A stretch of 64,000 bases of DNA. It comes from Microcystis elabens FACHB-917. GTDB lineage: Bacteria > Cyanobacteriota > Cyanobacteriia > PCC-6307 > Cyanobiaceae. Shown one piece after another: positions 1 to 64,000 of the stretch (position 1 is the first letter of the stretch; the number at the start of each line of letters is the position of its first letter). The stretch is taken from the NCBI RefSeq assembly GCF_014698445.1, contig NZ_JACJSZ010000006.1:57133-121132 (forward strand). Reading direction: 5' to 3'. The notes beneath the pieces are model-generated. The model made no database searches, was not told where the DNA came from, and saw only the letters and a program-made list of their open reading frames with translations. Made by a program: the position numbers and the translations under genes.

Positions 1-46
1 CCCGCAGCCGCCAGAAGACTGGCTCCAACGGGGCCGACTCCAGCTG

Positions 47-81
47 GGCATCCCCTGGCGCCAAGGGCGCCAGGGGATGCC
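47..81. terminator. perfect 16-bp inverted repeat downstream of the aminotransferase
   Basis: GGCATCCCCTGGCGCC is followed by a 3-nt AAG loop and its exact reverse complement. It lies just past the stop of the minus-strand aminotransferase. There is no T run on either side, so it is a terminator-like or 3'-end-protecting hairpin rather than a textbook intrinsic terminator. The sequence to its left (1-46) is too short to assign. Confidence 0.45.
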
Positions 82-108
82 GCCGCCGCAGGGCCCCGAT
101 CGCGCCGA

Positions 109-1320
109 TCAAAACCGCCGCAGCCAGTCGCCGATGCGGGCCGCACCGGCCTCCAGCTCGCCGGCCGGATGCACCAGGGCCAGCCGCTGCCAGCCCTCAC
201 CGCCGGGACCGAAGCCATTGCCGGGGGTGAGGCAGACGCCGGTGCCCTCCAGCAGGGCGGCGCAGAAGCGCTCCGAATCCAGACCCCGGGCCCGGGCCAC
301 CTCCGGGATCTGCAGCCACAGGTAGAGCGCCATCGACGGCAGGCGCACCGGCCAGCCCTGGGCCTCGAGGGCGGCGGCCATCCGGTCGCGGCGCTCGCGG
401 TACACGGCGCGCAGCTGCCCCGGCCACTCGGGAGCCTGCTCCAGGGCGGCGATCGCCCCGGCCTGCAGCGCCAGGGACTGGTTGAAATCCACCACCCCCT
501 TGAGCTGGCGCAGGGCGGTGATCAGCTCCTCGGCGCCGATGGCGAAGGCGAGCCGGTAGCCGCCCAGGCACCAGCTCTTGGAGAAGGAGAAGAACTCGAT
601 GCCGCAGCGGCGCCAGTCGGGGTGGCGCAGCAGGGCGGGGGCCTCCCCCTCCAGGGCCAGGTCCACGTAGGGATTGTCGTGGGCCAGCACCACGTCGTGG
701 CGCAGGGCCTTCTCCACCGCCGCATCCAGCCAGGCCTGCTCTCCGGTGGTGGCGGTGGGGTTGTGGGGGAACCCCAGCACCATCAGCTTCAGGGACTGCC
801 ACTGGCTGGGGGTCAGCCGGTCGAAATCGGGCCGCCAGCCGGCGTCGGCGTCGAGGGGCAGCAGCACCGATTCGGCGCTGGCCAGATGCAGCCCGCCCCT
901 GTGGGAGGGGTAGTAGGGGTCAAGCAGGAGGGCCCGATCGCCGGGGTTGAGCACCGCCAGCGGCAGATGGGCGGTGCCCTCCTGGGAGCCCACCAGCAGC
1001 AGCACCTCCGATTCCGGATCCACCGCCACGTCGAAGCGACGCCGCGCCCAGGCCGCCACCGCCTCCCGGAACGGCAGGGTGGCGGCGTGGAGGCAGTAGG
1101 AGGCGCTCTCAGGCCGGCTCAGGCCGGCGGCGATGGCCTCGAGGGCCACGGCCGGGGGCTGCAGGTCGGTGGAGCCCAGGGAAAGATCCAGCAGCGGCGG
1201 CAAGGGCGAGTCGCCCGGGCCGCGCTCGCTGGCGGCCCTGGCGCTGTAGGCGGCCTTGCGCTGGTCGTTGCGGGCGAAGACGCCGCTGCCGAGCCGCGAC
1301 AGGCGCTCAGAGATGGGCAT
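109..1320 (-). CDS. PLP-dependent class I/II aminotransferase
   Basis: This 403-residue protein has the fold-type I aminotransferase layout. It shows a substrate-side segment around GFPHNPTATTG, the PLP-contacting DNPY motif, and the lysine segment SFSKSWCLGGYR, where the Lys of SFSK is the expected Schiff-base residue. The small C-terminal domain ends in a typical VHPAGELEAGAARIGDWL helix. The family includes aspartate, LL-diaminopimelate and N-succinyl-diaminopimelate aminotransferases, and I cannot choose a substrate from the sequence. The thioredoxin gene upstream overlaps its start by 14 bp, so the two are probably cotranscribed. Confidence 0.85.
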   Translation of the reverse strand: MPISERLSRLGSGVFARNDQRKAAYSARAASERGPGDSPLPPLLDLSLGSTDLQPPAVALEAIAAGLSRPESASYCLHAATLPFREAVAAWARRRFDVAVDPESEVLLLVGSQEGTAHLPLAVLNPGDRALLLDPYYPSHRGGLHLASAESVLLPLDADAGWRPDFDRLTPSQWQSLKLMVLGFPHNPTATTGEQAWLDAAVEKALRHDVVLAHDNPYVDLALEGEAPALLRHPDWRRCGIEFFSFSKSWCLGGYRLAFAIGAEELITALRQLKGVVDFNQSLALQAGAIAALEQAPEWPGQLRAVYRERRDRMAAALEAQGWPVRLPSMALYLWLQIPEVARARGLDSERFCAALLEGTGVCLTPGNGFGPGGEGWQRLALVHPAGELEAGAARIGDWLRRF

Positions 1321-1657
1321 CCAGGAAAGCCTTCAGCTGGGACTGGGCCATGGCACCTTCATGGCGGGCCAGTTCCTGGCCGCCACGGAACAGGACCAGG
1401 GTGGGCAGACCCTGCACCTTGAGGCTGTCGCGGCTGACGGGGTTGGGATCGGCCTCCAGCTTGCCGACCGTGAGAGCTCCGCTCGGCGCATCGGCATAAG
1501 CGGTGGCGGCCCAGGTCATCAGGGGGGCCATCAGCCGGCAGGGGCCGCACCAGGGGGCCCAGACATCGACCAGCACCGGACCGGGGACTTCCAGGACCGA
1601 GGCCTGGAAGTTGGCATCGGTGAGGTCGAGGACGGGGGAGTCGACGTCGGCGGGCAC
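1307..1657 (-). CDS. thioredoxin-family protein
   Basis: A single thioredoxin domain of about 116 residues. The active site is the canonical WCGPC in VWAPWCGPCRLMAPLM, and the cis-proline is in GLPTLVLF. No ATG is available near the natural N-terminus; I chose a GTG giving MPADVDSPVLDLT, which leaves only a short leader before the first beta strand. It is expected to be a cytosolic dithiol-disulfide oxidoreductase. It lies between vipp1 upstream and the aminotransferase downstream on the same strand, with its 3' end overlapping the aminotransferase start. Confidence 0.88.
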   Translation of the reverse strand: MPADVDSPVLDLTDANFQASVLEVPGPVLVDVWAPWCGPCRLMAPLMTWAATAYADAPSGALTVGKLEADPNPVSRDSLKVQGLPTLVLFRGGQELARHEGAMAQSQLKAFLDAHL

Positions 1658-1692
1658 GGCGTTGGCAACGGCAGTGGCCCGATTGTATGAAT

Positions 1693-2466
1693 TCAGAGCT
1701 TGTCGATGGACTGGCGCAGTTTGTCGAGCTCGGCGTTGACCTCGGCCACCTTCACCGGCTCCAGCTGGGGGGCCGGACCCCCCTCCATGGGAAGGGAGAT
1801 GGGGGTTTTGCCGCCTTCGAGGCGGGTCTTGAGGGCCGCCAGCTCGTCGTCGACGTCGCTGCCTTCGAGGGCGGCGAACTGGCTCTCCAGATCGGCACCG
1901 GCGAGCTCGGCGGCGGCCTGGCTGCGGGCCTCCATGTTGAGCACCTTCTCCTCCATCTGGTCGAAGGCGGCCATCGAGCTGTTGGTGCTCAGGTTGCCGA
2001 CGGCGTTCTGGAGCTGCTCCTGGGCCTGGGCCGCCTGGGCCCGGGCCTTGAGCATGTCCTTCTTGGTCTTGGCCTCGGCGATCTTGCCCTCGAGGGCGGT
2101 GAGGCTGCGCTTGAGGGTGTCGACCTGGGAGGCCTGGCTGCTGAGCTGGGTGTTGAGGGCGGTGGCGGTGTCCTGGTAGGTCTTGCGGCGGGAGAGGGAC
2201 TCGCGGGCCAGATCCTCCTCCCCCTTCCTGAGGGCCAGCTCGGCGCGCTCGTACCAGGTGCGGGCCTGGGCCTCGGCCTGCTCGGCCTGGTTCTGCAGAC
2301 GCTTCTGACTGGCGATCGCGGTGGCCACGGCCTGGCGCAGCTTGACCAGATCGGCCTGCATGTCGGCCACGGACTGGTCGAGGATCTTGGCCGGATCCTC
2401 CGCCTTGCTCACCAGATCGTTGAGGTTGGCGCGCAGAAGACGGCTCAGCCGATCGAAGAAACCCAT
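1693..2466 (-). CDS. vipp1: Vipp1/IM30, PspA-family membrane-remodelling protein
   Basis: A 257-residue coiled-coil protein beginning MGFFDRLSRLLRANLNDLV, the amphipathic N-terminal helix of PspA/IM30. It continues through AEDPAKILDQ and long heptad helices. After the PspA core (to about residue 215) there is a Pro/Gly linker and a last helix, KVAEVNAELDKLRQSI. This extra C-terminal helix separates Vipp1 from bacterial PspA. Vipp1 forms ESCRT-III-like rings and rods that maintain thylakoid membranes. The start is the ATG immediately before GFFDRL; the open frame extends further upstream but without conserved sequence. Confidence 0.93.
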   Translation of the reverse strand: MGFFDRLSRLLRANLNDLVSKAEDPAKILDQSVADMQADLVKLRQAVATAIASQKRLQNQAEQAEAQARTWYERAELALRKGEEDLARESLSRRKTYQDTATALNTQLSSQASQVDTLKRSLTALEGKIAEAKTKKDMLKARAQAAQAQEQLQNAVGNLSTNSSMAAFDQMEEKVLNMEARSQAAAELAGADLESQFAALEGSDVDDELAALKTRLEGGKTPISLPMEGGPAPQLEPVKVAEVNAELDKLRQSIDKL

Positions 2467-2566
2467 GGGGCGGGGCCAGTGCAGGAGCCGAGGGTAGCCA
2501 GAACCGGCCGGCCAGACCTCCCCGTCGCCCAGCGGATTGCCGCACCCACACCCGGGTCGGCATCGC

Positions 2567-3628
2567 TCAGCTGTTGCGGCGCCGGGCATGGGCCTGCAGC
2601 TTGAGGGCGTAGTCGCCCATCGAATGGTCGGCCAGCACCGCCTTGCCGCCGCTGAGGAAGAACCTCCGCACCACCACGCAGAAGCGCCAGAAGGCGTCCG
2701 GGCTCATCACCACCTTCAGGTCGCGGAAGGGGATCTGCTGGTCATCCGGGAGGTTGGGGGCGTCGGAGAGGAACACGACGCTGCCGGCATGGGTGTAGCC
2801 GAAGAAGTTCCGCCGCAGGTACTCGGCGATCTGGAACGTGCCGTTGATGGGAATCAGCCGGATCAGACTCAGCAGGATCAGCAGGCTGTGGCCGAAGGGG
2901 ATGCGGGTCACGCCGTCGGCGGCGTTCACGACCCGGTAGATGGGGGTCCGGATGGGGGCGAAGAAGGCGTCATCGCCGGCCCGGGGGCAGCCGAAGGTGT
3001 ACGTGGCGCCGGTGCTGTAGGCACCGAGGTAGCGGGTGGCCACCAGGGCCAGGGCACCGCCGAGGGAATGGCCGGTGATGTACAGCGGCACACCCGGATG
3101 GCGCGCCAGGGCGGCCTCCAGGGGAGCGCGCACCTTGTCGAAGGCGGCGAGGAAGCCGGCATGGGCCCGGCCGCCTTTGGGGGCCGCCACCAGGTGGGCC
3201 CGCAGATCGGTGCTGATGTCGTGGATGCTGGTGACCTCGGTGCCCCGGAAGGCCAGCACGAGCATGGCGGCGGTACCCGGGGAGGATTCGAGGCGAAGGC
3301 GGACCAGGATCGCTTCGCTGCCCTGCACGGCGATGCCCTCGAGCAGTTCGAAGCCGGCCTTCTCCAGCGCCGCGACCACCACGCCATCGACCGACTGGCC
3401 GTTCTCGATGGCGGCGGCCACCAGGGCCCTCACCACCGAGGCGTCCTGCTGGCTGCGGGCCGATTCGAGGATACGGAGCACCAGTTCGTCGACCCTGGTC
3501 TCGGCGGGCAGCTTCTCGTAGACCAGCCGGGCGATCTCCGCCAGCAGCCAGGCGGTGCGGTCGGAGTAGGCGGCGCGCAGGATCGGGACCTGGCGGATCA
3601 GGGTGGGATCGTCGAAGTAGCCAGCCAT
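2567..3628 (-). CDS. class 3 lipase-like alpha/beta hydrolase
   Basis: A 353-residue protein with the lipase class 3 signature: VLAFRGTEVTSIHDISTDL (beta strand plus RGT oxyanion region), HAGFLAAFDKV, and the nucleophile elbow ITGHSLGGALALVATRYL. YTFGCPRAGDDAF and RVVNAADGVTRIPFG follow, the latter carrying the likely catalytic Asp. A His such as the one in GYTHAG or in DHSMGDYAL could complete the triad. No signal peptide is evident. Substrate unknown; such cyanobacterial proteins are usually annotated as lipase family without biochemical proof. Confidence 0.82.
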   Translation of the reverse strand: MAGYFDDPTLIRQVPILRAAYSDRTAWLLAEIARLVYEKLPAETRVDELVLRILESARSQQDASVVRALVAAAIENGQSVDGVVVAALEKAGFELLEGIAVQGSEAILVRLRLESSPGTAAMLVLAFRGTEVTSIHDISTDLRAHLVAAPKGGRAHAGFLAAFDKVRAPLEAALARHPGVPLYITGHSLGGALALVATRYLGAYSTGATYTFGCPRAGDDAFFAPIRTPIYRVVNAADGVTRIPFGHSLLILLSLIRLIPINGTFQIAEYLRRNFFGYTHAGSVVFLSDAPNLPDDQQIPFRDLKVVMSPDAFWRFCVVVRRFFLSGGKAVLADHSMGDYALKLQAHARRRNS

Positions 3629-3741
3629 GGCGGTGCCCCGGGGGTGGAGGTGCTTCGGGCCTCAGCCTTACCCACCCGCACGCCCCGTCAACCCGGGAAC
3701 CGGTTTCCATCACCAGCCGACGCACGCCTTAGCGTGGCTTC

Positions 3742-4353
3742 ATGGAAGCATCCGGGTCCCGGCGACGCCGCACGCCCAACCGCGCCCTCGATCGCGCACC
3801 TGGGAGCACCCCGGAGCCCAGCGGCTCCCGGCGTCGGGGCGCCGAGGCGGTCCAGACGCGGCAGGTGGGCAACATCGCGCTGCTGATGCCTCCGGCCCGG
3901 CCACCGGCCAGTGCCCTGGCCACCTGCCTGGACAGCCTCCAGCAGGCCTGGCGCCGCGAGGGCCACCTGGCCGCCCTGTGGCGGGAATGGCCGCGGATCG
4001 CCGGGCCCCAGCTGGCTCCCCACTGCCGTCCGCTGCAACTGCAGGGGGGGCTGCTGACCGTGGGCGCCGCGCCGGGGCCCTGGCTGCAGGCGCTGCAGTA
4101 CAACCGTCACCAGCTCCTGGGCTCGTTGCGGGGCGCCGGCTACAGCGTCCGGGACGTGCGGGTGCAGCAGCACCACCCCGGCGCCCCCGCAACGCCCGGC
4201 AGCCTCAGCGAGGCGGAGGTGTGGGCCGTCCATCCCAGCCGCTGCGACGTGCACGGCCTGGCCGACTGCCCCGCCTGCGGCCGGCCGGCGCCCGCCGGGG
4301 AGATGGCCCGCTGGGGTCACTGCAGCTTCTGCCGTCGCGCCGATCTGGCCTGA
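3742..4353 (+). CDS. DUF721 protein, DciA-like, with C-terminal zinc knuckle
   Basis: A 203-residue protein. A basic, low-complexity N-terminus of about 45 residues leads into a DUF721 domain (roughly residues 55-140: LDSLQQAWRREGHLAALWREWPRIAGPQLA, then LQGGLLTVGAAPGPWLQALQYNRHQLL). DUF721 is the DciA domain, which in many bacteria lacking DnaC helps load the replicative helicase. The last 30 residues carry CPAC and CSFC pairs, a likely zinc-binding appendage I would not expect in a minimal DciA. The helicase-loader role is inferred from family only. Confidence 0.75.
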   Translation: MEASGSRRRRTPNRALDRAPGSTPEPSGSRRRGAEAVQTRQVGNIALLMPPARPPASALATCLDSLQQAWRREGHLAALWREWPRIAGPQLAPHCRPLQLQGGLLTVGAAPGPWLQALQYNRHQLLGSLRGAGYSVRDVRVQQHHPGAPATPGSLSEAEVWAVHPSRCDVHGLADCPACGRPAPAGEMARWGHCSFCRRADLA

Positions 4354-4357
4354 GTCC

Positions 4358-4879
4358 TCAGGGGAGGAGGCGATCGTCACCGGGTCCGAACAGGGCCCTC
4401 CAGGCGGCCTCCTGCGCCGCCGCGGCCTCGCTTCCCTCCAGGGGGAAACCGGCCAGGAAGTCCTTGTCGGCGGCGGGCTCGTAGGGCCCCTGCTTGATCT
4501 CCATCATCACGGCATCGGGCGTGAGGGCCACCAGGGTGTGGATGACGCCCTCGGCCAGCTCGATGCCGCGCAGGGGGCCTTCGGCGCTGATCCGCTCCCG
4601 CTGCAGCACCCGTCCGCCGGCATCGAGCAGCAGCAGCCCCACCGCCCCCTGCAGCACGAGGAAGCACTCGAACCCGTCGCCGGGCCGGGCGCGCCGGTGG
4701 CGGTGGGGCCGCACGTAGGTGCCGGGCTGCAGCACGTTCAGGAAGCGCTGCACACGATCGCTGGGGGCGTGGAAATTGTGGTTGCGGCGCCGGCGAGGGG
4801 AACCGGCGGCGGCGGCGGCCACCGCATCGAACAGGTCCTGGTCGATGCGCTGGAGCGGGGAGGGGGCGGCGGAGTCCAT
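4358..4879 (-). CDS. cupin-fold metalloprotein, WbuC-like
   Basis: A 173-residue protein starting MDSAAPSPLQRIDQDLFD. The middle shows a cupin with the N-terminal helical region RRRRNHNFHAPSDRVQRFLNVLQPGTYVRPHRHR. The histidine cluster PHRHR and the later Glu in FECFLVLQG are likely metal ligands, followed by VIHTLVALTPDAVMMEIKQGPY. This order matches the WbuC family, often found near surface polysaccharide genes, although none is seen here. Exact function unknown. The gene is convergent with the DUF721 gene, only 4 bp apart. Confidence 0.75.
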   Translation of the reverse strand: MDSAAPSPLQRIDQDLFDAVAAAAAGSPRRRRNHNFHAPSDRVQRFLNVLQPGTYVRPHRHRRARPGDGFECFLVLQGAVGLLLLDAGGRVLQRERISAEGPLRGIELAEGVIHTLVALTPDAVMMEIKQGPYEPAADKDFLAGFPLEGSEAAAAQEAAWRALFGPGDDRLLP

Positions 4880-4921
4880 CGCAGGGGCGGCGACCCATCG
4901 ATTGTGCGTCCTTCCAACGGC

Positions 4922-5983
4922 ATGGACGCCATGGGCGCAGCTCGGCGGGTCCGGTGGCGGCTGGCCGCCCCGCTCCTCCTTCTGCTGTGTCCCGGCCTGG
5001 CTCTGCCGGTGGCGGCCAAACCGGGACCGGGACCGGCGGCGCCGGTCCCCACCGACACGATGGAAGCCACCACCACGACGGGGATGGGGGCGATGGGCGG
5101 CGCCGGCATGCTGCAGATGATGCTGGGGGGACGGCCCTGCCGCTGAGGAGCGGCGGCGGGGGCAGCGGGACGCAGGAGAGGGAGTGGACGGAGGAGACAT
5201 CCCCGAGGCCAGGGGCCGACTGCTGCTCTTCCGCGGCTGCGCCGAGAGCGCCGGCGCCGGCCAGCCCGAGATCATCACCCTGCAGGGGCTGAACCCTGAG
5301 CAGCGGCGCCAGGCGCTGACGGGCCTGAAGCGGCTGTCGACCGCCACCGGCCCCACGGACACCACGGGCCGCTGGCCGTCGGGCGAGGAGGCCCCCGCGG
5401 TGCCGGCGCAGGCCTCCCTGGTGGGAAGCCATGTGGTGGCCAGCAACTACGCCCCGGAGATCCGCTTCCATGTGGGCAGCGGCCACGACTTGCTGGCCCC
5501 GGTGAAGCTGACGAGCACCCCGGCCGGCGGCGCCCAGCGGCTGAGCTGGCCGGCCATCCCCGCCGCCCTCTGCGACCAGGCGACGGCCACGGGCATGGGG
5601 CGCCAGGAGGGCGACATCGTGATGTGGACCTCCAGCGAGCTGCCCATGGCCGACAGCGGGGTGCCGGGCGACCTGCGGCTCCCGAAGCGGCCCTGCTGGT
5701 GAAGCGCGGCGTGCTGCGGGCACCGGAGCGCACCACCTGCGCGGTGAGCGCCCAGGCCATGGCGGCGATGGGGGCGGCGATGGTGACCTTCACCGCCTAC
5801 GGCGACACGCTGCTGCTGAGCAGTCCCCAGGGCAGCCCCGCCTGGAGGCTCAGCCTGGAGCGGCGCTCCACCGCCACCCGCCTGCTGGGGGACGGCATGG
5901 AGCGCCTGGATCCGGGCTCCGGCGAAGGCCAGGAGGCTCCGGCCCCCAAAGGCGGGGGCCTGAATCTGTTCCGGCTGTTCTGA
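4922..5983 (+). pseudogene. secreted protein gene split by two frameshifts
   Basis: Three consecutive coding stretches lie in two frames. The first (4922-5146) encodes a signal peptide (RWRLAAPLLLLLCPGLALPVAA) and stops soon after a run of six G at 5125-5130. Removing one G would join it to the next stretch, open until 5702, which has EIITLQGLNPEQRRQALTGL and later RFHVGSGHDLLAPVKL. That stretch ends at KRPCW, while the original frame resumes as PEAALLVKRGVLRAPERTTCAVSAQ and runs to 5983. The second shift lies near 5660-5690 and restores the first frame. The whole would be a secreted protein of about 350 residues with no family I recognise. It is either a pseudogene or carries two assembly errors; an independent short protein from the first part is possible. 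Confidence 0.6.
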
Positions 5984-6028
5984 TCGCAGCCGCACCCGTT
6001 CCCCGAGGAAACGGCCAGGAGAAGGCCG

Positions 6029-6424
6029 TCACCGGCCCCGGCGCCCCTGGCTGAAGCGGAGTGTGCCGCCGGGCCCGACCTCGATCCGCACCCCTTCTCC
6101 GTACTGACTGTTGGTGACGTACCCCTCGTCGGCCCGCAGGCGGGTGCCGTCCGCCAGCTCGCCGGCGATGGCGAAGTGGGCGTCGGACGCGATCCGGAAG
6201 GAGCGGCTGACCGTCTGCCCGGCGGCGATCGGCCCGAACCGCAGCGTCTCCCAGGGCAGGGCCACCTGCAGGGAGGTGATCGTGCGGCCGCTCCTGTGGA
6301 CGACCGTGAGCTCGTTGCGGGTGGTCTCCCGGAACGCCGCCGCAGCGCCGAGGGCCGCCACCAGGGCCGCGGCCGCCGCCAGCGCCAGGAACGAGCGTCG
6401 CGGACGTCCGGCCACAGGAGGCAC
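6029..6424 (-). CDS. small single-pass membrane protein, unknown function
   Basis: A 131-residue protein from a GTG start (VPPVAGRPRRSF). One hydrophobic segment (SFLALAAAAALVAALGAAAAF) behaves as an N-terminal membrane anchor or uncleaved signal. A beta-rich domain of about 95 residues follows (NELTVVHRSGRTITSLQVALPW, then VSRSFRIASDAHFAIAGEL). The frame is open further upstream but would run into the divergent SDR gene, so I chose a late start. No family recognised; probably periplasmic. Confidence 0.5.
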   Translation of the reverse strand: MPPVAGRPRRSFLALAAAAALVAALGAAAAFRETTRNELTVVHRSGRTITSLQVALPWETLRFGPIAAGQTVSRSFRIASDAHFAIAGELADGTRLRADEGYVTNSQYGEGVRIEVGPGGTLRFSQGRRGR

Positions 6425-6547
6425 TCTCGCTGGGCTGGAGTCGCCGCCCCCATCCGGCGACCAGGGGCCCGGCGTCCGTAGCCTGATTGGGCTCGGTGTT
6501 CTCCCGGTCTTCGCAGGAGTCGGCCGGGCACCCTCAGGAGTCCGCCC

Positions 6548-7543
6548 TTGGCTGCCGCGCGCCACATCCTCCTCACCGGCGGCAACTCCGGCATCGGGTT
6601 CGAGGCGGCCGTGGTCCTCTGCCGGGCCGGCCACCGGCTCACCCTGCCCTGCCGTGACCGGGCCAGCGCCGAGGCGGCCTCACGCCGGGTGCTGGAGAAA
6701 GCCGGCGCCGGCACGCCCCCCGCCACCGAGGTCTGCGACCTGGCCGACCTGGAGAGTGTGCGGGCCTGCGGCGCCGCCCTGCGGGCCCGGGGGACCCCCA
6801 TCGACACCCTGGTGCTCAACGCCGGCCTCCAGTACGCCGGCGCCACCGAACCGCGCCGCACGGCCCAGGGCCATGAGCTCAGCTTCGGGGTGAACCACCT
6901 GGGCCATTTTCTGCTGGCGCAACAGCTGCGGCCCCTGCTGGCGGCGGGGCGGTCGCCGCGGCTGGTGGTCACCGCCAGCGAGGTGCACGACCCAGCCACC
7001 GCGGGAGGCAAGGTGGGGGCCCCGGCGGGCCTGGGGAAACTGGCGGGCCTGCGGCCGGGCCAGGCCGCCACGATGGTGAACGGCTCGGCTCCGTTCAATG
7101 CCGACAAGGCCTACAAGGACAGCAAGCTCTGCAACGTCCTGTTCGCCCGGGAGTTCGCCCGGCGCCTGGAGACGGAGGGCACGCCCGCCCCGGTGATCGC
7201 CTGGAGCCCGGGGCTGGTGATTCCGCCCACCAGCGAGGGCGGCTTCTGGCGCTATAGCCGACAGTCGAACGAGCTGGGCCAGCGGCTGTTCGCCCTGGCG
7301 GCCCGCACGCTGCTGCGCCTCACCGAGAGCGTCGAGAACGCCGGGGCGCTGCTGGCCGCCCTGGCGGTCGATGACGCCTATGCCGCGGGCGGCTTCACCT
7401 ACCTCCGCAACCGCGTCACGGCCCCCGGCCGGCACGTGTTCGAGGCCAGCGCCACCAGCCCCGAAGGCGAGGACGCCGATCTGGCCCGGCGGCTCTGGGA
7501 GCTGAGCGAAGCCCTGGTGGGGGTGGAGGCCGATCGGCCGTGA
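6548..7543 (+). CDS. short-chain dehydrogenase, protochlorophyllide-reductase-like
   Basis: A 331-residue SDR starting with TTG. The nucleotide-binding motif is LLTGGNSGIGFEAA, followed by CDLADLES, LVLNAGLQ and GVNHLGHFLL. The catalytic Tyr/Lys lie in AYKDSKLCNVLFAREF; the YKDSKLCN form is typical of the light-dependent protochlorophyllide reductase branch and related retinol-dehydrogenase-like SDRs. The region after WSPGLVIPPTSEGG matches the POR-like PGCV... substrate loop only partly, so I do not call it the main POR. It probably reduces a carbonyl or ring system with NADPH. Confidence 0.78.
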   Translation: MAAARHILLTGGNSGIGFEAAVVLCRAGHRLTLPCRDRASAEAASRRVLEKAGAGTPPATEVCDLADLESVRACGAALRARGTPIDTLVLNAGLQYAGATEPRRTAQGHELSFGVNHLGHFLLAQQLRPLLAAGRSPRLVVTASEVHDPATAGGKVGAPAGLGKLAGLRPGQAATMVNGSAPFNADKAYKDSKLCNVLFAREFARRLETEGTPAPVIAWSPGLVIPPTSEGGFWRYSRQSNELGQRLFALAARTLLRLTESVENAGALLAALAVDDAYAAGGFTYLRNRVTAPGRHVFEASATSPEGEDADLARRLWELSEALVGVEADRP

Positions 7544-7577
7544 GCGGCCGGCCCGAGCGGCTGCTGTTCCTTTGGCC

Positions 7578-8914
7578 TCAGTCGCCCTGAAGGCCAGGGT
7601 GGTTCAGCCAGCAGGTGGTCATTGCACCAACACCCTTGATCGGCAACGGGCCCCGCTCCTCCAGGCAGAACCTCGCCTGCAGTCGCTGGGCCATCGTTCC
7701 GCTGACATGGATCCGGCCCGGCAGACCATGGCTCTCCATCCGGCTGGCGATGTTCACCGTGTCGCCCCAGAGGTCGTAGATGAACTTCCGGCGGCCGATC
7801 ACACCCGCGACCACGGGCCCGCTGTGGATGCCGATGCGCAGGGCCAGCGGCCCGACCTCCGGCGACCGGAACCCGGCGACCCAGTCCTGCATGTCGAGGG
7901 CCATGGCGGCGATGGCTTCGGCGTGGTGGGACGAGGAGGACGGCACACCCCCAACCACCATGGAGTTGTCACCGATGGTCTTGATCTTCTCCAGGCCGAG
8001 GTGGTCACTCAGCTGGTCGAAGGCGGAGAACACACGGTTGAGCAGATCCACCAGGGCGTGGCACGACAGCCGTGACGACAGCTCGGTGAAACTGACGTTG
8101 TCGGCGAACAGCACGCTCACATCCTCATGGGATTCGGCAATCGTCTGTCGGCCCCGTTTCATCTCCTCGGCGATCGGTGCCGGCAGGATGTTCAGCAGCA
8201 GGGTTTCGGCACGGTCGCGCTCGATCTGGGCACTGCGCTCGGCCGCCACGCGCCGTTGCATCTCCGCTGAGGTGCGCAGGAAGGAGTGGTTGAACGCCGC
8301 TTCCACCTCCCCCACTTCATCCTTTCGGCCTGGCGGCAGCAGGACGCGCTCCGGGTTCGGCGACCCACCCTGACCCAGGGCCTCTCCGGCCCGTTCAAGC
8401 CGATCGCGCAACGCGAGGATCGGGCCGATCACCAGCATCGTGATCAGGGTGAGGAAGGCCGCGATCCCCAGCACGATCAGGGAGATGTTGAGGATGTAGC
8501 CCCGCAACCCCTCGCGGAGGCTGTCGTCGGCATGGCGGATCACGAGCCGATGATCGCCCTGCAGGCTGGCGGGGAGTACTCCGGGGCCATGCCGAACCGG
8601 CCCAGCAGCTCACCGGTGGAGTCCCGGTAGAGGGCCGCGCCCTCGATGGCCCGCACCATCGTCGGCCCCTGCAACCGGCGCACGGCGTCCAGAAGGTCTG
8701 GGGACGAACCCGCCTGGTCGTTGGCCACCAGCCATTCGACCTTCGCGTTCGTGACGGCGGCCAGCTGCTCCCCGAGACGCCCGGCCTGGCGCAGCACCGA
8801 GGGGATGAGCACCACAGCCTCCACCACGAGGAAGTTGAGGAAGATCCAGAAGGCGACCCGCCGCGACAGCCGCGATCGGACCATGGCCAGCACCCGCACA
8901 ACAGGTCGTGCCAT
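7578..8914 (-). pseudogene. class III adenylate cyclase with HAMP, frameshifted
   Basis: Two frames together make a normal membrane cyclase. The 5' part (8914 to about 8570) encodes TM1 (FWIFLNFLVVEAVVLIPSVL) and an extracytoplasmic region, then stops at 8540. The 3' part is in another frame and supplies TM2 (ISLIVLGIAAFLTLITMLV), a HAMP-like linker and the cyclase domain. Cyclase residues are present: FADNVSFTELS, KIKTIGDNSMVVGG and YDLWGDTVNIASRMES; the Lys and Asp positions fit adenylate rather than guanylate specificity. The crossing point lies near 8565-8575 in a G-rich run (8568-8574), where the joined reading gives SLQGDHRLVIRHADDSL. This is a one-base indel: recent inactivation or sequencing error. 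Confidence 0.8.
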
Positions 8915-9092
8915 GGCTGAGGAGACAGACGTTCCGGCGCCATGGTGGCATCGGCGCTCCTGCTCCCGAACATGGCCTGGTCGCCCGGAGGACGCCCGGA
9001 GGCCAGCCAGCCAGCCTGATGCAACGCTTCGCACCGATGGGGTGGCCGGCCGCCGGGTGCTGCCTAGTCTCCCGGCAATTCCCCCCTGAGCC

Positions 9093-9866
9093 ATGGCCGT
9101 GTCTCTGATGCAGGATCCCAGCGGCGGATCCTCCCTGAAGGTGATCGAGGCCGTGAAGCAGGGCTGGGGGGCCTTCGCCCGGGCCCCCTGGGTGTTCATC
9201 GGCTTCACCCTGCTGGCGGGGGTGCTGAGCAGCGTCTGCTCGCTGATCCAGGGCCAGGTGGACCCCGACGAGGCCGCCGTGCTCACGGGGGTACAGGTGG
9301 TGCGGCTGCTGGTGGGCACGATCCTGAGCGTGCTGGTGAGCCTGTGGAGCACCACGGGCCTGATCCGCGGCGCCTGGAGCGCCCTCGCCGGCGGCAGGCC
9401 GGCCCTGGGCACCCTCACCCGCTGGGACGGGGCGGCCAGCTGGCGGCTGTTCCGCAACGGCCTGGTGCTGGGAATCCTGATGATGGCGATCCTGATGGTG
9501 GCCGCCCTGGTGGGGGTCGGCGCCGCCCGGCTCAACCAGATCCTGGCCGTGCTGCCTTTCCTGGCGGCCTTCACGGTGCTGATCTACCTGGCGGTGAACC
9601 AGAAGTTCATGGCCCAGATCGCCCTGCTGGAGGGCTGCGGACCGATCGACTCCATCACCCGGGGCCGCACGCTGCTGGATCCCCAGTGGGGCTCGGTGCT
9701 GCTGCTGGCCCTGGTGGAATTCGCCATCGCCCTGCTGGGCCTGCTGGCCTGCATCGTGGGCCTGCTGGTGGCGGTGCCGGTGATCCTCTGCACCAGCACG
9801 GCCGCCTATCGCCAGGTGTTCGGCAGCGAGGATCTCACCGGCCTGCTGGCCGAGCCGGCCGCGTGA
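9093..9866 (+). CDS. multi-pass membrane protein, unknown function
   Basis: A 257-residue protein with about five hydrophobic segments: WVFIGFTLLAGVLSSVCSLI, VVRLLVGTILSVLVSLWSTT, GLVLGILMMAILMVAALVGVG, ILAVLPFLAAFTVLIYLAV and VLLLALVEFAIALLGLLACIV. The short cytoplasmic N-terminus VIEAVKQGWGAFARAPW resembles the start of DUF975/YciC-like glycerophosphoryl-diester-phosphodiesterase membrane domains, but I would not assign a family. No enzymatic motif is visible. Confidence 0.7.
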   Translation: MAVSLMQDPSGGSSLKVIEAVKQGWGAFARAPWVFIGFTLLAGVLSSVCSLIQGQVDPDEAAVLTGVQVVRLLVGTILSVLVSLWSTTGLIRGAWSALAGGRPALGTLTRWDGAASWRLFRNGLVLGILMMAILMVAALVGVGAARLNQILAVLPFLAAFTVLIYLAVNQKFMAQIALLEGCGPIDSITRGRTLLDPQWGSVLLLALVEFAIALLGLLACIVGLLVAVPVILCTSTAAYRQVFGSEDLTGLLAEPAA

Positions 9867-10034
9867 ATCCGCCGTCCCCAAGGGGCGCAGCCGATCGCCG
9901 GATCGACAGCTGGAGGAGGGTGGGTGGCGGCCGAATCGAAACTGACTACCATTACCGATTGTTGTCGCTTCCGCCAGGGCGGTCGCCTCGTCTGAGCACG
10001 CACGTTCCCCAGCCGTTCCCCGTCCTCACCTTGC

Positions 10035-10787
10035 GTGCCCGTGCTCCTTCCGCGTGATGCCGACAATGACGCCTCCGCCGATCCGGAACCGTCGGCGGCA
10101 TGGATGGAGGACCAGATCCTGGCGTCCTGGGTTGTCAATGCCACCACCTGGATCCGGGCCGTCCGACGGGGCGAGATCCTCAGCCGCCTGAGGGTGACCA
10201 ACCGGGCGATCCTGGAGGCGATTGCCGACTGCGCCCCGGCCAGCCTGCTGGATCTGGGCTGCGGTGAGGGCTGGCTGGCCCACCACTGCGCCCTTCAGGG
10301 CATCGCCGTGCTCGGCACCGATGCCGTCAGCGAGCTGATCACCGTCGCCGCCGAGGACGCCCCGGACGGCGCCCGCTTCCAGAGGCTCTCCCACCAGCAG
10401 ATCGGCACCGGCGGCCTCAAGGAGCGCTTCGACGCGGTGGTGGCCAACTTCTCCCTGCTCGGAGATCACAGCCTCGAGGTGCTGTTCTCGGCGCTGCCGG
10501 CCCTGCTGGCCCCCGAAGGCAGCCTGCTGGTCCAGACCCTGCACCCGATGCTGGTCTGCGCCGACCTTCCTTACGAGGACGGCTGGCGGGAGGGGTCCTG
10601 GTCCGGTTTCTCGCCGGCCTTCCGCACGCCGGCGCCCTGGTTCTTCCGGACGCTGGAATCCTGGGTGCGGCTGTTCCGGCGCCATGGCCTGACCGTCAAG
10701 GAGCTGCGCGAACCGATCGATCCCCTCAGCGGTCAGCCCGCCTCGGTGATCTTCCACGCCAGCCCCGCTGCCCTCCCCCCCGGCTGA
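10035..10787 (+). CDS. class I SAM-dependent methyltransferase
   Basis: A 250-residue protein. Motif I is SLLDLGCGEGWLAHHCALQG (SAM glycine loop), followed by VLGTDAVSELI (acidic residue at the end of strand 2), FDAVVANFSLLGD (motif II) and LLAPEGSLLVQTLHP (motif III). A hydrophobic, aromatic C-terminal part (FRTPAPWFFRTLESWVRLFRRHGL) may form the substrate lid. The start is a GTG; an internal ATG at MEDQILASW is an alternative. Substrate unknown. Confidence 0.82.
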   Translation: MPVLLPRDADNDASADPEPSAAWMEDQILASWVVNATTWIRAVRRGEILSRLRVTNRAILEAIADCAPASLLDLGCGEGWLAHHCALQGIAVLGTDAVSELITVAAEDAPDGARFQRLSHQQIGTGGLKERFDAVVANFSLLGDHSLEVLFSALPALLAPEGSLLVQTLHPMLVCADLPYEDGWREGSWSGFSPAFRTPAPWFFRTLESWVRLFRRHGLTVKELREPIDPLSGQPASVIFHASPAALPPG

Positions 10788-10802
10788 GCAGAGGCGCCCG
10801 CC

Positions 10803-11954
10803 TCAGCGCAGGCAGGCCATCGGATGGCGCGGCGCCACCCCCAGGGCCTTGGCCACACCCGGGTGGCACACGGCGCCATCCACGGTGTTCAGGCCGCTGA
10901 GCAGTTCGGGCCGGTCGGTGACCGCCTCCAGCAGGCCGCGGCCCGCCATCACCAGGATGTAGGGCAGGGTGACGCTCACCAGCGCCTCGGTGGAGGTGAA
11001 GGGCACGGCGCCGGGCATGTTGCCCACGGCGTAGTGCTGCACCCCATGGATCGTCACCACCGGATCGGTGTGGGTGGTCTCGCGGCTGGTGGCGATGCAA
11101 CCCCCCTGGTCGATGGCCACATCCACGATCACCGAACCCGGCCGCATGCGCTGCACCAGCTCCTCCCCCACCAGGGTGGGGGCCCGGCCGCCGGGCAGCA
11201 GCACGGCGCCGATCAGCAGGTCGGTTCCCGGCACCAGCCGCTCGATCAGGCTGCGGCTGCTCACCAGGCTCGTCATCCGGCCGCGCCGGTAGGATTCCAG
11301 GCCTCGCAGCCGGTGCGGCGAGCGATCCAGCAGGAACACCTCCGCGTCCATGCCGGCGGCGATGCGGGCGGCATTCCAGCCCACGCTGCCCGCCCCCAGC
11401 ACCACCACCCGCGCCGGTCGCACGCCGGTGCAGCCGCCCATCAGGATGCCCCGGCCGCCGTGGGGCCGCTCCAGCAGGTGGGCGCCCACCTGGGCCGCCA
11501 GCCGGCCGGCGATTTCGCTCATCGGCGCCAGCAGCGGCAGGCTGCCGTCTTCGAGCTGCACGGTTTCGTAGGCCACCGCTGTGGTGCCGGCCTCGAGCAG
11601 GGCGTGGCCCACCTCGGGATAGGCGGCCAGGTGCAGGTAGGTGAACAGCACCAGATCGGGCCGCAGGAACGCAAACTCCTCCGGCTGCGGCTCCTTCACC
11701 TTCACCACCAGATGGGCGGCCCAGGCCTCCTCGCGGCTCACGAGCCGGGCGCCGACGGCCCGGTAGTCGTCGTCGCTGATGCCGGCGCCGAGGCCGGCAT
11801 CAGCCTGGATGCGCACCTCCATGCCCTGGCTGATCAGCTCCCGCACCCCGTCGGGGGTGAGGGCCACCCGCTGCTCATCCCGCTTGATCTCCCTTGGCAC
11901 GCCGATGCTGGCCATCGGGGACGTCAGGGGAGCCGCCAGGCCGGTGCTTGCCAT
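10803..11954 (-). CDS. ald: alanine dehydrogenase
   Basis: A 383-residue enzyme that reversibly deaminates L-alanine to pyruvate with NAD. The N-terminal catalytic domain begins at ASIGVPREIKRDEQRVALTP, and the Rossmann segment is VVLGAGSVGWNAARIAAGMDAEV. VIVDVAIDQGGCIATSRETTH and GVQHYAVGNMPGAVPFTST are family hallmarks. The longer start gives a 13-residue leader; an in-frame ATG directly before ASIGVPREIK (at 11915) would give 370 residues, closer to the usual length. It is convergent with the methyltransferase gene. Confidence 0.93.
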   Translation of the reverse strand: MASTGLAAPLTSPMASIGVPREIKRDEQRVALTPDGVRELISQGMEVRIQADAGLGAGISDDDYRAVGARLVSREEAWAAHLVVKVKEPQPEEFAFLRPDLVLFTYLHLAAYPEVGHALLEAGTTAVAYETVQLEDGSLPLLAPMSEIAGRLAAQVGAHLLERPHGGRGILMGGCTGVRPARVVVLGAGSVGWNAARIAAGMDAEVFLLDRSPHRLRGLESYRRGRMTSLVSSRSLIERLVPGTDLLIGAVLLPGGRAPTLVGEELVQRMRPGSVIVDVAIDQGGCIATSRETTHTDPVVTIHGVQHYAVGNMPGAVPFTSTEALVSVTLPYILVMAGRGLLEAVTDRPELLSGLNTVDGAVCHPGVAKALGVAPRHPMACLR

Positions 11955-11986
11955 GGGCCGGAAACGCTGAGGCTGACGGGTTGACC

Positions 11987-12703
11987 CTAAGCCCGGCCCG
12001 CTCCCTGGCCCGCCGCCAGGCTTGGGTATCGAGCGGCGATTCGCGACAGTGGCGGACGCTGCCCCAGCAGCTTGCTGCCCATCGCCGTGGGCGGCGCACT
12101 GGAGGCGGCAAAGCGGAGATCGAAACTGACCCGGCTGCAGGCGGTGTGATTGGCCACCGTGCCATGGCTGAGCAGGCCGCCATCAAAGAACAGGGCCTGA
12201 CCATGGAGCACCGCAATCGGCTGATGGCGGCCGCTGTCGTAGTCGTCTTCCACCCAGAGCGTGTTGCCGGCGCAGCAATCGGTGACGGGCAGCCAGAGAT
12301 TGATCTGCTCCAGGCGGCCCGTCACATCCGCATCGCGATGCCAGCGACTCACCGAACCGGTGCCGGCGAGATGCACACGCATCTTGGGGCGTTGCGCATA
12401 GGAGAGACGGCCGCCGAAATGGCGCACCAGCAGCTCCCGCACAAAACGCTCATAAATCGTGTAGAAACCGCAGCACAGTGGCAGCCGTTGCATGCGCTCG
12501 CGCAGGCGCAGATTGTCGGCGTAGCTGGGGCTGCGGCCGGGGCGGATCCAGTGCGACTGATGCAGCGTTTCCAGATCCGGCACCGCAAACACCGCCTCGC
12601 GCAAAAAGCGGGCAAATGGATAGCGATCGCGGTCATACTCGAGCAGCCAGGCGGCGCGCATCCCAGCCACCGGGCTCCAGCCCTCCCCGGGCGCCTGGCT
12701 CAT
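11987..12703 (-). CDS. phytanoyl-CoA-dioxygenase-like 2OG/Fe(II) oxygenase
   Basis: A 238-residue protein with a jelly-roll oxygenase signature. H122 and D124 in VSRWHRDADV form the HxD pair. H180 in GLLSHGTVANH is the distal metal His, and R191 in ACSRVSFDLRF is placed to bind 2-oxoglutarate. The beta strands LEQINLWLPVTDCCAGNTLWV and VLHGQALFFDGG fit the fold. Its ATG overlaps the stop of the OphMA-like methyltransferase gene (ATGA), indicating translational coupling. A hydroxylase acting on the same product as the methyltransferase is my inference. It is the last gene of the island operon. Confidence 0.75.
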   Translation of the reverse strand: MSQAPGEGWSPVAGMRAAWLLEYDRDRYPFARFLREAVFAVPDLETLHQSHWIRPGRSPSYADNLRLRERMQRLPLCCGFYTIYERFVRELLVRHFGGRLSYAQRPKMRVHLAGTGSVSRWHRDADVTGRLEQINLWLPVTDCCAGNTLWVEDDYDSGRHQPIAVLHGQALFFDGGLLSHGTVANHTACSRVSFDLRFAASSAPPTAMGSKLLGQRPPLSRIAARYPSLAAGQGAGRA

Positions 12704-15048
12704 GGCAGCCGCCTGGCCAGGGAGCGATTGATGATCTGCGCATAGAGCGCCGCCCGCTCCCACTTGTGCCAGATCAGCCCCCCCAGCAGCCAGGGCCGCT
12801 GGGCCTGCAGGGTCTGCAGGCTGCGCCAGGCGCCGGGGGAGAGGCCAAAGTCGGGTGGCTGGCGCAGATCTCCCTCCGCCACCGGCACCAGCCCCACCAC
12901 CGCCTGGCCCTTCACCTGGCCGTGGAGCACCGGCCGCAGGCTGATCGGATCGAGCAGCAGCGTCAGCTGGCCGCGCTCCGCCCCCGCCGGTCCATCGCTC
13001 CAGTTGAGTTGCCCGTTCTGCGCCTGGCCCGCACTGGCCGCGCCGTTGAGCCAGAGGCCCTCGCCGCTGAGCCGCAGGTGCCGCAGGCCGGCGTGGCCTT
13101 TCAGCGCGTAGTCGCCCCACAGACAGGACGGGAGCTCCGGTTGCTTGCACCAGTGGCGTTCCAGATCAAAGCGCTCGCCGCCGCAGAGCAGCTGGCGACC
13201 CTGCAGCAGCAGGAGGCCCTCCAGGTCCCGCCCGTTGAGGCTCAGCCGCAGCTGGCGCCCCAGGTCGGCGGACTCCACCATCTCCAGCACCAGCTCTCCG
13301 GCGCCGGAGCGATAGCGCCCCACCGCCATGGCCGGAGGCTGATGACCCGGCTGCACCTCCTGGAAGATCAGCCGATGGTCCGCCGGCACCGCCTCACCCT
13401 CGGGCCAGAGGCTCCCCAGCAGGCGCCGCCGGCCGCGGACGTCGAGATCGGTGCGCAGGAAGCCATGGCAGGGCTGGGCCGCCGTCGCCCGCCAGCGCAG
13501 CACCCCGCGCCGGTAGCGGAAGCGCTCGATCGGCTGGCCATCGAGCAGCAGCCGGGCCCGCTCGCCATCCCCCTGCAGCACCAGCAGGTGCTCCGACTGG
13601 CTCGATTGGTAAACACCGTTCCAGGGGAAGAGGCGGTCGCGCTGGAGCAGATCGATGTCGGTGCGCATGCGGCCCCACTGGCAGGCGCCATGGCCTTCGG
13701 TGGCTGCCCAGGCCTCCAGGGCGGCCAGCTCGAGCGCGCCATCGCCGCTGGCGAGGAGTTGGCCCAGGCGACGCAACAGGGGCCGCTGCCGGAAGAGGGC
13801 TTCCAGCAGCTGGCGGTTGGCGGGGCAGACCACCTGGCTGCCCTTGGCGGCCACCTGCAGGGCGCCGGCGTCGCGGCTGGCCAGCAGGGAGCGCTCGCGA
13901 TCCGTGAGATCGGCGAATTCAGGCACCGCCAGGGCGGCGTGGGGATCGTCGCGGTAGCGATCGGCCAGCTCCTGATCGAGGCGCAGGGCGATCAGAAAGC
14001 GATTGGCGGCCGTTTCCCCCTGCCAGTGGTAGCCGGCGGGCACCTGGAAGTGGGCAAAGGCGGCGAAGGCCTTGCGCTCCCGCGGCCCGTAGTGGCCGAT
14101 CCGTCGCAGCGGCGAGGCCACGGGCTTCGGCTGCTGCCCCGGCGCGAGCATCCCCAGGCGCTGCATCATCGCCGCATCGGGGGGAGCGGCGTCGCGGGGG
14201 GCCAGATAGAAGGTGGAGATGCCCGTCACGCGCGCCTGGGTGTCGGGATCATGGAGGGCGCTGAGGGGGTAGTGCTCGATCACGGGGGGGATCGTGGGGA
14301 AGCGGGAAGCGATGTAGTTGGTGACCGGATAATCGGCGCCGTAGTGCTGCTGCAGGTAGCGGATGAAGATCGAGAAGTTGTCATTGATGTAGCCCTTGCG
14401 GCGATAGCCCATCTCGCCGATCAGGCCCACCTGCCAGAGCACCACATGCAGCTGGGTGCAGGGCAGGCGTGCGCGGATCAACATGTCGGTGGCCTCCTGC
14501 ATCTGCATGCCGGGATGGGCGGGATCCACGCCCAGATCGACACAGAGGCAATCGAGCGCCGATACGCTGGGGCGCATCACGGCATGGTGGCCTTCGCGCC
14601 GGGCGATCTCGATGGCACGATGGGTGGAGAGCACAAAGATGCCGGGATGGCCGTAGTAAATGGCCACCACTTTCTTGCCCTGGCGAAGCGGTGCCAACAT
14701 CGCCTCGGTCATCTGCATGTAGGTGGTGTAGCGCACCTTGCTGTCGTCATACAGCACATACAGATCCAGAGCATCGGGCCGGCGCTGCTTGATCCAGGTG
14801 ACGGTGGCTGGATCCGCCACGCAGAAGAACACGGCATCGGCGCTGCGGATCAGCTCCTCATCGCCGAGGGTGAAGCCGAGGATGCCGATGCCCGAGCCGA
14901 GGATCGTGAGGCTGCCGGGCTGTTGGGGAGGAGTGGCCGGCGGGGTGTCCTGGATGGCCTCGGCCTGGGCCGTGATCTGGGCGGCGAGCTGCTGCCAGGC
15001 GCGGGCGTGCTGCTCCTGGCTGGGGAAGGGAGTGGGGGTGATGGTCAT
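12700..15048 (-). CDS. borosin-type (OphMA-like) alpha-N-methyltransferase with large beta-rich C-terminus
   Basis: A 782-residue protein in three parts. Residues about 45-285 are a tetrapyrrole-methylase-fold SAM domain beginning GSLTILGSG. They match my memory of the omphalotin enzyme OphMA almost motif for motif: YDDSKVRYTTYMQM, IYYGHPGIF, SVSALDCLCVDLGVDP and VTGISTFYLAP. Y100, R106, Y110 and Y131 or Y132 line up with the OphMA catalytic residues Tyr66, Arg72, Tyr76 and Tyr98. Residues about 325-402 are helical (FLIALRLDQELADRYRDDPHA, then FADLTDRERSLL) and resemble the OphMA clasp/substrate-binding helices. Residues about 410-782 contain three roughly similar beta-rich units starting at NGVY 478, VGRY 577 and WGDY 645, then a terminal helix. 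OphMA ends in a short methylated core; no such core is obvious here. A plain porphyrin or cobalamin methylase is unlikely. Confidence 0.8.
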   Translation of the reverse strand: MTITPTPFPSQEQHARAWQQLAAQITAQAEAIQDTPPATPPQQPGSLTILGSGIGILGFTLGDEELIRSADAVFFCVADPATVTWIKQRRPDALDLYVLYDDSKVRYTTYMQMTEAMLAPLRQGKKVVAIYYGHPGIFVLSTHRAIEIARREGHHAVMRPSVSALDCLCVDLGVDPAHPGMQMQEATDMLIRARLPCTQLHVVLWQVGLIGEMGYRRKGYINDNFSIFIRYLQQHYGADYPVTNYIASRFPTIPPVIEHYPLSALHDPDTQARVTGISTFYLAPRDAAPPDAAMMQRLGMLAPGQQPKPVASPLRRIGHYGPRERKAFAAFAHFQVPAGYHWQGETAANRFLIALRLDQELADRYRDDPHAALAVPEFADLTDRERSLLASRDAGALQVAAKGSQVVCPANRQLLEALFRQRPLLRRLGQLLASGDGALELAALEAWAATEGHGACQWGRMRTDIDLLQRDRLFPWNGVYQSSQSEHLLVLQGDGERARLLLDGQPIERFRYRRGVLRWRATAAQPCHGFLRTDLDVRGRRRLLGSLWPEGEAVPADHRLIFQEVQPGHQPPAMAVGRYRSGAGELVLEMVESADLGRQLRLSLNGRDLEGLLLLQGRQLLCGGERFDLERHWCKQPELPSCLWGDYALKGHAGLRHLRLSGEGLWLNGAASAGQAQNGQLNWSDGPAGAERGQLTLLLDPISLRPVLHGQVKGQAVVGLVPVAEGDLRQPPDFGLSPGAWRSLQTLQAQRPWLLGGLIWHKWERAALYAQIINRSLARRLP

Positions 15049-15101
15049 GGTGTTGTGAAACGGTGCGAAAGGTTTTAGATGTGGGGCTATCGAATCATCG
15101 C

Positions 15102-15122
15102 GGCAAAAGGTTCGCCTTTGCC
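15102..15122 (-). promoter_or_regulatory. hairpin in the leader of the OphMA-like gene
   Basis: GGCAAAAGG-TTCG-CCTTTGCC forms an 8-9 bp stem with one bulged A and a four-base loop, 54 bp upstream of the methyltransferase ATG. No T run follows on the minus strand, so a terminator role is not supported. It could stabilise or control the 5' leader. Confidence 0.3.
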
Positions 15123-15198
15123 ATCACGATCAAATGGCTGCGATTCTTAAAATAAGCGAATGAATGCAACGCCCCGCCTCAATAACCAGCAACGGTTG

Positions 15199-15281
15199 TT
15201 AGCCTGAAGCAAAGTGCTAGTTAAGCTGAAATGCTAATTAAGCCGAAACGCCAACTAAGCTGAAGCGAAACGGAAACTAAG
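15199..15281. repeat. short imperfect direct repeats between the repeat protein and methyltransferase genes
   Basis: About four and a half units built around TAAGCYGAAR..., spaced 17-22 bp (starts near 15199, 15221, 15238, 15256 and 15278), run up to and slightly into the stop of the upstream gene. The surrounding spacer 15049-15276 is clearly AT-richer than the core genes. A binding-site array or a replication-slippage product are both possible. Confidence 0.5.
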
Positions 15282-18279
15282 TGGCGCTATTGCCACTGAG
15301 GGTGGTCATGGTCAACGTGGCACTCAAGCAGGCAATGGCTGAGCGCCACTGCGTGTCTTGCAATTGGGTCCAGCTGGAGCCGTTATAGGCCTGAACAGAA
15401 CCATTCCCGAGCCCAACCACAACCTGGGGATTGCCACTGCCGCTCCAAGTCACTTCCATGCAAGTCACATCGGTGCTCCAGCCCATACCCTGTAACTGGG
15501 TCCAGCCGCTGCCGTTGTAGTACTCCACCGCGCCATCACCGAGCCCGACCACCACTTGGGGGTTGCCAGTTCCGATCCAATTCACATCCATGCAATTCAC
15601 ATAGGTGCCCCAGCCCGTGCCCTGCAACTGGCTCCAGCCGCTGCCGTTGTAATACATCACCGCGCCACTGGTGAGCCCCACCACCACCCGAGGCTCGGCT
15701 GTCGTCCACTGCACCGCCAGTTGCCTGGCGTTCGAGTCCCAACCCGTGCCCGCCAGCTGAATCCAGAAGCTGCCGTTGTAGTACTGAACGGAGCTATCTC
15801 CCAGACCCACGACAACTTGAGGCGTGCCGGGAACGTTCCAATTGACCGCCATCGAATTTACATAGGTTTTCCATCCCATGCCCTGCAGTTGACTCCAGCC
15901 GCTGCCGTTGTAGTACTCCACAGCGCTATCACCCAGCCCCACCAGCACCTGGGGGTTGCCACCTCCGATCCAATTCACTTCCATGCAATTCACATAGGTG
16001 CTCCAGTCCGTGTCCTGCAACTGGATCCAGACGCCGCGGCCGTTGTAATACTCCACCGCGCCACTGGTGAGCCCCACCACCACCCGGGGCCCCAGTGTCG
16101 TCCACTGCACAGCCAGCTGTCTGGCGTTCGAATCCCAACCCGTACCCACCAGCTGCATCCAGCCGTTGCCGTTATAGTACTGAACGGAACTATCTCCCAG
16201 TCCCACAACAACTTCAGGAATGCCATAGACGCTCCAATTCACCGCCATTGAATTCACATAGGTTTTCCAGCCCATGCCTTGCAGTTGACTCCAGCCGCTG
16301 CCATCGTAGTATTCAACAGCAGAATCACCTAGGCCCACAACGAGTTGGAGCAGCGGATAGGGAGATGTGATGGCCGAGAGATAGTTCAGCGATGTCTGGC
16401 ACCCCACCAAGACCGGCGGGGAAACGTTGTTATAAGTATAGTTGGCAAGAAGATTGTACGCCTCGTATTGTTCACTGCTGCTGGCAAAGGCACTCATTTG
16501 GCTCACGAGCGCTGATTGCGCCTGCGGCGTCCATTGCCAACTATTGGCGGCATTTTGGGCTGTGCTATTTGGAGTAGAGAGAATGGAGCTAAGCACCATT
16601 TGCTGGCTGGTGATCGAAGGCTGGGCCTGCTGCACCCAATCGGCAAAGGTGCTCCAGCACTGCTGGGGGGTGTTGTTGGGATTGAGCATGTAATTCACCA
16701 ACAACCCGAGGCCCGTGGACTGCTGGGGTGCCATGGAATTCATATCGTCTACTGCCGCAGATTTCCAGACGCCAAGCAATTCCTGGGCCGAAATCATACA
16801 GACCATGATCTCCAGATTTTCCACCAGGGCCGGGAAACCCTTGTCCATGATCCAGCCGCCGAGCTGATTGAGCAGGCTGTTGACCCCACCCTTGGGCACC
16901 TCGACATCCGTATCGGTATCCGTATCGATATCGGTGTCGGTGTCTGTATCGGTGTCGGTCACGTTGTCGGTGTCGGTGACGACATCCACATCGCTATCAA
17001 TGTCAACGTCAATATCCACGTCGACATCGATAATGGCAAAAACATCCACGTCGATGTCCACATCGACGTCGATATCCACATCCGTATCCACATCGGTATC
17101 TACCACGGTATCGGTGTCTTCGACGATGTCCGTGTCGATGTCTGTATCGACGTCGACATCGACATCCACATCCACATTGATCGGATCAATCTCCTCGCCC
17201 AGCTCCGCGATTGGATCGGCCGTGGCGGCCTGGCTGGAGAGTTTTTCGTTGATGGAGGACACCAGCTTGCCGAGGTTGCGAAGCAGGAAAGCCATGCCGT
17301 CGGCCACCCCACTGAGCACAAACTCCGCCATGTTCAACACCATCAGCAGCTGCACCGTCCGAAACGACACAAAGGCCATGTCGTAGGCCGCCACCCACCA
17401 GGGAATGGTGGGATCGGCGTAGGGCTGGGCGATCAGGCTGGTGCCGTTCAGGGTGCCGCTCAGGCAGAGCACGATTTGATCGGGGCTTCCCTCCCAGGAC
17501 AAACTGCGCGGGATGCCGGCCAGCCACAGCCCTTCACTGCTGCTGCCGCCGCTTGAACTCAACACCCCGCCGCTCACACTCAACGGTGGCGTGAGTGCGG
17601 GCGCATTGGCGGGATCAGCTGCCGAATAGCTGGCACTGCCATTGGCAATCGTGAGGGTGCCAACGCTGACGGTGGGCAGCACGAGGTTGCTGGTGGAGGT
17701 GGTATCCGGCTCATAACAGAAGTAGGTGCCACTCCAGGGATAGAGCGTGTTGTTGGCCCAGTACGCCAGGGCAGACATCTCCGGGGCGTTGCCGCCAGCG
17801 ATGCCGTTGGCGGTGCAGAAGGCGGCCACATTGGTTTCCAGCTCAGCCGGGCTGGTAGAGGTGTAGTAAATCTCGCTGAACTGCAAGGCCTCTGGTGAAT
17901 AGGGCTGGGCCATGATCTGCAGGTAAAAACTCCAGCTGGCCTGGGCTGTTGTTAAGTCTGCTTCGGTGACGGTGGTGGATGGTTTTTTGCTGGTCAGCGA
18001 AGGCACCCACACCAAAACAGGGAATTGGTTGTCCTGTTGGGCCAATACCAGGCGGCTCGCTGGCGTGGAGGGGGTGAAGGTGCCACTGCCATTGGCGGGA
18101 ATGACGGCAATCTGGGTGTAGGTCGGTGCATAGTCAGCGGCGTCCGTACTGGGCGGTGAGCTGGGCGGGTTGTTGCTGAAGGTGTAATACACAATCAGCG
18201 GGCTCGCCAGCTGGTTAGTGACTGTGCAGGGATTGCCGCTTGTCGAGCCTGCGCTGCTGGAGTTGCCTGAAGCTGTCAT
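15277..18279 (-). CDS. large repeat protein with Asp-x tract and eight beta repeats (island protein A)
   Basis: A 1000-residue protein of no family I recognise. The N-terminal 350 residues contain NPCTVTNQLASPLIVYY, a motif shared with the next gene upstream (NTCSVTNSL), and are rich in Ser/Thr/Pro. A hydrophobic stretch at about 310-360 (AAYDMAFVSFRTVQLLMVLN, ADGMAFLLRNLGKLV) precedes an acidic tract at about 365-458 that alternates Asp with Val/Ile/Thr. A helical middle follows, then eight repeats of about 43 residues (about 645-996) of the form VVGLGDSAVEYYNGSGW with paired Trp/Tyr, suggesting a beta-propeller or carbohydrate-binding fold. No classical signal peptide is visible. I chose the ATG before TASGNSSS; a TTG 15 bp upstream is an alternative. 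It is in the same direction as the methyltransferase and may be its substrate or partner (inference). Confidence 0.8.
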   Translation of the reverse strand: MTASGNSSSAGSTSGNPCTVTNQLASPLIVYYTFSNNPPSSPPSTDAADYAPTYTQIAVIPANGSGTFTPSTPASRLVLAQQDNQFPVLVWVPSLTSKKPSTTVTEADLTTAQASWSFYLQIMAQPYSPEALQFSEIYYTSTSPAELETNVAAFCTANGIAGGNAPEMSALAYWANNTLYPWSGTYFCYEPDTTSTSNLVLPTVSVGTLTIANGSASYSAADPANAPALTPPLSVSGGVLSSSGGSSSEGLWLAGIPRSLSWEGSPDQIVLCLSGTLNGTSLIAQPYADPTIPWWVAAYDMAFVSFRTVQLLMVLNMAEFVLSGVADGMAFLLRNLGKLVSSINEKLSSQAATADPIAELGEEIDPINVDVDVDVDVDTDIDTDIVEDTDTVVDTDVDTDVDIDVDVDIDVDVFAIIDVDVDIDVDIDSDVDVVTDTDNVTDTDTDTDTDIDTDTDTDVEVPKGGVNSLLNQLGGWIMDKGFPALVENLEIMVCMISAQELLGVWKSAAVDDMNSMAPQQSTGLGLLVNYMLNPNNTPQQCWSTFADWVQQAQPSITSQQMVLSSILSTPNSTAQNAANSWQWTPQAQSALVSQMSAFASSSEQYEAYNLLANYTYNNVSPPVLVGCQTSLNYLSAITSPYPLLQLVVGLGDSAVEYYDGSGWSQLQGMGWKTYVNSMAVNWSVYGIPEVVVGLGDSSVQYYNGNGWMQLVGTGWDSNARQLAVQWTTLGPRVVVGLTSGAVEYYNGRGVWIQLQDTDWSTYVNCMEVNWIGGGNPQVLVGLGDSAVEYYNGSGWSQLQGMGWKTYVNSMAVNWNVPGTPQVVVGLGDSSVQYYNGSFWIQLAGTGWDSNARQLAVQWTTAEPRVVVGLTSGAVMYYNGSGWSQLQGTGWGTYVNCMDVNWIGTGNPQVVVGLGDGAVEYYNGSGWTQLQGMGWSTDVTCMEVTWSGSGNPQVVVGLGNGSVQAYNGSSWTQLQDTQWRSAIACLSATLTMTTLSGNSAT
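15290..16345. repeat. eight tandem 43-codon repeats inside island protein A
   Basis: Each unit reads roughly VVGLGxxxVxYYNGSGWxQLQGxGW...V.W. Units 1-3 and 4-6 are copies of a three-unit block (GDSAVEYY, GDSSVQYY, TSGAVEYY or TSGAVMYY), and units 7-8 are further variants. Several stretches are close to identical at DNA level, so the array expanded by recent duplication. Confidence 0.85.
16905..17185. repeat. hexanucleotide-like tract encoding an Asp-x dipeptide repeat
   Basis: About 280 bp of GTCGAT/GTCGGT/ATCCAC-like hexamers encode about 94 residues of Asp alternating with Val, Ile or Thr, broken once by a small hydrophobic insert (VFAII). The alternation would put all carboxylates on one face of an extended strand, suiting Ca2+ or other cation binding. 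The DNA is slippage-prone. Confidence 0.85.
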
Positions 18280-18310
18280 CACAACGAGCTGCAATTGAGT
18301 TTTGGAAAAC

Positions 18311-18334
18311 GCCCCACTCCCTCAGGAGAGGGGC
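18311..18334 (-). terminator. hairpin between island genes B and A, possible attenuator
   Basis: GCCCCACTCC-CTCA-GGAGAGGGGC pairs with one mismatch. On the minus strand it is followed at once by GTTTTCC. It lies in the 76-bp gap between the stop of gene B and the start of gene A, so it could reduce or process read-through between the two. Confidence 0.45.
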
Positions 18335-18355
18335 TGTAGAAGAACCGATGCCGAA

Positions 18356-20131
18356 TTATTCGGCGAGGTCGGCCAAGTCGTCTGCATCATCAAAGTCACC
18401 ATCTTCATCTTCATCCTCCTCCTTCTCGTCCTCTTCTTCGTCTCCTTCCTCCTCCTCTGCCGTCGCATCCTGCTGTTGAACTTCAGCGGAAGAGGAATCT
18501 CCTAGAGCTTGATTCTCAGAAACAATCGTCGACTGGGTCGAGGAGATCTGATCCTGGGTTGACTCAAGCTCGCTACTGGCATCACTGGATTCAGGATTAA
18601 TATCCTCAAGTTCAGTCTCTTCCTCATTTGTGTCCTCAACCTCGTCATTAATAGTTGAATTGTCTTCAAGGGCAGCCTGCATTTCTTCTTCCGTATATTG
18701 CTCATCAATTTCGGATGCTTCAGACTCTTCTGCCTCAGCGTTCAGGACACTCGACTCTGCATTAGCCTGCTCCTCGCCCACGGCGTCGCCCGTTTTCAAC
18801 TCCTCATCGTTGCCAGCATCTTCTAATTTCTCCTGAGACTCCTCCGCGAGATCGGCTTGCTTGTCTGCAATCTCGCCCTCGGATGGCGTCTCGTCACTGC
18901 TGCATTTCTCTTTGATCCACTCGCACAGCTTTACTCCGATATCAATCATAAAATAGAGAGACATCGCGATCTGGATGATCCGGAAAGCCTTGGATGTCAA
19001 AACATCGTTGAGACCTTTGCTAAACTTGGCCCCTTCTGACTCCTTCAATACGACGGAAGAGCCGATGACATTACTGCCATTAATCACGCCTACCAACGCT
19101 TGGATGGGGGTGCCCAGATCTGCGGAATTACCCGTCAGTTGGGCCATATCCATAAAAGTGGTTTGCAGGCAGAAGCCGCTGAAGCCATCGTTATTATTAG
19201 CCACCAACTGTCCATTTTGGAAGTTAAGGCCAACGGCAGCCCCACCCTTGGGATTCCAGGTGATGGCGTAGCCCGCGTTGGCATCGGAAATCGCGGCCGG
19301 CGTGCTCCCCGACTGGGTGAAAACAACGGTTCCCAGGCTGGAAAATTGCTCTGTCTCCGTCACGCTGGTACTGTCGGTGGCACTGGAGCTGTCACTGGTT
19401 GCTGGGGTGACCGTGTAGAAGTGATAGGTGTAAGACTGCTGAAAGTTTGCCCAAATGTATGCATAGGCCGAAGCATAGCTGCTAACGGAACTATAGATAT
19501 TGAAATTCACATTCGCAAAGCTGGTGGTTCCAGCAAAGAATGTGTTAACTGCTGTACTTGAACCAGTCGCCGGGCTGGCACTGTTATCTTGATTCAGCGC
19601 AGCCGTAAATTGCTGGGCCAGAGGCGATGAAGGATAGGCCATCATGTTTTGCAAAAACATGTAGGCATTGGCCCCTGAGCTGGAATTACTAGGAGCAGCC
19701 TGTGGCAGGGAGACGGCCGCAAAGTTTCTACCAATCTTGATCTCGCCTACCGCCGCCACTGGGAAGTAGTTATTAGCTTGGGAAACTAGAAGGTTGTAAA
19801 CAGTGTTGACCTGGGTGGTGCTGCCAGGTTGGTAGTAGGGCAGCAGGTTGAGCGTGCCCGTTTCGTTGACCGGCAGAACACTGGATGTTGTACTGCTCTC
19901 GCTGCTGGCACTGGCGCCCTCATCGATAAAGTTGAGCAAAGTCAAGTCGCTCTGGAGATAACCCTGAGCCGTGCTTGTGCTGGATGTGTTGTAGCCACTG
20001 ATCACCACAATGCCCCCATCCCAACCCGTTTGGGCTGGCGTGCTGGGGCTGGTAGGCAGGATGAGGCTGTTGGTCACCGAACAGGTGTTCTGGGCTGTGG
20101 TGGTGGTGCTGCTGCTTGGAGTTTGGGACAT
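18356..20131 (-). CDS. acidic-tailed paralogue of island protein A (island protein B)
   Basis: A 591-residue protein, unrecognised. It shares with protein A the N-terminal CxVTNxL motif (NTCSVTNSL), a Ser/Thr-rich beta region and a later LQNMMAYPSSPLAQQF segment that parallels LQIMAQPYSPEALQF. A hydrophobic helix at about 385-410 (FRIIQIAMSLYFMIDIGVKL, then CEWIKEKC) is followed by about 180 residues dominated by Glu, Asp and Ser, ending in a run of acidic residues. The order N-domain, hydrophobic segment, acidic tract is the same as in protein A. The acidic tail is disordered by composition. It lies between the lysozyme-peptidase gene and protein A. Confidence 0.78.
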   Translation of the reverse strand: MSQTPSSSTTTTAQNTCSVTNSLILPTSPSTPAQTGWDGGIVVISGYNTSSTSTAQGYLQSDLTLLNFIDEGASASSESSTTSSVLPVNETGTLNLLPYYQPGSTTQVNTVYNLLVSQANNYFPVAAVGEIKIGRNFAAVSLPQAAPSNSSSGANAYMFLQNMMAYPSSPLAQQFTAALNQDNSASPATGSSTAVNTFFAGTTSFANVNFNIYSSVSSYASAYAYIWANFQQSYTYHFYTVTPATSDSSSATDSTSVTETEQFSSLGTVVFTQSGSTPAAISDANAGYAITWNPKGGAAVGLNFQNGQLVANNNDGFSGFCLQTTFMDMAQLTGNSADLGTPIQALVGVINGSNVIGSSVVLKESEGAKFSKGLNDVLTSKAFRIIQIAMSLYFMIDIGVKLCEWIKEKCSSDETPSEGEIADKQADLAEESQEKLEDAGNDEELKTGDAVGEEQANAESSVLNAEAEESEASEIDEQYTEEEMQAALEDNSTINDEVEDTNEEETELEDINPESSDASSELESTQDQISSTQSTIVSENQALGDSSSAEVQQQDATAEEEEGDEEEDEKEEDEDEDGDFDDADDLADLAE

Positions 20132-20295
20132 GACAGAGACAATGAGACGGATGAAAATGTAACGGATGAAAAGGAGACGTGGACTGGCTCAAAAGCCTGT
20201 TGATGACTCACTGTTATGGCGCAATTGTTCATGGGGGATGGAAAACACCTGGGTGCGGTTTCATCGTGATTTCTTCCTGGGATGGCTGGGTTGTT

Positions 20296-22119
20296 TCAGC
20301 GCTGCGCCACCAGATACCAGCCGCCACTTCCCTGGGGTCGCCAACGCGGCTCCCAGTTGGCGTAGGAATAATGCTGGCGGGCACCGTTATGGTTCTGCGG
20401 GTAGCCGCCATTCACCAGATCGCAGCTGCCATAGGGGTCGTTCATGATCACGCCGCTGTCGTCGTAGCCGATCACCACGGTCCAATGGCCGCCTCCGCTC
20501 GGCGCGCTGGGCGGACCATGGTGCAACCAACCCACGGCCACCGGTCGTCCGGCATCGATTTCGTTTTTCAGGGTTTGCAGGCTGCCATCGGTGCAGAACT
20601 CCGCCTGCAGGCCCAGGTGGCGCAGCGCCGCCAGTTGCGCCTCCGCACTGGTGGAATCCCCATAGGATTGCCGCAGAGCGTTGTAATCATCTTCATTGGG
20701 CTCCTTGCCCCAGAAGGCGGCCAGCATGGCCGAACTGGCGGAGAAGCAATCGCGCCAGCCCTGGCCATCGTCCATCGCCAACTGATCGAACCAGGGCACG
20801 TTCAGGGGATTGGCATGGGCGGCAACCGTGCGGCCACTGGTGGCGCCAGCAGCGGCGGATGGCGTCGCTGGCGCCGCTGGGGTAGAGGGGCCGGCCATCC
20901 CCTGGCTCCAGAGATTGGCCTCCGCCTGCCGACGCCGCAGCAACCCATCGCTCACCGCCGTGCCCGGATCGCAATAGAGCAGCAACCCAGCGGGCACACC
21001 CGACCAATCCTTCTGCCGCAGCAGCCGACTGATCGTGTCAAAGCCGGCGTTGCCATAGAAATCCTCACCCAGATTCCAGGCGAAGGAGATCAACGCACAC
21101 TGTTGCTCTGCCGCCATCGAGCTCCAGTAAGGAATCGTGCCGGCGAGATGGCGGGCGCAGCCATTCACACCGCTCAGCAACTGGGCATCGCCCTCCGCCT
21201 GGCTGATCGTGTCGCCCGGTTGCACGGGCCGGCCATCGAGGCTGGTGAAGCCATACCCGATCGTCCAGGGTTCGCCGCCACTGGCCGGATCCGGATAGGC
21301 GTGGTCGACAAAGCCCTCGAATTCGGCAATCAGGCGCAGGGCTGCTTCATAGGGAGGCGACGCCGGGGTGGCTGGCGCCAGCAGCGAGTGGCTGGCCGCA
21401 GGACCGGAGAGGCGGTGGGGGGTGATCGGCCCCACCCCTTTCACCGCGGGTCGCTCCAGGGTGCCGGGCTTGAGGGCGCTGACCGTGAGCGGCTTGGTGG
21501 GCGACTCCGCAGGCTGCCGCAAGGGCGCCTGGGCTGCCGGCGCCGGCTCCTGGGCTGGCGCGGCTCGACCGGCTGGCAGGCGGCCGGACACCTTGTTCGC
21601 CACATAGGGGGCAAAGAGGGTGAGCCCGGAGTAAAGAAAGGTGCTCACCGCCACCGTGGAGGCCGGCATCTGGCAGGTGAGGCCGTAGGTGTAGAGCGAA
21701 AAGATGCCGAAACCCACATAGATCAGCAGAATCGCCACCGAACCGGCCAGGGCGATCAGCCGGCTGGTACTGGCCTCCATCAGGATCACCGGTTTGGGTG
21801 GGCCATTGATCGCCAGGCTGCGGATGCGCGCCTGGCTGTCTCCCTGGGATTGGGCCCAGTGCTCATCCAACGGAATCGAGAGATGGGTGGGTTCCGACAC
21901 CGCATTCGCCAGCGACCAGCCGCCGCGCTGCAGTCGTACGGAAATCAGGATCAGCACGCTGATGATGGCGGCAAAGATCAAGCTGGTGATGGTCATCACC
22001 AGGGGCGCACTCATGGTCTTGCAGATGGCTGCGGACCCATTCAGTTGCTCTTGCGCGGCCGCTGGCAACGTGAGGCCCGACAGCAGAGCGGCAAGCAGGA
22101 TTCTGCTTCGCAGTTTCAT
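20296..22119 (-). CDS. membrane-anchored GH24 lysozyme fused to C39-like peptidase
   Basis: A 607-residue protein. The ATG at 22119 gives a good signal peptide (KLRSRILLAALLSGLTLPAAAQ). TM segments follow at about 40-62, 122-143 and 153-172, then a Pro/Ala linker. Residues about 255-405 are a phage-type lysozyme (GH24): FEGFVDHAYPDPASGG with likely catalytic E268, then TIGYGFT and SFAWNLGEDFYGNAGF. Residues about 438-607 are a papain-like C39-type peptidase: C458 in WRDCFSASSAM, H545 in GGHWTVVIGYD and D561 in MNDPYG. C39 peptidases usually remove double-glycine leaders during export; lysozyme domains open the cell wall for large secretion machines. Here the two are joined, suggesting passage and maturation of a product across the envelope (inference). 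Confidence 0.82.
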   Translation of the reverse strand: MKLRSRILLAALLSGLTLPAAAQEQLNGSAAICKTMSAPLVMTITSLIFAAIISVLILISVRLQRGGWSLANAVSEPTHLSIPLDEHWAQSQGDSQARIRSLAINGPPKPVILMEASTSRLIALAGSVAILLIYVGFGIFSLYTYGLTCQMPASTVAVSTFLYSGLTLFAPYVANKVSGRLPAGRAAPAQEPAPAAQAPLRQPAESPTKPLTVSALKPGTLERPAVKGVGPITPHRLSGPAASHSLLAPATPASPPYEAALRLIAEFEGFVDHAYPDPASGGEPWTIGYGFTSLDGRPVQPGDTISQAEGDAQLLSGVNGCARHLAGTIPYWSSMAAEQQCALISFAWNLGEDFYGNAGFDTISRLLRQKDWSGVPAGLLLYCDPGTAVSDGLLRRRQAEANLWSQGMAGPSTPAAPATPSAAAGATSGRTVAAHANPLNVPWFDQLAMDDGQGWRDCFSASSAMLAAFWGKEPNEDDYNALRQSYGDSTSAEAQLAALRHLGLQAEFCTDGSLQTLKNEIDAGRPVAVGWLHHGPPSAPSGGGHWTVVIGYDDSGVIMNDPYGSCDLVNGGYPQNHNGARQHYSYANWEPRWRPQGSGGWYLVAQR

Positions 22120-22148
22120 GATGATGGGGGAGGTGATGTGTTGATCAA

Positions 22149-23015
22149 TCAATCTCTGTCTTCAACTTTGGCCGTGGATTCTGCAGGTGATGCTTTGCGC
22201 AGCAGAACCAAGGCCTCCCTGGAGGCGAAGTCGTCATTCATTCCGAAAGTAGGCTGATCAACCCGATTGAGCTGTTGATCGATCAGGCTGATGTACAGGC
22301 CCAGTTGCTGGCGATCGAGCAGGTTCAATCTCTGGCTCGGGCTCACGTATTCCTGATTGGCGATGCTCGTGGCGAAGCTGCGCGTGAGCGCGATTGTTCG
22401 TTCGTAGAGGGCACGGCTGGTGTTGAGATTGGCATTGAGATTGAAGGTTTCGATCGAGACCACCGCCAGGCCCAGCGTGAACGCCGATGCCATCAGCACC
22501 GTGAACGGCCAGTGGATCTCGCTCTTCAGACCGTGCACACTCAGCAGCGCCAGCATGGTTGCCGACACCATGGCGGAGCCATTGGCCACCATCACCAGGG
22601 CCTGATAGTTGGCGGAGATCAACTGCATGCTTCGGCAGTGGTAGCGATCCAGCCGCAGCAGCTCCTGGGCCTGCTGGTTCAGACGTTGGCGTTGCGGCAG
22701 CGTGGCACTTGCTAACGCCCCGGTGGGCACGGGCAGGCCTGAAATTGCGGGGGGAATCGCCGGCTGCGTTCGGACCGGATCCAGGTGGCAATAGGCCAGG
22801 TTCTGGGTCCGTCTCTGGGCCTCCTTGCGGCCCACGACCAGCCCGATACCGGCCAGGGTCACCACGGCCATGACCAACGCCATGTGGCCGGATTGGCTGA
22901 GCCGGGCCCGGCGGCGCCCCGGCTTCAGGGCCGGTCGCATCGCGGGCTTGGGCACCGCCATCGCGGTGTTCACCTCCAGCCAGTGGCGCAATGCCTGCCC
23001 AGGGGCTTTCACCAC
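22149..23015 (-). CDS. three-TM membrane protein, unknown, first gene of the island operon
   Basis: A 288-residue protein with a basic N-terminus (KPGRRRARLSQSGH) followed by TM1 (MALVMAVVTLAGIGLVVG), a periplasmic-size helical region (RQRLNQQAQELLRLDRYHCR), two more TMs (VMVANGSAMVSATMLALLSV and FTVLMASAFTLGLAVVSI), and a C-terminal helical domain. The start is GTG; an ATG at MAVPKPAMRP (22961) is an alternative. Only 29 bp separate it from the lysozyme-peptidase gene, so they probably form one membrane complex. No family recognised. Confidence 0.65.
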   Translation of the reverse strand: MVKAPGQALRHWLEVNTAMAVPKPAMRPALKPGRRRARLSQSGHMALVMAVVTLAGIGLVVGRKEAQRRTQNLAYCHLDPVRTQPAIPPAISGLPVPTGALASATLPQRQRLNQQAQELLRLDRYHCRSMQLISANYQALVMVANGSAMVSATMLALLSVHGLKSEIHWPFTVLMASAFTLGLAVVSIETFNLNANLNTSRALYERTIALTRSFATSIANQEYVSPSQRLNLLDRQQLGLYISLIDQQLNRVDQPTFGMNDDFASREALVLLRKASPAESTAKVEDRD

Positions 23016-23376
23016 TTGCTGACTTGCATCGCTGGAGTTGCCAGCAGGTTCATGCCGTTTCGGAGGCCGACCAAAGCACCTTGAACCCTGCCCGGCAGGA
23101 CGGCGAATCCTTTCAGAACTCTTTCAAGCCCGATCGGGCAGCAAGCCGGCTGGGGATGAAAAGAACGGCTGCACGACTGGGTCGATCGTTGACCTCTAAG
23201 CGTTGTCGGTCGCTATTGCCACGCCACGGCAATCGAGGCGTGCGAAAAGTTTGCGGTAATTGCAAGAACAACAAGGCCCCAGGTGATCGCGCCTGAATAT
23301 ACGGTTCACCAGTCCGGTATTCCGCCGCTGTACCAGTCGGCAAACGGTTTAGAATTACTTCCACAAACAGCATTGT
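23016..23376. promoter_or_regulatory. 361-bp divergent intergenic region between island operon and its regulator
   Basis: This gap holds no plausible gene and is AT-richer than its surroundings, especially 23270-23375. It must contain the promoters for the minus-strand island operon and for the plus-strand regulator. A TTGACC box lies at 23189-23194, but no convincing -10 partner is seen, so I mark the region rather than a promoter. Confidence 0.4.
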
Positions 23377-24777
23377 GTGGTGGCCGCAACACTTCGGACT
23401 GGTTGGATAATTGGCCCCTATCAGCTGTTGTCTACGGGAGAGTTGAGCCTGGCGGGAATGGCGGTCAATATCATGCCTCTGCCACGGAAGCTCCTGCTGA
23501 TCCTGGTCCACAACGCAAACCAGACGGTGTCCATCGAGGAGCTCTCCAGCCACCTCTGGCCAGTGCCGCAGGCCGGTGGCAGGGGCAGGCCGAATCAGGC
23601 CAATCTGCCTTTGGTCGTTCACCGTTTGAGGCAGGTTTTTGCCCGTGGCCCCCTCGGGCGAGAAGCGATTCATGGTGTGTACGGCAAGGGCTATCGCCTG
23701 GAGGCCTCGGTGCAAGTGCTCGTCGCCCTGGAGCCTGAGGGCAACGTCCCTCCAGACGCCCAGGTGTTGTCTCCCCGGGGGGCGGAGGGGCGTGAGCAGG
23801 ATCGCCTTCTGCTGAGTGGTCTGTTCTATGCCGAGGCCCATGACCTCTGGCCGGATCGTGATCCCTCCAGCCTGCCCCGCCAGCTGTGGCTGATGCAGCA
23901 AAGCCTCCACCATGACCCCGCCTTCAGCCAGGGCTATCTGGAATTGGGTTATCTGCAGCTCCTTCAGTGTCTCTGGGGTGTGCGCAGCGCCACCAGCACC
24001 CTGCCCGGGCTGCAACAGTTGCTGCGCCTTGGCGATGCGTTGCCCAGCCAGCCTCCGGGCTGGGCCGCGATCAAGGCGGAGGCCATGTCGCTGCTGTTCT
24101 GGCAACCGCTCACCAGCCACCGGCTCTATGCCAACTGGCTCGCCCCCACCCTGCCCCCTGGCCTGCCGCGTTTTTCCTGGGCGCGTCACCTGATCTTCAC
24201 CGGCAGAGCACGCCTGGCCCTTCAGCTCCTCCAATCCCAGGCGCTCCCGGCCCTCAGCCAGGGCTGGCTGGTGATCTCCCTGGCCCACGCGGCCCTGGGG
24301 GAGATCCCGGCGGCCCAGCAGGCCGCCCAGCACCAGTTGGGCTGCAATCCGGCCCTGGTGGGCAGCCGCCTGTTCCTGGCCATGCTCTCGGCCCTGCGGG
24401 GTGACGCCGAAACGGCCACCCGCTCCATCGAGGCCAGCCGCCTACTCGAAAAGCCCTTCCAGGGTTCTCTGGCCCTGGTGGCCTATGCCCTGGCCCAGGG
24501 GAGGCTGCGGCCCCGGGCCCAGCGTCTGCTGGATGAGGCCCTGGCCGTGATCGCCACCGCGCCCGACCAGGCCGGCGCCCTGGGCTACTGGGGCCTGGCC
24601 GCCCTGGCCCTGGATCGCCCCAGCGAAGCGATCGGCCTGCTCAAGCTGAGTGTCCGCCGGCGCTGCTATGCCGCGCCGGCCTTGCTGGCCACCCCCTTTC
24701 TCACCCCCTACGCCACCACCCCCGCCGTTCAGCTGTTCCGCGAGCGGATGGGCCAGGCGTTCGTCATCACCCCCTGA
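23377..24777 (+). CDS. winged-helix (OmpR/CadC-type) transcription regulator with TPR-like C-terminus
   Basis: A 466-residue protein from GTG. Residues about 12-112 are an OmpR-type winged helix: IGPYQLLSTGELSLAG, LPRKLLLILVHNANQTVSIEELSSHLWP (the recognition part) and LVVHRLRQVFARGP...GVYGKGYRLEA (wing). There is no receiver domain. Residues about 145-460 are helical with a TPR-like cadence of repeated Leu/Ala/Trp (LWLMQQSLHHDPAFSQGYLELGYLQLLQ, LAHAALGEIPAAQQAAQHQL). This is the layout of stand-alone CadC-like or SARP/LuxR-like sensors that respond to a ligand or protein. Its divergent position suggests it controls the island operon. Confidence 0.8.
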   Translation: MVAATLRTGWIIGPYQLLSTGELSLAGMAVNIMPLPRKLLLILVHNANQTVSIEELSSHLWPVPQAGGRGRPNQANLPLVVHRLRQVFARGPLGREAIHGVYGKGYRLEASVQVLVALEPEGNVPPDAQVLSPRGAEGREQDRLLLSGLFYAEAHDLWPDRDPSSLPRQLWLMQQSLHHDPAFSQGYLELGYLQLLQCLWGVRSATSTLPGLQQLLRLGDALPSQPPGWAAIKAEAMSLLFWQPLTSHRLYANWLAPTLPPGLPRFSWARHLIFTGRARLALQLLQSQALPALSQGWLVISLAHAALGEIPAAQQAAQHQLGCNPALVGSRLFLAMLSALRGDAETATRSIEASRLLEKPFQGSLALVAYALAQGRLRPRAQRLLDEALAVIATAPDQAGALGYWGLAALALDRPSEAIGLLKLSVRRRCYAAPALLATPFLTPYATTPAVQLFRERMGQAFVITP

Positions 24778-24793
24778 GACGGGCGCAGGAGGT

Positions 24794-26542
24794 TCAGAGA
24801 ATGCCCTCCGTCGCCGCCGCGATCGGCATCCTCCAGCCACTGCCGAAGGCCCGGCCGCTCACCTTCAGGGCCGGCGCGGCCTGGCGGCGCTTGAACTCGG
24901 CGCGCTGCAGCAGCTGGGCCACCCGCTTCACCACCGCCGGGTCAGCCCCCTCGGCCACCAGCTGCTCGGGGCTGGCCAGCTCCTCCACCAGCCGCTTGAG
25001 GATCGGATCGAGCTCGCCGTAGTCGGGCAGGGAATCGCTGTCGAGCTGGTCGGGGCGCAGCTCGGCGCTGGGGGGCTTGCCCCGGATCGCCGCGCCGATC
25101 AGCTCCCCGTCGCCCGGCAGACCGAGATCCGTGCGGCAGGGACCGGAGACCTCGCCGTCCAGCCACTCGCAAAGGCCGAAGACAGTGGTCTTGTAGAGGT
25201 CGCCGATCACCGAGAGGCCGCCGTTCATGTCCCCGTAGAGGGTGCAGTAGCCCACCGCCAGCTCCGATTTGTTGCCGGTGGAGAGCAGCAGGCCCCCCTT
25301 CTGGTTGGCCACCGCCATCAGCAGGGTGCCGCGGATGCGGGACTGCAGGTTCTCCTCGGTGACACCGGCCGGGGGTGCCCCGAGGGCGGGGGGAAGGGCG
25401 GCGGCGAAGGCCTCCATCAGAGGCGCGATCGGCAGCGTGGCGGTGGCCAGTCCGAGCCGCCGCGCCAGGCCCTCGGCATCGGCGAGGGAACCGGCCGAGC
25501 TGAAGGGGGACGGCATGCGCAGCACCTCCACCCGCCCGGGGCCGAGCGCCGCGGCGGCGATCACTGCCACCAGGGCCGAATCGATGCCGCCGCTCAGCCC
25601 CAGCAGGGCCCGCTGGAAGCCGCATTTGGCGGCGTAGTCCCGCACCCCCAGCACCAGCACCCGCAGCAGCTGCTCCCAGGGGTCCGACGGCGGTGGCGGC
25701 GGAGCCGCTTGTGCCGGGGCGGGGGCGGGGGCGGGGGGCGTGGCGCCCTCCGCGCCCAGGGGGGGACCCGCATCCCACAGGCCCAGGTCCTCGGCGGCGC
25801 AGGCCAGGCGCAGCAGGGGCCGGCCGCCGCCATCCAGCACGAAGCTGGCCCCGTCGAAGACCAGTTCGTCGTTGCCACCCACCTGGTTGAGGTACACCAC
25901 CGGCACCCCCAGCCGGGCCGCCGCCCGGGCCGCCAGCCCCTGGCGCACCTCCCCCTTGCCGCGGCCGAAGGGGGAGGCCGAGAGGTTGAGCAGCAGGTCG
26001 AGGCCCAGGGGCGCCAGATCGGCGATCGGATCCACCGCCTCCGGCCAGCGGCTGCGCAGGGTCTCCTCCACCCAGAGGTCCTCGCAGATGGTCAGCCCCA
26101 GACGCCAGGGGCGGCCGCCCGCCTCCAGCTCCAGCACCGCCGGAACGTCACCCGGCAGGAAGTAGCGGCGTTCGTCGAAGACGTCATAGCTGGGTAGCAG
26201 GCGCTTGCGGCCGACGATGCGCCAGCCGCCGCGCTCCACCAGGGCCAGGGCGTTGTACAGCCCCGGCTGGCGCCGGTCGGCCACTGGCTCGGCCACCCCC
26301 ACCAGCAGGGCCAGGTCGGCCGGGCCTTCAGCCGCCAGGGACGCCAGGACCCGCTCCTGGCGCTGGATCAGGGCGGGCCGCAGCAGCAGGTCCCGGGGCG
26401 GGTAGCCCCAGAGCGAGAGCTCGGGGGTGAGCAGCAGGTCGGCCCCGCCGGCACGGGCCCGCCCGGCGGCCGCCAGGATCCGCCGTCCGTTGCCCTCCAG
26501 GTCGCCCACAAGGGGATTGAGCTGGGCCAGGGCGAGGCGCAT
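24794..26542 (-). CDS. nadE: glutamine-dependent NAD+ synthetase
   Basis: A 582-residue two-domain enzyme for the last step of NAD synthesis. The N-terminal nitrilase-type glutaminase (MRLALAQLNPLVGDLEGN, LLLTPELSLWGYPPRDLL, LTICEDLW with the catalytic Cys) is followed by a Pro/Ala linker (about 280-300). The ATP-pyrophosphatase domain then shows LGLSGGIDSALVAVI, LLSTGNKSELAVGYCTLYGDM and the FKRRQAAPALKVSGRAFG tail. The next gene, nadD, ends at its start codon, so the two NAD steps are coupled. Confidence 0.95.
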   Translation of the reverse strand: MRLALAQLNPLVGDLEGNGRRILAAAGRARAGGADLLLTPELSLWGYPPRDLLLRPALIQRQERVLASLAAEGPADLALLVGVAEPVADRRQPGLYNALALVERGGWRIVGRKRLLPSYDVFDERRYFLPGDVPAVLELEAGGRPWRLGLTICEDLWVEETLRSRWPEAVDPIADLAPLGLDLLLNLSASPFGRGKGEVRQGLAARAAARLGVPVVYLNQVGGNDELVFDGASFVLDGGGRPLLRLACAAEDLGLWDAGPPLGAEGATPPAPAPAPAQAAPPPPPSDPWEQLLRVLVLGVRDYAAKCGFQRALLGLSGGIDSALVAVIAAAALGPGRVEVLRMPSPFSSAGSLADAEGLARRLGLATATLPIAPLMEAFAAALPPALGAPPAGVTEENLQSRIRGTLLMAVANQKGGLLLSTGNKSELAVGYCTLYGDMNGGLSVIGDLYKTTVFGLCEWLDGEVSGPCRTDLGLPGDGELIGAAIRGKPPSAELRPDQLDSDSLPDYGELDPILKRLVEELASPEQLVAEGADPAVVKRVAQLLQRAEFKRRQAAPALKVSGRAFGSGWRMPIAAATEGIL

Positions 26543-27138
26543 CAGGGCTCGGAGAGGCCGTAGAGATTGTGCTGCAGCAGCACCGGCCAGAGTTCGGACG
26601 GTACCTGGGCCGGATCGGGCCGTTCCCGGATCCGGGAGCTGGCGCTGGGGGGGATCGCCAGGGGCAGCAGGTCGAGCGTCGCCCCCAGGCCCCGCAGCCG
26701 CTCCAGATCCGCCGCCTGCAGCGGCCAGCCCTGGCGGCGGGCGATGCCGAGCCGGCAGCCCCGCAGCAGCTCCTCGGCCCGCCGCCAGCGGTGGATCTGG
26801 CCGGCCAGATCGCTGCCCACCACGAACACCAGTTCCCGATCGGGCCAGCGGGCCCGGGCCCGCTCCAGGGTCTCCACCGCCCAGGGGCTGCTCAGGTCCT
26901 GCGCCAGGCTGAGGCGCGGGTCCTCGATGGCGTCCACCAGGGCGGCCAGCAGGGCGGTGCGCACCGCCAGCGGGGCGCCGTGCTGCTTGAGCGGGTTGTC
27001 GCTGGCCCAGGTGAGCACCTGGGGGAACAGGCCCAGAAGGCCCTCAAGCAGCGACCGGTGGCCGCAGGTGGGGGGATCGGCGCTGGTGCCGAGGAGGGCG
27101 AGACGGTTCAACGGGGCGTCACCGCTGGCGGAGGTCAT
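26542..27138 (-). CDS. nadD: nicotinate-nucleotide adenylyltransferase
   Basis: A 198-residue nucleotidyltransferase starting MTSASGDAPLNRLALLG. The phosphate-binding loop is LLGTSADPPTCGHRSLLEG (GxxxPPxxGH class) and the C-terminal signature is IPPSASSRIRERPD (the ISSTxIR equivalent). FVVGSDLAGQIHRW is the family DxxxxFxxW region in variant form. It makes deamido-NAD, the substrate of the adjacent NadE. Its ATG overlaps the stop of the upstream GTPase gene. Confidence 0.88.
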   Translation of the reverse strand: MTSASGDAPLNRLALLGTSADPPTCGHRSLLEGLLGLFPQVLTWASDNPLKQHGAPLAVRTALLAALVDAIEDPRLSLAQDLSSPWAVETLERARARWPDRELVFVVGSDLAGQIHRWRRAEELLRGCRLGIARRQGWPLQAADLERLRGLGATLDLLPLAIPPSASSRIRERPDPAQVPSELWPVLLQHNLYGLSEP

Positions 27139-28475
27139 GGCTGCAGGCCGCCGCCGGCGCTGCCCTGCCCCCCCTGCTGCTGCCATTCGCTCAGCCAGCG
27201 CCGGGTCTCGGGATCCTGGCGCACCAGCCGGCGCAGCAGGGCCCCCGGCTGGCCCGCGGCGGTGGCGGCCCGCAGCAGCTCGGCGGCGGCCAGCCGGCCC
27301 GTGCGCCGGGTGGTGTGGACCGCCAGGGCCGCCTGGGCCAGGGCCACCGGGGCCGCCGGCGCCAGGCTCAGCCCACCGCTCACCGGCGCCGCCAGCAGCA
27401 GCAGCTGACGCAGCCCGCCCAGCAGCAGCTGCAGACCCAGCTGGGCGCCGCCCAGCAGGGCGTTGTGGCCGCTGAGGCGGGCGAGCAGGGCCCGGGCGCC
27501 GCTGCGGGTCATCGGCAGGCCGTAGAGCTGGCAGAGCTGGAGCACCAGGGCGCTGTCGCAGGCCAGGCCACCGGCCAGATCGAGCAGCAGCAGGGGGTTG
27601 GCCGCCACCCCCGTGGCCTTGAGGGCCGCGAAGCGGCCGATCAGGCCCTGGGCCTGGCGGCGGCCGTGGCGCAGACGGCAGCGGTGCAGGGCCTGGCTGA
27701 AGCGATCGGCGGCCCGCAGGGCGTTGAGGGCCAGCAGCAGCTCCCCGTGGCGCTCCAGCAGGCCGGTGAGCTCCCGGCGCAGGGGCTCCACCCGCGGGGG
27801 AGCCGGCTCGCTGCGCACCCGGCCGTCCGGGCGCAGGCGGGGGGCTCGGGGAGCGGCCGCCACCGGCAGGGGCCGCAGCTGGCGGGCCCCCGGCGGCAGG
27901 CGCCGGCGGATGCTGGCGATCAGGGCCTCCCGCTCGGCCTCCGGCCAGCAGTCGCTGCGGTTGAGCACCAGCAGCAGGGGCTTGCCGGAGGCCAGCAGGT
28001 CGTCGAGGGCCTGGGCGTCCATCGCCGTGAGGTCGCTGTCGATCACCAGCAGCACCAGGTCGGCGCCCAGCGCCACCCGGGCCGCCAGGCGGGAGCGGGC
28101 GGCGGCGGCGATCTCGTCGATGCCCGGGGTGTCCACCAGGTCGACCCCCTCCAGGCCGCTCACGGACTGGCCCCAGGCGCAGGTCTGCTGGCGGCGGGTG
28201 CAGCCGTGGGCCACGTCGGTGGCGAAGTGGTGCTCCCCGAGCAGGGCATTGAGCAGGCTCGACTTGCCCACCCCCACCCGGCCGAACACGGCCACCCGCG
28301 GCCGGCGGCGTTGCAGGCGCTCCAGCTGGCGGTCGAGGCTGGCCAGCTCCGGGGCCAGGGCCGCCTGCTCCCGGCCGCTGAGCACCAGCTCGGCACGCCA
28401 GCGGGCCAACAGCTGGCGGCAGCGCTCGGCGGCGGGGGGGGCGGCGATCGCCTCAGCCGGGGCCGCCGTCGTCAT
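27135..28475 (-). CDS. Era/YcjF-like GTPase with DUF697-type C-terminus
   Basis: A 446-residue protein starting MTTAAPAEAIAAPPA. The G domain shows P-loop AVFGRVGVGKSSLLNALLG, switch/G2 Thr in GCTRRQQTC, G3 DLVDTPGID and G4 LNRSDC (NKxD variant). The C-terminal half has hydrophobic helices (LLLLDLAGGLACDSALVLQLCQLYG, LQLLLGGLRQLLLLAAPVSGG) typical of the DUF697 membrane-associated module. A role at the membrane in cyanobacteria is likely but unproven. ATGA overlaps occur on both sides (CNNM gene and nadD). Confidence 0.85.
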   Translation of the reverse strand: MTTAAPAEAIAAPPAAERCRQLLARWRAELVLSGREQAALAPELASLDRQLERLQRRRPRVAVFGRVGVGKSSLLNALLGEHHFATDVAHGCTRRQQTCAWGQSVSGLEGVDLVDTPGIDEIAAAARSRLAARVALGADLVLLVIDSDLTAMDAQALDDLLASGKPLLLVLNRSDCWPEAEREALIASIRRRLPPGARQLRPLPVAAAPRAPRLRPDGRVRSEPAPPRVEPLRRELTGLLERHGELLLALNALRAADRFSQALHRCRLRHGRRQAQGLIGRFAALKATGVAANPLLLLDLAGGLACDSALVLQLCQLYGLPMTRSGARALLARLSGHNALLGGAQLGLQLLLGGLRQLLLLAAPVSGGLSLAPAAPVALAQAALAVHTTRRTGRLAAAELLRAATAAGQPGALLRRLVRQDPETRRWLSEWQQQGGQGSAGGGLQP

Positions 28476-29485
28476 GGCGCCCCTTCCGCGGCGGAGGCGG
28501 GCCGGCGCCACCAGCCCGCCAGCACGGCCAGCACCGCCTCGGGCCCGATCACCCCCACGAAACCGCCGAACTCATCCACCACCACCCGCACCCCGGAGCC
28601 GTTACGGCGGAAGCTGGTGAGCAGCCGGTCGGCCCGGATCATCTCCGGCACGAACTCGACCGGTTCGCACAGATCGGCGGCCTGGCTGGCTCCCCTCCCC
28701 TCCACCAGGGCGGTGAGCAGCTGTTCGCGGCTGGCAACCCCCAGAACCTCGTCCACCTCCTCCCCCAGCACCACCCACCAGGCGGTGGTGTGGCGCAGCA
28801 GGACGGAGCGCTGCTCGTCGAGGCTCTGGTGGCCCGCCAGGGTGGGGGCCGACACCCGGGGCAGCATCAGGTCGCGGGCGGTGAGGTCATTGAGCTGGAA
28901 CACCTTGGCGATCATGGCGGCCTCGTCGGCCTCGATCTGACCCTGCTGGGAACCCAGCCGCGCCAGCAGCCGGATCTCGTTCTCGTCGGTGCTGATCTCG
29001 TTCTCGGCCGTGATCGCCGGCAGGATCCGCTCCAGCAGCAGCACCAGGGGCAGCATCAACGTGGTGAACAGGCCCAGGGCGGGGGCGACGGCCAGCGACA
29101 CGGGCAGGGCCAGCTTGCTGCCGATCGCCTTCGGCAGGATCTCCCCCAGCAGGATTACCAGCACCGTGAGGGCCACCGAGAACAGGGGCAGGGCCGGGCC
29201 GCTGATGCCATGGCGGACGAAGACGGCGCTGGCAAAGCCGCCCACCATCAGGCTGCCGAAGATGTTGAACATGTTGTTGGCGATCACCAGCACCGCCAGG
29301 GTGCGGCCAAGGCGCTGACGCAGGGCCGCCAGCCGCCGGGCCCCCGCCACCGGCCGGGGGCGGCTCGCCAGTTCCTGCACCTTCACCGGGTTGACCGTGA
29401 GCAGGGCCGCCTCCACCCCCGAACACAGGAACGACCCCATCAGCATCACGACCACCGCCACGACCAGGAGCAGGAGATCGTTCAT
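28472..29485 (-). CDS. CNNM/CorC-type transport protein (DUF21 plus CBS pair)
   Basis: A 337-residue protein. The DUF21/CNNM membrane domain (about 1-170) begins LLLLVVAVVVMLMGSFLCSGVEAALL and includes LVILLGEILPKAIGSKLA. A CBS-pair region follows (DLMLPRVSAPTLAGHQSLDE, VRVVVDEFGGFVGVIGPEAVL). CNNM proteins are linked to Mg2+/Co2+ transport. The C-terminal CorC_HlyC domain is missing, so this is a short form. First gene of the GTPase-nadD-nadE run. Confidence 0.87.
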   Translation of the reverse strand: MNDLLLLVVAVVVMLMGSFLCSGVEAALLTVNPVKVQELASRPRPVAGARRLAALRQRLGRTLAVLVIANNMFNIFGSLMVGGFASAVFVRHGISGPALPLFSVALTVLVILLGEILPKAIGSKLALPVSLAVAPALGLFTTLMLPLVLLLERILPAITAENEISTDENEIRLLARLGSQQGQIEADEAAMIAKVFQLNDLTARDLMLPRVSAPTLAGHQSLDEQRSVLLRHTTAWWVVLGEEVDEVLGVASREQLLTALVEGRGASQAADLCEPVEFVPEMIRADRLLTSFRRNGSGVRVVVDEFGGFVGVIGPEAVLAVLAGWWRRPASAAEGAP

Positions 29486-29588
29486 CCGCGGCTGATCGAA
29501 ACAGACAGGATCGGCACGTGCAGGTTCGTGGGGATCACGTGTATTTAATCGGCTGTGCCATCTTCTCGCTGTCCATCCCTTCGCTTCG

Positions 29589-32220
<2,632 letters not shown>

Positions 32221-32269
32221 TCCCCACGGCCCCCGAAGCACCGGCCCGCCTGAGCCTCCGGCCCCGGCC

Positions 32270-32932
32270 TCAGAGCCCCGTGGCGTCCCGCTCGAAGGTG
32301 TCGGCGGCCGCGGCCGTGTCCGGGCTGGCGAAGAGGGCCTCGGCGATCGCCGGGCTGATCGTGTGGTTGGCCAGGCCGGCGGCGGCCAGCCGGGCCAGGT
32401 CCTGGGGCTGTCGCAGGCTGGCCACCAGCAGCCGCGTACTGGATCCCACCCCCTCCAGGGCCCGCTGCATGGCGATCAGTTCGGCGTGGCCATCCCGGCC
32501 CAGATCGCCGATCCGCCCCAGGTAGGCGGCGATGCCGTCGGCGCCGAGGGCGGCGGCCACCAGCACCTGGGCCACCTCGTAGCAGGCCGTGAAGGTGACC
32601 GGCACGCCGTCGGCGATCAGGTCCCGCGCCACGGCCGCCCCCTGGCGGGTGATCGGCACCTTCACCAGAACCCGCTGGGGATCGAGGGCGGCCAGGGCCC
32701 GCCCGTTCGCCAGCTGCTGGGGGGCATCGGTGCCCCAGGCCTGCAGATGGATCTCCCGGCAGCCGAGGGACGCGGCCCGCGCGCACAGCCGCTCCAGGTG
32801 CTCGAGGCGGCAGGGCTGGCCGGCCCGCCGCAGCAGCGTCGGGTTGGTGGTGACGCCCTGGAACAGGCCGCTGGGCAGCCAGCGCTCCCACTCGAGGGGA
32901 TCGGCGCAGTCGAGCAGCAGACGCAGGGCCAT
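32270..32932 (-). CDS. transaldolase / fructose-6-phosphate aldolase family protein
   Basis: A 220-residue short transaldolase starting MALRLLLDCADPLEWERWL. The signature GVTTNPTLLRRAG, the Schiff-base lysine in RVLVKVPITRQG, VTFTACYEVAQVLVAAALGADGIAAYLGRI and ANHTISPAIAEALF are all in order. The length matches the TalC/FSA class (about 220) rather than the long transaldolases. It lies 5 bp downstream of the PP2C gene on the same strand. Confidence 0.88.
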   Translation of the reverse strand: MALRLLLDCADPLEWERWLPSGLFQGVTTNPTLLRRAGQPCRLEHLERLCARAASLGCREIHLQAWGTDAPQQLANGRALAALDPQRVLVKVPITRQGAAVARDLIADGVPVTFTACYEVAQVLVAAALGADGIAAYLGRIGDLGRDGHAELIAMQRALEGVGSSTRLLVASLRQPQDLARLAAAGLANHTISPAIAEALFASPDTAAAADTFERDATGL

Positions 32933-32937
32933 GGGGA

Positions 32938-34338
32938 TCAGGGGGTGGGGGCGGCCGGGGTGAGGGCCCACTGGCGGTCGAGGGCCTCCAGCAGGGCGGG
33001 GCAGGCACCGAGCGCCTCCGGGGGGCGACGGACCACGGGCCGCAAGGCGGGCTCCGGCGCCTGCATCGTCCCGGAGCGAACGGCCGGGAGGTCGGCGGCG
33101 ATCAGGGCGGCGAGGGGATCGTCGGCGGCCGCGGCCTTCAGTGGGGCGGGGTCCTGCCGACCCTGGCGCAGGGCGATGAACAGCTCGCGGCGGCGGCGCA
33201 GCTCCAGGGGAATGGCGGCCGGCTGGGCGCAGAGCCGTTCCACCTCCAGGTGGGCGGCCCGCAGCCCCGGGGAGCTGGGCGCCGCGGCCGGGGGTGCTGG
33301 GATGCGGGGCCAGTTCAGAGCCAGCCAGCCCCCGCCGGCGCCGGCCAGGGCCAGGCCGATGGCCACCGCCCGGCCGATCGCCGGGCGGCATCGCCGCTGC
33401 GGGGCCGCCTGGGCCGTCGCCGGAGCAGGCAGAGGCGATGGCGATGGCGGGGGCTGCGCCGGAGCGGGGGAGAGCGGGGCGTCCAGGTCAGTCCACGCAG
33501 CGGGCGACGCCGCCCCTGCCCCGGCCACGCCGGCGGCCCTGCCGATCGCCACGGTCACGTCGTCGCCGCTGCCCTCGCGGCTGATCCGGTCCAGGGCCGC
33601 CGCCAGCCCGGCGGCGGCGGCGGGCTCCGTCTCGCCGTCACCGCGGGCCAGCCAGGCCGCCAGGGTGAGGAAATCGCCATCGGTGGCGCAGGACTTGCGG
33701 ATGCCGTCGGTGCAGAGCACCAGGGCGAAGTCGCCGGCGTCGCCCTCGATCGGGTGCAGGCCCGCCCGGCGGGCGAACAGGGAGGCCGCCCGGGGCTGGC
33801 AGAGGCTGCAGGTGGCCTCCCCGAGGGCGGTGGGCTCGTTCTCCTCCTCCAGCAGCCGCGCCTGGCCGTCCGCCTCCACCCGCACCAGGTCCCAGTCGCC
33901 CAGCCCGGTGTGGCCCCACCACCGGGGGGCCATCACCACCAGGCCCAGGGTGCTGCCGTAGAGCAGCGCCTCGAAGCCACCTTCTCCCGGATCGCTCTGC
34001 CAGTCGGCCGCCACCGCTTCCAGCCAGCCCCGCTGGATCGCCTCGGGCAGGTCCCGCTCCAGCCAGCGACTCCAGCCCCCCTCCCCCGCGTCCAGGGGCC
34101 GGGCGGCCAGGGCTTCCCCCACCGCGGCCAGGGCCGTCTCGCAGGCCAGGCGACTGCCCACCTCGCTGCGCCGGTAGCGGCGGCCGCCATGGCCATCGGC
34201 CACCGCCATCACCATCACCGGCTGCCCCTCGAGGCCCCGCAGCTCCCGGCAGAGCACGGCGTCCTGGCAGGGGCGTCCGGCGCGGCGGTGGGCGGCCCCG
34301 GTGCGGCTGGCACCGATCGGCGCCACCCAGCGGTTCAC
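32938..34338 (-). CDS. PP2C-type protein phosphatase with C-terminal membrane segment
   Basis: A 466-residue protein from a GTG that overlaps the stop of the vWA gene. The PP2C domain (1-240) shows CQDAVLC, MVMAVADGHGGRRYRRSEVGSRLAC (metal Asp), GSTLGLVVM, HTGLGDWDLVRV, LVLCTDGIRKSCATDGDF and EGSGDDVTVAI. A Pro/Ala linker, one TM (AVAIGLALAGAGGGWLALNW) and a helical C-terminus follow. With the vWA and kinase genes it forms a TerY-P-like triad that would reverse the kinase's phosphorylations. Confidence 0.87.
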   Translation of the reverse strand: MNRWVAPIGASRTGAAHRRAGRPCQDAVLCRELRGLEGQPVMVMAVADGHGGRRYRRSEVGSRLACETALAAVGEALAARPLDAGEGGWSRWLERDLPEAIQRGWLEAVAADWQSDPGEGGFEALLYGSTLGLVVMAPRWWGHTGLGDWDLVRVEADGQARLLEEENEPTALGEATCSLCQPRAASLFARRAGLHPIEGDAGDFALVLCTDGIRKSCATDGDFLTLAAWLARGDGETEPAAAAGLAAALDRISREGSGDDVTVAIGRAAGVAGAGAASPAAWTDLDAPLSPAPAQPPPSPSPLPAPATAQAAPQRRCRPAIGRAVAIGLALAGAGGGWLALNWPRIPAPPAAAPSSPGLRAAHLEVERLCAQPAAIPLELRRRRELFIALRQGRQDPAPLKAAAADDPLAALIAADLPAVRSGTMQAPEPALRPVVRRPPEALGACPALLEALDRQWALTPAAPTP

Positions 34339-35072
34339 CACACCAGGGGACCGACGTCGTCGGTGGGATCGAGCACGGTGGGGGGCAGATCCGGCAGGGG
34401 GATGTTGCCCGCCGCGGGCTCCAGGGGGGTCTCGCTCACCCTGCTGGCGGGCATCGAGGCGGCCCCCACCACGGCCGTGGAGGCCCACTGGATGTACTGG
34501 GCCAGGGAGGTGGCGTTGCCCGCCTGCAGCGGCCGCCGGGGGGATCGGCCCGCCGTCGCCGGCTCGGTGCCGATGAACCGCTGCAGCACCTCCAGGTCGG
34601 CGTCGTGGCCGAGGGCGATGGCCAGGCGCACCGCCTTCTGGGCCCAGGGCACCCGCATCAGGGCCTCGAGGCCGCCGGCGAAGTCGTCGGTGGGCTGGCC
34701 GTCGGAGATCAGCACCAGCACCGGCGGCAGGGCGCGCACCTCCATCGGCGGGGTCCGGAGCGCCGCCGCCACCAGCTGCAGGGCGGCCCCCATCGCCGTG
34801 ATGCCACCGGCCTGCAGATCGCGCCACTCCAGCTGCTCCACCGGCGTCGGTGTCTCGATGTGCCAGGCGGCATGGTCGGCGAAACAGACGGCCCGCACCA
34901 GCACCCGCGCTTCCGGGTTGTCCCTGGCGACCGCCGCCATGCCCGGCAGCGACTGGCGGATGGCCTGGTTGAGGGCCTGCATCTTGCCGGCGGCGGCCAT
35001 GGAGCCGGAGCAGTCGCAGAGGTAGAGGAAATGGAGCGGCCGGTTGGCCAGCTTGACGTCGGGAAACGGCAT
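34335..35072 (-). CDS. TerY-like von Willebrand factor A protein
   Basis: A 245-residue vWA protein. The MIDAS motif is YLCDCSGSMAAAGKM (DxSxS), with the Thr in GGITAMGAAL and the Asp in VLISDGQPTDDF. A Pro-rich tail of about 40 residues follows the domain. TerY proteins work with a PP2C phosphatase and a zinc-ribbon kinase in a conserved triad, and all three are adjacent here. It is expected to scaffold a metal-dependent complex in the cytoplasm. Confidence 0.87.
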   Translation of the reverse strand: MPFPDVKLANRPLHFLYLCDCSGSMAAAGKMQALNQAIRQSLPGMAAVARDNPEARVLVRAVCFADHAAWHIETPTPVEQLEWRDLQAGGITAMGAALQLVAAALRTPPMEVRALPPVLVLISDGQPTDDFAGGLEALMRVPWAQKAVRLAIALGHDADLEVLQRFIGTEPATAGRSPRRPLQAGNATSLAQYIQWASTAVVGAASMPASRVSETPLEPAAGNIPLPDLPPTVLDPTDDVGPLVW

Positions 35073-35075
35073 CGC

Positions 35076-36431
35076 TCAGGCGGCGGGGGCTGACGGGAGG
35101 GGGCGCTGCACGGCGATCGGACCCGCCGCGGTGAGGATCCGGGACAGTGCGGCGAGGCTACAGCTCTCACCCGGCTCCACCCGCCGGCTGCGGCCATCGG
35201 CGGTCTCGACGCTCCAGGCGGAGGCCGAGAGGTTGCAGAGCCCCAGCCGGCGGGGCTCCTGGGGATGGGCCACCACCCGGGCGAGGGGCCGCCGCAGATC
35301 CTCTCCAGCCAGGGCATCGAAGTGGTGGTGGTGCAGCTCGTTGTCCGGGGCGGCCAGCACCGGGCCCCGGGGCAGGACCAGCGTGATCGGTTGGGGCAGG
35401 GGGCTGCCGCAGCTCCAGCACAGCGCCGGAGCTCCCGGGGCCTGGAAGTTCTCCTGGCCGCAGGCGGGGCAGAGGGTGCGCTGATCGAGGCTGCGGGCCA
35501 GCTCCTGCCTCCACTGGCCGGTGAGGGTGCGGCGGGACGGCTGCTTCATGCCGCGGCAGAAGGTCTGCTCGAACAGCGCCTGGAGGGGGCGGGGGTAGAT
35601 GGGCCAGGTGATCAGGGCCGCCGCATGTTCGATCGGGTCGGGCCGGTTGCGGGCGTCCACCGGATCGAAGATGAACACCGGGTCCTCGCCATAGAGGCGC
35701 CGGCGGGCCGGCTCATCGAGGCAGCGGATCGCCAGCTCCATCTGCCCCTTGAAGGGGTCGTGGCGGGTGAGCAGCCGGAACAGCAGCACCGCCAGGGAGA
35801 AGAGGTCGCTGTCGGCGCCGGGCCGCGCCTGGCCCAGCAGCACCTCCGGGGCCATGAAGCCCGGGGTGCCGAGCACGGCCCCCTGGTCGGCCCCGTCCAC
35901 CGCGACGTTGTCGTTGTCGCAGATGAGGATGGCGCCGGCGCCAGGCTCCAGGAAGAGGTTGCCCAGGGAGACGTCCTTGTAGCAGAGGCCCTCCAGGTGG
36001 AGGGCGTGGAAGGCGTCGGCGAGGCCGAAACAGGCCCGCAGCACCTGGCGCAGGCCGATCGCCAGCCGGCCGGCGGCATGCTCGCTGGCCCCCACGTAGG
36101 TGGCGGGCCGCAGGGGCATGAGGTAGCCGAAGCTCTCCTCGCGGATGCGGATCAGGGGGCGGCTGGCGGGGCTGGCCCGCAGCAGGGCGATCGGCCAGAG
36201 AAAGGCGTCGTTCGGCGCCGTCGCGCGGATGCTGGCCGCCAGGCGCCGCTCCAGGGCGCCGTCGCGGGCGATGCAGGCCGGCAGGTACCACTTCAGGGCC
36301 AGCCGCTCCCCCTCCAGCTCCACCTCGTACACCTGGCCCTGGGTGCCGCCCCCGAGGCCGCGGACGATCCGCAGCGGCGCGGCCAGACCCTCGAAGACGA
36401 GGCTGGTCCCCTCCGGCAGGATCCAGTTCAT
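35076..36431 (-). CDS. Ser/Thr kinase-like protein with C-terminal zinc ribbon
   Basis: A 451-residue protein starting MNWILPEG. The kinase fold (about 15-310) has a glycine loop GLGGGTQGQVYEVEL, the ATP lysine in LALKWYLPA, catalytic loop YKDVSLGNLFLE (HRD replaced by YKD, Asp kept) and LICDNDNVAVDG in place of DFG. The activation segment is GTPGFMAPEVLLG. A zinc ribbon with CPAC and CWSC pairs follows, then a beta-rich tail with NLSASAWSVETADG. This is the kinase of the TerY-P triad, and the altered HRD/DFG motifs are common in that group. Confidence 0.85.
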   Translation of the reverse strand: MNWILPEGTSLVFEGLAAPLRIVRGLGGGTQGQVYEVELEGERLALKWYLPACIARDGALERRLAASIRATAPNDAFLWPIALLRASPASRPLIRIREESFGYLMPLRPATYVGASEHAAGRLAIGLRQVLRACFGLADAFHALHLEGLCYKDVSLGNLFLEPGAGAILICDNDNVAVDGADQGAVLGTPGFMAPEVLLGQARPGADSDLFSLAVLLFRLLTRHDPFKGQMELAIRCLDEPARRRLYGEDPVFIFDPVDARNRPDPIEHAAALITWPIYPRPLQALFEQTFCRGMKQPSRRTLTGQWRQELARSLDQRTLCPACGQENFQAPGAPALCWSCGSPLPQPITLVLPRGPVLAAPDNELHHHHFDALAGEDLRRPLARVVAHPQEPRRLGLCNLSASAWSVETADGRSRRVEPGESCSLAALSRILTAAGPIAVQRPLPSAPAA

Positions 36432-37177
36432 GGCCGCCTCCCGGCCGGCGCCGCCGCCGCCATCGCCCGGCGGATGCCGTTGCGGTGGGCCAGGGCCGTT
36501 TCGAGGCTGTCGAAGCGATGGCGGTAGGCCAGGCCGTCCTGGAGCGTCACCTCCAGCAGATGCTCCCAGCGGGAGCCCAGCACGATCCAGCCCGCCAGCA
36601 CCCCCACCTGCAGCGGCCAGAACAGCCAGGGGAAGGGGAGCAGCAGCAGCCCGCCCAGGCAGAGCAGCAGCCACCAGCTGAAGGCCTGGGGATGGCGCCG
36701 GCGGCTGCGCACGTAGGCCGAGCGGATCCGCGCCAGGGGGAGGGAACGGCCGGCGAAATCCAGCTGGCCGGCCACCGCCGTCGGCACCGGCGCCGGCGCC
36801 GTTCGCCCCCGGGTGGCGGCGGAGACGGCAGGGGCCGCCGGGGGGGCAGCGGCGGGTGGGCTGCCGCCGGCGCGGAACTGGAGCACCGGCCCGTTCAGGC
36901 CCAGGCGGATCTCGTCGCCGTCGGAGAGGGGGCGGCAGTCCTTCAGCCGGGCACCTTCGAGCCAGGTGCCGTTGGCGCTGCCCTGGTCGCAGAGCAGCCA
37001 TTGGCCCGCCCTGGTGCGCGACACCCGCACCAGGGCGTGGCGGCGCGAGACGCCCCGGGCCTCGGCGAGGCAGAGGCCACAGGCGGGGTCGCGGCCGATG
37101 GCGAGGGGCGTGCGGGGATCCAGCTGCACGCTGCGGCCGGGATCGTCGCGCAGCACCAGGCGGGGGGGGGAGCTCAT
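36428..37177 (-). CDS. FHA-domain membrane protein
   Basis: A 249-residue protein. Its FHA domain (about 5-100) has LAIGRDPACGLCL, GVSRRHALVRV and DQGSANGTWLEGARL, the standard phosphothreonine-binding loops (GR, SRxH, NG). A Pro/Ala linker leads to two TM segments (FSWWLLLCLGGLLLLPFPWLF and VGVLAGWIVLGS) and a short C-terminal helical tail. Its ATGA overlap with the kinase gene suggests it reads that kinase's products at the membrane. Confidence 0.85.
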   Translation of the reverse strand: MSSPPRLVLRDDPGRSVQLDPRTPLAIGRDPACGLCLAEARGVSRRHALVRVSRTRAGQWLLCDQGSANGTWLEGARLKDCRPLSDGDEIRLGLNGPVLQFRAGGSPPAAAPPAAPAVSAATRGRTAPAPVPTAVAGQLDFAGRSLPLARIRSAYVRSRRRHPQAFSWWLLLCLGGLLLLPFPWLFWPLQVGVLAGWIVLGSRWEHLLEVTLQDGLAYRHRFDSLETALAHRNGIRRAMAAAAPAGRRP

Positions 37178-37458
37178 GGCGGATCGTCCAGCGCACCGCC
37201 GCGGCGACCGAGACGGCGGTCGGCCGGGAACCGTCCCCACCAGCCCACCGGTTCCCCCTCCCGCCAGGGGATGACCCGCCCGGGGAACAGGAGCGCCAAG
37301 GTGGCCAGGGCCAGCGCCACCAGCAGCAGCAGCAGCAGCACCCAGCCCGGGATCGCCCCCACCCAGGTGGCGGCGAAGCTGGCCCGCACCGCGTACACCC
37401 CGATGGTCAGGGCGGTCCAGATGCGGAAGGGTGCCCATGGATCCCGGCGTTGCTCCAC
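37174..37458 (-). CDS. small two-TM membrane protein
   Basis: About 94 residues from a GTG (VEQRRDPWAPFRIW), preceded by GGAG. Two hydrophobic segments (IWTALTIGVYAVRASFAATW and WVLLLLLLVALALATLALLF) lead to a basic C-terminus. It overlaps the FHA gene start by 4 bp and faces the FHA-PBP gene. Function unknown; the context suggests the same signalling cluster. Confidence 0.5.
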   Translation of the reverse strand: MEQRRDPWAPFRIWTALTIGVYAVRASFAATWVGAIPGWVLLLLLLVALALATLALLFPGRVIPWREGEPVGWWGRFPADRRLGRRGGALDDPP

Positions 37459-37517
37459 CTGGCCGGCCGCTCCGATCGCTGCGGGTAGCGTATGGGAGCA
37501 AGGCGGTCGGGCCAGGG

Positions 37518-39833
37518 ATGGTGGGGACGACGGAGCAGGCGTCGCCGGGCGGCGGCACCCCACCCAGCGCCGCACCTGCCACCTCTGCTGAGGCCGCAGC
37601 CAGCGAATCCCCCGGCGCACCGGCCGGGCCCGCCGGCTGGGCCGGCCTCTGGCGGGCCCTGCGAGCCCCTTCGGCGAGCGGCCGCCGCCACGATCTGGCG
37701 ACGGCCCTGGGGGGGCTGCGGCACCACGACGCCTGGCTGGAGCTCTGGATCGGCGGCCGCTGCCGGCGGCGCCTGGCCCTGGAGGGGGGCCGCTACCGCA
37801 TCGGCCGGGATCCCTTCTGCGAGCTCCTGGCCGACGCGACCGGCGTCAGCAGGGTGCACGCCATCGTGGAACAGGAACGGCCCGGCGATCGGGACTACGT
37901 GGGCGAGGACTTCGGTTCGGCCAACGGTCTGTTCCATCGGGACCGCCGCATCCGCGCCATCCGCCTGCGGGACGGGGACCGGCTCCAGCTGGGCTCGCCG
38001 CTCAAGGGGGAGGCGCCCACCCTGGTGTACCGCCATCCGCGCAGCCCCCTGGGGAAGCTGGTGCACTGGGGTGCCGTCGGCGCCCTGGTGGGCTCGGGCG
38101 TCGCCCTGGGGGGCCTGCTGCTGGCCACCACCGTCGCCGGCGGGTCCTCGATCCGCTCGGTGAGCGGGCCGGTGAAGGTGTTCTCCACTGACGGCCGCCA
38201 GATCGATGCGGCCGAGGGCTCCTCCACGGCCCTGCCCCGCCTGGCCGACTACCCCCTGCACCTGCGCCAGGCCCTGATCGCCTCCGAGGATTCGCGCTTC
38301 GGCTGGAACAGCGGCATCGACCTGTTCGGCACCCTGCGCTCCCTGGTGCAGGGCACCGGCGGCGGCAGCGGCCTGACCCAGCAGGTGGCCCGCATGGTCT
38401 ATCCGGCCGTCGGCACCGACGTGTCGGTGGCGCGCAAGCTGCGGGAGCTGTGGGTGGCCTGGCAGCTGGAGGCGGGCTTCAGCAAGAACCGGATCCTCAA
38501 GATGTACCTCGACCGGGCCTACCTGGGGCTGGGGGCGGAGGGGTTCGAGCAGGCGGCCCAGCTCTACTTCCGCAAGTCGGCCAGCGCCCTCGACGTGGCG
38601 GAGTCGGCGTTCCTGGTGGGGCTGCTGCCCAGCCCCAACGGCTACAGCCCCTGCAACCGCGAGAACCCCACCTGGGGCCGGGAGCGCCGCGACCTGGTGC
38701 TGGGGCGGATGCACGCCGAGGGCTATCTCTCCGACCAGGCGCTGATCGACGCCCGCCGCCGGCCGCTGAACATCGACCCCTCCGCCTGCCGCGCCTCCAC
38801 CTATTCCAGCTACCCCTTCTTCAGCGACTACGTGATCGGCGAGCTGGAGGGGCGGCGCTTCGCCCTCGATCTGAGCAGTCCGGAGGCCCGGGGCAACTAC
38901 GCGGTGATCAGCAGCATCGATCCGCGCCTGCAGGCCATCGCCCAGAAGCAGCTGAAGGCGTTCCTCGAGGGGCCGGGGGGGAGGGCCGGGCTCACCCAGG
39001 GCGCCCTGATCTCGATCGACTACGCCACCGGCGCCATCCTGGCCTACGTCGGCGGCGGCGACTACAGCCGTTCGAGCTTCGATCGGGTGCAGGCCCTGCG
39101 TCAGCCCGGATCCACCTTCAAGCTGTTCGCCTTCCTGGCGGCCCTGGAGGCGGGGGCGAAGGCCGGCGATGCGGTCTCCTGCGCCCCCCTCTCCTACGTG
39201 GCCGGCTGCCGGGGCGGGGGCGGCAGCACCAGCGTGGGGACGGGCTTCGCCCGCTCGGAGAACGTGGTGGCCCTGCGGCTGGCCCAGCAGGCCGGCCTCG
39301 ACAAGGTGGTGGCCAAGGCCCGCCAGCTCGGCATCAGCACCCCGATGGAGGAGAGCTTCTCGATGGTGCTGGGCGGCAAGGAGACCTTCCTCTACGAGCT
39401 GGCCCGGGCCTATGCCGTGGTGGCCAACGGCGGCCGCTCGGTGCCCCTGCACGGCGTGACGCGCATCTACGACCTGGGCATCTGCGGCTCGGTCCGCTCC
39501 CTGGACACCTGCCCGGCCGCCGGCGTCACCACACCGATCGGCGAGAAGCCCCAGCAGCTGATCGAACCGGCGGTGGCCGCCGGGATGGATGCCCTGCTGC
39601 GGGGGGTGGTGAGCGGCGGCACCGGCCGCGCCGCCGCTGTGGTGGAGGATGCCCGCGGCAAGACCGGCACCACCGACAACGGCGTCGATGTGCTGTTCGT
39701 GGGCTACTCCCCCTCCAGCCGCATCCTCACTGGCATCTGGATGGGCAACGACGACAACCGCCCCGCCGAGGCCGCCTCCGGCGCCCTGGTCGCGCAGCTC
39801 TGGGGCCAGTACATGCGCGCCCTGGCGGGCTGA
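37518..39833 (+). CDS. class A penicillin-binding protein with N-terminal FHA domain
   Basis: A 771-residue protein. After a Pro/Ala leader, an FHA domain (about 70-170: GRYRIGRDPFCELLADATGVSRVHAIV, FGSANGLFHRDR) precedes a TM (WGAVGALVGSGVALGGLLLAT). A GT51 glycosyltransferase follows (ALIASEDSRFGWNSGIDLFG, GGSGLTQQVARMV, KNRILKMYLDRAYLG). The transpeptidase has its nucleophile Ser in QPGSTFKLF, SENV as the second motif and KTGTT as the third. FHA fusion links peptidoglycan synthesis to Thr phosphorylation, consistent with the divergent kinase/phosphatase/FHA genes. The ATG chosen follows CAGGG. Confidence 0.92.
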   Translation: MVGTTEQASPGGGTPPSAAPATSAEAAASESPGAPAGPAGWAGLWRALRAPSASGRRHDLATALGGLRHHDAWLELWIGGRCRRRLALEGGRYRIGRDPFCELLADATGVSRVHAIVEQERPGDRDYVGEDFGSANGLFHRDRRIRAIRLRDGDRLQLGSPLKGEAPTLVYRHPRSPLGKLVHWGAVGALVGSGVALGGLLLATTVAGGSSIRSVSGPVKVFSTDGRQIDAAEGSSTALPRLADYPLHLRQALIASEDSRFGWNSGIDLFGTLRSLVQGTGGGSGLTQQVARMVYPAVGTDVSVARKLRELWVAWQLEAGFSKNRILKMYLDRAYLGLGAEGFEQAAQLYFRKSASALDVAESAFLVGLLPSPNGYSPCNRENPTWGRERRDLVLGRMHAEGYLSDQALIDARRRPLNIDPSACRASTYSSYPFFSDYVIGELEGRRFALDLSSPEARGNYAVISSIDPRLQAIAQKQLKAFLEGPGGRAGLTQGALISIDYATGAILAYVGGGDYSRSSFDRVQALRQPGSTFKLFAFLAALEAGAKAGDAVSCAPLSYVAGCRGGGGSTSVGTGFARSENVVALRLAQQAGLDKVVAKARQLGISTPMEESFSMVLGGKETFLYELARAYAVVANGGRSVPLHGVTRIYDLGICGSVRSLDTCPAAGVTTPIGEKPQQLIEPAVAAGMDALLRGVVSGGTGRAAAVVEDARGKTGTTDNGVDVLFVGYSPSSRILTGIWMGNDDNRPAEAASGALVAQLWGQYMRALAG

Positions 39834-39834
39834 G

Positions 39835-40938
39835 TCAGCCCAGCCAGCCCAGACTCCGGCCCAGTTCCTGGGCGCGGGTCACCAGGGCCCAGGCGATGCC
39901 GGCCAGGGTTCCCCAGCACCAGGGGCTGCTCAGCAGCCGGGCCAGGGGGGTGCTGGTGTCCTGGGGATCGCGGCGGGGCAGCTGCCAGCCCAGCTGCAGC
40001 GCCCCGTAGACCACCAGCAGCACCCAGGCCGGGATGTCGACCGGATCGAGCCGGAAGGGGTGGACCTTCCAGTGCAGCAGGCTGAGGGTGCAGGCCAGGG
40101 CAATGAGGGCGGCGATGGGCCCGGAGGCACCGTCCCACTGCCGCAGCACCCTGGCCCGCCGGGCCACCAGCACCGCCGGCGCCGTGGTGGCCAGAGCGGT
40201 GAGGACATAACGCAGCAGCAGGGAGGAGAGGGGCAGGGGCGAGCCCCCCAGCACGATCACCAGGATCCCCAGGTTGAGCAGGGCCTCGCCGTTGGCGACA
40301 TGGATCCAGGGGGCGGTGATCCAGCACCAGGCCCGACGCGGATCGCCGCTGGCCTCCAGGGTCAGGGGCCAGCGGCGGCGCAGCCCCTTCAGGGGGCCGA
40401 GGGCCAGGGCCTGGAGCAGGGCCAGGGCCCCCGCCAGCACGAGGCCGCTCCTCCAGCCCCAGGGATCGAAGAACCAGCGGTCGAGTTCACCGCCGGCCCA
40501 GAACAGCACCGGAGCCGACGCGGCGGCCAGGGCCAGCCCGGGGCCGAGGGGCCGCAGGCTCTCCAGCGGCCCCAGGGGAAGGGGCAGGGCGGCCCCAGGG
40601 GAGCTGGAGGCCGCTGGGGCAGCGCCGGGCCTGGAGGGGGCCACGCCGGAGCAGGCCTCGAGCAGGTCGAGCAGCTCGGCCAGCACCGGCGGCGCGTAGA
40701 TCCCGGCCAGATGGTTGCTGAGGGCGGCGATCGCGCTGCGCTGGGGGCCCCCCTGCTGCTGCAGCACCCGCTGGAGCAGGGGTTGGCTGGCCAGATCCCG
40801 CACGGGACCACGCAGGTTTTCCTCCGCCCCTAGGGCGTCGATCAGGCGGTTGGCCAGGACCTGGGGGTTGTCCAGACTGACGGAGCCGGTGGTGATCCAC
40901 TGGCGCAGCTGCAGACCCAGCTCCCGACCCTTGCCCAT
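39835..40938 (-). CDS. rhomboid-like membrane protein, probably inactive protease
   Basis: A 367-residue protein. A helical N-terminal region of about 130 residues precedes about six TM segments. The order resembles rhomboids: WITAPWIHVANGEALLNLGILV corresponds to the TM2 HVxxxHLxxN region and WDGASGPIAALIAL to the TM4 GASG catalytic Ser. In the last TM (SPWCWGTLAGIAWAL) the place of the catalytic His in HxxGxxxG is taken by Trp. It may be a pseudoprotease. Alternatively it is a membrane protein only superficially like rhomboids. Confidence 0.6.
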   Translation of the reverse strand: MGKGRELGLQLRQWITTGSVSLDNPQVLANRLIDALGAEENLRGPVRDLASQPLLQRVLQQQGGPQRSAIAALSNHLAGIYAPPVLAELLDLLEACSGVAPSRPGAAPAASSSPGAALPLPLGPLESLRPLGPGLALAAASAPVLFWAGGELDRWFFDPWGWRSGLVLAGALALLQALALGPLKGLRRRWPLTLEASGDPRRAWCWITAPWIHVANGEALLNLGILVIVLGGSPLPLSSLLLRYVLTALATTAPAVLVARRARVLRQWDGASGPIAALIALACTLSLLHWKVHPFRLDPVDIPAWVLLVVYGALQLGWQLPRRDPQDTSTPLARLLSSPWCWGTLAGIAWALVTRAQELGRSLGWLG

Positions 40939-40967
40939 GGCCGCGGCGTGCCGGCTGGCGGGGGCGA

Positions 40968-41375
40968 TCAGGCGCCCTTGCTGGCCTGGAGACGGGCGCG
41001 GGCGCGGGCCAGAGCCTGCTGGGCCTTCACCTTCTCGGGGCTGGGCTCGGAGCCTTCCAGCGCCGCGGCGGCCTGCTGGGCGGCCTCGAAATCGCTCTGG
41101 GCGGCGGCGGCATCGATGCCGCTGCCCAGCTCGGCGCCGTTGACGAGCACGGTGACCTCATTGGCCACCACCTCGGCGAAGCCACCCATCAGGGCGATCG
41201 ACTGCCAGGTGCCCCCCTCCCGCACGCGTAGCACGCCGCTGTCGAGAGCGGTGAGCATGGAGACGTGGCCGGTGAGGATGCCGAGCTGGCCGGTGGTGCC
41301 GGGCAGAATGACCTCGTCGGCGGTGCCGTCGAAGACGTTTTGATCGGGGGCGAGGACGCGCAGGGTGAGGGTCAT
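40968..41375 (-). CDS. atpC: ATP synthase F1 epsilon subunit
   Basis: A 135-residue protein with the typical N-terminal beta barrel (LTLRVLAPDQNVFDGTADEVILPGTTGQLGILTGHVSMLTALDSG) and a C-terminal two-helix domain (AAQSDFEAAQQAAAALEGSEPSP, KAQQALARARARLQ). It regulates F1 ATPase activity. In cyanobacteria this gene is often named atpE and stands with the beta gene apart from the other atp genes, as here. Confidence 0.95.
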   Translation of the reverse strand: MTLTLRVLAPDQNVFDGTADEVILPGTTGQLGILTGHVSMLTALDSGVLRVREGGTWQSIALMGGFAEVVANEVTVLVNGAELGSGIDAAAAQSDFEAAQQAAAALEGSEPSPEKVKAQQALARARARLQASKGA

Positions 41376-41388
41376 GGGGTGTGCCGGA

Positions 41389-42915
<1,527 letters not shown>

Positions 42916-42999
42916 TTACCACCGCAGGGGGCCTGGGGGGCTGCGGTTCGGTCACCCGCACAGCCCGGGGATGGTGGACAGGCACGGACGCCATCTAGT

Positions 43000-43026
43000 T
43001 TGGCAATCGAAAGGCGTGAGTGCCAA
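43000..43026 (+). promoter_or_regulatory. CIRCE operator (HrcA binding site) upstream of groES
   Basis: TTGGCAATC, a 9-nt spacer, then GAGTGCCAA. The right half is a near-consensus CIRCE arm (consensus GAGTGCTAA) and the left half pairs with it except for one base. The site lies 77 bp before the groES ATG. HrcA would repress groESL here and release it on heat shock. Confidence 0.85.
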
Positions 43027-43102
43027 CTCGCCCTTTTCCAGCGACGCGCCGGCCCCGGTCGTCACCCGTCGCTGCCTTCGCGTCCATCCATCGCGTCAAT
43101 TC

Positions 43103-45111
<2,009 letters not shown>

Positions 45112-45161
45112 TCGCCCCAGTGCTCAGCGTCGGATCTCCGGTCCTTCGTTTTCCGTTTCAG

Positions 45162-45186
45162 GCGCCCCCGCGGGGGCGCTTTTTTT
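45162..45186 (+). terminator. rho-independent terminator of groESL
   Basis: GCGCCCCC-GC-GGGGGCGC forms an 8-bp GC stem followed directly by seven T. It lies about 50 bp after the groEL stop. Confidence 0.9.
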
Positions 45187-45232
45187 GCCTTCGCGTCCGT
45201 CCCGACGATGATCGGAGACTGGAGAGCCGGAC

Positions 45233-45622
45233 ATGCACCCGACCACCGCCATCGACACCGCCGGCGTCACCACGACGGCCTTACTGATCGACGCCATCCC
45301 CGAGCCCCTGCGGCCGGAACTGGTGCCGGCTCTGAGCCAGCTCGTGCAGGAGCTCCACCCGGAAGGGCTGTGGCTGTTCGGCAGCTGGGCACGCGGCAGC
45401 GCCACACGTCGATCGGATGTGGACCTGCTGGTGATGGGCCTGGCAGATCGGCGGCTGCTTGAGGCCTACGACTCCGTCTTGACCGTGCTGCAGAGGTGCC
45501 CCCTGCCGATACAGCCACTTGTGGCGGCTCCCGCTCTGCTGGCACAACATGGCGACGCCCCGTTCTGGCGTTCGGTCAAGGCGGACGCGATACCCCTGCT
45601 GAAAGGAAGTCATTTTCCATGA
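45233..45622 (+). CDS. MNT-type nucleotidyltransferase antitoxin
   Basis: A 129-residue minimal nucleotidyltransferase. The motif LWLFGSWARGSATRRSDVDLLV gives the GSx10DxD active site. In HEPN/MNT type VII pairs this protein modifies (AMPylates) and silences the HEPN toxin. Its TGA overlaps the ATG of the HEPN gene. Confidence 0.85.
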   Translation: MHPTTAIDTAGVTTTALLIDAIPEPLRPELVPALSQLVQELHPEGLWLFGSWARGSATRRSDVDLLVMGLADRRLLEAYDSVLTVLQRCPLPIQPLVAAPALLAQHGDAPFWRSVKADAIPLLKGSHFP

Positions 45623-46017
45623 GCCAGGAAAAGGCGCGCCAACGGGCACAGCTGTGGTTGCGTCAGGCCAAGGATGATCTCCAGGCCGCTTCGATGCTGC
45701 ACCAGGGTGGCCAGGCCGCGCAGGCCTGTTTCCTCGCCCAGCAGGTGGGTGAAAAAGCACTGAAGGCACTGCTGGCCGCTGAGGACCGTGATCTGCGCAG
45801 CCATTCGCTGACGGCACTGTTGAGGGAACTCGGTGGGCAGAACCATGAGCTGTGGCAGCGGGAAGCCCGGTTGCTCGACAAGCTCTATGCCCCCACCCGG
45901 TATCCGGATGCGCTCGGGGATGAGGCACCAGTAGATGTTTTCGGCCCGGAGGATGGGGCGGCCGCCCTGGGAGCCGCCGAGCGCCTGCTGAGCTGGGCAC
46001 GTCAGGCCCTGGCCTGA
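45619..46017 (+). CDS. HEPN-domain toxin
   Basis: A 132-residue all-helical protein starting MSQEKARQRAQLWLRQAKDDLQA, with CFLAQQVGEKALKALLA. The putative RNase motif Rx4H is RDLRSH. HEPN proteins of this kind cleave RNA when not neutralised by the MNT partner encoded immediately upstream. It marks the left edge of the defence island. Confidence 0.83.
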   Translation: MSQEKARQRAQLWLRQAKDDLQAASMLHQGGQAAQACFLAQQVGEKALKALLAAEDRDLRSHSLTALLRELGGQNHELWQREARLLDKLYAPTRYPDALGDEAPVDVFGPEDGAAALGAAERLLSWARQALA

Positions 46018-46148
46018 CTGGTCATTCGCACAAAACGCCCCCACGGCTCAACACCGGAGCACCACACTGGGCAGATCCGGGCACCGCTGCCAGGCTGACC
46101 CCACCCAGCACGGCCCCTCCATTCTTTGCCTGCCTCATTCCACCTCTG

Positions 46149-48023
46149 ATGCCCCCCCGCACCGACCTCACCGACGCCCTGCTGGCCCTGATCCCTGAAG
46201 ACGGCAGCCGCCTGAGCAACGACCAGCTGCGGGCGGCTCTGGCGGCTGAAGCCGACGAACCCTTCAGCGACGCTGAGTTCGAGACCGCCAAGGACCATGT
46301 AGTGGCCATGGGCGCCGCCGAGAAAGCCCGCGGCCCCGGCGGTGGACTTAAGTCGCCAGGCGTGAGCCCACCCGCGAGGCCAGCAGCCCCATCGGGCAAC
46401 GGCCGCAGCCGCCGCAGCGGCAATGGCGCAGGCCCCGCCACGGCCCAGCCCACCATCGCCCCCGGCACCACCGCCGTCTCGGTGCTCACCGGCGAGCTGC
46501 GCAACCAGATCGACCGGATCTGGGATGCCTTCTGGAGCGGCGGCATCGCCAACCCTCTGGAGGTGCTGGAGCAGCTCACCTACCTGCTGTTCATCCGGCG
46601 GCTGGATGAGCTCGAAACCCTGGAGGAACGCCGCAGCCAGCGCTCCGGCCAGCCGATGCGCCGCCGCATCTTCCCTGAGGGTGCCGATGAGCAGGGCCGC
46701 CCCTGGAGCGAGCTGCGCTGGAGCCGCTTCAAGGAACTGGGCGAGGCCGCCTCGATGTTCAAGCTGGTGGGCGAGCGGGTGTTTCCCTTCCTGCGCGAGC
46801 TGGGCGGTGAGGAATCGGCCTACGCCACCCACATGCGGGATGCCCGCTTCACGATCCCCACCCCGGCGCTGCTGGAGAAGGTGGTGGATCTGCTCGATGC
46901 GGTGCCGATGGCCGACCGCGACACCAAGGGCGACATCTACGAGTACATGCTCGGCAAGCTGGCCACCGCCGGCACCAACGGCCAGTTCCGCACGCCGCGC
47001 CACATCATCGAGCTGATGGTGGCAATGACCGAGCCCACCCCACGCGATGTGATGGTTGATCCAGCCTGCGGCACCTGTGGCTTCCCGGTGGCCGTGGGCG
47101 AATACCTGCGCGAGCACCACCCCGAAATCCTCAGCGATCCGGAGCTGCGCGAGCACTTCAACCATGGCCTGTTCCATGGCTTTGATTTCGACACCACGAT
47201 GCTGCGCATCGGTGCGATGAACATGCTCCTGCACGGGGTGGAGAACCCCGATGTGAGCTACCGCGATTCGCTCTCAGAAGACGGTGCTGTTGAAGAAGAC
47301 AAGTACTCCTTAATACTGGCCAATCCGCCCTTCGCCGGATCCCTGGATTACGAGAGCACCAGCGGCACGCTGCAGCGGGTGGTGAAGACCAGGAAAACCG
47401 AGCTGCTGTTCATGGCGTTGTTCCTGCAGCTGCTCAAACCCGGCGGCCGGGCGGCGGTGATCGTGCCCGATGGCGTGCTGTTCGGCTCCAGCAAGGCCCA
47501 CAGGTCACTGAGGCAGCAACTCGTAGAAGAGCATTTTCTTGAGGGCGTGGTGTCGCTGCCGAGCGGTGTGTTCCGCCCCTATGCCGGCGTGAGCACCGCG
47601 ATCCTGTTCTTCACCAAAACCGGCCGTGGCGGCACAGACCACGTCTGGTTTTATGACATGACGGCCGACGGCTGGAGCCTCGACGACAAGCGCAATCCGC
47701 TGTTGCCGCTGGAGAAACTCGGGCCCGCTCCCAAAGAAGCCCTTACCGAAGGGGAACAGGAGAAGAACAACCTGCCGGATTGCCTGAGCCGCTGGAAACA
47801 CCGCAAGGATTCCGAGCGGGAGCGAGAACGCACCGCCCAGAGCTTCTGCGTGCCAAAGGCCGAGATCGCCGCCGAGGGCTACGACCTCAGCCTCAATCGC
47901 TACAAGGAGCTGGTGCACGACGAGGTGGAGCACCGCCCACCGCTGGAGATCCTGGCGGAACTGCGGGCGATCGAGCAGGAGATCCTGCAGGGGATCGAGG
48001 AGCTGGAGGGGATGTTGCGATGA
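46149..48023 (+). CDS. hsdM: type I restriction-modification methyltransferase subunit
   Basis: A 624-residue protein. Residues 1-60 form a small winged-helix-like region (LIPEDGSRLSNDQLRAALAAEADEPFSDAEFE), followed by a low-complexity linker. The M.HsdM N-terminal helical domain follows (LRNQIDRIWDAFWSGGIANP, LTYLLFIRRLDELE). The SAM domain has MVDPACGTCGFPVAVGEYL (motif I; the usual GTGGF reads GTCGF) and YSLILANPPFAGSLD (motif IV). The last 35 residues (PPLEILAELRAIEQEILQGI onward) are the segment repeated later in the island. Methylates adenine together with HsdS. Confidence 0.95.
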   Translation: MPPRTDLTDALLALIPEDGSRLSNDQLRAALAAEADEPFSDAEFETAKDHVVAMGAAEKARGPGGGLKSPGVSPPARPAAPSGNGRSRRSGNGAGPATAQPTIAPGTTAVSVLTGELRNQIDRIWDAFWSGGIANPLEVLEQLTYLLFIRRLDELETLEERRSQRSGQPMRRRIFPEGADEQGRPWSELRWSRFKELGEAASMFKLVGERVFPFLRELGGEESAYATHMRDARFTIPTPALLEKVVDLLDAVPMADRDTKGDIYEYMLGKLATAGTNGQFRTPRHIIELMVAMTEPTPRDVMVDPACGTCGFPVAVGEYLREHHPEILSDPELREHFNHGLFHGFDFDTTMLRIGAMNMLLHGVENPDVSYRDSLSEDGAVEEDKYSLILANPPFAGSLDYESTSGTLQRVVKTRKTELLFMALFLQLLKPGGRAAVIVPDGVLFGSSKAHRSLRQQLVEEHFLEGVVSLPSGVFRPYAGVSTAILFFTKTGRGGTDHVWFYDMTADGWSLDDKRNPLLPLEKLGPAPKEALTEGEQEKNNLPDCLSRWKHRKDSERERERTAQSFCVPKAEIAAEGYDLSLNRYKELVHDEVEHRPPLEILAELRAIEQEILQGIEELEGMLR

Positions 48024-48024
48024 G
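47916..48024 (+). repeat. hsdM 3'-end, copy 1 (genuine)
   Basis: Encodes DEVEHRPPLEILAELRAIEQ and the rest of the HsdM C-terminus, ending in GATGTTGCGATGAG. Near-identical copies recur at 50912-51000 and 51686-51794, and a reduced one at 49405-49440. Confidence 0.9.
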
Positions 48025-48061
48025 CGGCGCTAGCATTCCGCTAGCAATCGGTGTTGGGGCG

Positions 48062-48322
48062 ATGAACACCCTGGTGCTCCGGCAGGTGCCGGATGTGCTT
48101 TACCGCCGCCTCAAGGCGGTAGCAGCGGCGCACCGGCGCTCGATGAATCAGGAGGCGATCCTCGCTCTGGAGGCGGGGCTGCCTGAGTCGCCGATTCCAA
48201 AGCGGCCCACGCTGGAGGAGAGCACGCGCTGGCTGGAGCAGCGGGTGTGGACCCTGCCGGTCCTGGATGACCGCAGCGCCGAGGAGATCCTGGGGTATGG
48301 CAATGACGGTCTCTGCGGCTGA
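48062..48322 (+). CDS. ribbon-helix-helix antitoxin, FitA/VapB-like
   Basis: An 86-residue protein: MNTLVLRQVPDVLYRRLKAVAAAHRRSMNQEAILALEAGL is a ribbon-helix-helix DNA-binding domain (FitA-type; positions 1-40), and the tail WLEQRVWTLPVLDDRSAEEIL would wrap the toxin. An ATG at 48020 overlapping the hsdM stop is in frame and would add 14 residues. It overlaps the PIN toxin gene. Confidence 0.8.
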   Translation: MNTLVLRQVPDVLYRRLKAVAAAHRRSMNQEAILALEAGLPESPIPKRPTLEESTRWLEQRVWTLPVLDDRSAEEILGYGNDGLCG

Positions 48323-48731
48323 AGGCAGCCTGGTGATCGACCTCGCCGTCGACACCAGCGCCGTCATGGCGGTACTCCTGCGGGAGCCCGTCGCAGAAGC
48401 CTTGCTGGAGAGGCTCTGCCGGGCCGTGCAGCCGGCGGTGGCTGCCCCCACGCGCACGGAGATCCTGCTGGTGGCGCTGGTGAAGCTGGGAGAGATCGGC
48501 CAGGAGCGTGCCCGCGAGTTTCTCGATCAGCAGGCCTTTCTCACGGTGGCCTGGGATGGGGAACTGGCCGATCAGGCCGCTGATGCCTTTGCACGCTTCG
48601 GCAAGGGGCGCCATGCCAGTGGCCTGAACTTCGGCGACTGCTTCTCCTATGCCCTGGCGGAGCGCTTGAAGGTGCCGCTGCTGTTTGTGGGCAACGATTT
48701 CAGCCGCACCGAGCTGGAGGCTGCGCTGTGA
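48297..48731 (+). CDS. PIN-domain toxin, FitB/VapC-like
   Basis: A 144-residue PIN RNase: LAVDTSAVMAVLL (first Asp), TRTEILLVALVKLG (Glu), GLNFGDCFSYALAERLKVPLLFVGNDF (two more Asp). The metal-binding acidic quartet is complete, so it should be active. A second ATG at 48303 is possible. It is paired with the preceding antitoxin. Confidence 0.85.
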   Translation: MAMTVSAAEGSLVIDLAVDTSAVMAVLLREPVAEALLERLCRAVQPAVAAPTRTEILLVALVKLGEIGQERAREFLDQQAFLTVAWDGELADQAADAFARFGKGRHASGLNFGDCFSYALAERLKVPLLFVGNDFSRTELEAAL

Positions 48732-48739
48732 ACCGGGGC

Positions 48740-49069
48740 TCAGCGGGCCAGGCCCAGAAACACCAGCAACGAGCGGTTGAGCCGCAGCAGGTCGTCATCC
48801 GCAAGGCAGCCGATGCACTGGCCCAGGCGACTTCTGGACACAGTGGTGACCTTGTCGACCATCAGGCGGCTGACGGCTCGCAGACCGTTCTCCGTTGTGG
48901 GCTCGACGGGGACGCGAAAGACCGGCAGATCAGACGGGTCGGTCGTGATCAGACACACCGTCACCGAATCCCGGGCGGTGAAAGCGTCGTCCTGAACGAT
49001 CACCACAGGGCGGGGCTTGCTGGCAGTGCCGGAGCCGCCGGCCATGGTCCAGATCTCACCGCGCTTCAC
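48740..49069 (-). CDS. MazF/PemK-like endoribonuclease toxin, copy 1
   Basis: A 109-residue protein: MKRGEIWTMAGG, KPRPVVIVQDD, VTVCLITTDP, NGLRAVSRLMVDKVTTVSRSRLG. These are the standard MazF/PemK strands. Its ATG overlaps the stop of the antitoxin gene upstream. Oriented against the restriction operon. A diverged second copy lies at 51017-51346. Confidence 0.85.
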   Translation of the reverse strand: MKRGEIWTMAGGSGTASKPRPVVIVQDDAFTARDSVTVCLITTDPSDLPVFRVPVEPTTENGLRAVSRLMVDKVTTVSRSRLGQCIGCLADDDLLRLNRSLLVFLGLAR

Positions 49070-49344
49070 TGGCTGTATTCGTCGTCAGGCCACTCGACCA
49101 GCGAGTCGATGAAGGCCTGGATTTCGGTTTCCTCCTCGCTGGCATTGGCCAGCAGACACTGCCGCCGCGCTTCGGCGGCGAACTCAGGTGAGTGCACATC
49201 CGGCACCCAGATCTGGATCGGCCGCATCCCCTGGGCCCGTAACCGCTGGCGGTGCTCCCGCACTTTGCGGCGATTGGCCGCACGTCGCGCCTCCCGGGCT
49301 GTGGCCTCTGAAGAACCGAGCTCAGGGGCGGCCTCAGGTCCCAT
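49066..49344 (-). CDS. antitoxin partner of MazF copy 1
   Basis: A 92-residue basic-then-acidic protein: ARRAANRRKVREHRQRLRAQGMRPIQIWVPD (DNA-binding half, similar to antitoxin MazE-like proteins beginning with RxxLRxxGxRPIQIWV), then an acidic toxin-binding tail EETEIQAFIDSLVEWPDDEY. Upstream and overlapping with the toxin gene. The start is ATG at MGPEAAPEL. Confidence 0.82.
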   Translation of the reverse strand: MGPEAAPELGSSEATAREARRAANRRKVREHRQRLRAQGMRPIQIWVPDVHSPEFAAEARRQCLLANASEEETEIQAFIDSLVEWPDDEYSQ

Positions 49345-49404
49345 GGCAGCTCCCGCAACGGTTACATGTCACCCTAGCCGGAGCCAGCGGTGCTGGCCAG
49401 GGCT

Positions 49405-49440
49405 GGTGCACAAAGCGCCGGAGGGGATGCTGCGGTGACC
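49405..49440 (+). repeat. degenerate hsdM 3'-end copy before the AlbA_2 gene
   Basis: GCTGGTGCAC and GGAGGGGATGCTGCG match the two ends of the repeated hsdM tail, with the middle deleted. The final GTGA provides the start of the next gene, in the same way the intact copies provide ATGA. Confidence 0.55.
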
Positions 49441-50865
49441 CTGGCCGAGCTTGAGGCGCTGATCTCCACCGGTGAATCCGAGCAGCTGGAGTTCAAGCGC
49501 TCCACCGGCCAGCTGCGCTCCGGCTGCGACACGCTCTGCGGCTTTCTCAATGGACAGGGCGGCACGGTGCTGTTCGGAGTGAGTGACAGCGGCCGGATCG
49601 TGGGGCAACACTGCAGTGATGCCAGCCGTCGCGAATTGGCGGAGGCCCTGCGGCGGATCGAACCTTCCGCTCAGGCCACGATCGACGAAGTGCCCCTGCC
49701 TGGCGATCCCGAGAAGCGGGTGATTGCTGTGCGGGTGCCACCTGGGCAGGGACTGAGGCCCTTCTTTCACGACGGCCGCGCCTTCCAGCGGATCGCCAGC
49801 AGCACCGGGCGGATGCCCCAGCCGGTGCTGGAGGGGCTGCTACTGGAGCGCAGTCACCCGATCCGGCGCTGGGAAACCCAGAAGGCGGTGGGCGTCACAG
49901 CCGCTGATCTGGACCAGGAGGAACTGTTGCGTACGTTGCGCGTGGGCGTCCAGGCGGGGCGGTTGCCGGAGGCGGCGCTCAGTGATCAGGCCGGTGCCCT
50001 GGAGCGGCTGCAGCTGTTGCGCGATGGCGAGCTCACCCTGGCGGCCCAGGTGCTGTTCGGCCAAGGCGTGGCGATATTGCCCCAGTGCCAGCTGCGGCTG
50101 GCCCGCTTCCGCGGCACTGACAAGCGGGAGTTCCTGGATCAACGTCAACTGAACGGCCATGCCTTCCAGCTGCTGGAGGAGGCGATCCTGTTCTGTCAGC
50201 GCCACCTCGCCACAGCGGCGCGCATTCCCCGGGATCGGCTGGAGCGCGAAGAGCAGCTGGCGATTCCGTTGCCGGCCTTGCGCGAAGCGCTGGTGAATGC
50301 CCTCTGCCATCGCGACTACAGCCAGCAGGGAGCGGCGATCAGCCTGGCGATCTTCGACGACCGGCTGGAGCTCTGGAGTGAAGGCGGCCTGCCCTTCGGC
50401 CTGGAACCCGAGGCGTTGAAGCGGGAGCATGCCTCACGGCCGCGCAACCTGCTGATCGCCGATGTGTTCTTCCGCCGGGGCCTGATCGAGCGCTGGGGTC
50501 GCGGCACCCAGGTGATCGTGGAGGAATGCGAGCGGGCCGGCTGCACGGAACCCAGCTACCGGTTGAGTGGTGGCTGCTTTGTGGTGACCTTCCCGCTTGA
50601 GTCAGGGGCAGAGTCAAGGGCAGAGTCAGGGGCAGAGTCAGGGGCAGAGTCGCTCAGGGTGCTCCAGGCCCTGGAGGCAGGCCCGCTGAGCAAGGCAGAA
50701 ATCGCCTCAACCTTGGGCCGCGACAGTGTGACGGGTGCCTTGAACCGCACCATCCGTGGCCTGTTGGCGGAAGGTCGCATCGCCCTCACGATTCCGGACA
50801 AACCGAACAGCCGGCTGCAGAAGTATCGGCTGGTCAACGGCGCCACAAAGGAGCCGAGTTCATGA
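49435..50865 (+). CDS. AlbA_2 (Schlafen-like) / HATPase_c_4 protein
   Basis: A 476-residue protein from GTG preceded by GAGGGG. The AlbA_2 domain (about 1-130) has LISTGESEQLEFKRSTGQLRSGCDTLCGF and GGTVLFGVSDSGRIVGQ. The ATPase-like C-terminal part has LREALVNALCHRDYSQQGAAISLAIFDDRLELWSEGGLPFG (given in outline), and a winged helix closes it (LSKAEIASTLGRDSVTGALNRTIRGLLAEGRI). A run of GAES/RAES links them. Such proteins are common in defence islands; their activity is unsettled. A GTG at 49390 is an alternative start. Confidence 0.83.
   Translation: MTLAELEALISTGESEQLEFKRSTGQLRSGCDTLCGFLNGQGGTVLFGVSDSGRIVGQHCSDASRRELAEALRRIEPSAQATIDEVPLPGDPEKRVIAVRVPPGQGLRPFFHDGRAFQRIASSTGRMPQPVLEGLLLERSHPIRRWETQKAVGVTAADLDQEELLRTLRVGVQAGRLPEAALSDQAGALERLQLLRDGELTLAAQVLFGQGVAILPQCQLRLARFRGTDKREFLDQRQLNGHAFQLLEEAILFCQRHLATAARIPRDRLEREEQLAIPLPALREALVNALCHRDYSQQGAAISLAIFDDRLELWSEGGLPFGLEPEALKREHASRPRNLLIADVFFRRGLIERWGRGTQVIVEECERAGCTEPSYRLSGGCFVVTFPLESGAESRAESGAESGAESLRVLQALEAGPLSKAEIASTLGRDSVTGALNRTIRGLLAEGRIALTIPDKPNSRLQKYRLVNGATKEPSS
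50599..50653 (+). repeat. 12-bp tandem repeat inside the AlbA_2 gene
   Basis: About four units of GAGTCAGGGGCA-type 12-mers encode GAES/RAES. Being a multiple of 3, copy-number change would only alter linker length between the ATPase-like part and the winged helix. Confidence 0.8.
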
Positions 50866-50999
50866 CCACTTGTATGGGACAAACACGCATGAAGATGACG
50901 ATGGAGAACAACCCACCTCTGGAGATCCTGGCGGAACTGCGGACGATCGAGCAGGAGATCCTGCAGGGGATCGAGGAGCTGGAGGGGATGCTGCGATGA
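50862..50999 (+). CDS. 45-residue ORF made of an hsdM C-terminal copy
   Basis: ATG overlaps the AlbA_2 stop (ATGA). The product starts MTTCMGQTRMKMTMENN and continues with PPLEILAELRTIEQEILQGI and the rest of the HsdM tail, ending MLR. The repeat copy itself spans about 50912-51000 and differs from the genuine hsdM end at about three bases. Whether it is translated is unknown; it may be a recombination scar. Confidence 0.5.
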   Translation: MTTCMGQTRMKMTMENNPPLEILAELRTIEQEILQGIEELEGMLR

Positions 51000-51016
51000 G
51001 GGGCACGCAAGCGCGA

Positions 51017-51346
51017 TCAGCGGGCCAGGCCCAGAAACACCAGCAACGAGCGGTTGAGGCGCAGCAGGTCAGCGTCGGACAGCTGGCCGATCTTTTGACC
51101 AAGCCTGCTCTTGGGCACGGTCGTCAGCTTGTCCGCCATCAGGCGGCTGGTGTTGCGGAGACCGTTCGCCGGCGTCGGTTCCACCTGGATGCGGAGGATA
51201 GGGGCGTCGATCGGCTCACTGGTCAGAGGACAAACCGCAATCGAGAGCGTTTCCGCGAAGCCGTCCTCCTGAACGATCACCGCTGGACGGGGCTTCCTCG
51301 CGTAGCCAGGGCCGCCGGCCATGGTCCTGGTCTCACCTCGCTTCAC
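51017..51346 (-). CDS. MazF/PemK-like toxin, copy 2
   Basis: A 109-residue paralogue of the toxin at 48740-49069: KPRPAVIVQEDGF, NGLRNTSRLMADKLTTVPKSRLGQ, and an identical C-terminus LLRLNRSLLVFLGLAR. The N-terminus reads MKRGETRTMAGG, so the usual KRGEIW Trp is lost; activity may be altered. The middle has diverged clearly from copy 1 while the ends are conserved. Confidence 0.83.
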   Translation of the reverse strand: MKRGETRTMAGGPGYARKPRPAVIVQEDGFAETLSIAVCPLTSEPIDAPILRIQVEPTPANGLRNTSRLMADKLTTVPKSRLGQKIGQLSDADLLRLNRSLLVFLGLAR

Positions 51347-51621
51347 TGGCTGTACTCGTCATCCGGCCACTCGTACACCGAATCAATGAAGGCCTGGATC
51401 TCGGCCTCCTCAGGGCTCTGGGCCACCAACAGCGACTGGCGTCGCGCCTCGGCCTCAAACCCAGGCGCGTGCACATCCGGCACCCAGATCTGGATCGGCC
51501 GCATCCCCATGGCACGCAGCCGCTGGCGATGCTCCCGCACTTTGCGGCGATTGGCCGCACGTCGCGCCTCCTGGGCTGTGGCCTCTGAGCGACCCAGCTC
51601 CGGGGAGGCATCAGGTCCCAT
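51343..51621 (-). CDS. antitoxin partner of MazF copy 2
   Basis: A 92-residue protein nearly the same as the antitoxin at 49066-49344 through the DNA-binding part (ANRRKVREHRQRLRAMGMRP) and the end (WPDDEYSQ). Differences concentrate at VHAPGFEAEARRQSLLVAQSPEEA, where contacts with the diverged toxin are likely. The upstream leader ending CTAGCCGGAGC is also shared with copy 1. Confidence 0.82.
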   Translation of the reverse strand: MGPDASPELGRSEATAQEARRAANRRKVREHRQRLRAMGMRPIQIWVPDVHAPGFEAEARRQSLLVAQSPEEAEIQAFIDSVYEWPDDEYSQ

Positions 51622-51685
51622 GGCAGCCCCCGCAACGGTTACATGTCACCCTAGCCGGAGCTTGCGCTGCTGGCCTGGGCTGATC

Positions 51686-51794
51686 CACGACGAGGTGGAG
51701 CACCGCCCACCGCTGGAGATCCTGGCGGAACTGCGGACGATCGAGCAGGAGATCCTGCAGGGGATTGAGGCGCTGGAGGGGATGCTGCGATGAG
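51686..51794 (+). repeat. hsdM 3'-end, copy 3, abutting hsdS
   Basis: Repeats the hsdM tail from CACGACGAGGTGGAG to GATGCTGCGATGAG with about four differences over about 108 bp. Its TGA overlaps the hsdS ATG (ATGA), recreating what must have been the original hsdM-hsdS junction. A GTG at 51695 could start a 32-codon peptide. Confidence 0.85.
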
Positions 51795-52956
51795 GTGGCC
51801 TAAGGCATGTCTTGGAGATGTGGCGCAGGTTGTCTCTGGGGCCACGCCCAAGTCTTCTGTTGATCATTATTGGGATGGAGACATTCCCTGGATAACACCT
51901 GCAGACCTAAGTAATCTTGCAGGCAAAGAAGTCTCGGTGACGTCTCGCCGAATCACAGCAGCCGGCCTTTCGAGCTGTTCTGCAAGACTTCTCCCAGCCA
52001 GGAGCGTACTCTTCAGCTCGAGAGCGCCCATCGGTCACGTAGCTATCAATACAGTCCCGATGGCTACTAACCAAGGGTTCAAGAGCTTTGTGCCAGACCA
52101 CGAGATTCTTTCCCCAGACTTTCTCTACTGGTGGCTGAAGTCAAATAAGTCATATCTCCAGAGCCTTGGAAGGGGGGCCACATTCAAGGAGGTGTCGAAG
52201 GAGATTGTCGAATCCATTGAGATCCCGCTCCCCCCACTGGAGGAGCAGCGGCGCATCGCGGCGATTCTGGATAAGGCTCAAGTTATGTCATATAAGTCTC
52301 GACTCTCAGGCGAGCTAGCTTCATCACTGATTGAATCTGAGATGATTCAGCGCTTTGGTCGTCCAGGAGAAAATCAGGCGCATTCAAGGCTTTTGTCTCT
52401 TGTTGAAGCCGGCGTGTCAGTCATTGACTGTCCGCACTCAACTCCTAAGTGGACAGAAGAGGGAAGAGTCTGCTTGCGCACTTCGAATCTTGGGAAAGGT
52501 GACTGGATCTGGCATGATACTAGGCGCATATCTGATGATGATTTTCAGGAAAGATCTCGTAGAGCTCCCTTGGAGCCTGGAGACATCGTCCTTAGCCGCG
52601 AAGGCACGGTAGGCATTGCAGCAATAGTCACCTCCGACATGGATGTCTGCATGGGGCAGCGACTTGTACAGCTAAAGCTTGATGCGAGGCATCTCACACC
52701 CGAATATCTACTGGCACAACTTCTTTACCTTCTAAAGCCAGAGCGGATTTCCCATGCAATGACAGGCTCAACCTCTAAGCATATAAATGTCAAAGATCTG
52801 AGAGAACTGAAGATCAGCTGTCCGCCGATCGAAGAACAATCCGCTTTTGACAACTTCTGCAAGCAGACCAAAAAGATGAGGGCGAGAATTGCCTTGCTTG
52901 AAAAGAATTCAAAAATCCTAAGTCGTTCCATCCACGCAGCGTCATTCTGCTCATGA
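51790..52956 (+). CDS. hsdS: type I restriction specificity subunit
   Basis: A 388-residue protein with two target-recognition domains. TRD1 (LGDVAQVVSGATPKSSVDHYWDGDIPWITP...) is followed by the conserved region IEIPLPPLEEQRRIAAILDKAQ. TRD2 (about 195-350: CPHSTPKWTEEGRVCLRTSNL, LEPGDIVLSREGTVGIAAIV) ends with LRELKISCPPIEEQSAF. GC content is visibly lower than in hsdM and hsdR, as expected for a frequently exchanged specificity gene. It determines the DNA sequence recognised by the complex. Confidence 0.93.
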   Translation: MRWPKACLGDVAQVVSGATPKSSVDHYWDGDIPWITPADLSNLAGKEVSVTSRRITAAGLSSCSARLLPARSVLFSSRAPIGHVAINTVPMATNQGFKSFVPDHEILSPDFLYWWLKSNKSYLQSLGRGATFKEVSKEIVESIEIPLPPLEEQRRIAAILDKAQVMSYKSRLSGELASSLIESEMIQRFGRPGENQAHSRLLSLVEAGVSVIDCPHSTPKWTEEGRVCLRTSNLGKGDWIWHDTRRISDDDFQERSRRAPLEPGDIVLSREGTVGIAAIVTSDMDVCMGQRLVQLKLDARHLTPEYLLAQLLYLLKPERISHAMTGSTSKHINVKDLRELKISCPPIEEQSAFDNFCKQTKKMRARIALLEKNSKILSRSIHAASFCS

Positions 52957-55105
52957 AAGCAACAGAAGCCAAGCTCCTGCAGATCCTGGGTGCCGTCTCC
53001 CAGTTCATCATTCCGATCTATCAGCGCACCTATTCATGGACGCTGAAAGAATGCCAGCAGCTCTGGGCTGACATCCTCCGCGCCGGATCCAGCGAGGAGA
53101 TCGGTGTGCACTTCATTGGCTCGGTGGTCCACATCGATGAAGGCCTCGGCAACCTCGCGGTGCAGGCCTCCAAGCTGGTGATCGATGGCCAGCAGCGGCT
53201 CACCACCGTCACCCTGCTGCTCACGGCCCTGGCGGATGTGCTGGATGCACTTCCAGAAGATCAGCAGGAGCCGATCGAAGAATTCGCTCCGGCCATCCTC
53301 CGCGAGACCTACCTCACCCGCCGGCACCAGAAAGGCGACAAGCGCTTCAAGTTGCTGCTCTCCGACACCGATCGCGCCACCTTGATGGCGCTGGTGGATC
53401 CGAACGCAGCGGTGTTGCCACAGGAGCCCTCGATCCGCATCCAGGCCAACCATCAGTTCTTCCTCGAACAACTCCGCCATCCCGCCACCGACCTTGCGGT
53501 GGTGTGCCGGGGCATCAGCAAGCTGCTCGTGGTGGATGTGGCCCTCTCCCGCGATCAGGACAATCCCCAGCTGATCTTCGAGAGCATGAACTCCACCGGC
53601 CGGGAGCTCTCCCAGGCCGATCTGATCCGCAACTACGTGCTGATGGGCCAGCCGCCCGAGTTGCAGGAGCGGCTCTACACCCTCCACTGGCGGCCCATGG
53701 AGCAGGCCTTCGGCCAGGAGGCCTACAGCGGCAATGAGTTCAGCGCCTTCATGCGCGATTTCCTCACCCTCAAGACCGCCGAGGTGCCCCGGCTTGATCT
53801 GGTCTATGAGGTGTTCAAGCAGTACGAACGCCAGCCGGCCGTCGCGGAAGCAGGCATCGAGGCGTTGCTGAGCGATCTGCACACCACCGCCATCCGCTAC
53901 TGCCGCGTCGCCCTCGGCCAAGAGCCCGACCACCAGCTCCGGGATGCCTTTCACGACCTGCGCGAGCTCAAGGTCAACGTGGTCACGCCCCTGCTGCTGG
54001 AGCTCTACGGCGACCACGAGGCCGGCCTGCTCAGCCGCGATGAGCTGCTGGAAGCCCTCCGCCTGCTGGAGGCCTACGTGTTCCGCCGGGCGGTCTGCGC
54101 CATCCCCTCCAACTCCCAGCAGAAAACCTTCGCCACCTTCGGCCGCGCCCTGCGGCGTGAACCCGGCCATTACCTACCGAGCTTCAAGGCTCACCTGCTC
54201 GATCTGCCCTCCTACCGGCGCTTCCCGTCCGATGAGGAGTTCCGCCGCGACCTGCAGGTCCGCAACCTCTACAAGTTCAACAAGAGCTGCAGCTACTGGC
54301 TGCGCCGCCTGGAGAACCACCAGCGCAAAGAGCCGATCGCGGTGGCCGACTACACGATCGAGCACATCCTTCCCCAGAACCCCGACCTCTCCCCTGCCTG
54401 GCGCGAGGCCCTCGGCCCCGACTGGGCCCAGCTGCAGGAGGAGTGGCTGCACCGCCTCGGCAACCTCACCCTCACCGGCTACAACCCCGAACTCAGCGAC
54501 CGCCCGTTCCTCAACAAGCGCGACCACCAGGAGGGCGGCTTCCGCACCAGCCCCCTACCAGCCCCCTGAGACTCAACCAGGGCCTGGGCCAGCTGGACCG
54601 ATGGGATGTCGACGCCATGCGCCAGCGCGGGGAGACCCTCGCCGCACGCGCCTTGGAGGTGTGGTCCTCGCCCCAGCTGGGCGAGGAGCAGCGCCAGGCC
54701 TACCGGCAACCAAGCCGCAGCCAGGTCGCTAGCTACACCCTCGACGACCATCCGCAGCTGGCTAACCCCCAGATCCGGGCGGTCTTCGACCTGTTGGACG
54801 CCCGCATCCGGGCGCTGGATCCGAACGTGAGCCAGGAGGTGCTCAAGCTCTACATCGCCTACAAGGCCGAGACCAACTTCGTCGACATCGTTCCCCAGGC
54901 CAAGCGGCTGCGCCTCAGCCTCAACATGCCCTTCGCCGAACTGGACGATCCACGTGGACTCGCCAAGAACGTGGCCGGCGTCGGCCGCTGGGGGAATGGC
55001 GAGGTGGAGTTGGGTATCTCCAGCCTGGAGGAGGTTCCCTACGCCCTTGGCCTGATTCGCCAGTCGCTGGAGCGACAACTGGACGACACCGCCGAGGCCC
55101 CATGA
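52953..55105 (+). pseudogene. GmrSD-type DUF262/DUF1524 restriction protein, broken by an 11-bp duplication
   Basis: The first 538 codons (52953-54569) encode DUF262 (FIIPIYQRTYSWTLKECQQLW, LVIDGQQRLTTVTLLLTAL, IFESMNSTGRELSQADLIRNYVL) and DUF1524 (DYTIEHILPQNP with the HxxP nuclease motif, HRLGNLTLTGYNP). At 54546-54567 the 11-mer ACCAGCCCCCT is present twice. The duplicate shifts the frame and creates a stop two codons later. With one copy removed the frame reads FRTSPLRLNQGLGQLDRWDV and continues to 55105 (LDPNVSQEVLKLYIAYKAETNF, a C-terminal domain typical of the family). The catalytic core may still be made; the tail is lost. The start overlaps the hsdS stop. Confidence 0.85.
54546..54567 (+). 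repeat. exact 11-bp tandem duplication causing the GmrSD frameshift
   Basis: ACCAGCCCCCT repeated back to back (54546-54556 and 54557-54567). Loss of one copy restores the full reading frame. Confidence 0.95.
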
Positions 55106-55194
55106 CCCCATCCGATCGCACGTGCTCGATTCGGCAACTGGAGGTCAGCCCTCCAGCCTGCGAAGTAGGATGGACAGACTTCCTGTACAGCTCC

Positions 55195-55470
55195 ATGACC
55201 ATCGAAACCACCTACACCGCCGCCCGCGACCAGCTCAAGACCCTGATGGACCGGGTTGTCGAAAATCGCGAGGTGGTCATGGTGCGGCGCCGCCAGGGGG
55301 GCGATGTCGCCCTTGTCGCCGCCGACGAGTTGGAGGGCCTGCTGGAAACGGCTCACCTGCTGCGCTCGCCCCGTAACGCAGCCCGGCTCCTCTCAGCCCT
55401 GGAGCGCGCCCGCGGCGACAGCCTTCCCCCCCTTCGTCTGGATGATCTTGAGGCCCAGCTGGAGGCATGA
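55195..55470 (+). CDS. yefM: Phd/YefM-family antitoxin
   Basis: A 91-residue protein starting MTIETTYTAARDQLKTLMDRVVENREVVMV. The N-terminal Phd fold binds DNA and the C-terminal helices (LLSALERARGDSLPPLRLDDLEAQLEA) bind the toxin. I chose the ATG at the canonical YefM N-terminus rather than the longer open frame. Its TGA overlaps the toxin ATG. Confidence 0.88.
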   Translation: MTIETTYTAARDQLKTLMDRVVENREVVMVRRRQGGDVALVAADELEGLLETAHLLRSPRNAARLLSALERARGDSLPPLRLDDLEAQLEA

Positions 55471-55733
55471 GCAGTCAGCGAGACGCGGTGTGCCATCCGG
55501 AGTTTCTGGAGGACCTGCAGCACTGGATCGAAACCGACCGCCGTTCCGCTCGCCGCCTGCTTGAGCTGATGAAGGCCGTGCTGCGCGATCCCTTCAGCGG
55601 TATTGGCAAACCGGAGCCGCTCAAATACCTCGGCTCAGGGGTCTGGTCGCGCCGAATCACCCAGGAGCACCGCTGCGTGTACCTCGTGAAGGCCGACCGC
55701 GTCGAGTTTCTGCAGGGCCGCTACCACTATTGA
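55467..55733 (+). CDS. yoeB: YoeB/Txe-type mRNA interferase toxin
   Basis: An 88-residue toxin: FLEDLQHWIETDRRSARRLLEL, DPFSGIGKPEPLKYLGSGVWSRRITQEHRCVYLV and the terminal FLQGRYHY. The Glu, Arg and C-terminal His-Tyr of the YoeB active site are present. It cleaves mRNA at the ribosome. Coupled to the YefM gene by an ATGA overlap. Confidence 0.92.
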   Translation: MSSQRDAVCHPEFLEDLQHWIETDRRSARRLLELMKAVLRDPFSGIGKPEPLKYLGSGVWSRRITQEHRCVYLVKADRVEFLQGRYHY

Positions 55734-55845
55734 TGCATGAGATGAATAGAATTCTTTGTGAGTGCTGGTTGCCAGGTGCCCCCTTTAGTGTGGACGCTAT
55801 AACGCCAGATTCATTCGCGTTTGGTATGGCGCAGATTTCTGGTCG

Positions 55846-58800
55846 ATGAGCTCCCAGTACGCCCTCATCGCCGGCCAATGGCCTGAACTCCACGAGGAGG
55901 CACAGAAGGTCGAGCAGTTTGCCCTCTCCGATCCGCGCACGGCCTGCTTCTACGCCCGCCGCACGATTGAGCTGCTGGTGGAGTGGGTCTACGACAACGA
56001 TGGGCAGCTGGAGCGGCCCATCGCCGCCCAGACCCTGGCCGATCTGATGTACGCCCGCCCCTTCTGCGATCTGGCTGGTGAGCAGATGCGTCGCTTCCGC
56101 CTGCTCAAAGACCTGGGCAACAAGGCCGTGCATCGCACCGAGCCGATCCGCGTCGGCGATGCGGTCACCGCCGCCCGCGAGCTGTTTCAGCTGCTCCGCT
56201 GGTTTGCGCTCAGCTACGGCCGCGATCCGCAGCGTGTGCGGGGGTTCAGCTTCAACGTTGATCTGTTGCCCAGCCGTGATGCAGCTGCGGCCCAGCAGGC
56301 CCAGAGCCGGGAACAACTGGAGGCCCTGGCCGAGCAACTGGCCGAGCGGGATGCCCAGCTGCGCGATCAGCGCCTCGCCAGCCTGGCCTCCCACGAAGAG
56401 CTCGATCGCCTGCGCCGGGAAATCACCGCCCTGCGCAAGGCCAACGAAGCCGCCGCCCGGCCCGAGCCCGACCTGAGCGAGTTCGCCACCCGCCGCGCGT
56501 ACATCGACCACTACCTCGAGGAAGCCGGTTGGGTGCACGGCAGCAGCTGCACCCATGAGCACGAGGTGCAGGGCATGCCCAATGCCACCGGCCAGGGTTT
56601 CGTCGATTACGTGCTCTGGGGGGATGACGGCAAGCCCCTGGGTCTGGTGGAAGCCAAGCGCTCCAGCCGCGATCCAATGGAAGGCCAGCGCCAGGCTGAG
56701 CTCTATGCCAACTGTCTGGAGCAGCGCTACGGCCAGCGGCCGCTGATCTTCCTCTCCAACGGCTACCGCCATCGCCTCTGGGATGACCTGCGCTACCCGC
56801 CCCGTGAGGTGCAGGGCTTCTACAAGCAAGATGAGCTCGACACCCTGATCCGCCGCCGCGAGATCCGCCAGCCCCTCGCCCAGGCCACGATTTCCACCAC
56901 CATCGCCGGGCGCTACTACCAGCAACGGGCGATCAGGGCGATCTGTGAATCCCTGGAGCAGGGTCGGCTCAAGGCCTTGCTGGTGCAGGCCACCGGTACC
57001 GGCAAGACCCGCACCGCCATCTCGCTCACCGATGTCCTCACCCGCTGCAACTGGGTGAAACGGGTGCTGTTCCTGGCTGATCGCACCTCGCTTGTCCTCC
57101 AGGCCGAGCGCGCCTTCCGGCGCTTCCTGCCCGATTGCTCACCCGTCAACCTGGTGACCAACAAGGGCGGCGAGGGCCGTGTGTTCCTCTCCACCTACCC
57201 CACGATGATGAACCTCATCGATGCGGAAGACAACAAGGGCGTCAGGCGTTTTGGGGTGGGGCACTTTGACCTGGTGATCATCGACGAGGCCCACCGCAGT
57301 GTCTACCAGAAATATGGTGCGATCTTTGCCTACTTCGATTCGCTGCTCAGCGGGCTTACTGCTACCCCACGCGAGGAGATCGACCGCAACACCTACGAGC
57401 TGTTCGATCGCGAGATCGGCCTGCCCACAGATGAATACGGCCTCGATCAGGCCGTGGCCGATGGTTTCCTCGTGCCGTTCAGGCCCATCTCCGTACCCCT
57501 GCGCTTCCCGCGCGAGGGCATCAGCTACGCCGCTCTCAGCGACGAGGACAAAGCCCAGTGGGACCTGCTCGACTGGGAGGAGAACGTGCAGAACTCTGGC
57601 CGCGTGGATTCCGGCGCCGTCAACGCCTGGCTGTTCAATGCCGACACCGTGGACAAGGGCCTGAAGGTGCTGATGACCCAGGGCTGCCAGGACGCCTCTT
57701 ATGATCGCCTCGGCAAATCGGTGATCTTCGCGCGCAACCACAAGCACGCCGAGTTCATCCGCGAGCGCTTCGATCACCACTACCCCCACCTGGCCGGCAA
57801 GGCCGCCCGAGTGATCGACAACCAGGTGAAGTACGCCCAGTCGCTGATTGATGCGTTCGCCGATCCCCAGAGCGATTTACGGATCGCCATCTCCGTCGAC
57901 ATGCTCGACACCGGGATCGACATCCCGGAGATCGTCAATCTGGTGTTCTTCAAGCCGGTGCGCTCCCGAACCAAGTTCTGGCAGATGGTGGGGCGCGGCA
58001 CCCGCACCTGCAAAGACCTGTTCGGCCCGGGCCGCGACAAGGAGTGCTTCTGGATCTTCGATCTCTGCCAGAACCTCGAATTCTTTCTCGGTCAGGGCGG
58101 GGCCGAGTCCACTTCCGCTCCTGAATCGCTCAGCACCCGCCTGTTCCGCGCACGCCTCTCTCTGATCGACATGATCGATCAGAAGCTGCCCGCCAGCGAC
58201 TCCGAACCCCCCCTGCGGCTGCATCGCCACACGCTGGCTGAGCTGCTGCGCTGCCATCTGGCCGCCTGCCCTGCCGACAACTTCCTGGTGCGCCCCCACC
58301 TGGAGCTGCTGGAGTGCTTCAGCCGTGCCGAGGCCTGGAGCCAACTCAGCCCCGACGATCACCAGGTGCTGTCCACCACCCTGGCCCCCCTGCCCTCGGC
58401 CTACGCCGAGCAGCAGGGCGACACCGATGCCGACGCGCGCCGCTTCGATCTGCTCCTCTACAACCTGCAGCTCGCCTTGCTGCGCGGCGAGCCACGCTTC
58501 CAGCGCCTCCAGCTGCAGCTGCGCGAGCTGGCCGCCCAGCTGGAGGCCCGGCCCAACATTCCCCAGGTGGCGGCCGAGCTGGAGCTGATTCGCGATTTAC
58601 TTCGCGAGGAATGGTGGCAGGACGTCACCGTGCCGATGCTTGAGGAAGCGCGGCGCCGCCTGCGGGGCCTGATGGGTCTGATCGAAACGATCAGCAGGGA
58701 ACCCCTCTACACCAACTTCGCCGACGAGCTCGGAGCGCTGCGCGAACTCGATGCCGCCGCCCTGCTCAGCCGCGACGAGTTCCAGCAGTTCCGCCTGCGA

Positions 58801-59256
58801 GCCCGCGAGTTCCTCCGGGCCCATGATGACCACCTCACCATGCAGCGCCTGCGCCGCAACCAACCCCTGACGGATGCAGATCTGGAGGAGCTGCAGCGCT
58901 TTCTTCTCTCCCATGGTGTCGGCACCGAGCAGGCGATCCAGCGGGCGGCTGAGGAGAGCAACGGCTTTGGCCTGTTCATCCGATCCCTGGTGGGCCTAGA
59001 CCGCAATGCCGCCAAGGAAGTCTTCGCTGAGTTCCTGGCCGATGGCACCCACACCGCCAATCAGATTCGCTATACCAACGAGATCATCGATGAACTCACC
59101 AGCCGCGGGCTCATGGATGCCACCCGTCTCTATGAACCACCTTTCAGCGATCTCGCTCCAGGACCGGAAAGCCTGTTTTCAGTGGCTGAAGTCGACAACA
59201 TCTGCCACCTGCTCGAGATGATCAAGACACGGGCTCTGACTCCCAAAGCGGCCTGA
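55846..59256 (+). CDS. hsdR: type I restriction endonuclease subunit
   Basis: A 1136-residue motor/nuclease. An N-terminal DUF4145-like helical region (1-140) and a coiled coil (150-205) precede the nuclease domain: D254 in FVDYVLWGDD, with E269 and K271 in GLVEAKRSS (D-ExK). The helicase has LVQATGTGKTRTAISL, LVIIDEAHRSVYQKYG, LTATPREEIDRNTYELF, SVDMLDTGIDIPEIVNLVF and MVGRGTRTC. The C-terminal EcoEI_R_C-type domain ends around NGFGLFIRSLVGLDRNAAKEVF. The AT-rich gap 55734-55845 before it probably holds its promoter. Translocates and cuts unmodified DNA with HsdM/HsdS. Confidence 0.95.
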   Translation: MSSQYALIAGQWPELHEEAQKVEQFALSDPRTACFYARRTIELLVEWVYDNDGQLERPIAAQTLADLMYARPFCDLAGEQMRRFRLLKDLGNKAVHRTEPIRVGDAVTAARELFQLLRWFALSYGRDPQRVRGFSFNVDLLPSRDAAAAQQAQSREQLEALAEQLAERDAQLRDQRLASLASHEELDRLRREITALRKANEAAARPEPDLSEFATRRAYIDHYLEEAGWVHGSSCTHEHEVQGMPNATGQGFVDYVLWGDDGKPLGLVEAKRSSRDPMEGQRQAELYANCLEQRYGQRPLIFLSNGYRHRLWDDLRYPPREVQGFYKQDELDTLIRRREIRQPLAQATISTTIAGRYYQQRAIRAICESLEQGRLKALLVQATGTGKTRTAISLTDVLTRCNWVKRVLFLADRTSLVLQAERAFRRFLPDCSPVNLVTNKGGEGRVFLSTYPTMMNLIDAEDNKGVRRFGVGHFDLVIIDEAHRSVYQKYGAIFAYFDSLLSGLTATPREEIDRNTYELFDREIGLPTDEYGLDQAVADGFLVPFRPISVPLRFPREGISYAALSDEDKAQWDLLDWEENVQNSGRVDSGAVNAWLFNADTVDKGLKVLMTQGCQDASYDRLGKSVIFARNHKHAEFIRERFDHHYPHLAGKAARVIDNQVKYAQSLIDAFADPQSDLRIAISVDMLDTGIDIPEIVNLVFFKPVRSRTKFWQMVGRGTRTCKDLFGPGRDKECFWIFDLCQNLEFFLGQGGAESTSAPESLSTRLFRARLSLIDMIDQKLPASDSEPPLRLHRHTLAELLRCHLAACPADNFLVRPHLELLECFSRAEAWSQLSPDDHQVLSTTLAPLPSAYAEQQGDTDADARRFDLLLYNLQLALLRGEPRFQRLQLQLRELAAQLEARPNIPQVAAELELIRDLLREEWWQDVTVPMLEEARRRLRGLMGLIETISREPLYTNFADELGALRELDAAALLSRDEFQQFRLRAREFLRAHDDHLTMQRLRRNQPLTDADLEELQRFLLSHGVGTEQAIQRAAEESNGFGLFIRSLVGLDRNAAKEVFAEFLADGTHTANQIRYTNEIIDELTSRGLMDATRLYEPPFSDLAPGPESLFSVAEVDNICHLLEMIKTRALTPKAA

Positions 59257-59340
59257 CACAGGCTCTCATCATGCCCACGATAGGCAGCCAGAAAGCCAAT
59301 TACTGAAAAGATATGATTACTTGTGGCTTACTGTCTGCTG

Positions 59341-59452
59341 TGCGGAGATCCCACCCCTCAGCGATCTGGCCGCCACCGGCCCGGAAGGCTTGTTCTCTGA
59401 TGCGGAGGCGGAGCAGCTGTTCGATCTCCTTCACTTTCAGGATGGTTAGCCT
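59341..59452 (+). pseudogene. remnant of an hsdR 3' end
   Basis: Reads PPLSDLAATGPEGLFSDAEA and EQLFDLLHF before a stop, matching PPFSDLAPGPESLFSVAEVD...HLLEM at the end of the intact hsdR. It has no start or upstream domain. It derives from a diverged hsdR allele rather than from the neighbouring copy. Confidence 0.65.
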
Positions 59453-59521
59453 GATGACGCGCAAACGAGCCGAAGACCGGCAGCTTGCGAGTCCCATCGA
59501 CCTCAGAGTGCTGGCATCCGC

Positions 59522-59584
59522 AGCCTGGACAGACTTTCCGTACGGCTCCATGACCATCGAAACCACCTGCACCGCCACCCGCGG
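59522..59584 (+). pseudogene. remnant of a yefM 5' end
   Basis: TGGACAGACTTTCCGTACGG and the following ATGACCATCGAAACCACC copy the region around the yefM start at 55171-55220 with a few changes. It runs only about 60 bp before switching to hsdR-like sequence. Confidence 0.7.
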
Positions 59585-59587
59585 CCA

Positions 59588-59880
59588 TCCCCCTCACCGC
59601 CGGCGACCTGAATGAGCTGCAACGCTTCCTGCTCAGCCATGGCATCGGCAGTGAGCGCGTGATCGCCAGGGCCACCGAAGAATGCAACGGCTTCGGGTGC
59701 TTCATCCGGTCGCTGGTGGGCCTCGACCGCAATGCGGCAGAGGAATTGTTTGCAGAGTTTCTCATTGAGGGCACCCACACCCTCACCCAGATCCAGTTCA
59801 TCGCGGACGTGAGCCGCATCTGCGACCTCCTGGACGTCATCCGACAGCGAGCCCAAGCTCCGCTGGCAGCCTGCGGGAGC
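59588..59880 (+). pseudogene. second, internally deleted hsdR 3'-end remnant
   Basis: Encodes LTAGDLNELQRFLLSHGIGS, ATEECNGFGCFIRSLVGLDR and EFLIEGTHTLTQIQFIADVS, then RICDLLDVIRQRAQAP. These correspond to LTDADLEELQRFLLSHGVGT...LVGLDRNAAKEVFAEFLADG and the last residues of the intact hsdR, with the part between missing. It is fused downstream of the yefM remnant, making a chimeric scar. Confidence 0.75.
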
Positions 59881-59896
59881 CTCCACCTGGTGGCAT

Positions 59897-60279
59897 TTGC
59901 GGAGAGCCACCACCTCAGCCTTCGTGCCCGAAGCCTCTCTGCTGACCCTTCTGAACTTGGAAACCGGAGAGCAGCAGCATGTCCTGCTGCCGCAATGGGC
60001 AACGCCAGAGCGGTTGGAGCCATGCAAGCTTCTGATCCCTTCAGAAGATCAGTCCGGGAAGCAGGCCAACCCCCCTTGAAGACCTGAGGCAATGGCTCCT
60101 CCAAGGGAACGGAACGCCACTCGCGGACATCGAAGATGGCCGCGCCCTGCGACGCTATCTCCTCACCCTCCACCTGAAACGCCGCAAGATTCTCGCCTCA
60201 TCCCGATCTCGCCAGGATGCCTGCAGCCCCTGGGAAAGGAGATGGCTGGCGAAACCTCTGAATCTTGATGGCCCCTGAG
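59897..60279 (+). pseudogene. unrecognised gene remnant with a frameshift in a C6 run
   Basis: The frame gives FVPEASLLTLLNLETGEQQH, VLLPQWATPERLEPCKLLIP and stops after a run of six C (60070-60075). Dropping one C continues as NPLEDLRQWLLQGNGTPLAD, IEDGRALRRYLLTLHLKRRK up to 60279. Composition is protein-like on both sides. I recognise no family. No good start is visible, so the 5' end is probably missing. Confidence 0.45.
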
Positions 60280-60317
60280 AGCGGAGCACGCCTACGGCGC
60301 ATCACCACCCCGCAACC

Positions 60318-60821
60318 TCAGCCCCCCGGCACGAAGGCCAGGGCCACGCCGTTGTTGCAGTAGCGCTTGCCGGTGGGTTTCGGGCCGTCGTTGAACACGT
60401 GCCCCTGGTGGCCGCCGCAGCGGCGGCAGTGGTATTCCGTGCGCGGCAGGATCAGCTTGAAGTCGGTCTTCGTGGCCACCGCGTTGGGCAGCGGCTGCCA
60501 GAAGCTGGGCCAGCCCGTGCCGGAATCGAACTTGGCCTTTGAGGAGAACAGGGGCAGACGGCAGCCGGCGCAGACATACGCACCGCTGCGCTTCTCGTTA
60601 TTGAGCGGGCTGCTGAAGGGGCGCTCGGTGCCCTCGTCCCGCAGCACCGCATAGGCCGCCGGACTCAGGCGCTTCCGCCATTGCGCGGGCGTGAGCTGCC
60701 AGGCCGGATCGGTGGCCTTGGCGGCCGCCAGGGCCCGGCCAGCAGGCAGGAAGGGGAGCAGTCCGGCAAGGGGCGCCCCCAGCCGGGCCAGCAGGCTGGA
60801 GAGAAAGTGGCGGCGCTCCAT
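60318..60821 (-). CDS. msrB: peptide-methionine (R)-S-oxide reductase
   Basis: A 167-residue MsrB with an N-terminal RRHFLSSLLARLGAPLAGLL signal of twin-arginine-like type, so it is probably exported. The catalytic domain has CAGCRLPLF and CRRCGGHQGHVF (zinc Cys pairs), SGTGWPSFWQP, and the catalytic Cys in KRYCNNGVALAF. It repairs oxidised methionine. Confidence 0.93.
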   Translation of the reverse strand: MERRHFLSSLLARLGAPLAGLLPFLPAGRALAAAKATDPAWQLTPAQWRKRLSPAAYAVLRDEGTERPFSSPLNNEKRSGAYVCAGCRLPLFSSKAKFDSGTGWPSFWQPLPNAVATKTDFKLILPRTEYHCRRCGGHQGHVFNDGPKPTGKRYCNNGVALAFVPGG

Positions 60822-60826
60822 CGTGT

Positions 60827-61057
60827 TCAGCCCAGCCAGCCGGCGCTCAGCACCACCGCCAGCCCCAGGAACAGGGACAGCAGGGTCCAGGTGATGCGGT
60901 TGAGAGTGTTCTCGGCGCTGCGGGCGCTGCTGAACATGGAGCCGCCGCTGGCGGCCAGCCCGCCCATGCCATCCCCCTTGGGGCTGTGGAGCAGCACGCT
61001 GACGATCAGCAGAGCGCCGCTGAGCATCCAGAGGGAGGAGACGATGTTCTTGACCAT
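60827..61057 (-). CDS. secG: preprotein translocase subunit SecG
   Basis: A 76-residue two-TM protein (LWMLSGALLIVSVLLHSPKG, then ITWTLLSLFLGLAVVLSAGW) with the SecG middle loop GDGMGGLAASGGSMFSSARSAENTLNR. Small partner of SecYE in the membrane. Five bp upstream of msrB. Confidence 0.92.
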   Translation of the reverse strand: MVKNIVSSLWMLSGALLIVSVLLHSPKGDGMGGLAASGGSMFSSARSAENTLNRITWTLLSLFLGLAVVLSAGWLG

Positions 61058-61089
61058 CCCGGCAGCCTAGCGGCCGCAGGCCCGCAACC

Positions 61090-62760
61090 TCAGGCGCCGA
61101 GGGTCTGGGGGATGCGGGCGGCGGGCACGGGGGCCGGCACCACCAGGGAGGTGCCGGTCATGCGGGCGGGCTTGGGCAGACCCAGGATCTCCAGCAAGGT
61201 GGGGGCGATGTCGGCCAGGCCGCCGTGCTCCCGCAGGGTGACGTCATTGCCGTGGCCCGGCAGCTTGCGCTTCTCCCCCTCCACCAGGATCACCGGCACC
61301 GGATTGGTGGTGTGGGCGGTCCAGGGGAGACCGTCGGGGCCCTGCATCACCTCGGCGTTGCCGTGGTCGGCGGTGATCAGCAGGCTGCCGCCCATGCGGG
61401 TGGTGGCCTCCACCAGCCGGCCCACGCAGCGGTCGACCGTGGCGATGGCTTCGGTGGCGGCCTCCATCAGGCCGGTGTGGCCCACCATGTCGGGGTTGGC
61501 GTAGTTGATCACCACCAGCGAGTAGATGCCCCTGGCGATGGCGGCGATGCAGCTGTCGGTGAGTTTCTCCGCCGACATCGCCGGCGCCTGGTCGTAGGTG
61601 GCGACCCTGGGGGAGGGCACCAGGTGGCGGTCCTCGCCGGGGAAGGCCTGCTCGATGCCGCCGTTCATGAAGTAGGTGACGTGGGGGTACTTCTCGGTTT
61701 CGGCGGTGCGGAACTGGCGCAGGCCGTGTTCGGAGACCACCTGGCCGAGGAGGCCGTCGAGGGATTCGGGCGGGAAGGCCACCTGGACGGGCAGGCCCTG
61801 CTCGTACTGGGTGAAGGTGACCACGTGGAGGGGCCCGATCCACTCGCGCGGGAAGCCGTCGAACTCCGGCAGGACCAGGGCACGGATGATCTGGCGCACC
61901 CGGTCGGGGCGGAAGTTGAAGCAGACCAGGCCATCGCCGCTCTCCAGCAGCCCCTCGGCCAGGCGCACCGGCTCAAGAAATTCATCGGTGATCCCGGCGG
62001 CATAGGAGCGCTGCAGCACCTCCTCCGGGGTGAAGGGGCAGATCTCGGACGGCTCGGTCAGAAGGCGGTAGGCCTTCTCGGTGCGCTCCCAGCGCTGGTC
62101 GCGGTCCATGGCCCAGTAGCGGCCGCAGAGGGTGTCGATCCGGCCGACGCCAGCCTCGTCGATCATCGCCTGGATCCGGGCCAGGAACCCCGGGCCGCCA
62201 TGGGGGGCTGAGTCGCGGCCATCGGTGACCACATGGATCAGGACGTCGGTGAGGCCGCGGCCGGCGGCCCAGTGCAGCAGCCCTCCGAGGTGATCCACAT
62301 GGCTGTGGACGCCGCCGTCGGAGCAGAGGCCGATCAGGTGCAGCGGGCGACCATTGGCCAGGAGGGTGTCACCCAACTCGTTGAGGGCCTGGTTGCCGGT
62401 GATCGAACCGCTGCGCACCGCCTGGCCGATCCGCACCAGCTCCTGGCGGATGATCCGGCCGGAGCCGATGGTGAGATGCCCCACTTCGGAATTGCCCATC
62501 TGGTGATCAGGCAAGCCCACGGCGGCGCCGCTGGCTTCGATCAGGGTGTGGGGATAGGCGTGCCAGAGGGCATCAATCACCGGGGTGTCGGCCTCCCTCA
62601 CGGCGTTGTGGTCGCTCTCCGGGCTGTATCCCCAGCCGTCGAGGATGGCCAGAACCATGGGGGCGACGGGAGCAGCTGCCTCGCAGGAGACCCGTTCGCC
62701 GGTGCCGTTGGCGGACTGCTTCTGGGAGGGAGCTGCTTTCACCAGCAAGAAAAACTGCAC
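61090..62760 (-). CDS. gpmI: 2,3-bisphosphoglycerate-independent phosphoglycerate mutase
   Basis: The core starts [20 protein letters not shown] and contains the nucleophile Ser in [55 protein letters not shown] and [13 protein letters not shown] with metal ligands. Alkaline-phosphatase-fold, Mn-dependent, glycolytic. The open frame gives 556 residues; GTG at 62742 or ATG at 62658 (521 residues) are realistic alternatives, and conservation cannot be judged upstream of APMVLAIL. Probably cotranscribed with secG. Confidence 0.93.
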
Positions 62761-62817
62761 GTTTCACCGCCCCGCCAACCTACAGCCCCCCTCCGACATC
62801 ACCTTCTTCCGGCGCGG

Positions 62818-63411
62818 ATGCGTCAGGCTTTGGTTACACGCCAAACGCTTGTGGCCCGAACTCAGGCCGGAGGTGGCCCTTCCGACCGGCTGGAACTGCT
62901 CTCCGCCCAGGACCTGGGACGCACCCTCGACAGGCTCGCCTCCCAGGTGCTGGAGGCGGTGGCCGACAGCCGCGACCTCGTGCTGCTCGGCATCCCCACC
63001 CGCGGGGTGGCCCTGGCGCGGGTGCTGGCCGGACGGCTGGGGGCGATCTGCGGCCATCCGATCGCCCACGGCAGCCTCGACCCCACCTTCCACCGCGACG
63101 ACCTGGAACGGGTGGGCACCCGTCTGGTGGAGGCCACCCAGCTGCCGGTGCCGGTGGACGGGCGCCATGTGGTGCTCGTCGATGACGTCATCTTCACCGG
63201 CCGCACGGTGCGGGCCGCCCTGGAAGCCCTGCAGGGCTGGGGCCGTCCGCGCCGGGTGGGGCTGCTGGTGATGGTGGACCGGGGCCACCGGGAACTGCCG
63301 ATCCAGCCGGACTTCTGCGGGCGGGTGGTGCCCACCGCCCGCCACGAGACGATCCAGCTCTGCCTCCAGGCCATCGATGGCGAGGAGGGGGTTTACCTGC
63401 TGCGGGGCTGA
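62818..63411 (+). CDS. pyrR: bifunctional pyr operon regulator / uracil phosphoribosyltransferase
   Basis: A 197-residue PRTase starting MRQALVTRQTLVARTQ. The PRPP loop is HVVLVDDVIFTGRTVRAAL, preceded by LVLLGIPTRGVALARVLAGRLG and the PyrR-typical RDDLERVG. FCGRVVPTARHETIQL ends the core. In cyanobacteria it may act mainly as an enzyme; no pyr genes are adjacent. Divergent from gpmI. Confidence 0.9.
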   Translation: MRQALVTRQTLVARTQAGGGPSDRLELLSAQDLGRTLDRLASQVLEAVADSRDLVLLGIPTRGVALARVLAGRLGAICGHPIAHGSLDPTFHRDDLERVGTRLVEATQLPVPVDGRHVVLVDDVIFTGRTVRAALEALQGWGRPRRVGLLVMVDRGHRELPIQPDFCGRVVPTARHETIQLCLQAIDGEEGVYLLRG

Positions 63412-63432
63412 GGCGGGCTCAGACGGGTGACG

Positions 63433-63651
63433 TCAGACGGTGGCGAGCTCGTCCTCGCGGAAATGGGCACGGAACTTGCCGAAGACCACCACCACGGGCA
63501 GGGTCGGACTGATGGGGCGCCCCTTCCAGTCGTTCAGCACGTTGAGCACTTCGCCCTGCTGCCCCTCCATGTCGAAGGCCTCCCCGCGGTGCTGGGGGTG
63601 GTTGTAGACGACCACAGGGCGGCAAACCCTGACCTGATCACCTGTCTGCAT
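63433..63651 (-). CDS. ftrV: ferredoxin-thioredoxin reductase variable subunit
   Basis: A 72-residue SH3-like protein: DQVRVCRPVVVYNHPQHRGE, then AFDMEGQQGEVLNVLNDWKG, RPISPTLPVVVVF and FRAHFREDELATV, a clear FTR alpha/variable chain. It clamps the catalytic FTR subunit that passes electrons from ferredoxin to thioredoxin in oxygenic phototrophs. I chose the ATG before QTGDQVRV, matching the usual length of about 75. Confidence 0.93.
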   Translation of the reverse strand: MQTGDQVRVCRPVVVYNHPQHRGEAFDMEGQQGEVLNVLNDWKGRPISPTLPVVVVFGKFRAHFREDELATV

Positions 63652-63773
63652 GACCACTGGGACGCTCGGCCCGGTCATCCTGTCACCTGATCAGCAACAA
63701 AGCGCCGCAAGCCCCTGGCCACCCGCCAACCAGACGCTAGGTTGGTACTGGTGAACTAGTGGAGGACCCTCGC

Positions 63774-64000
63774 GTGGCCCAGAACAAGGTTCAGTACCAG
63801 GAGGGGTTTTCCCTCTCAGAATTCATTCAGGCCTATGGGACAGAGGAGAAGTGCCTCGCGGCCCTGGAGCTTGCCCGATGGCCCGAGGGCTTCCGTTGCC
63901 AGCGGTGTGGGGAGAGTGAGAGCTTCGGCGTGATCCACGACGACCGCCGCAAAAGGTACCAGTGCAATCAGTGCCGCCACCAGACGACGGCAACAGCGGG
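63774..64000 (+). mobile_element. IS1595-like transposase, 5' part, cut by the window end
   Basis: GTG start behind GGAGGA (63761-63766). The product MAQNKVQYQEGFSLSEFIQ... has FRCQRCGES and YQCNQCRHQTT, the zinc ribbon at the N-terminus of IS1595-family transposases, preceded by the ALELARWPEGF helix. The catalytic DDE part lies beyond the window. The terminal repeat is expected just upstream, around 63735-63760, but I cannot define it. Confidence 0.8.

What the first reader, a model, noticed from the sequence alone, without database searches (positions are those of the whole stretch)
11987..24777. An undescribed island built around an OphMA/borosin-like alpha-N-methyltransferase
Seen: seven genes in a coherent unit (regulator, 3-TM protein, lysozyme-C39 membrane protein, two odd paralogous repeat/acidic proteins, OphMA-like methyltransferase, 2OG oxygenase overlapping it). 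Known: OphMA-family enzymes methylate peptide backbone nitrogens of ribosomal peptides (borosins), C39 peptidases mature exported peptides, and 2OG oxygenases hydroxylate RiPPs. Inference: the island makes and exports a backbone-methylated peptide or protein in a picocyanobacterium. No short precursor gene is evident, so the substrate may be protein A, protein B, or the enzyme's own C-terminus.
Basis: partly seen in the sequence, partly recalled or inferred. Interest (0 to 1): 0.93.

Follow-up and report, generated by a model that had tools for sequence, protein, structure and literature searches.

The report
Split borosin with 93-residue aspartate-repeat core
A picocyanobacterium carries an inserted gene island whose OphMA-type enzyme likely methylates the peptide backbone of a 93-residue tract, mostly aspartate alternating with valine, isoleucine or threonine, inside a neighbouring large protein; that tract is identical in three species although its DNA differs, so the cell probably needs this long, predicted backbone-modified chain for a purpose still unknown.

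The parts
12700..15048 (-). MT: borosin-type backbone alpha-N-methyltransferase, 782 aa; SAM domain and clasp about residues 43-403, then helical linker and beta modules (404-782)
15277..18294 (-). Protein A (1005 aa from a TTG; an ATG lies at 18279): predicted precursor; N-domain about residues 20-370, tract 374-466, helical domain about 470-645, repeat extension about 646-1005
   Evidence: homologues
16897..17175 (-). 93-residue tract of A (residues 374-466): 39 Asp, 23 Val, 16 Thr, 9 Ile; predicted core that MT would methylate
   Evidence: composition, 47 sequences; 93/93 identical in three genomes; tract in homologues
18356..20131 (-). Protein B: paralogue of A with an acidic C-terminal region and without an alternating tract
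   Evidence: hhalign A-B 98.3, E 2.4e-14; no tract by pattern (L001 and other loci) or in the C-termini listed
11987..12703 (-). OX: 2OG/Fe(II) oxygenase (PhyH), 238 aa, overlapping the MT stop
   Evidence: PhyH 4.5e-5; H122, D124, H180, R191 kept in 93-96% of 27 rows
20296..22152 (-). Lysozyme-C39 membrane protein (found only within the genus)
   Evidence: Pfam; orthologues in L084, L116, L117
22149..23015 (-).
   Evidence: orthologues in L084, L116, L117
23377..24777 (+). Divergent winged-helix regulator with a long C-terminal part
   Evidence: Trans_reg_C 1.4e-7; beside nadE in L102, L108, L112

Best explanation
The island encodes a split borosin system in which the OphMA-type enzyme MT is predicted to N-methylate, in trans, backbone amides of the 93-residue Asp-(Val/Ile/Thr) tract inside protein A. 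Shown by sequence: MT is a borosin methyltransferase with intact active-site residues and clasp but without a tract of its own; A carries the tract between two conserved domains; the amino-acid order of the tract is kept while its codons change; B, A, MT and OX recur together. Inferred: A is presented to an MT dimer (perhaps through A's N-domain and MT's C-terminal beta modules, with B as a second scaffold), the tract would be threaded through the active site and methylated stepwise, mainly at Val/Ile/Thr, and OX would then hydroxylate residues of the tract. Weakest step, inferred: in these cyanobacteria the lysozyme-C39 membrane protein would open peptidoglycan and perhaps cut A, so that the modified chain reaches the envelope or the outside.
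For: Enzyme. Tract fixed at protein level in window, G305 and G176 while pS against the window is 0.68 and 0.71; 1289 of 1337 residues between two Asp are V/I/T in 47 sequences; tract found by pattern in 51 of 51 A homologues, though short in P0162, P0166, P0167. The tract stays with this enzyme in three architectures: within A in 20 loci, in a 94-residue ORF between MT and OX in L023, at the C-terminus of the MT protein in P0172 and P0173. Of 20 loci with A, 19 have OX and 17 have B; of 47 loci without MT's C-terminal domain none has A. Precedent: type III cores are described as alternating acidic and other residues, and KchMA methylates up to 11 sites in its residues 742-796, preferring Ala, Val, Leu (PMC11395268).
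Against: No methylation was measured here. A shows no match to the clasp/binding domain that recruits SonA (hhalign A-N and A-mid against MT's clasp gave nothing), so how A docks is unknown; the A-N to MT-C match is weak (probability 45.6) and B-N to MT-C gave none. Ten of the 33 loci with the MT C-terminal domain have neither A nor an alternating tract by my pattern and are not simply cut before A (L022, L024, L027, L028, L030, L031, L034, L037, L038, L040), although L022, L024 and L034 hold a short stretch of the kind upstream of MT and L031 a Glu-Val tract downstream; nothing of the kind was seen for L027, L028 and L030. Synonymous divergence is higher in the tract than in its flanks (0.68-0.71 against 0.21-0.45), so exchange of repeat DNA may be part of the story; and G305 and G176 are near each other in the tract (pS 0.066), so the three genomes give about one deep comparison. 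The locus sample was the best 80 of 545 relatives, not random.
Confidence: 0.76

Rival explanations
1. The enzyme methylates itself (a fused borosin, types I-III); A and B are partner or surface proteins that are not its substrates.
For: MT carries its own clasp like OphMA; in P0172 and P0173 the tract is on the enzyme; KchMA, of similar length, methylates its own C-terminus (PMC11395268).
Against: The window's MT ends in beta modules and a helix and has no alternating tract; the tract is in A and is the most constrained part compared.
Confidence: 0.1
2. The tract of A is an unmodified structural or metal-binding linker, and MT acts on B or on another protein.
For: Asp-rich repeats can bind Ca2+ (recalled); B recurs with A (17 of 20 loci) and is acidic at its C-terminus.
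Against: A linker would not need the exact order of V, I and T kept (93/93) nor exclude Leu and Ala (2 and 3 of 1337); the tract follows the enzyme in three architectures; B homologues lack it.
Confidence: 0.1
3. Classical RiPP: the tract is methylated, then cut out by the C39 domain and exported as a free peptide.
For: The C39-like domain is nearly unchanged, including the stretches with Cys and His, in four genomes; C39 peptidases mature exported peptides (recalled).
Against: The gene was found only within the genus; no transporter gene is shared by the loci compared (with Pfam on only 10 neighbour genes); the tract is followed by a conserved helical domain rather than lying at the end of A; the C39 domain is fused to a lysozyme, which points to peptidoglycan.
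Confidence: 0.2
4. Tetrapyrrole methylase or other small-molecule enzyme, unrelated to peptides.
For: Pfam and NCBIfam name it TP_methylase/YabN-like, because the borosin enzymes share that fold.
Confidence: 0.02

Closest known systems
Split borosins of type VIII (PmoM; named in PMC11395268)
   Same: Enzyme and core encoded apart; residues follow the core (paper: about 160; A homologues: mostly 174-206). A Pseudomonas mosselii enzyme and A homologue belong to this family (P0082, P0143); that PmoM is this enzyme is my inference from the name.
   Different: In the window a further repeat extension follows (539 residues after the tract in all), and regulator, 3-TM and lysozyme-C39 genes are attached. 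Whether B and OX are part of the published type VIII I could not check (papers not held).
OphMA (omphalotin) and other fungal fused borosins
   Same: SAM domain and clasp over residues 43-403, catalytic residues
   Different: Core at the enzyme's C-terminus; here the enzyme ends in beta modules and the core would be in A
SonM/SonA of Shewanella oneidensis (type IV split borosin)
   Different: SonM lacks clasp and C-terminal modules; SonA is small and carries the binding domain itself (PMC8429565, passages); here the enzyme keeps the clasp and A is 1005 residues
KchMA (bacterial type III borosin, PMC11395268)
   Same: Bacterial enzyme of about this length; methylates aliphatic residues in a long core

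Membership tests
Borosin alpha-N-methyltransferases (OphMA/SonM) | Homology of SAM domain to OphMA and SonM | tested here: met
Borosin alpha-N-methyltransferases (OphMA/SonM) | Catalytic residues aligned with OphMA Y63, Y66, R72, Y76, Y98 | tested here: met
   Y97, Y100, R106, Y110, Y132 of MT, invariant in 55 sequences; OphMA numbering from PDB titles with an offset of one in the chain
Borosin alpha-N-methyltransferases (OphMA/SonM) | Clasp / borosin binding domain | tested here: met
   OphMA alignment continues through residue 403 of MT
Borosin alpha-N-methyltransferases (OphMA/SonM) | Iterative backbone N-methylation of a ribosomal peptide | not testable with these tools
   needs mass spectrometry
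Split borosin, type VIII | Enzyme and core in separate genes | tested here: inconclusive
   MT has no tract and A has one, but that the tract is the core is inferred
Split borosin, type VIII | About 160 residues after the core (PMC11395268) | tested here: inconclusive
   mostly 174-206 in A homologues of 600-680 aa; window 539, of which about 176 form the helical domain
Split borosin, type VIII | Enzyme groups with PmoM | not testable with these tools
   PmoM sequence not available; P. mosselii enzyme P0082 is a full-length relative
Fused borosin, type III | Core tract on the enzyme's own C-terminus | tested here: not met
   no alternating tract in MT
Siroheme/cobalamin (tetrapyrrole) methylases | Closest match to CysG/SUMT/Cob enzymes | tested here: not met

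The most novel reading that the evidence does not exclude
A backbone-methylated protein rather than a peptide: the 93-residue tract would stay inside A as one of the longest N-methylated chains, a protease-resistant amphipathic rod with aspartates on one face and V/I/T on the other, displayed at the cell envelope with the help of the lysozyme-C39 protein. The B-A-MT-OX cassette would then be a machine for building such rods, shared by several bacterial phyla.
Probability: 0.3. Interest if true: 0.88.

Novelty: new variant of a known kind. Interest (0 to 1): 0.66.

Why it matters
Few mature borosin products are known, for want of a specific peptidase (PMC11395268). If A is the substrate, this family has a core about eight times the length of the twelve-residue omphalotins, with its residue order kept between species and an oxygenase beside the enzyme. 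That makes concrete questions testable: which amides are methylated, what the oxygenase adds, and whether the modified chain is cut out or kept as a protein. It also puts borosin machinery into picocyanobacteria as a clean insertion between two core genes, so that carriers and non-carriers of one genus can be compared.

Tried and rejected
Rejected: tetrapyrrole methylase. Rejected: a mere DNA microsatellite as explanation of the tract; 17 different codons occur in it and the protein is unchanged where codons differ. Rejected as first choice: self-methylation (no tract in MT).

Papers seen: PMC11395268, parts 1 and 2 of 5 plus passages; PMC8429565, PMC11285071, PMC9259500, passages only; the rest as search listings. 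Papers defining types V-X and 0 were not held.

Full report
What is there. Seven genes lie between alanine dehydrogenase (10803-11954) and nadE (24794-26542): a divergent winged-helix regulator and, on the minus strand, a membrane protein, a lysozyme-C39 membrane protein, B, A, MT and OX (the names of the two flanking genes are mine from their sequences). MT and OX overlap by 4 bases, as do the membrane-protein and lysozyme genes. In 29 loci around nadE from other genomes of the genus (one search gave loci for the 30 best, own included, of 40 genomes with a match among 42), alanine dehydrogenase follows directly in 22, the regulator in 3, neither in 4. The seven-gene island between the two core genes is whole in G305 (L117); in G176 it runs from alanine dehydrogenase to the regulator (L084), which adjoins nadE (L112); G307 shows B's start, lysozyme-C39, membrane protein, regulator and nadE before its contig ends (L116). 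MT was found in 3 of 299 genomes drawn from the order, own included; A in 2 of 386 drawn from the phylum, own included, and the other one, G439, has an MT relative right next to A. So this is a rare accessory insertion.

The likely substrate. A's tract (residues 374-466, counted from the TTG) has 39 Asp, 23 Val, 16 Thr and 9 Ile in 93 residues. In 47 aligned A sequences, 1289 of 1337 residues between two Asp within the tract columns are V, I or T; Leu and Ala occur 2 and 3 times. Many of the invariant and nearly invariant columns of that alignment fall in the tract. Against G305 and G176 the tract is 93/93 identical while pS is 0.68 and 0.71; the N-domain has pN 0.034 and 0.072 with pS 0.21 and 0.45. 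G305 and G176 are close to each other in the tract (pS 0.066), so this is about one deep comparison seen twice. That silent divergence is higher in the tract than beside it may reflect exchange of repeat segments; I could not tell. Either way the amino-acid order is kept.

Three architectures. By pattern the tract is in 51 of 51 A homologues that I listed (P0121-P0171), though the matched run is short in P0162, P0166 and P0167. In Pseudoalteromonas L023 a 94-residue ORF with the tract lies between MT and OX, followed by a radical SAM protein and a DUF364 protein. In Streptosporangiaceae P0172, and in P0173, the tract is at the end of the MT protein itself. In Streptomyces/Kitasatospora L022, L024 and L034 a frame just upstream of MT holds a short stretch of the same kind. 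In Desulforamulus L031 a 163-residue ORF right after MT ends in alternating Glu and Val. That the tract changes place but stays with this enzyme is the main argument that it is the core.

The cassette. Profiles were run on six-frame ORFs of the 80 loci, the best of 545 relatives and not a random sample. 33 loci hit the profile of MT's C-terminal domain (in L038 and L040 in an ORF apart from MT). Of the 33, A is in 20, a tract in 21, OX in 23 and B in 17. Of the 20 with A, 19 have OX (not L008) and 17 have B; the three without B (L007, L015, L020) are contigs that begin within 2 kb of A. Of the 13 without A, L004 and L005 begin just before MT (L005 holds the end of A), L023 has the short precursor, and the other ten are told under evidence against. 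Of the remaining 47 loci, A is in 0 and OX in 4. Loci with A bear the names of cyanobacteria, Methylococcaceae, Massilia, Pseudoduganella, Paraburkholderia, Vibrio, Cellvibrionales, Sneathiella, Paracraurococcus, Paenibacillus, Nannocystis, Pedobacter, Flavobacteriaceae and one MAG labelled Williamsia. Regulator, membrane-protein and lysozyme-C39 genes were found only in congeneric genomes: in L006 among 83 loci (L006 is the G305 contig by length), and in L084, L116 and L117.

How it would work. By analogy with OphMA and SonM, an MT dimer would thread the tract and methylate it stepwise. KchMA, a bacterial type III borosin, carries up to 11 methylations in its residues 742-796, preferring Ala, Val and Leu with some on Asp (PMC11395268), so V/I/T of the tract are the likelier sites. 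OX keeps H122-x-D124, H180 and R191 in 93-96% of 27 rows, the metal and 2-oxoglutarate set of such enzymes (roles recalled), and could hydroxylate the tract. B may be a second scaffold. A's N-domain and the MT C-terminus share a weak match around a W-x-G-x-Y motif (probability 45.6, E 2.1e-4; B-N against MT-C gave none), perhaps a docking module. The part of the lysozyme-C39 protein is the least certain step.

What is known. Borosins had been sorted into 11 types, 0 and I-X, with type XI added in PMC11395268. That paper names PmoM among types V, VII and VIII, mentions about 160 residues after the type VIII core, and describes type III cores as alternating acidic and other residues. A Pseudomonas mosselii enzyme and A homologue belong to this family (P0082, P0143), so the cassette is probably the published type VIII; I infer that from the name and could not read the defining papers. 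I therefore rate the island a new variant of a known kind. As far as the held text goes I found no account of the cyanobacterial form with its repeat extension and membrane module, nor of the fixation of a 93-residue core; it may exist in papers that are not held.

Noticed in passing
46149-59256: Type I restriction-modification genes (HsdM 46149-48023, HsdS 51790-52956, HsdR 55846-59256) with a GmrSD-type endonuclease (52953-54569) and a Schlafen/AlbA_2-Fic-like-C protein (49390-50865) between them; G+C falls to 0.50 at 52-53 kb.
   Followed up: no
L106, L107, L113, L115 (longer: L118-L121): In these 4 of 29 congeneric loci nadE has neither alanine dehydrogenase nor the regulator within 1.5 kb; in L118-L121 neither gene was found in the longer stretch, so the site may also hold other insertions or be rearranged.
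   Followed up: partly
A residues 646-1005 (15280-16359); B homologues P0199-P0206, P0211, P0216: Repeat extension (VVVGLGDSAVEYYNGSGWSQLQG type) at the end of A; several longer B homologues (783-1030 aa) seem to carry similar repeats, as the profile comparison shows, so the extension may move between A and B.
   Followed up: partly
L040:1980-4899: A 393-residue borosin-type enzyme beside a 573-residue protein with a W-x-G-x-Y module, a hydrophobic segment and a C-terminal run of TTDV repeats: it looks like another split borosin precursor.
   Followed up: partly
L037:9401-12424; L058, L066, L073: Enzyme proteins ending in other repeats: AEAAEVAEV in Erwinia phyllosphaerae, and Asp/Asn runs followed by a conserved C-terminal domain in Bacteroidetes MAGs.
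   Followed up: no
L023:12865-16927: Pseudoalteromonas cluster: 94-residue tract ORF, OX, radical SAM protein and DUF364 protein beside an enzyme of about 965 residues; a compact system that may be the easiest to test.
   Followed up: partly
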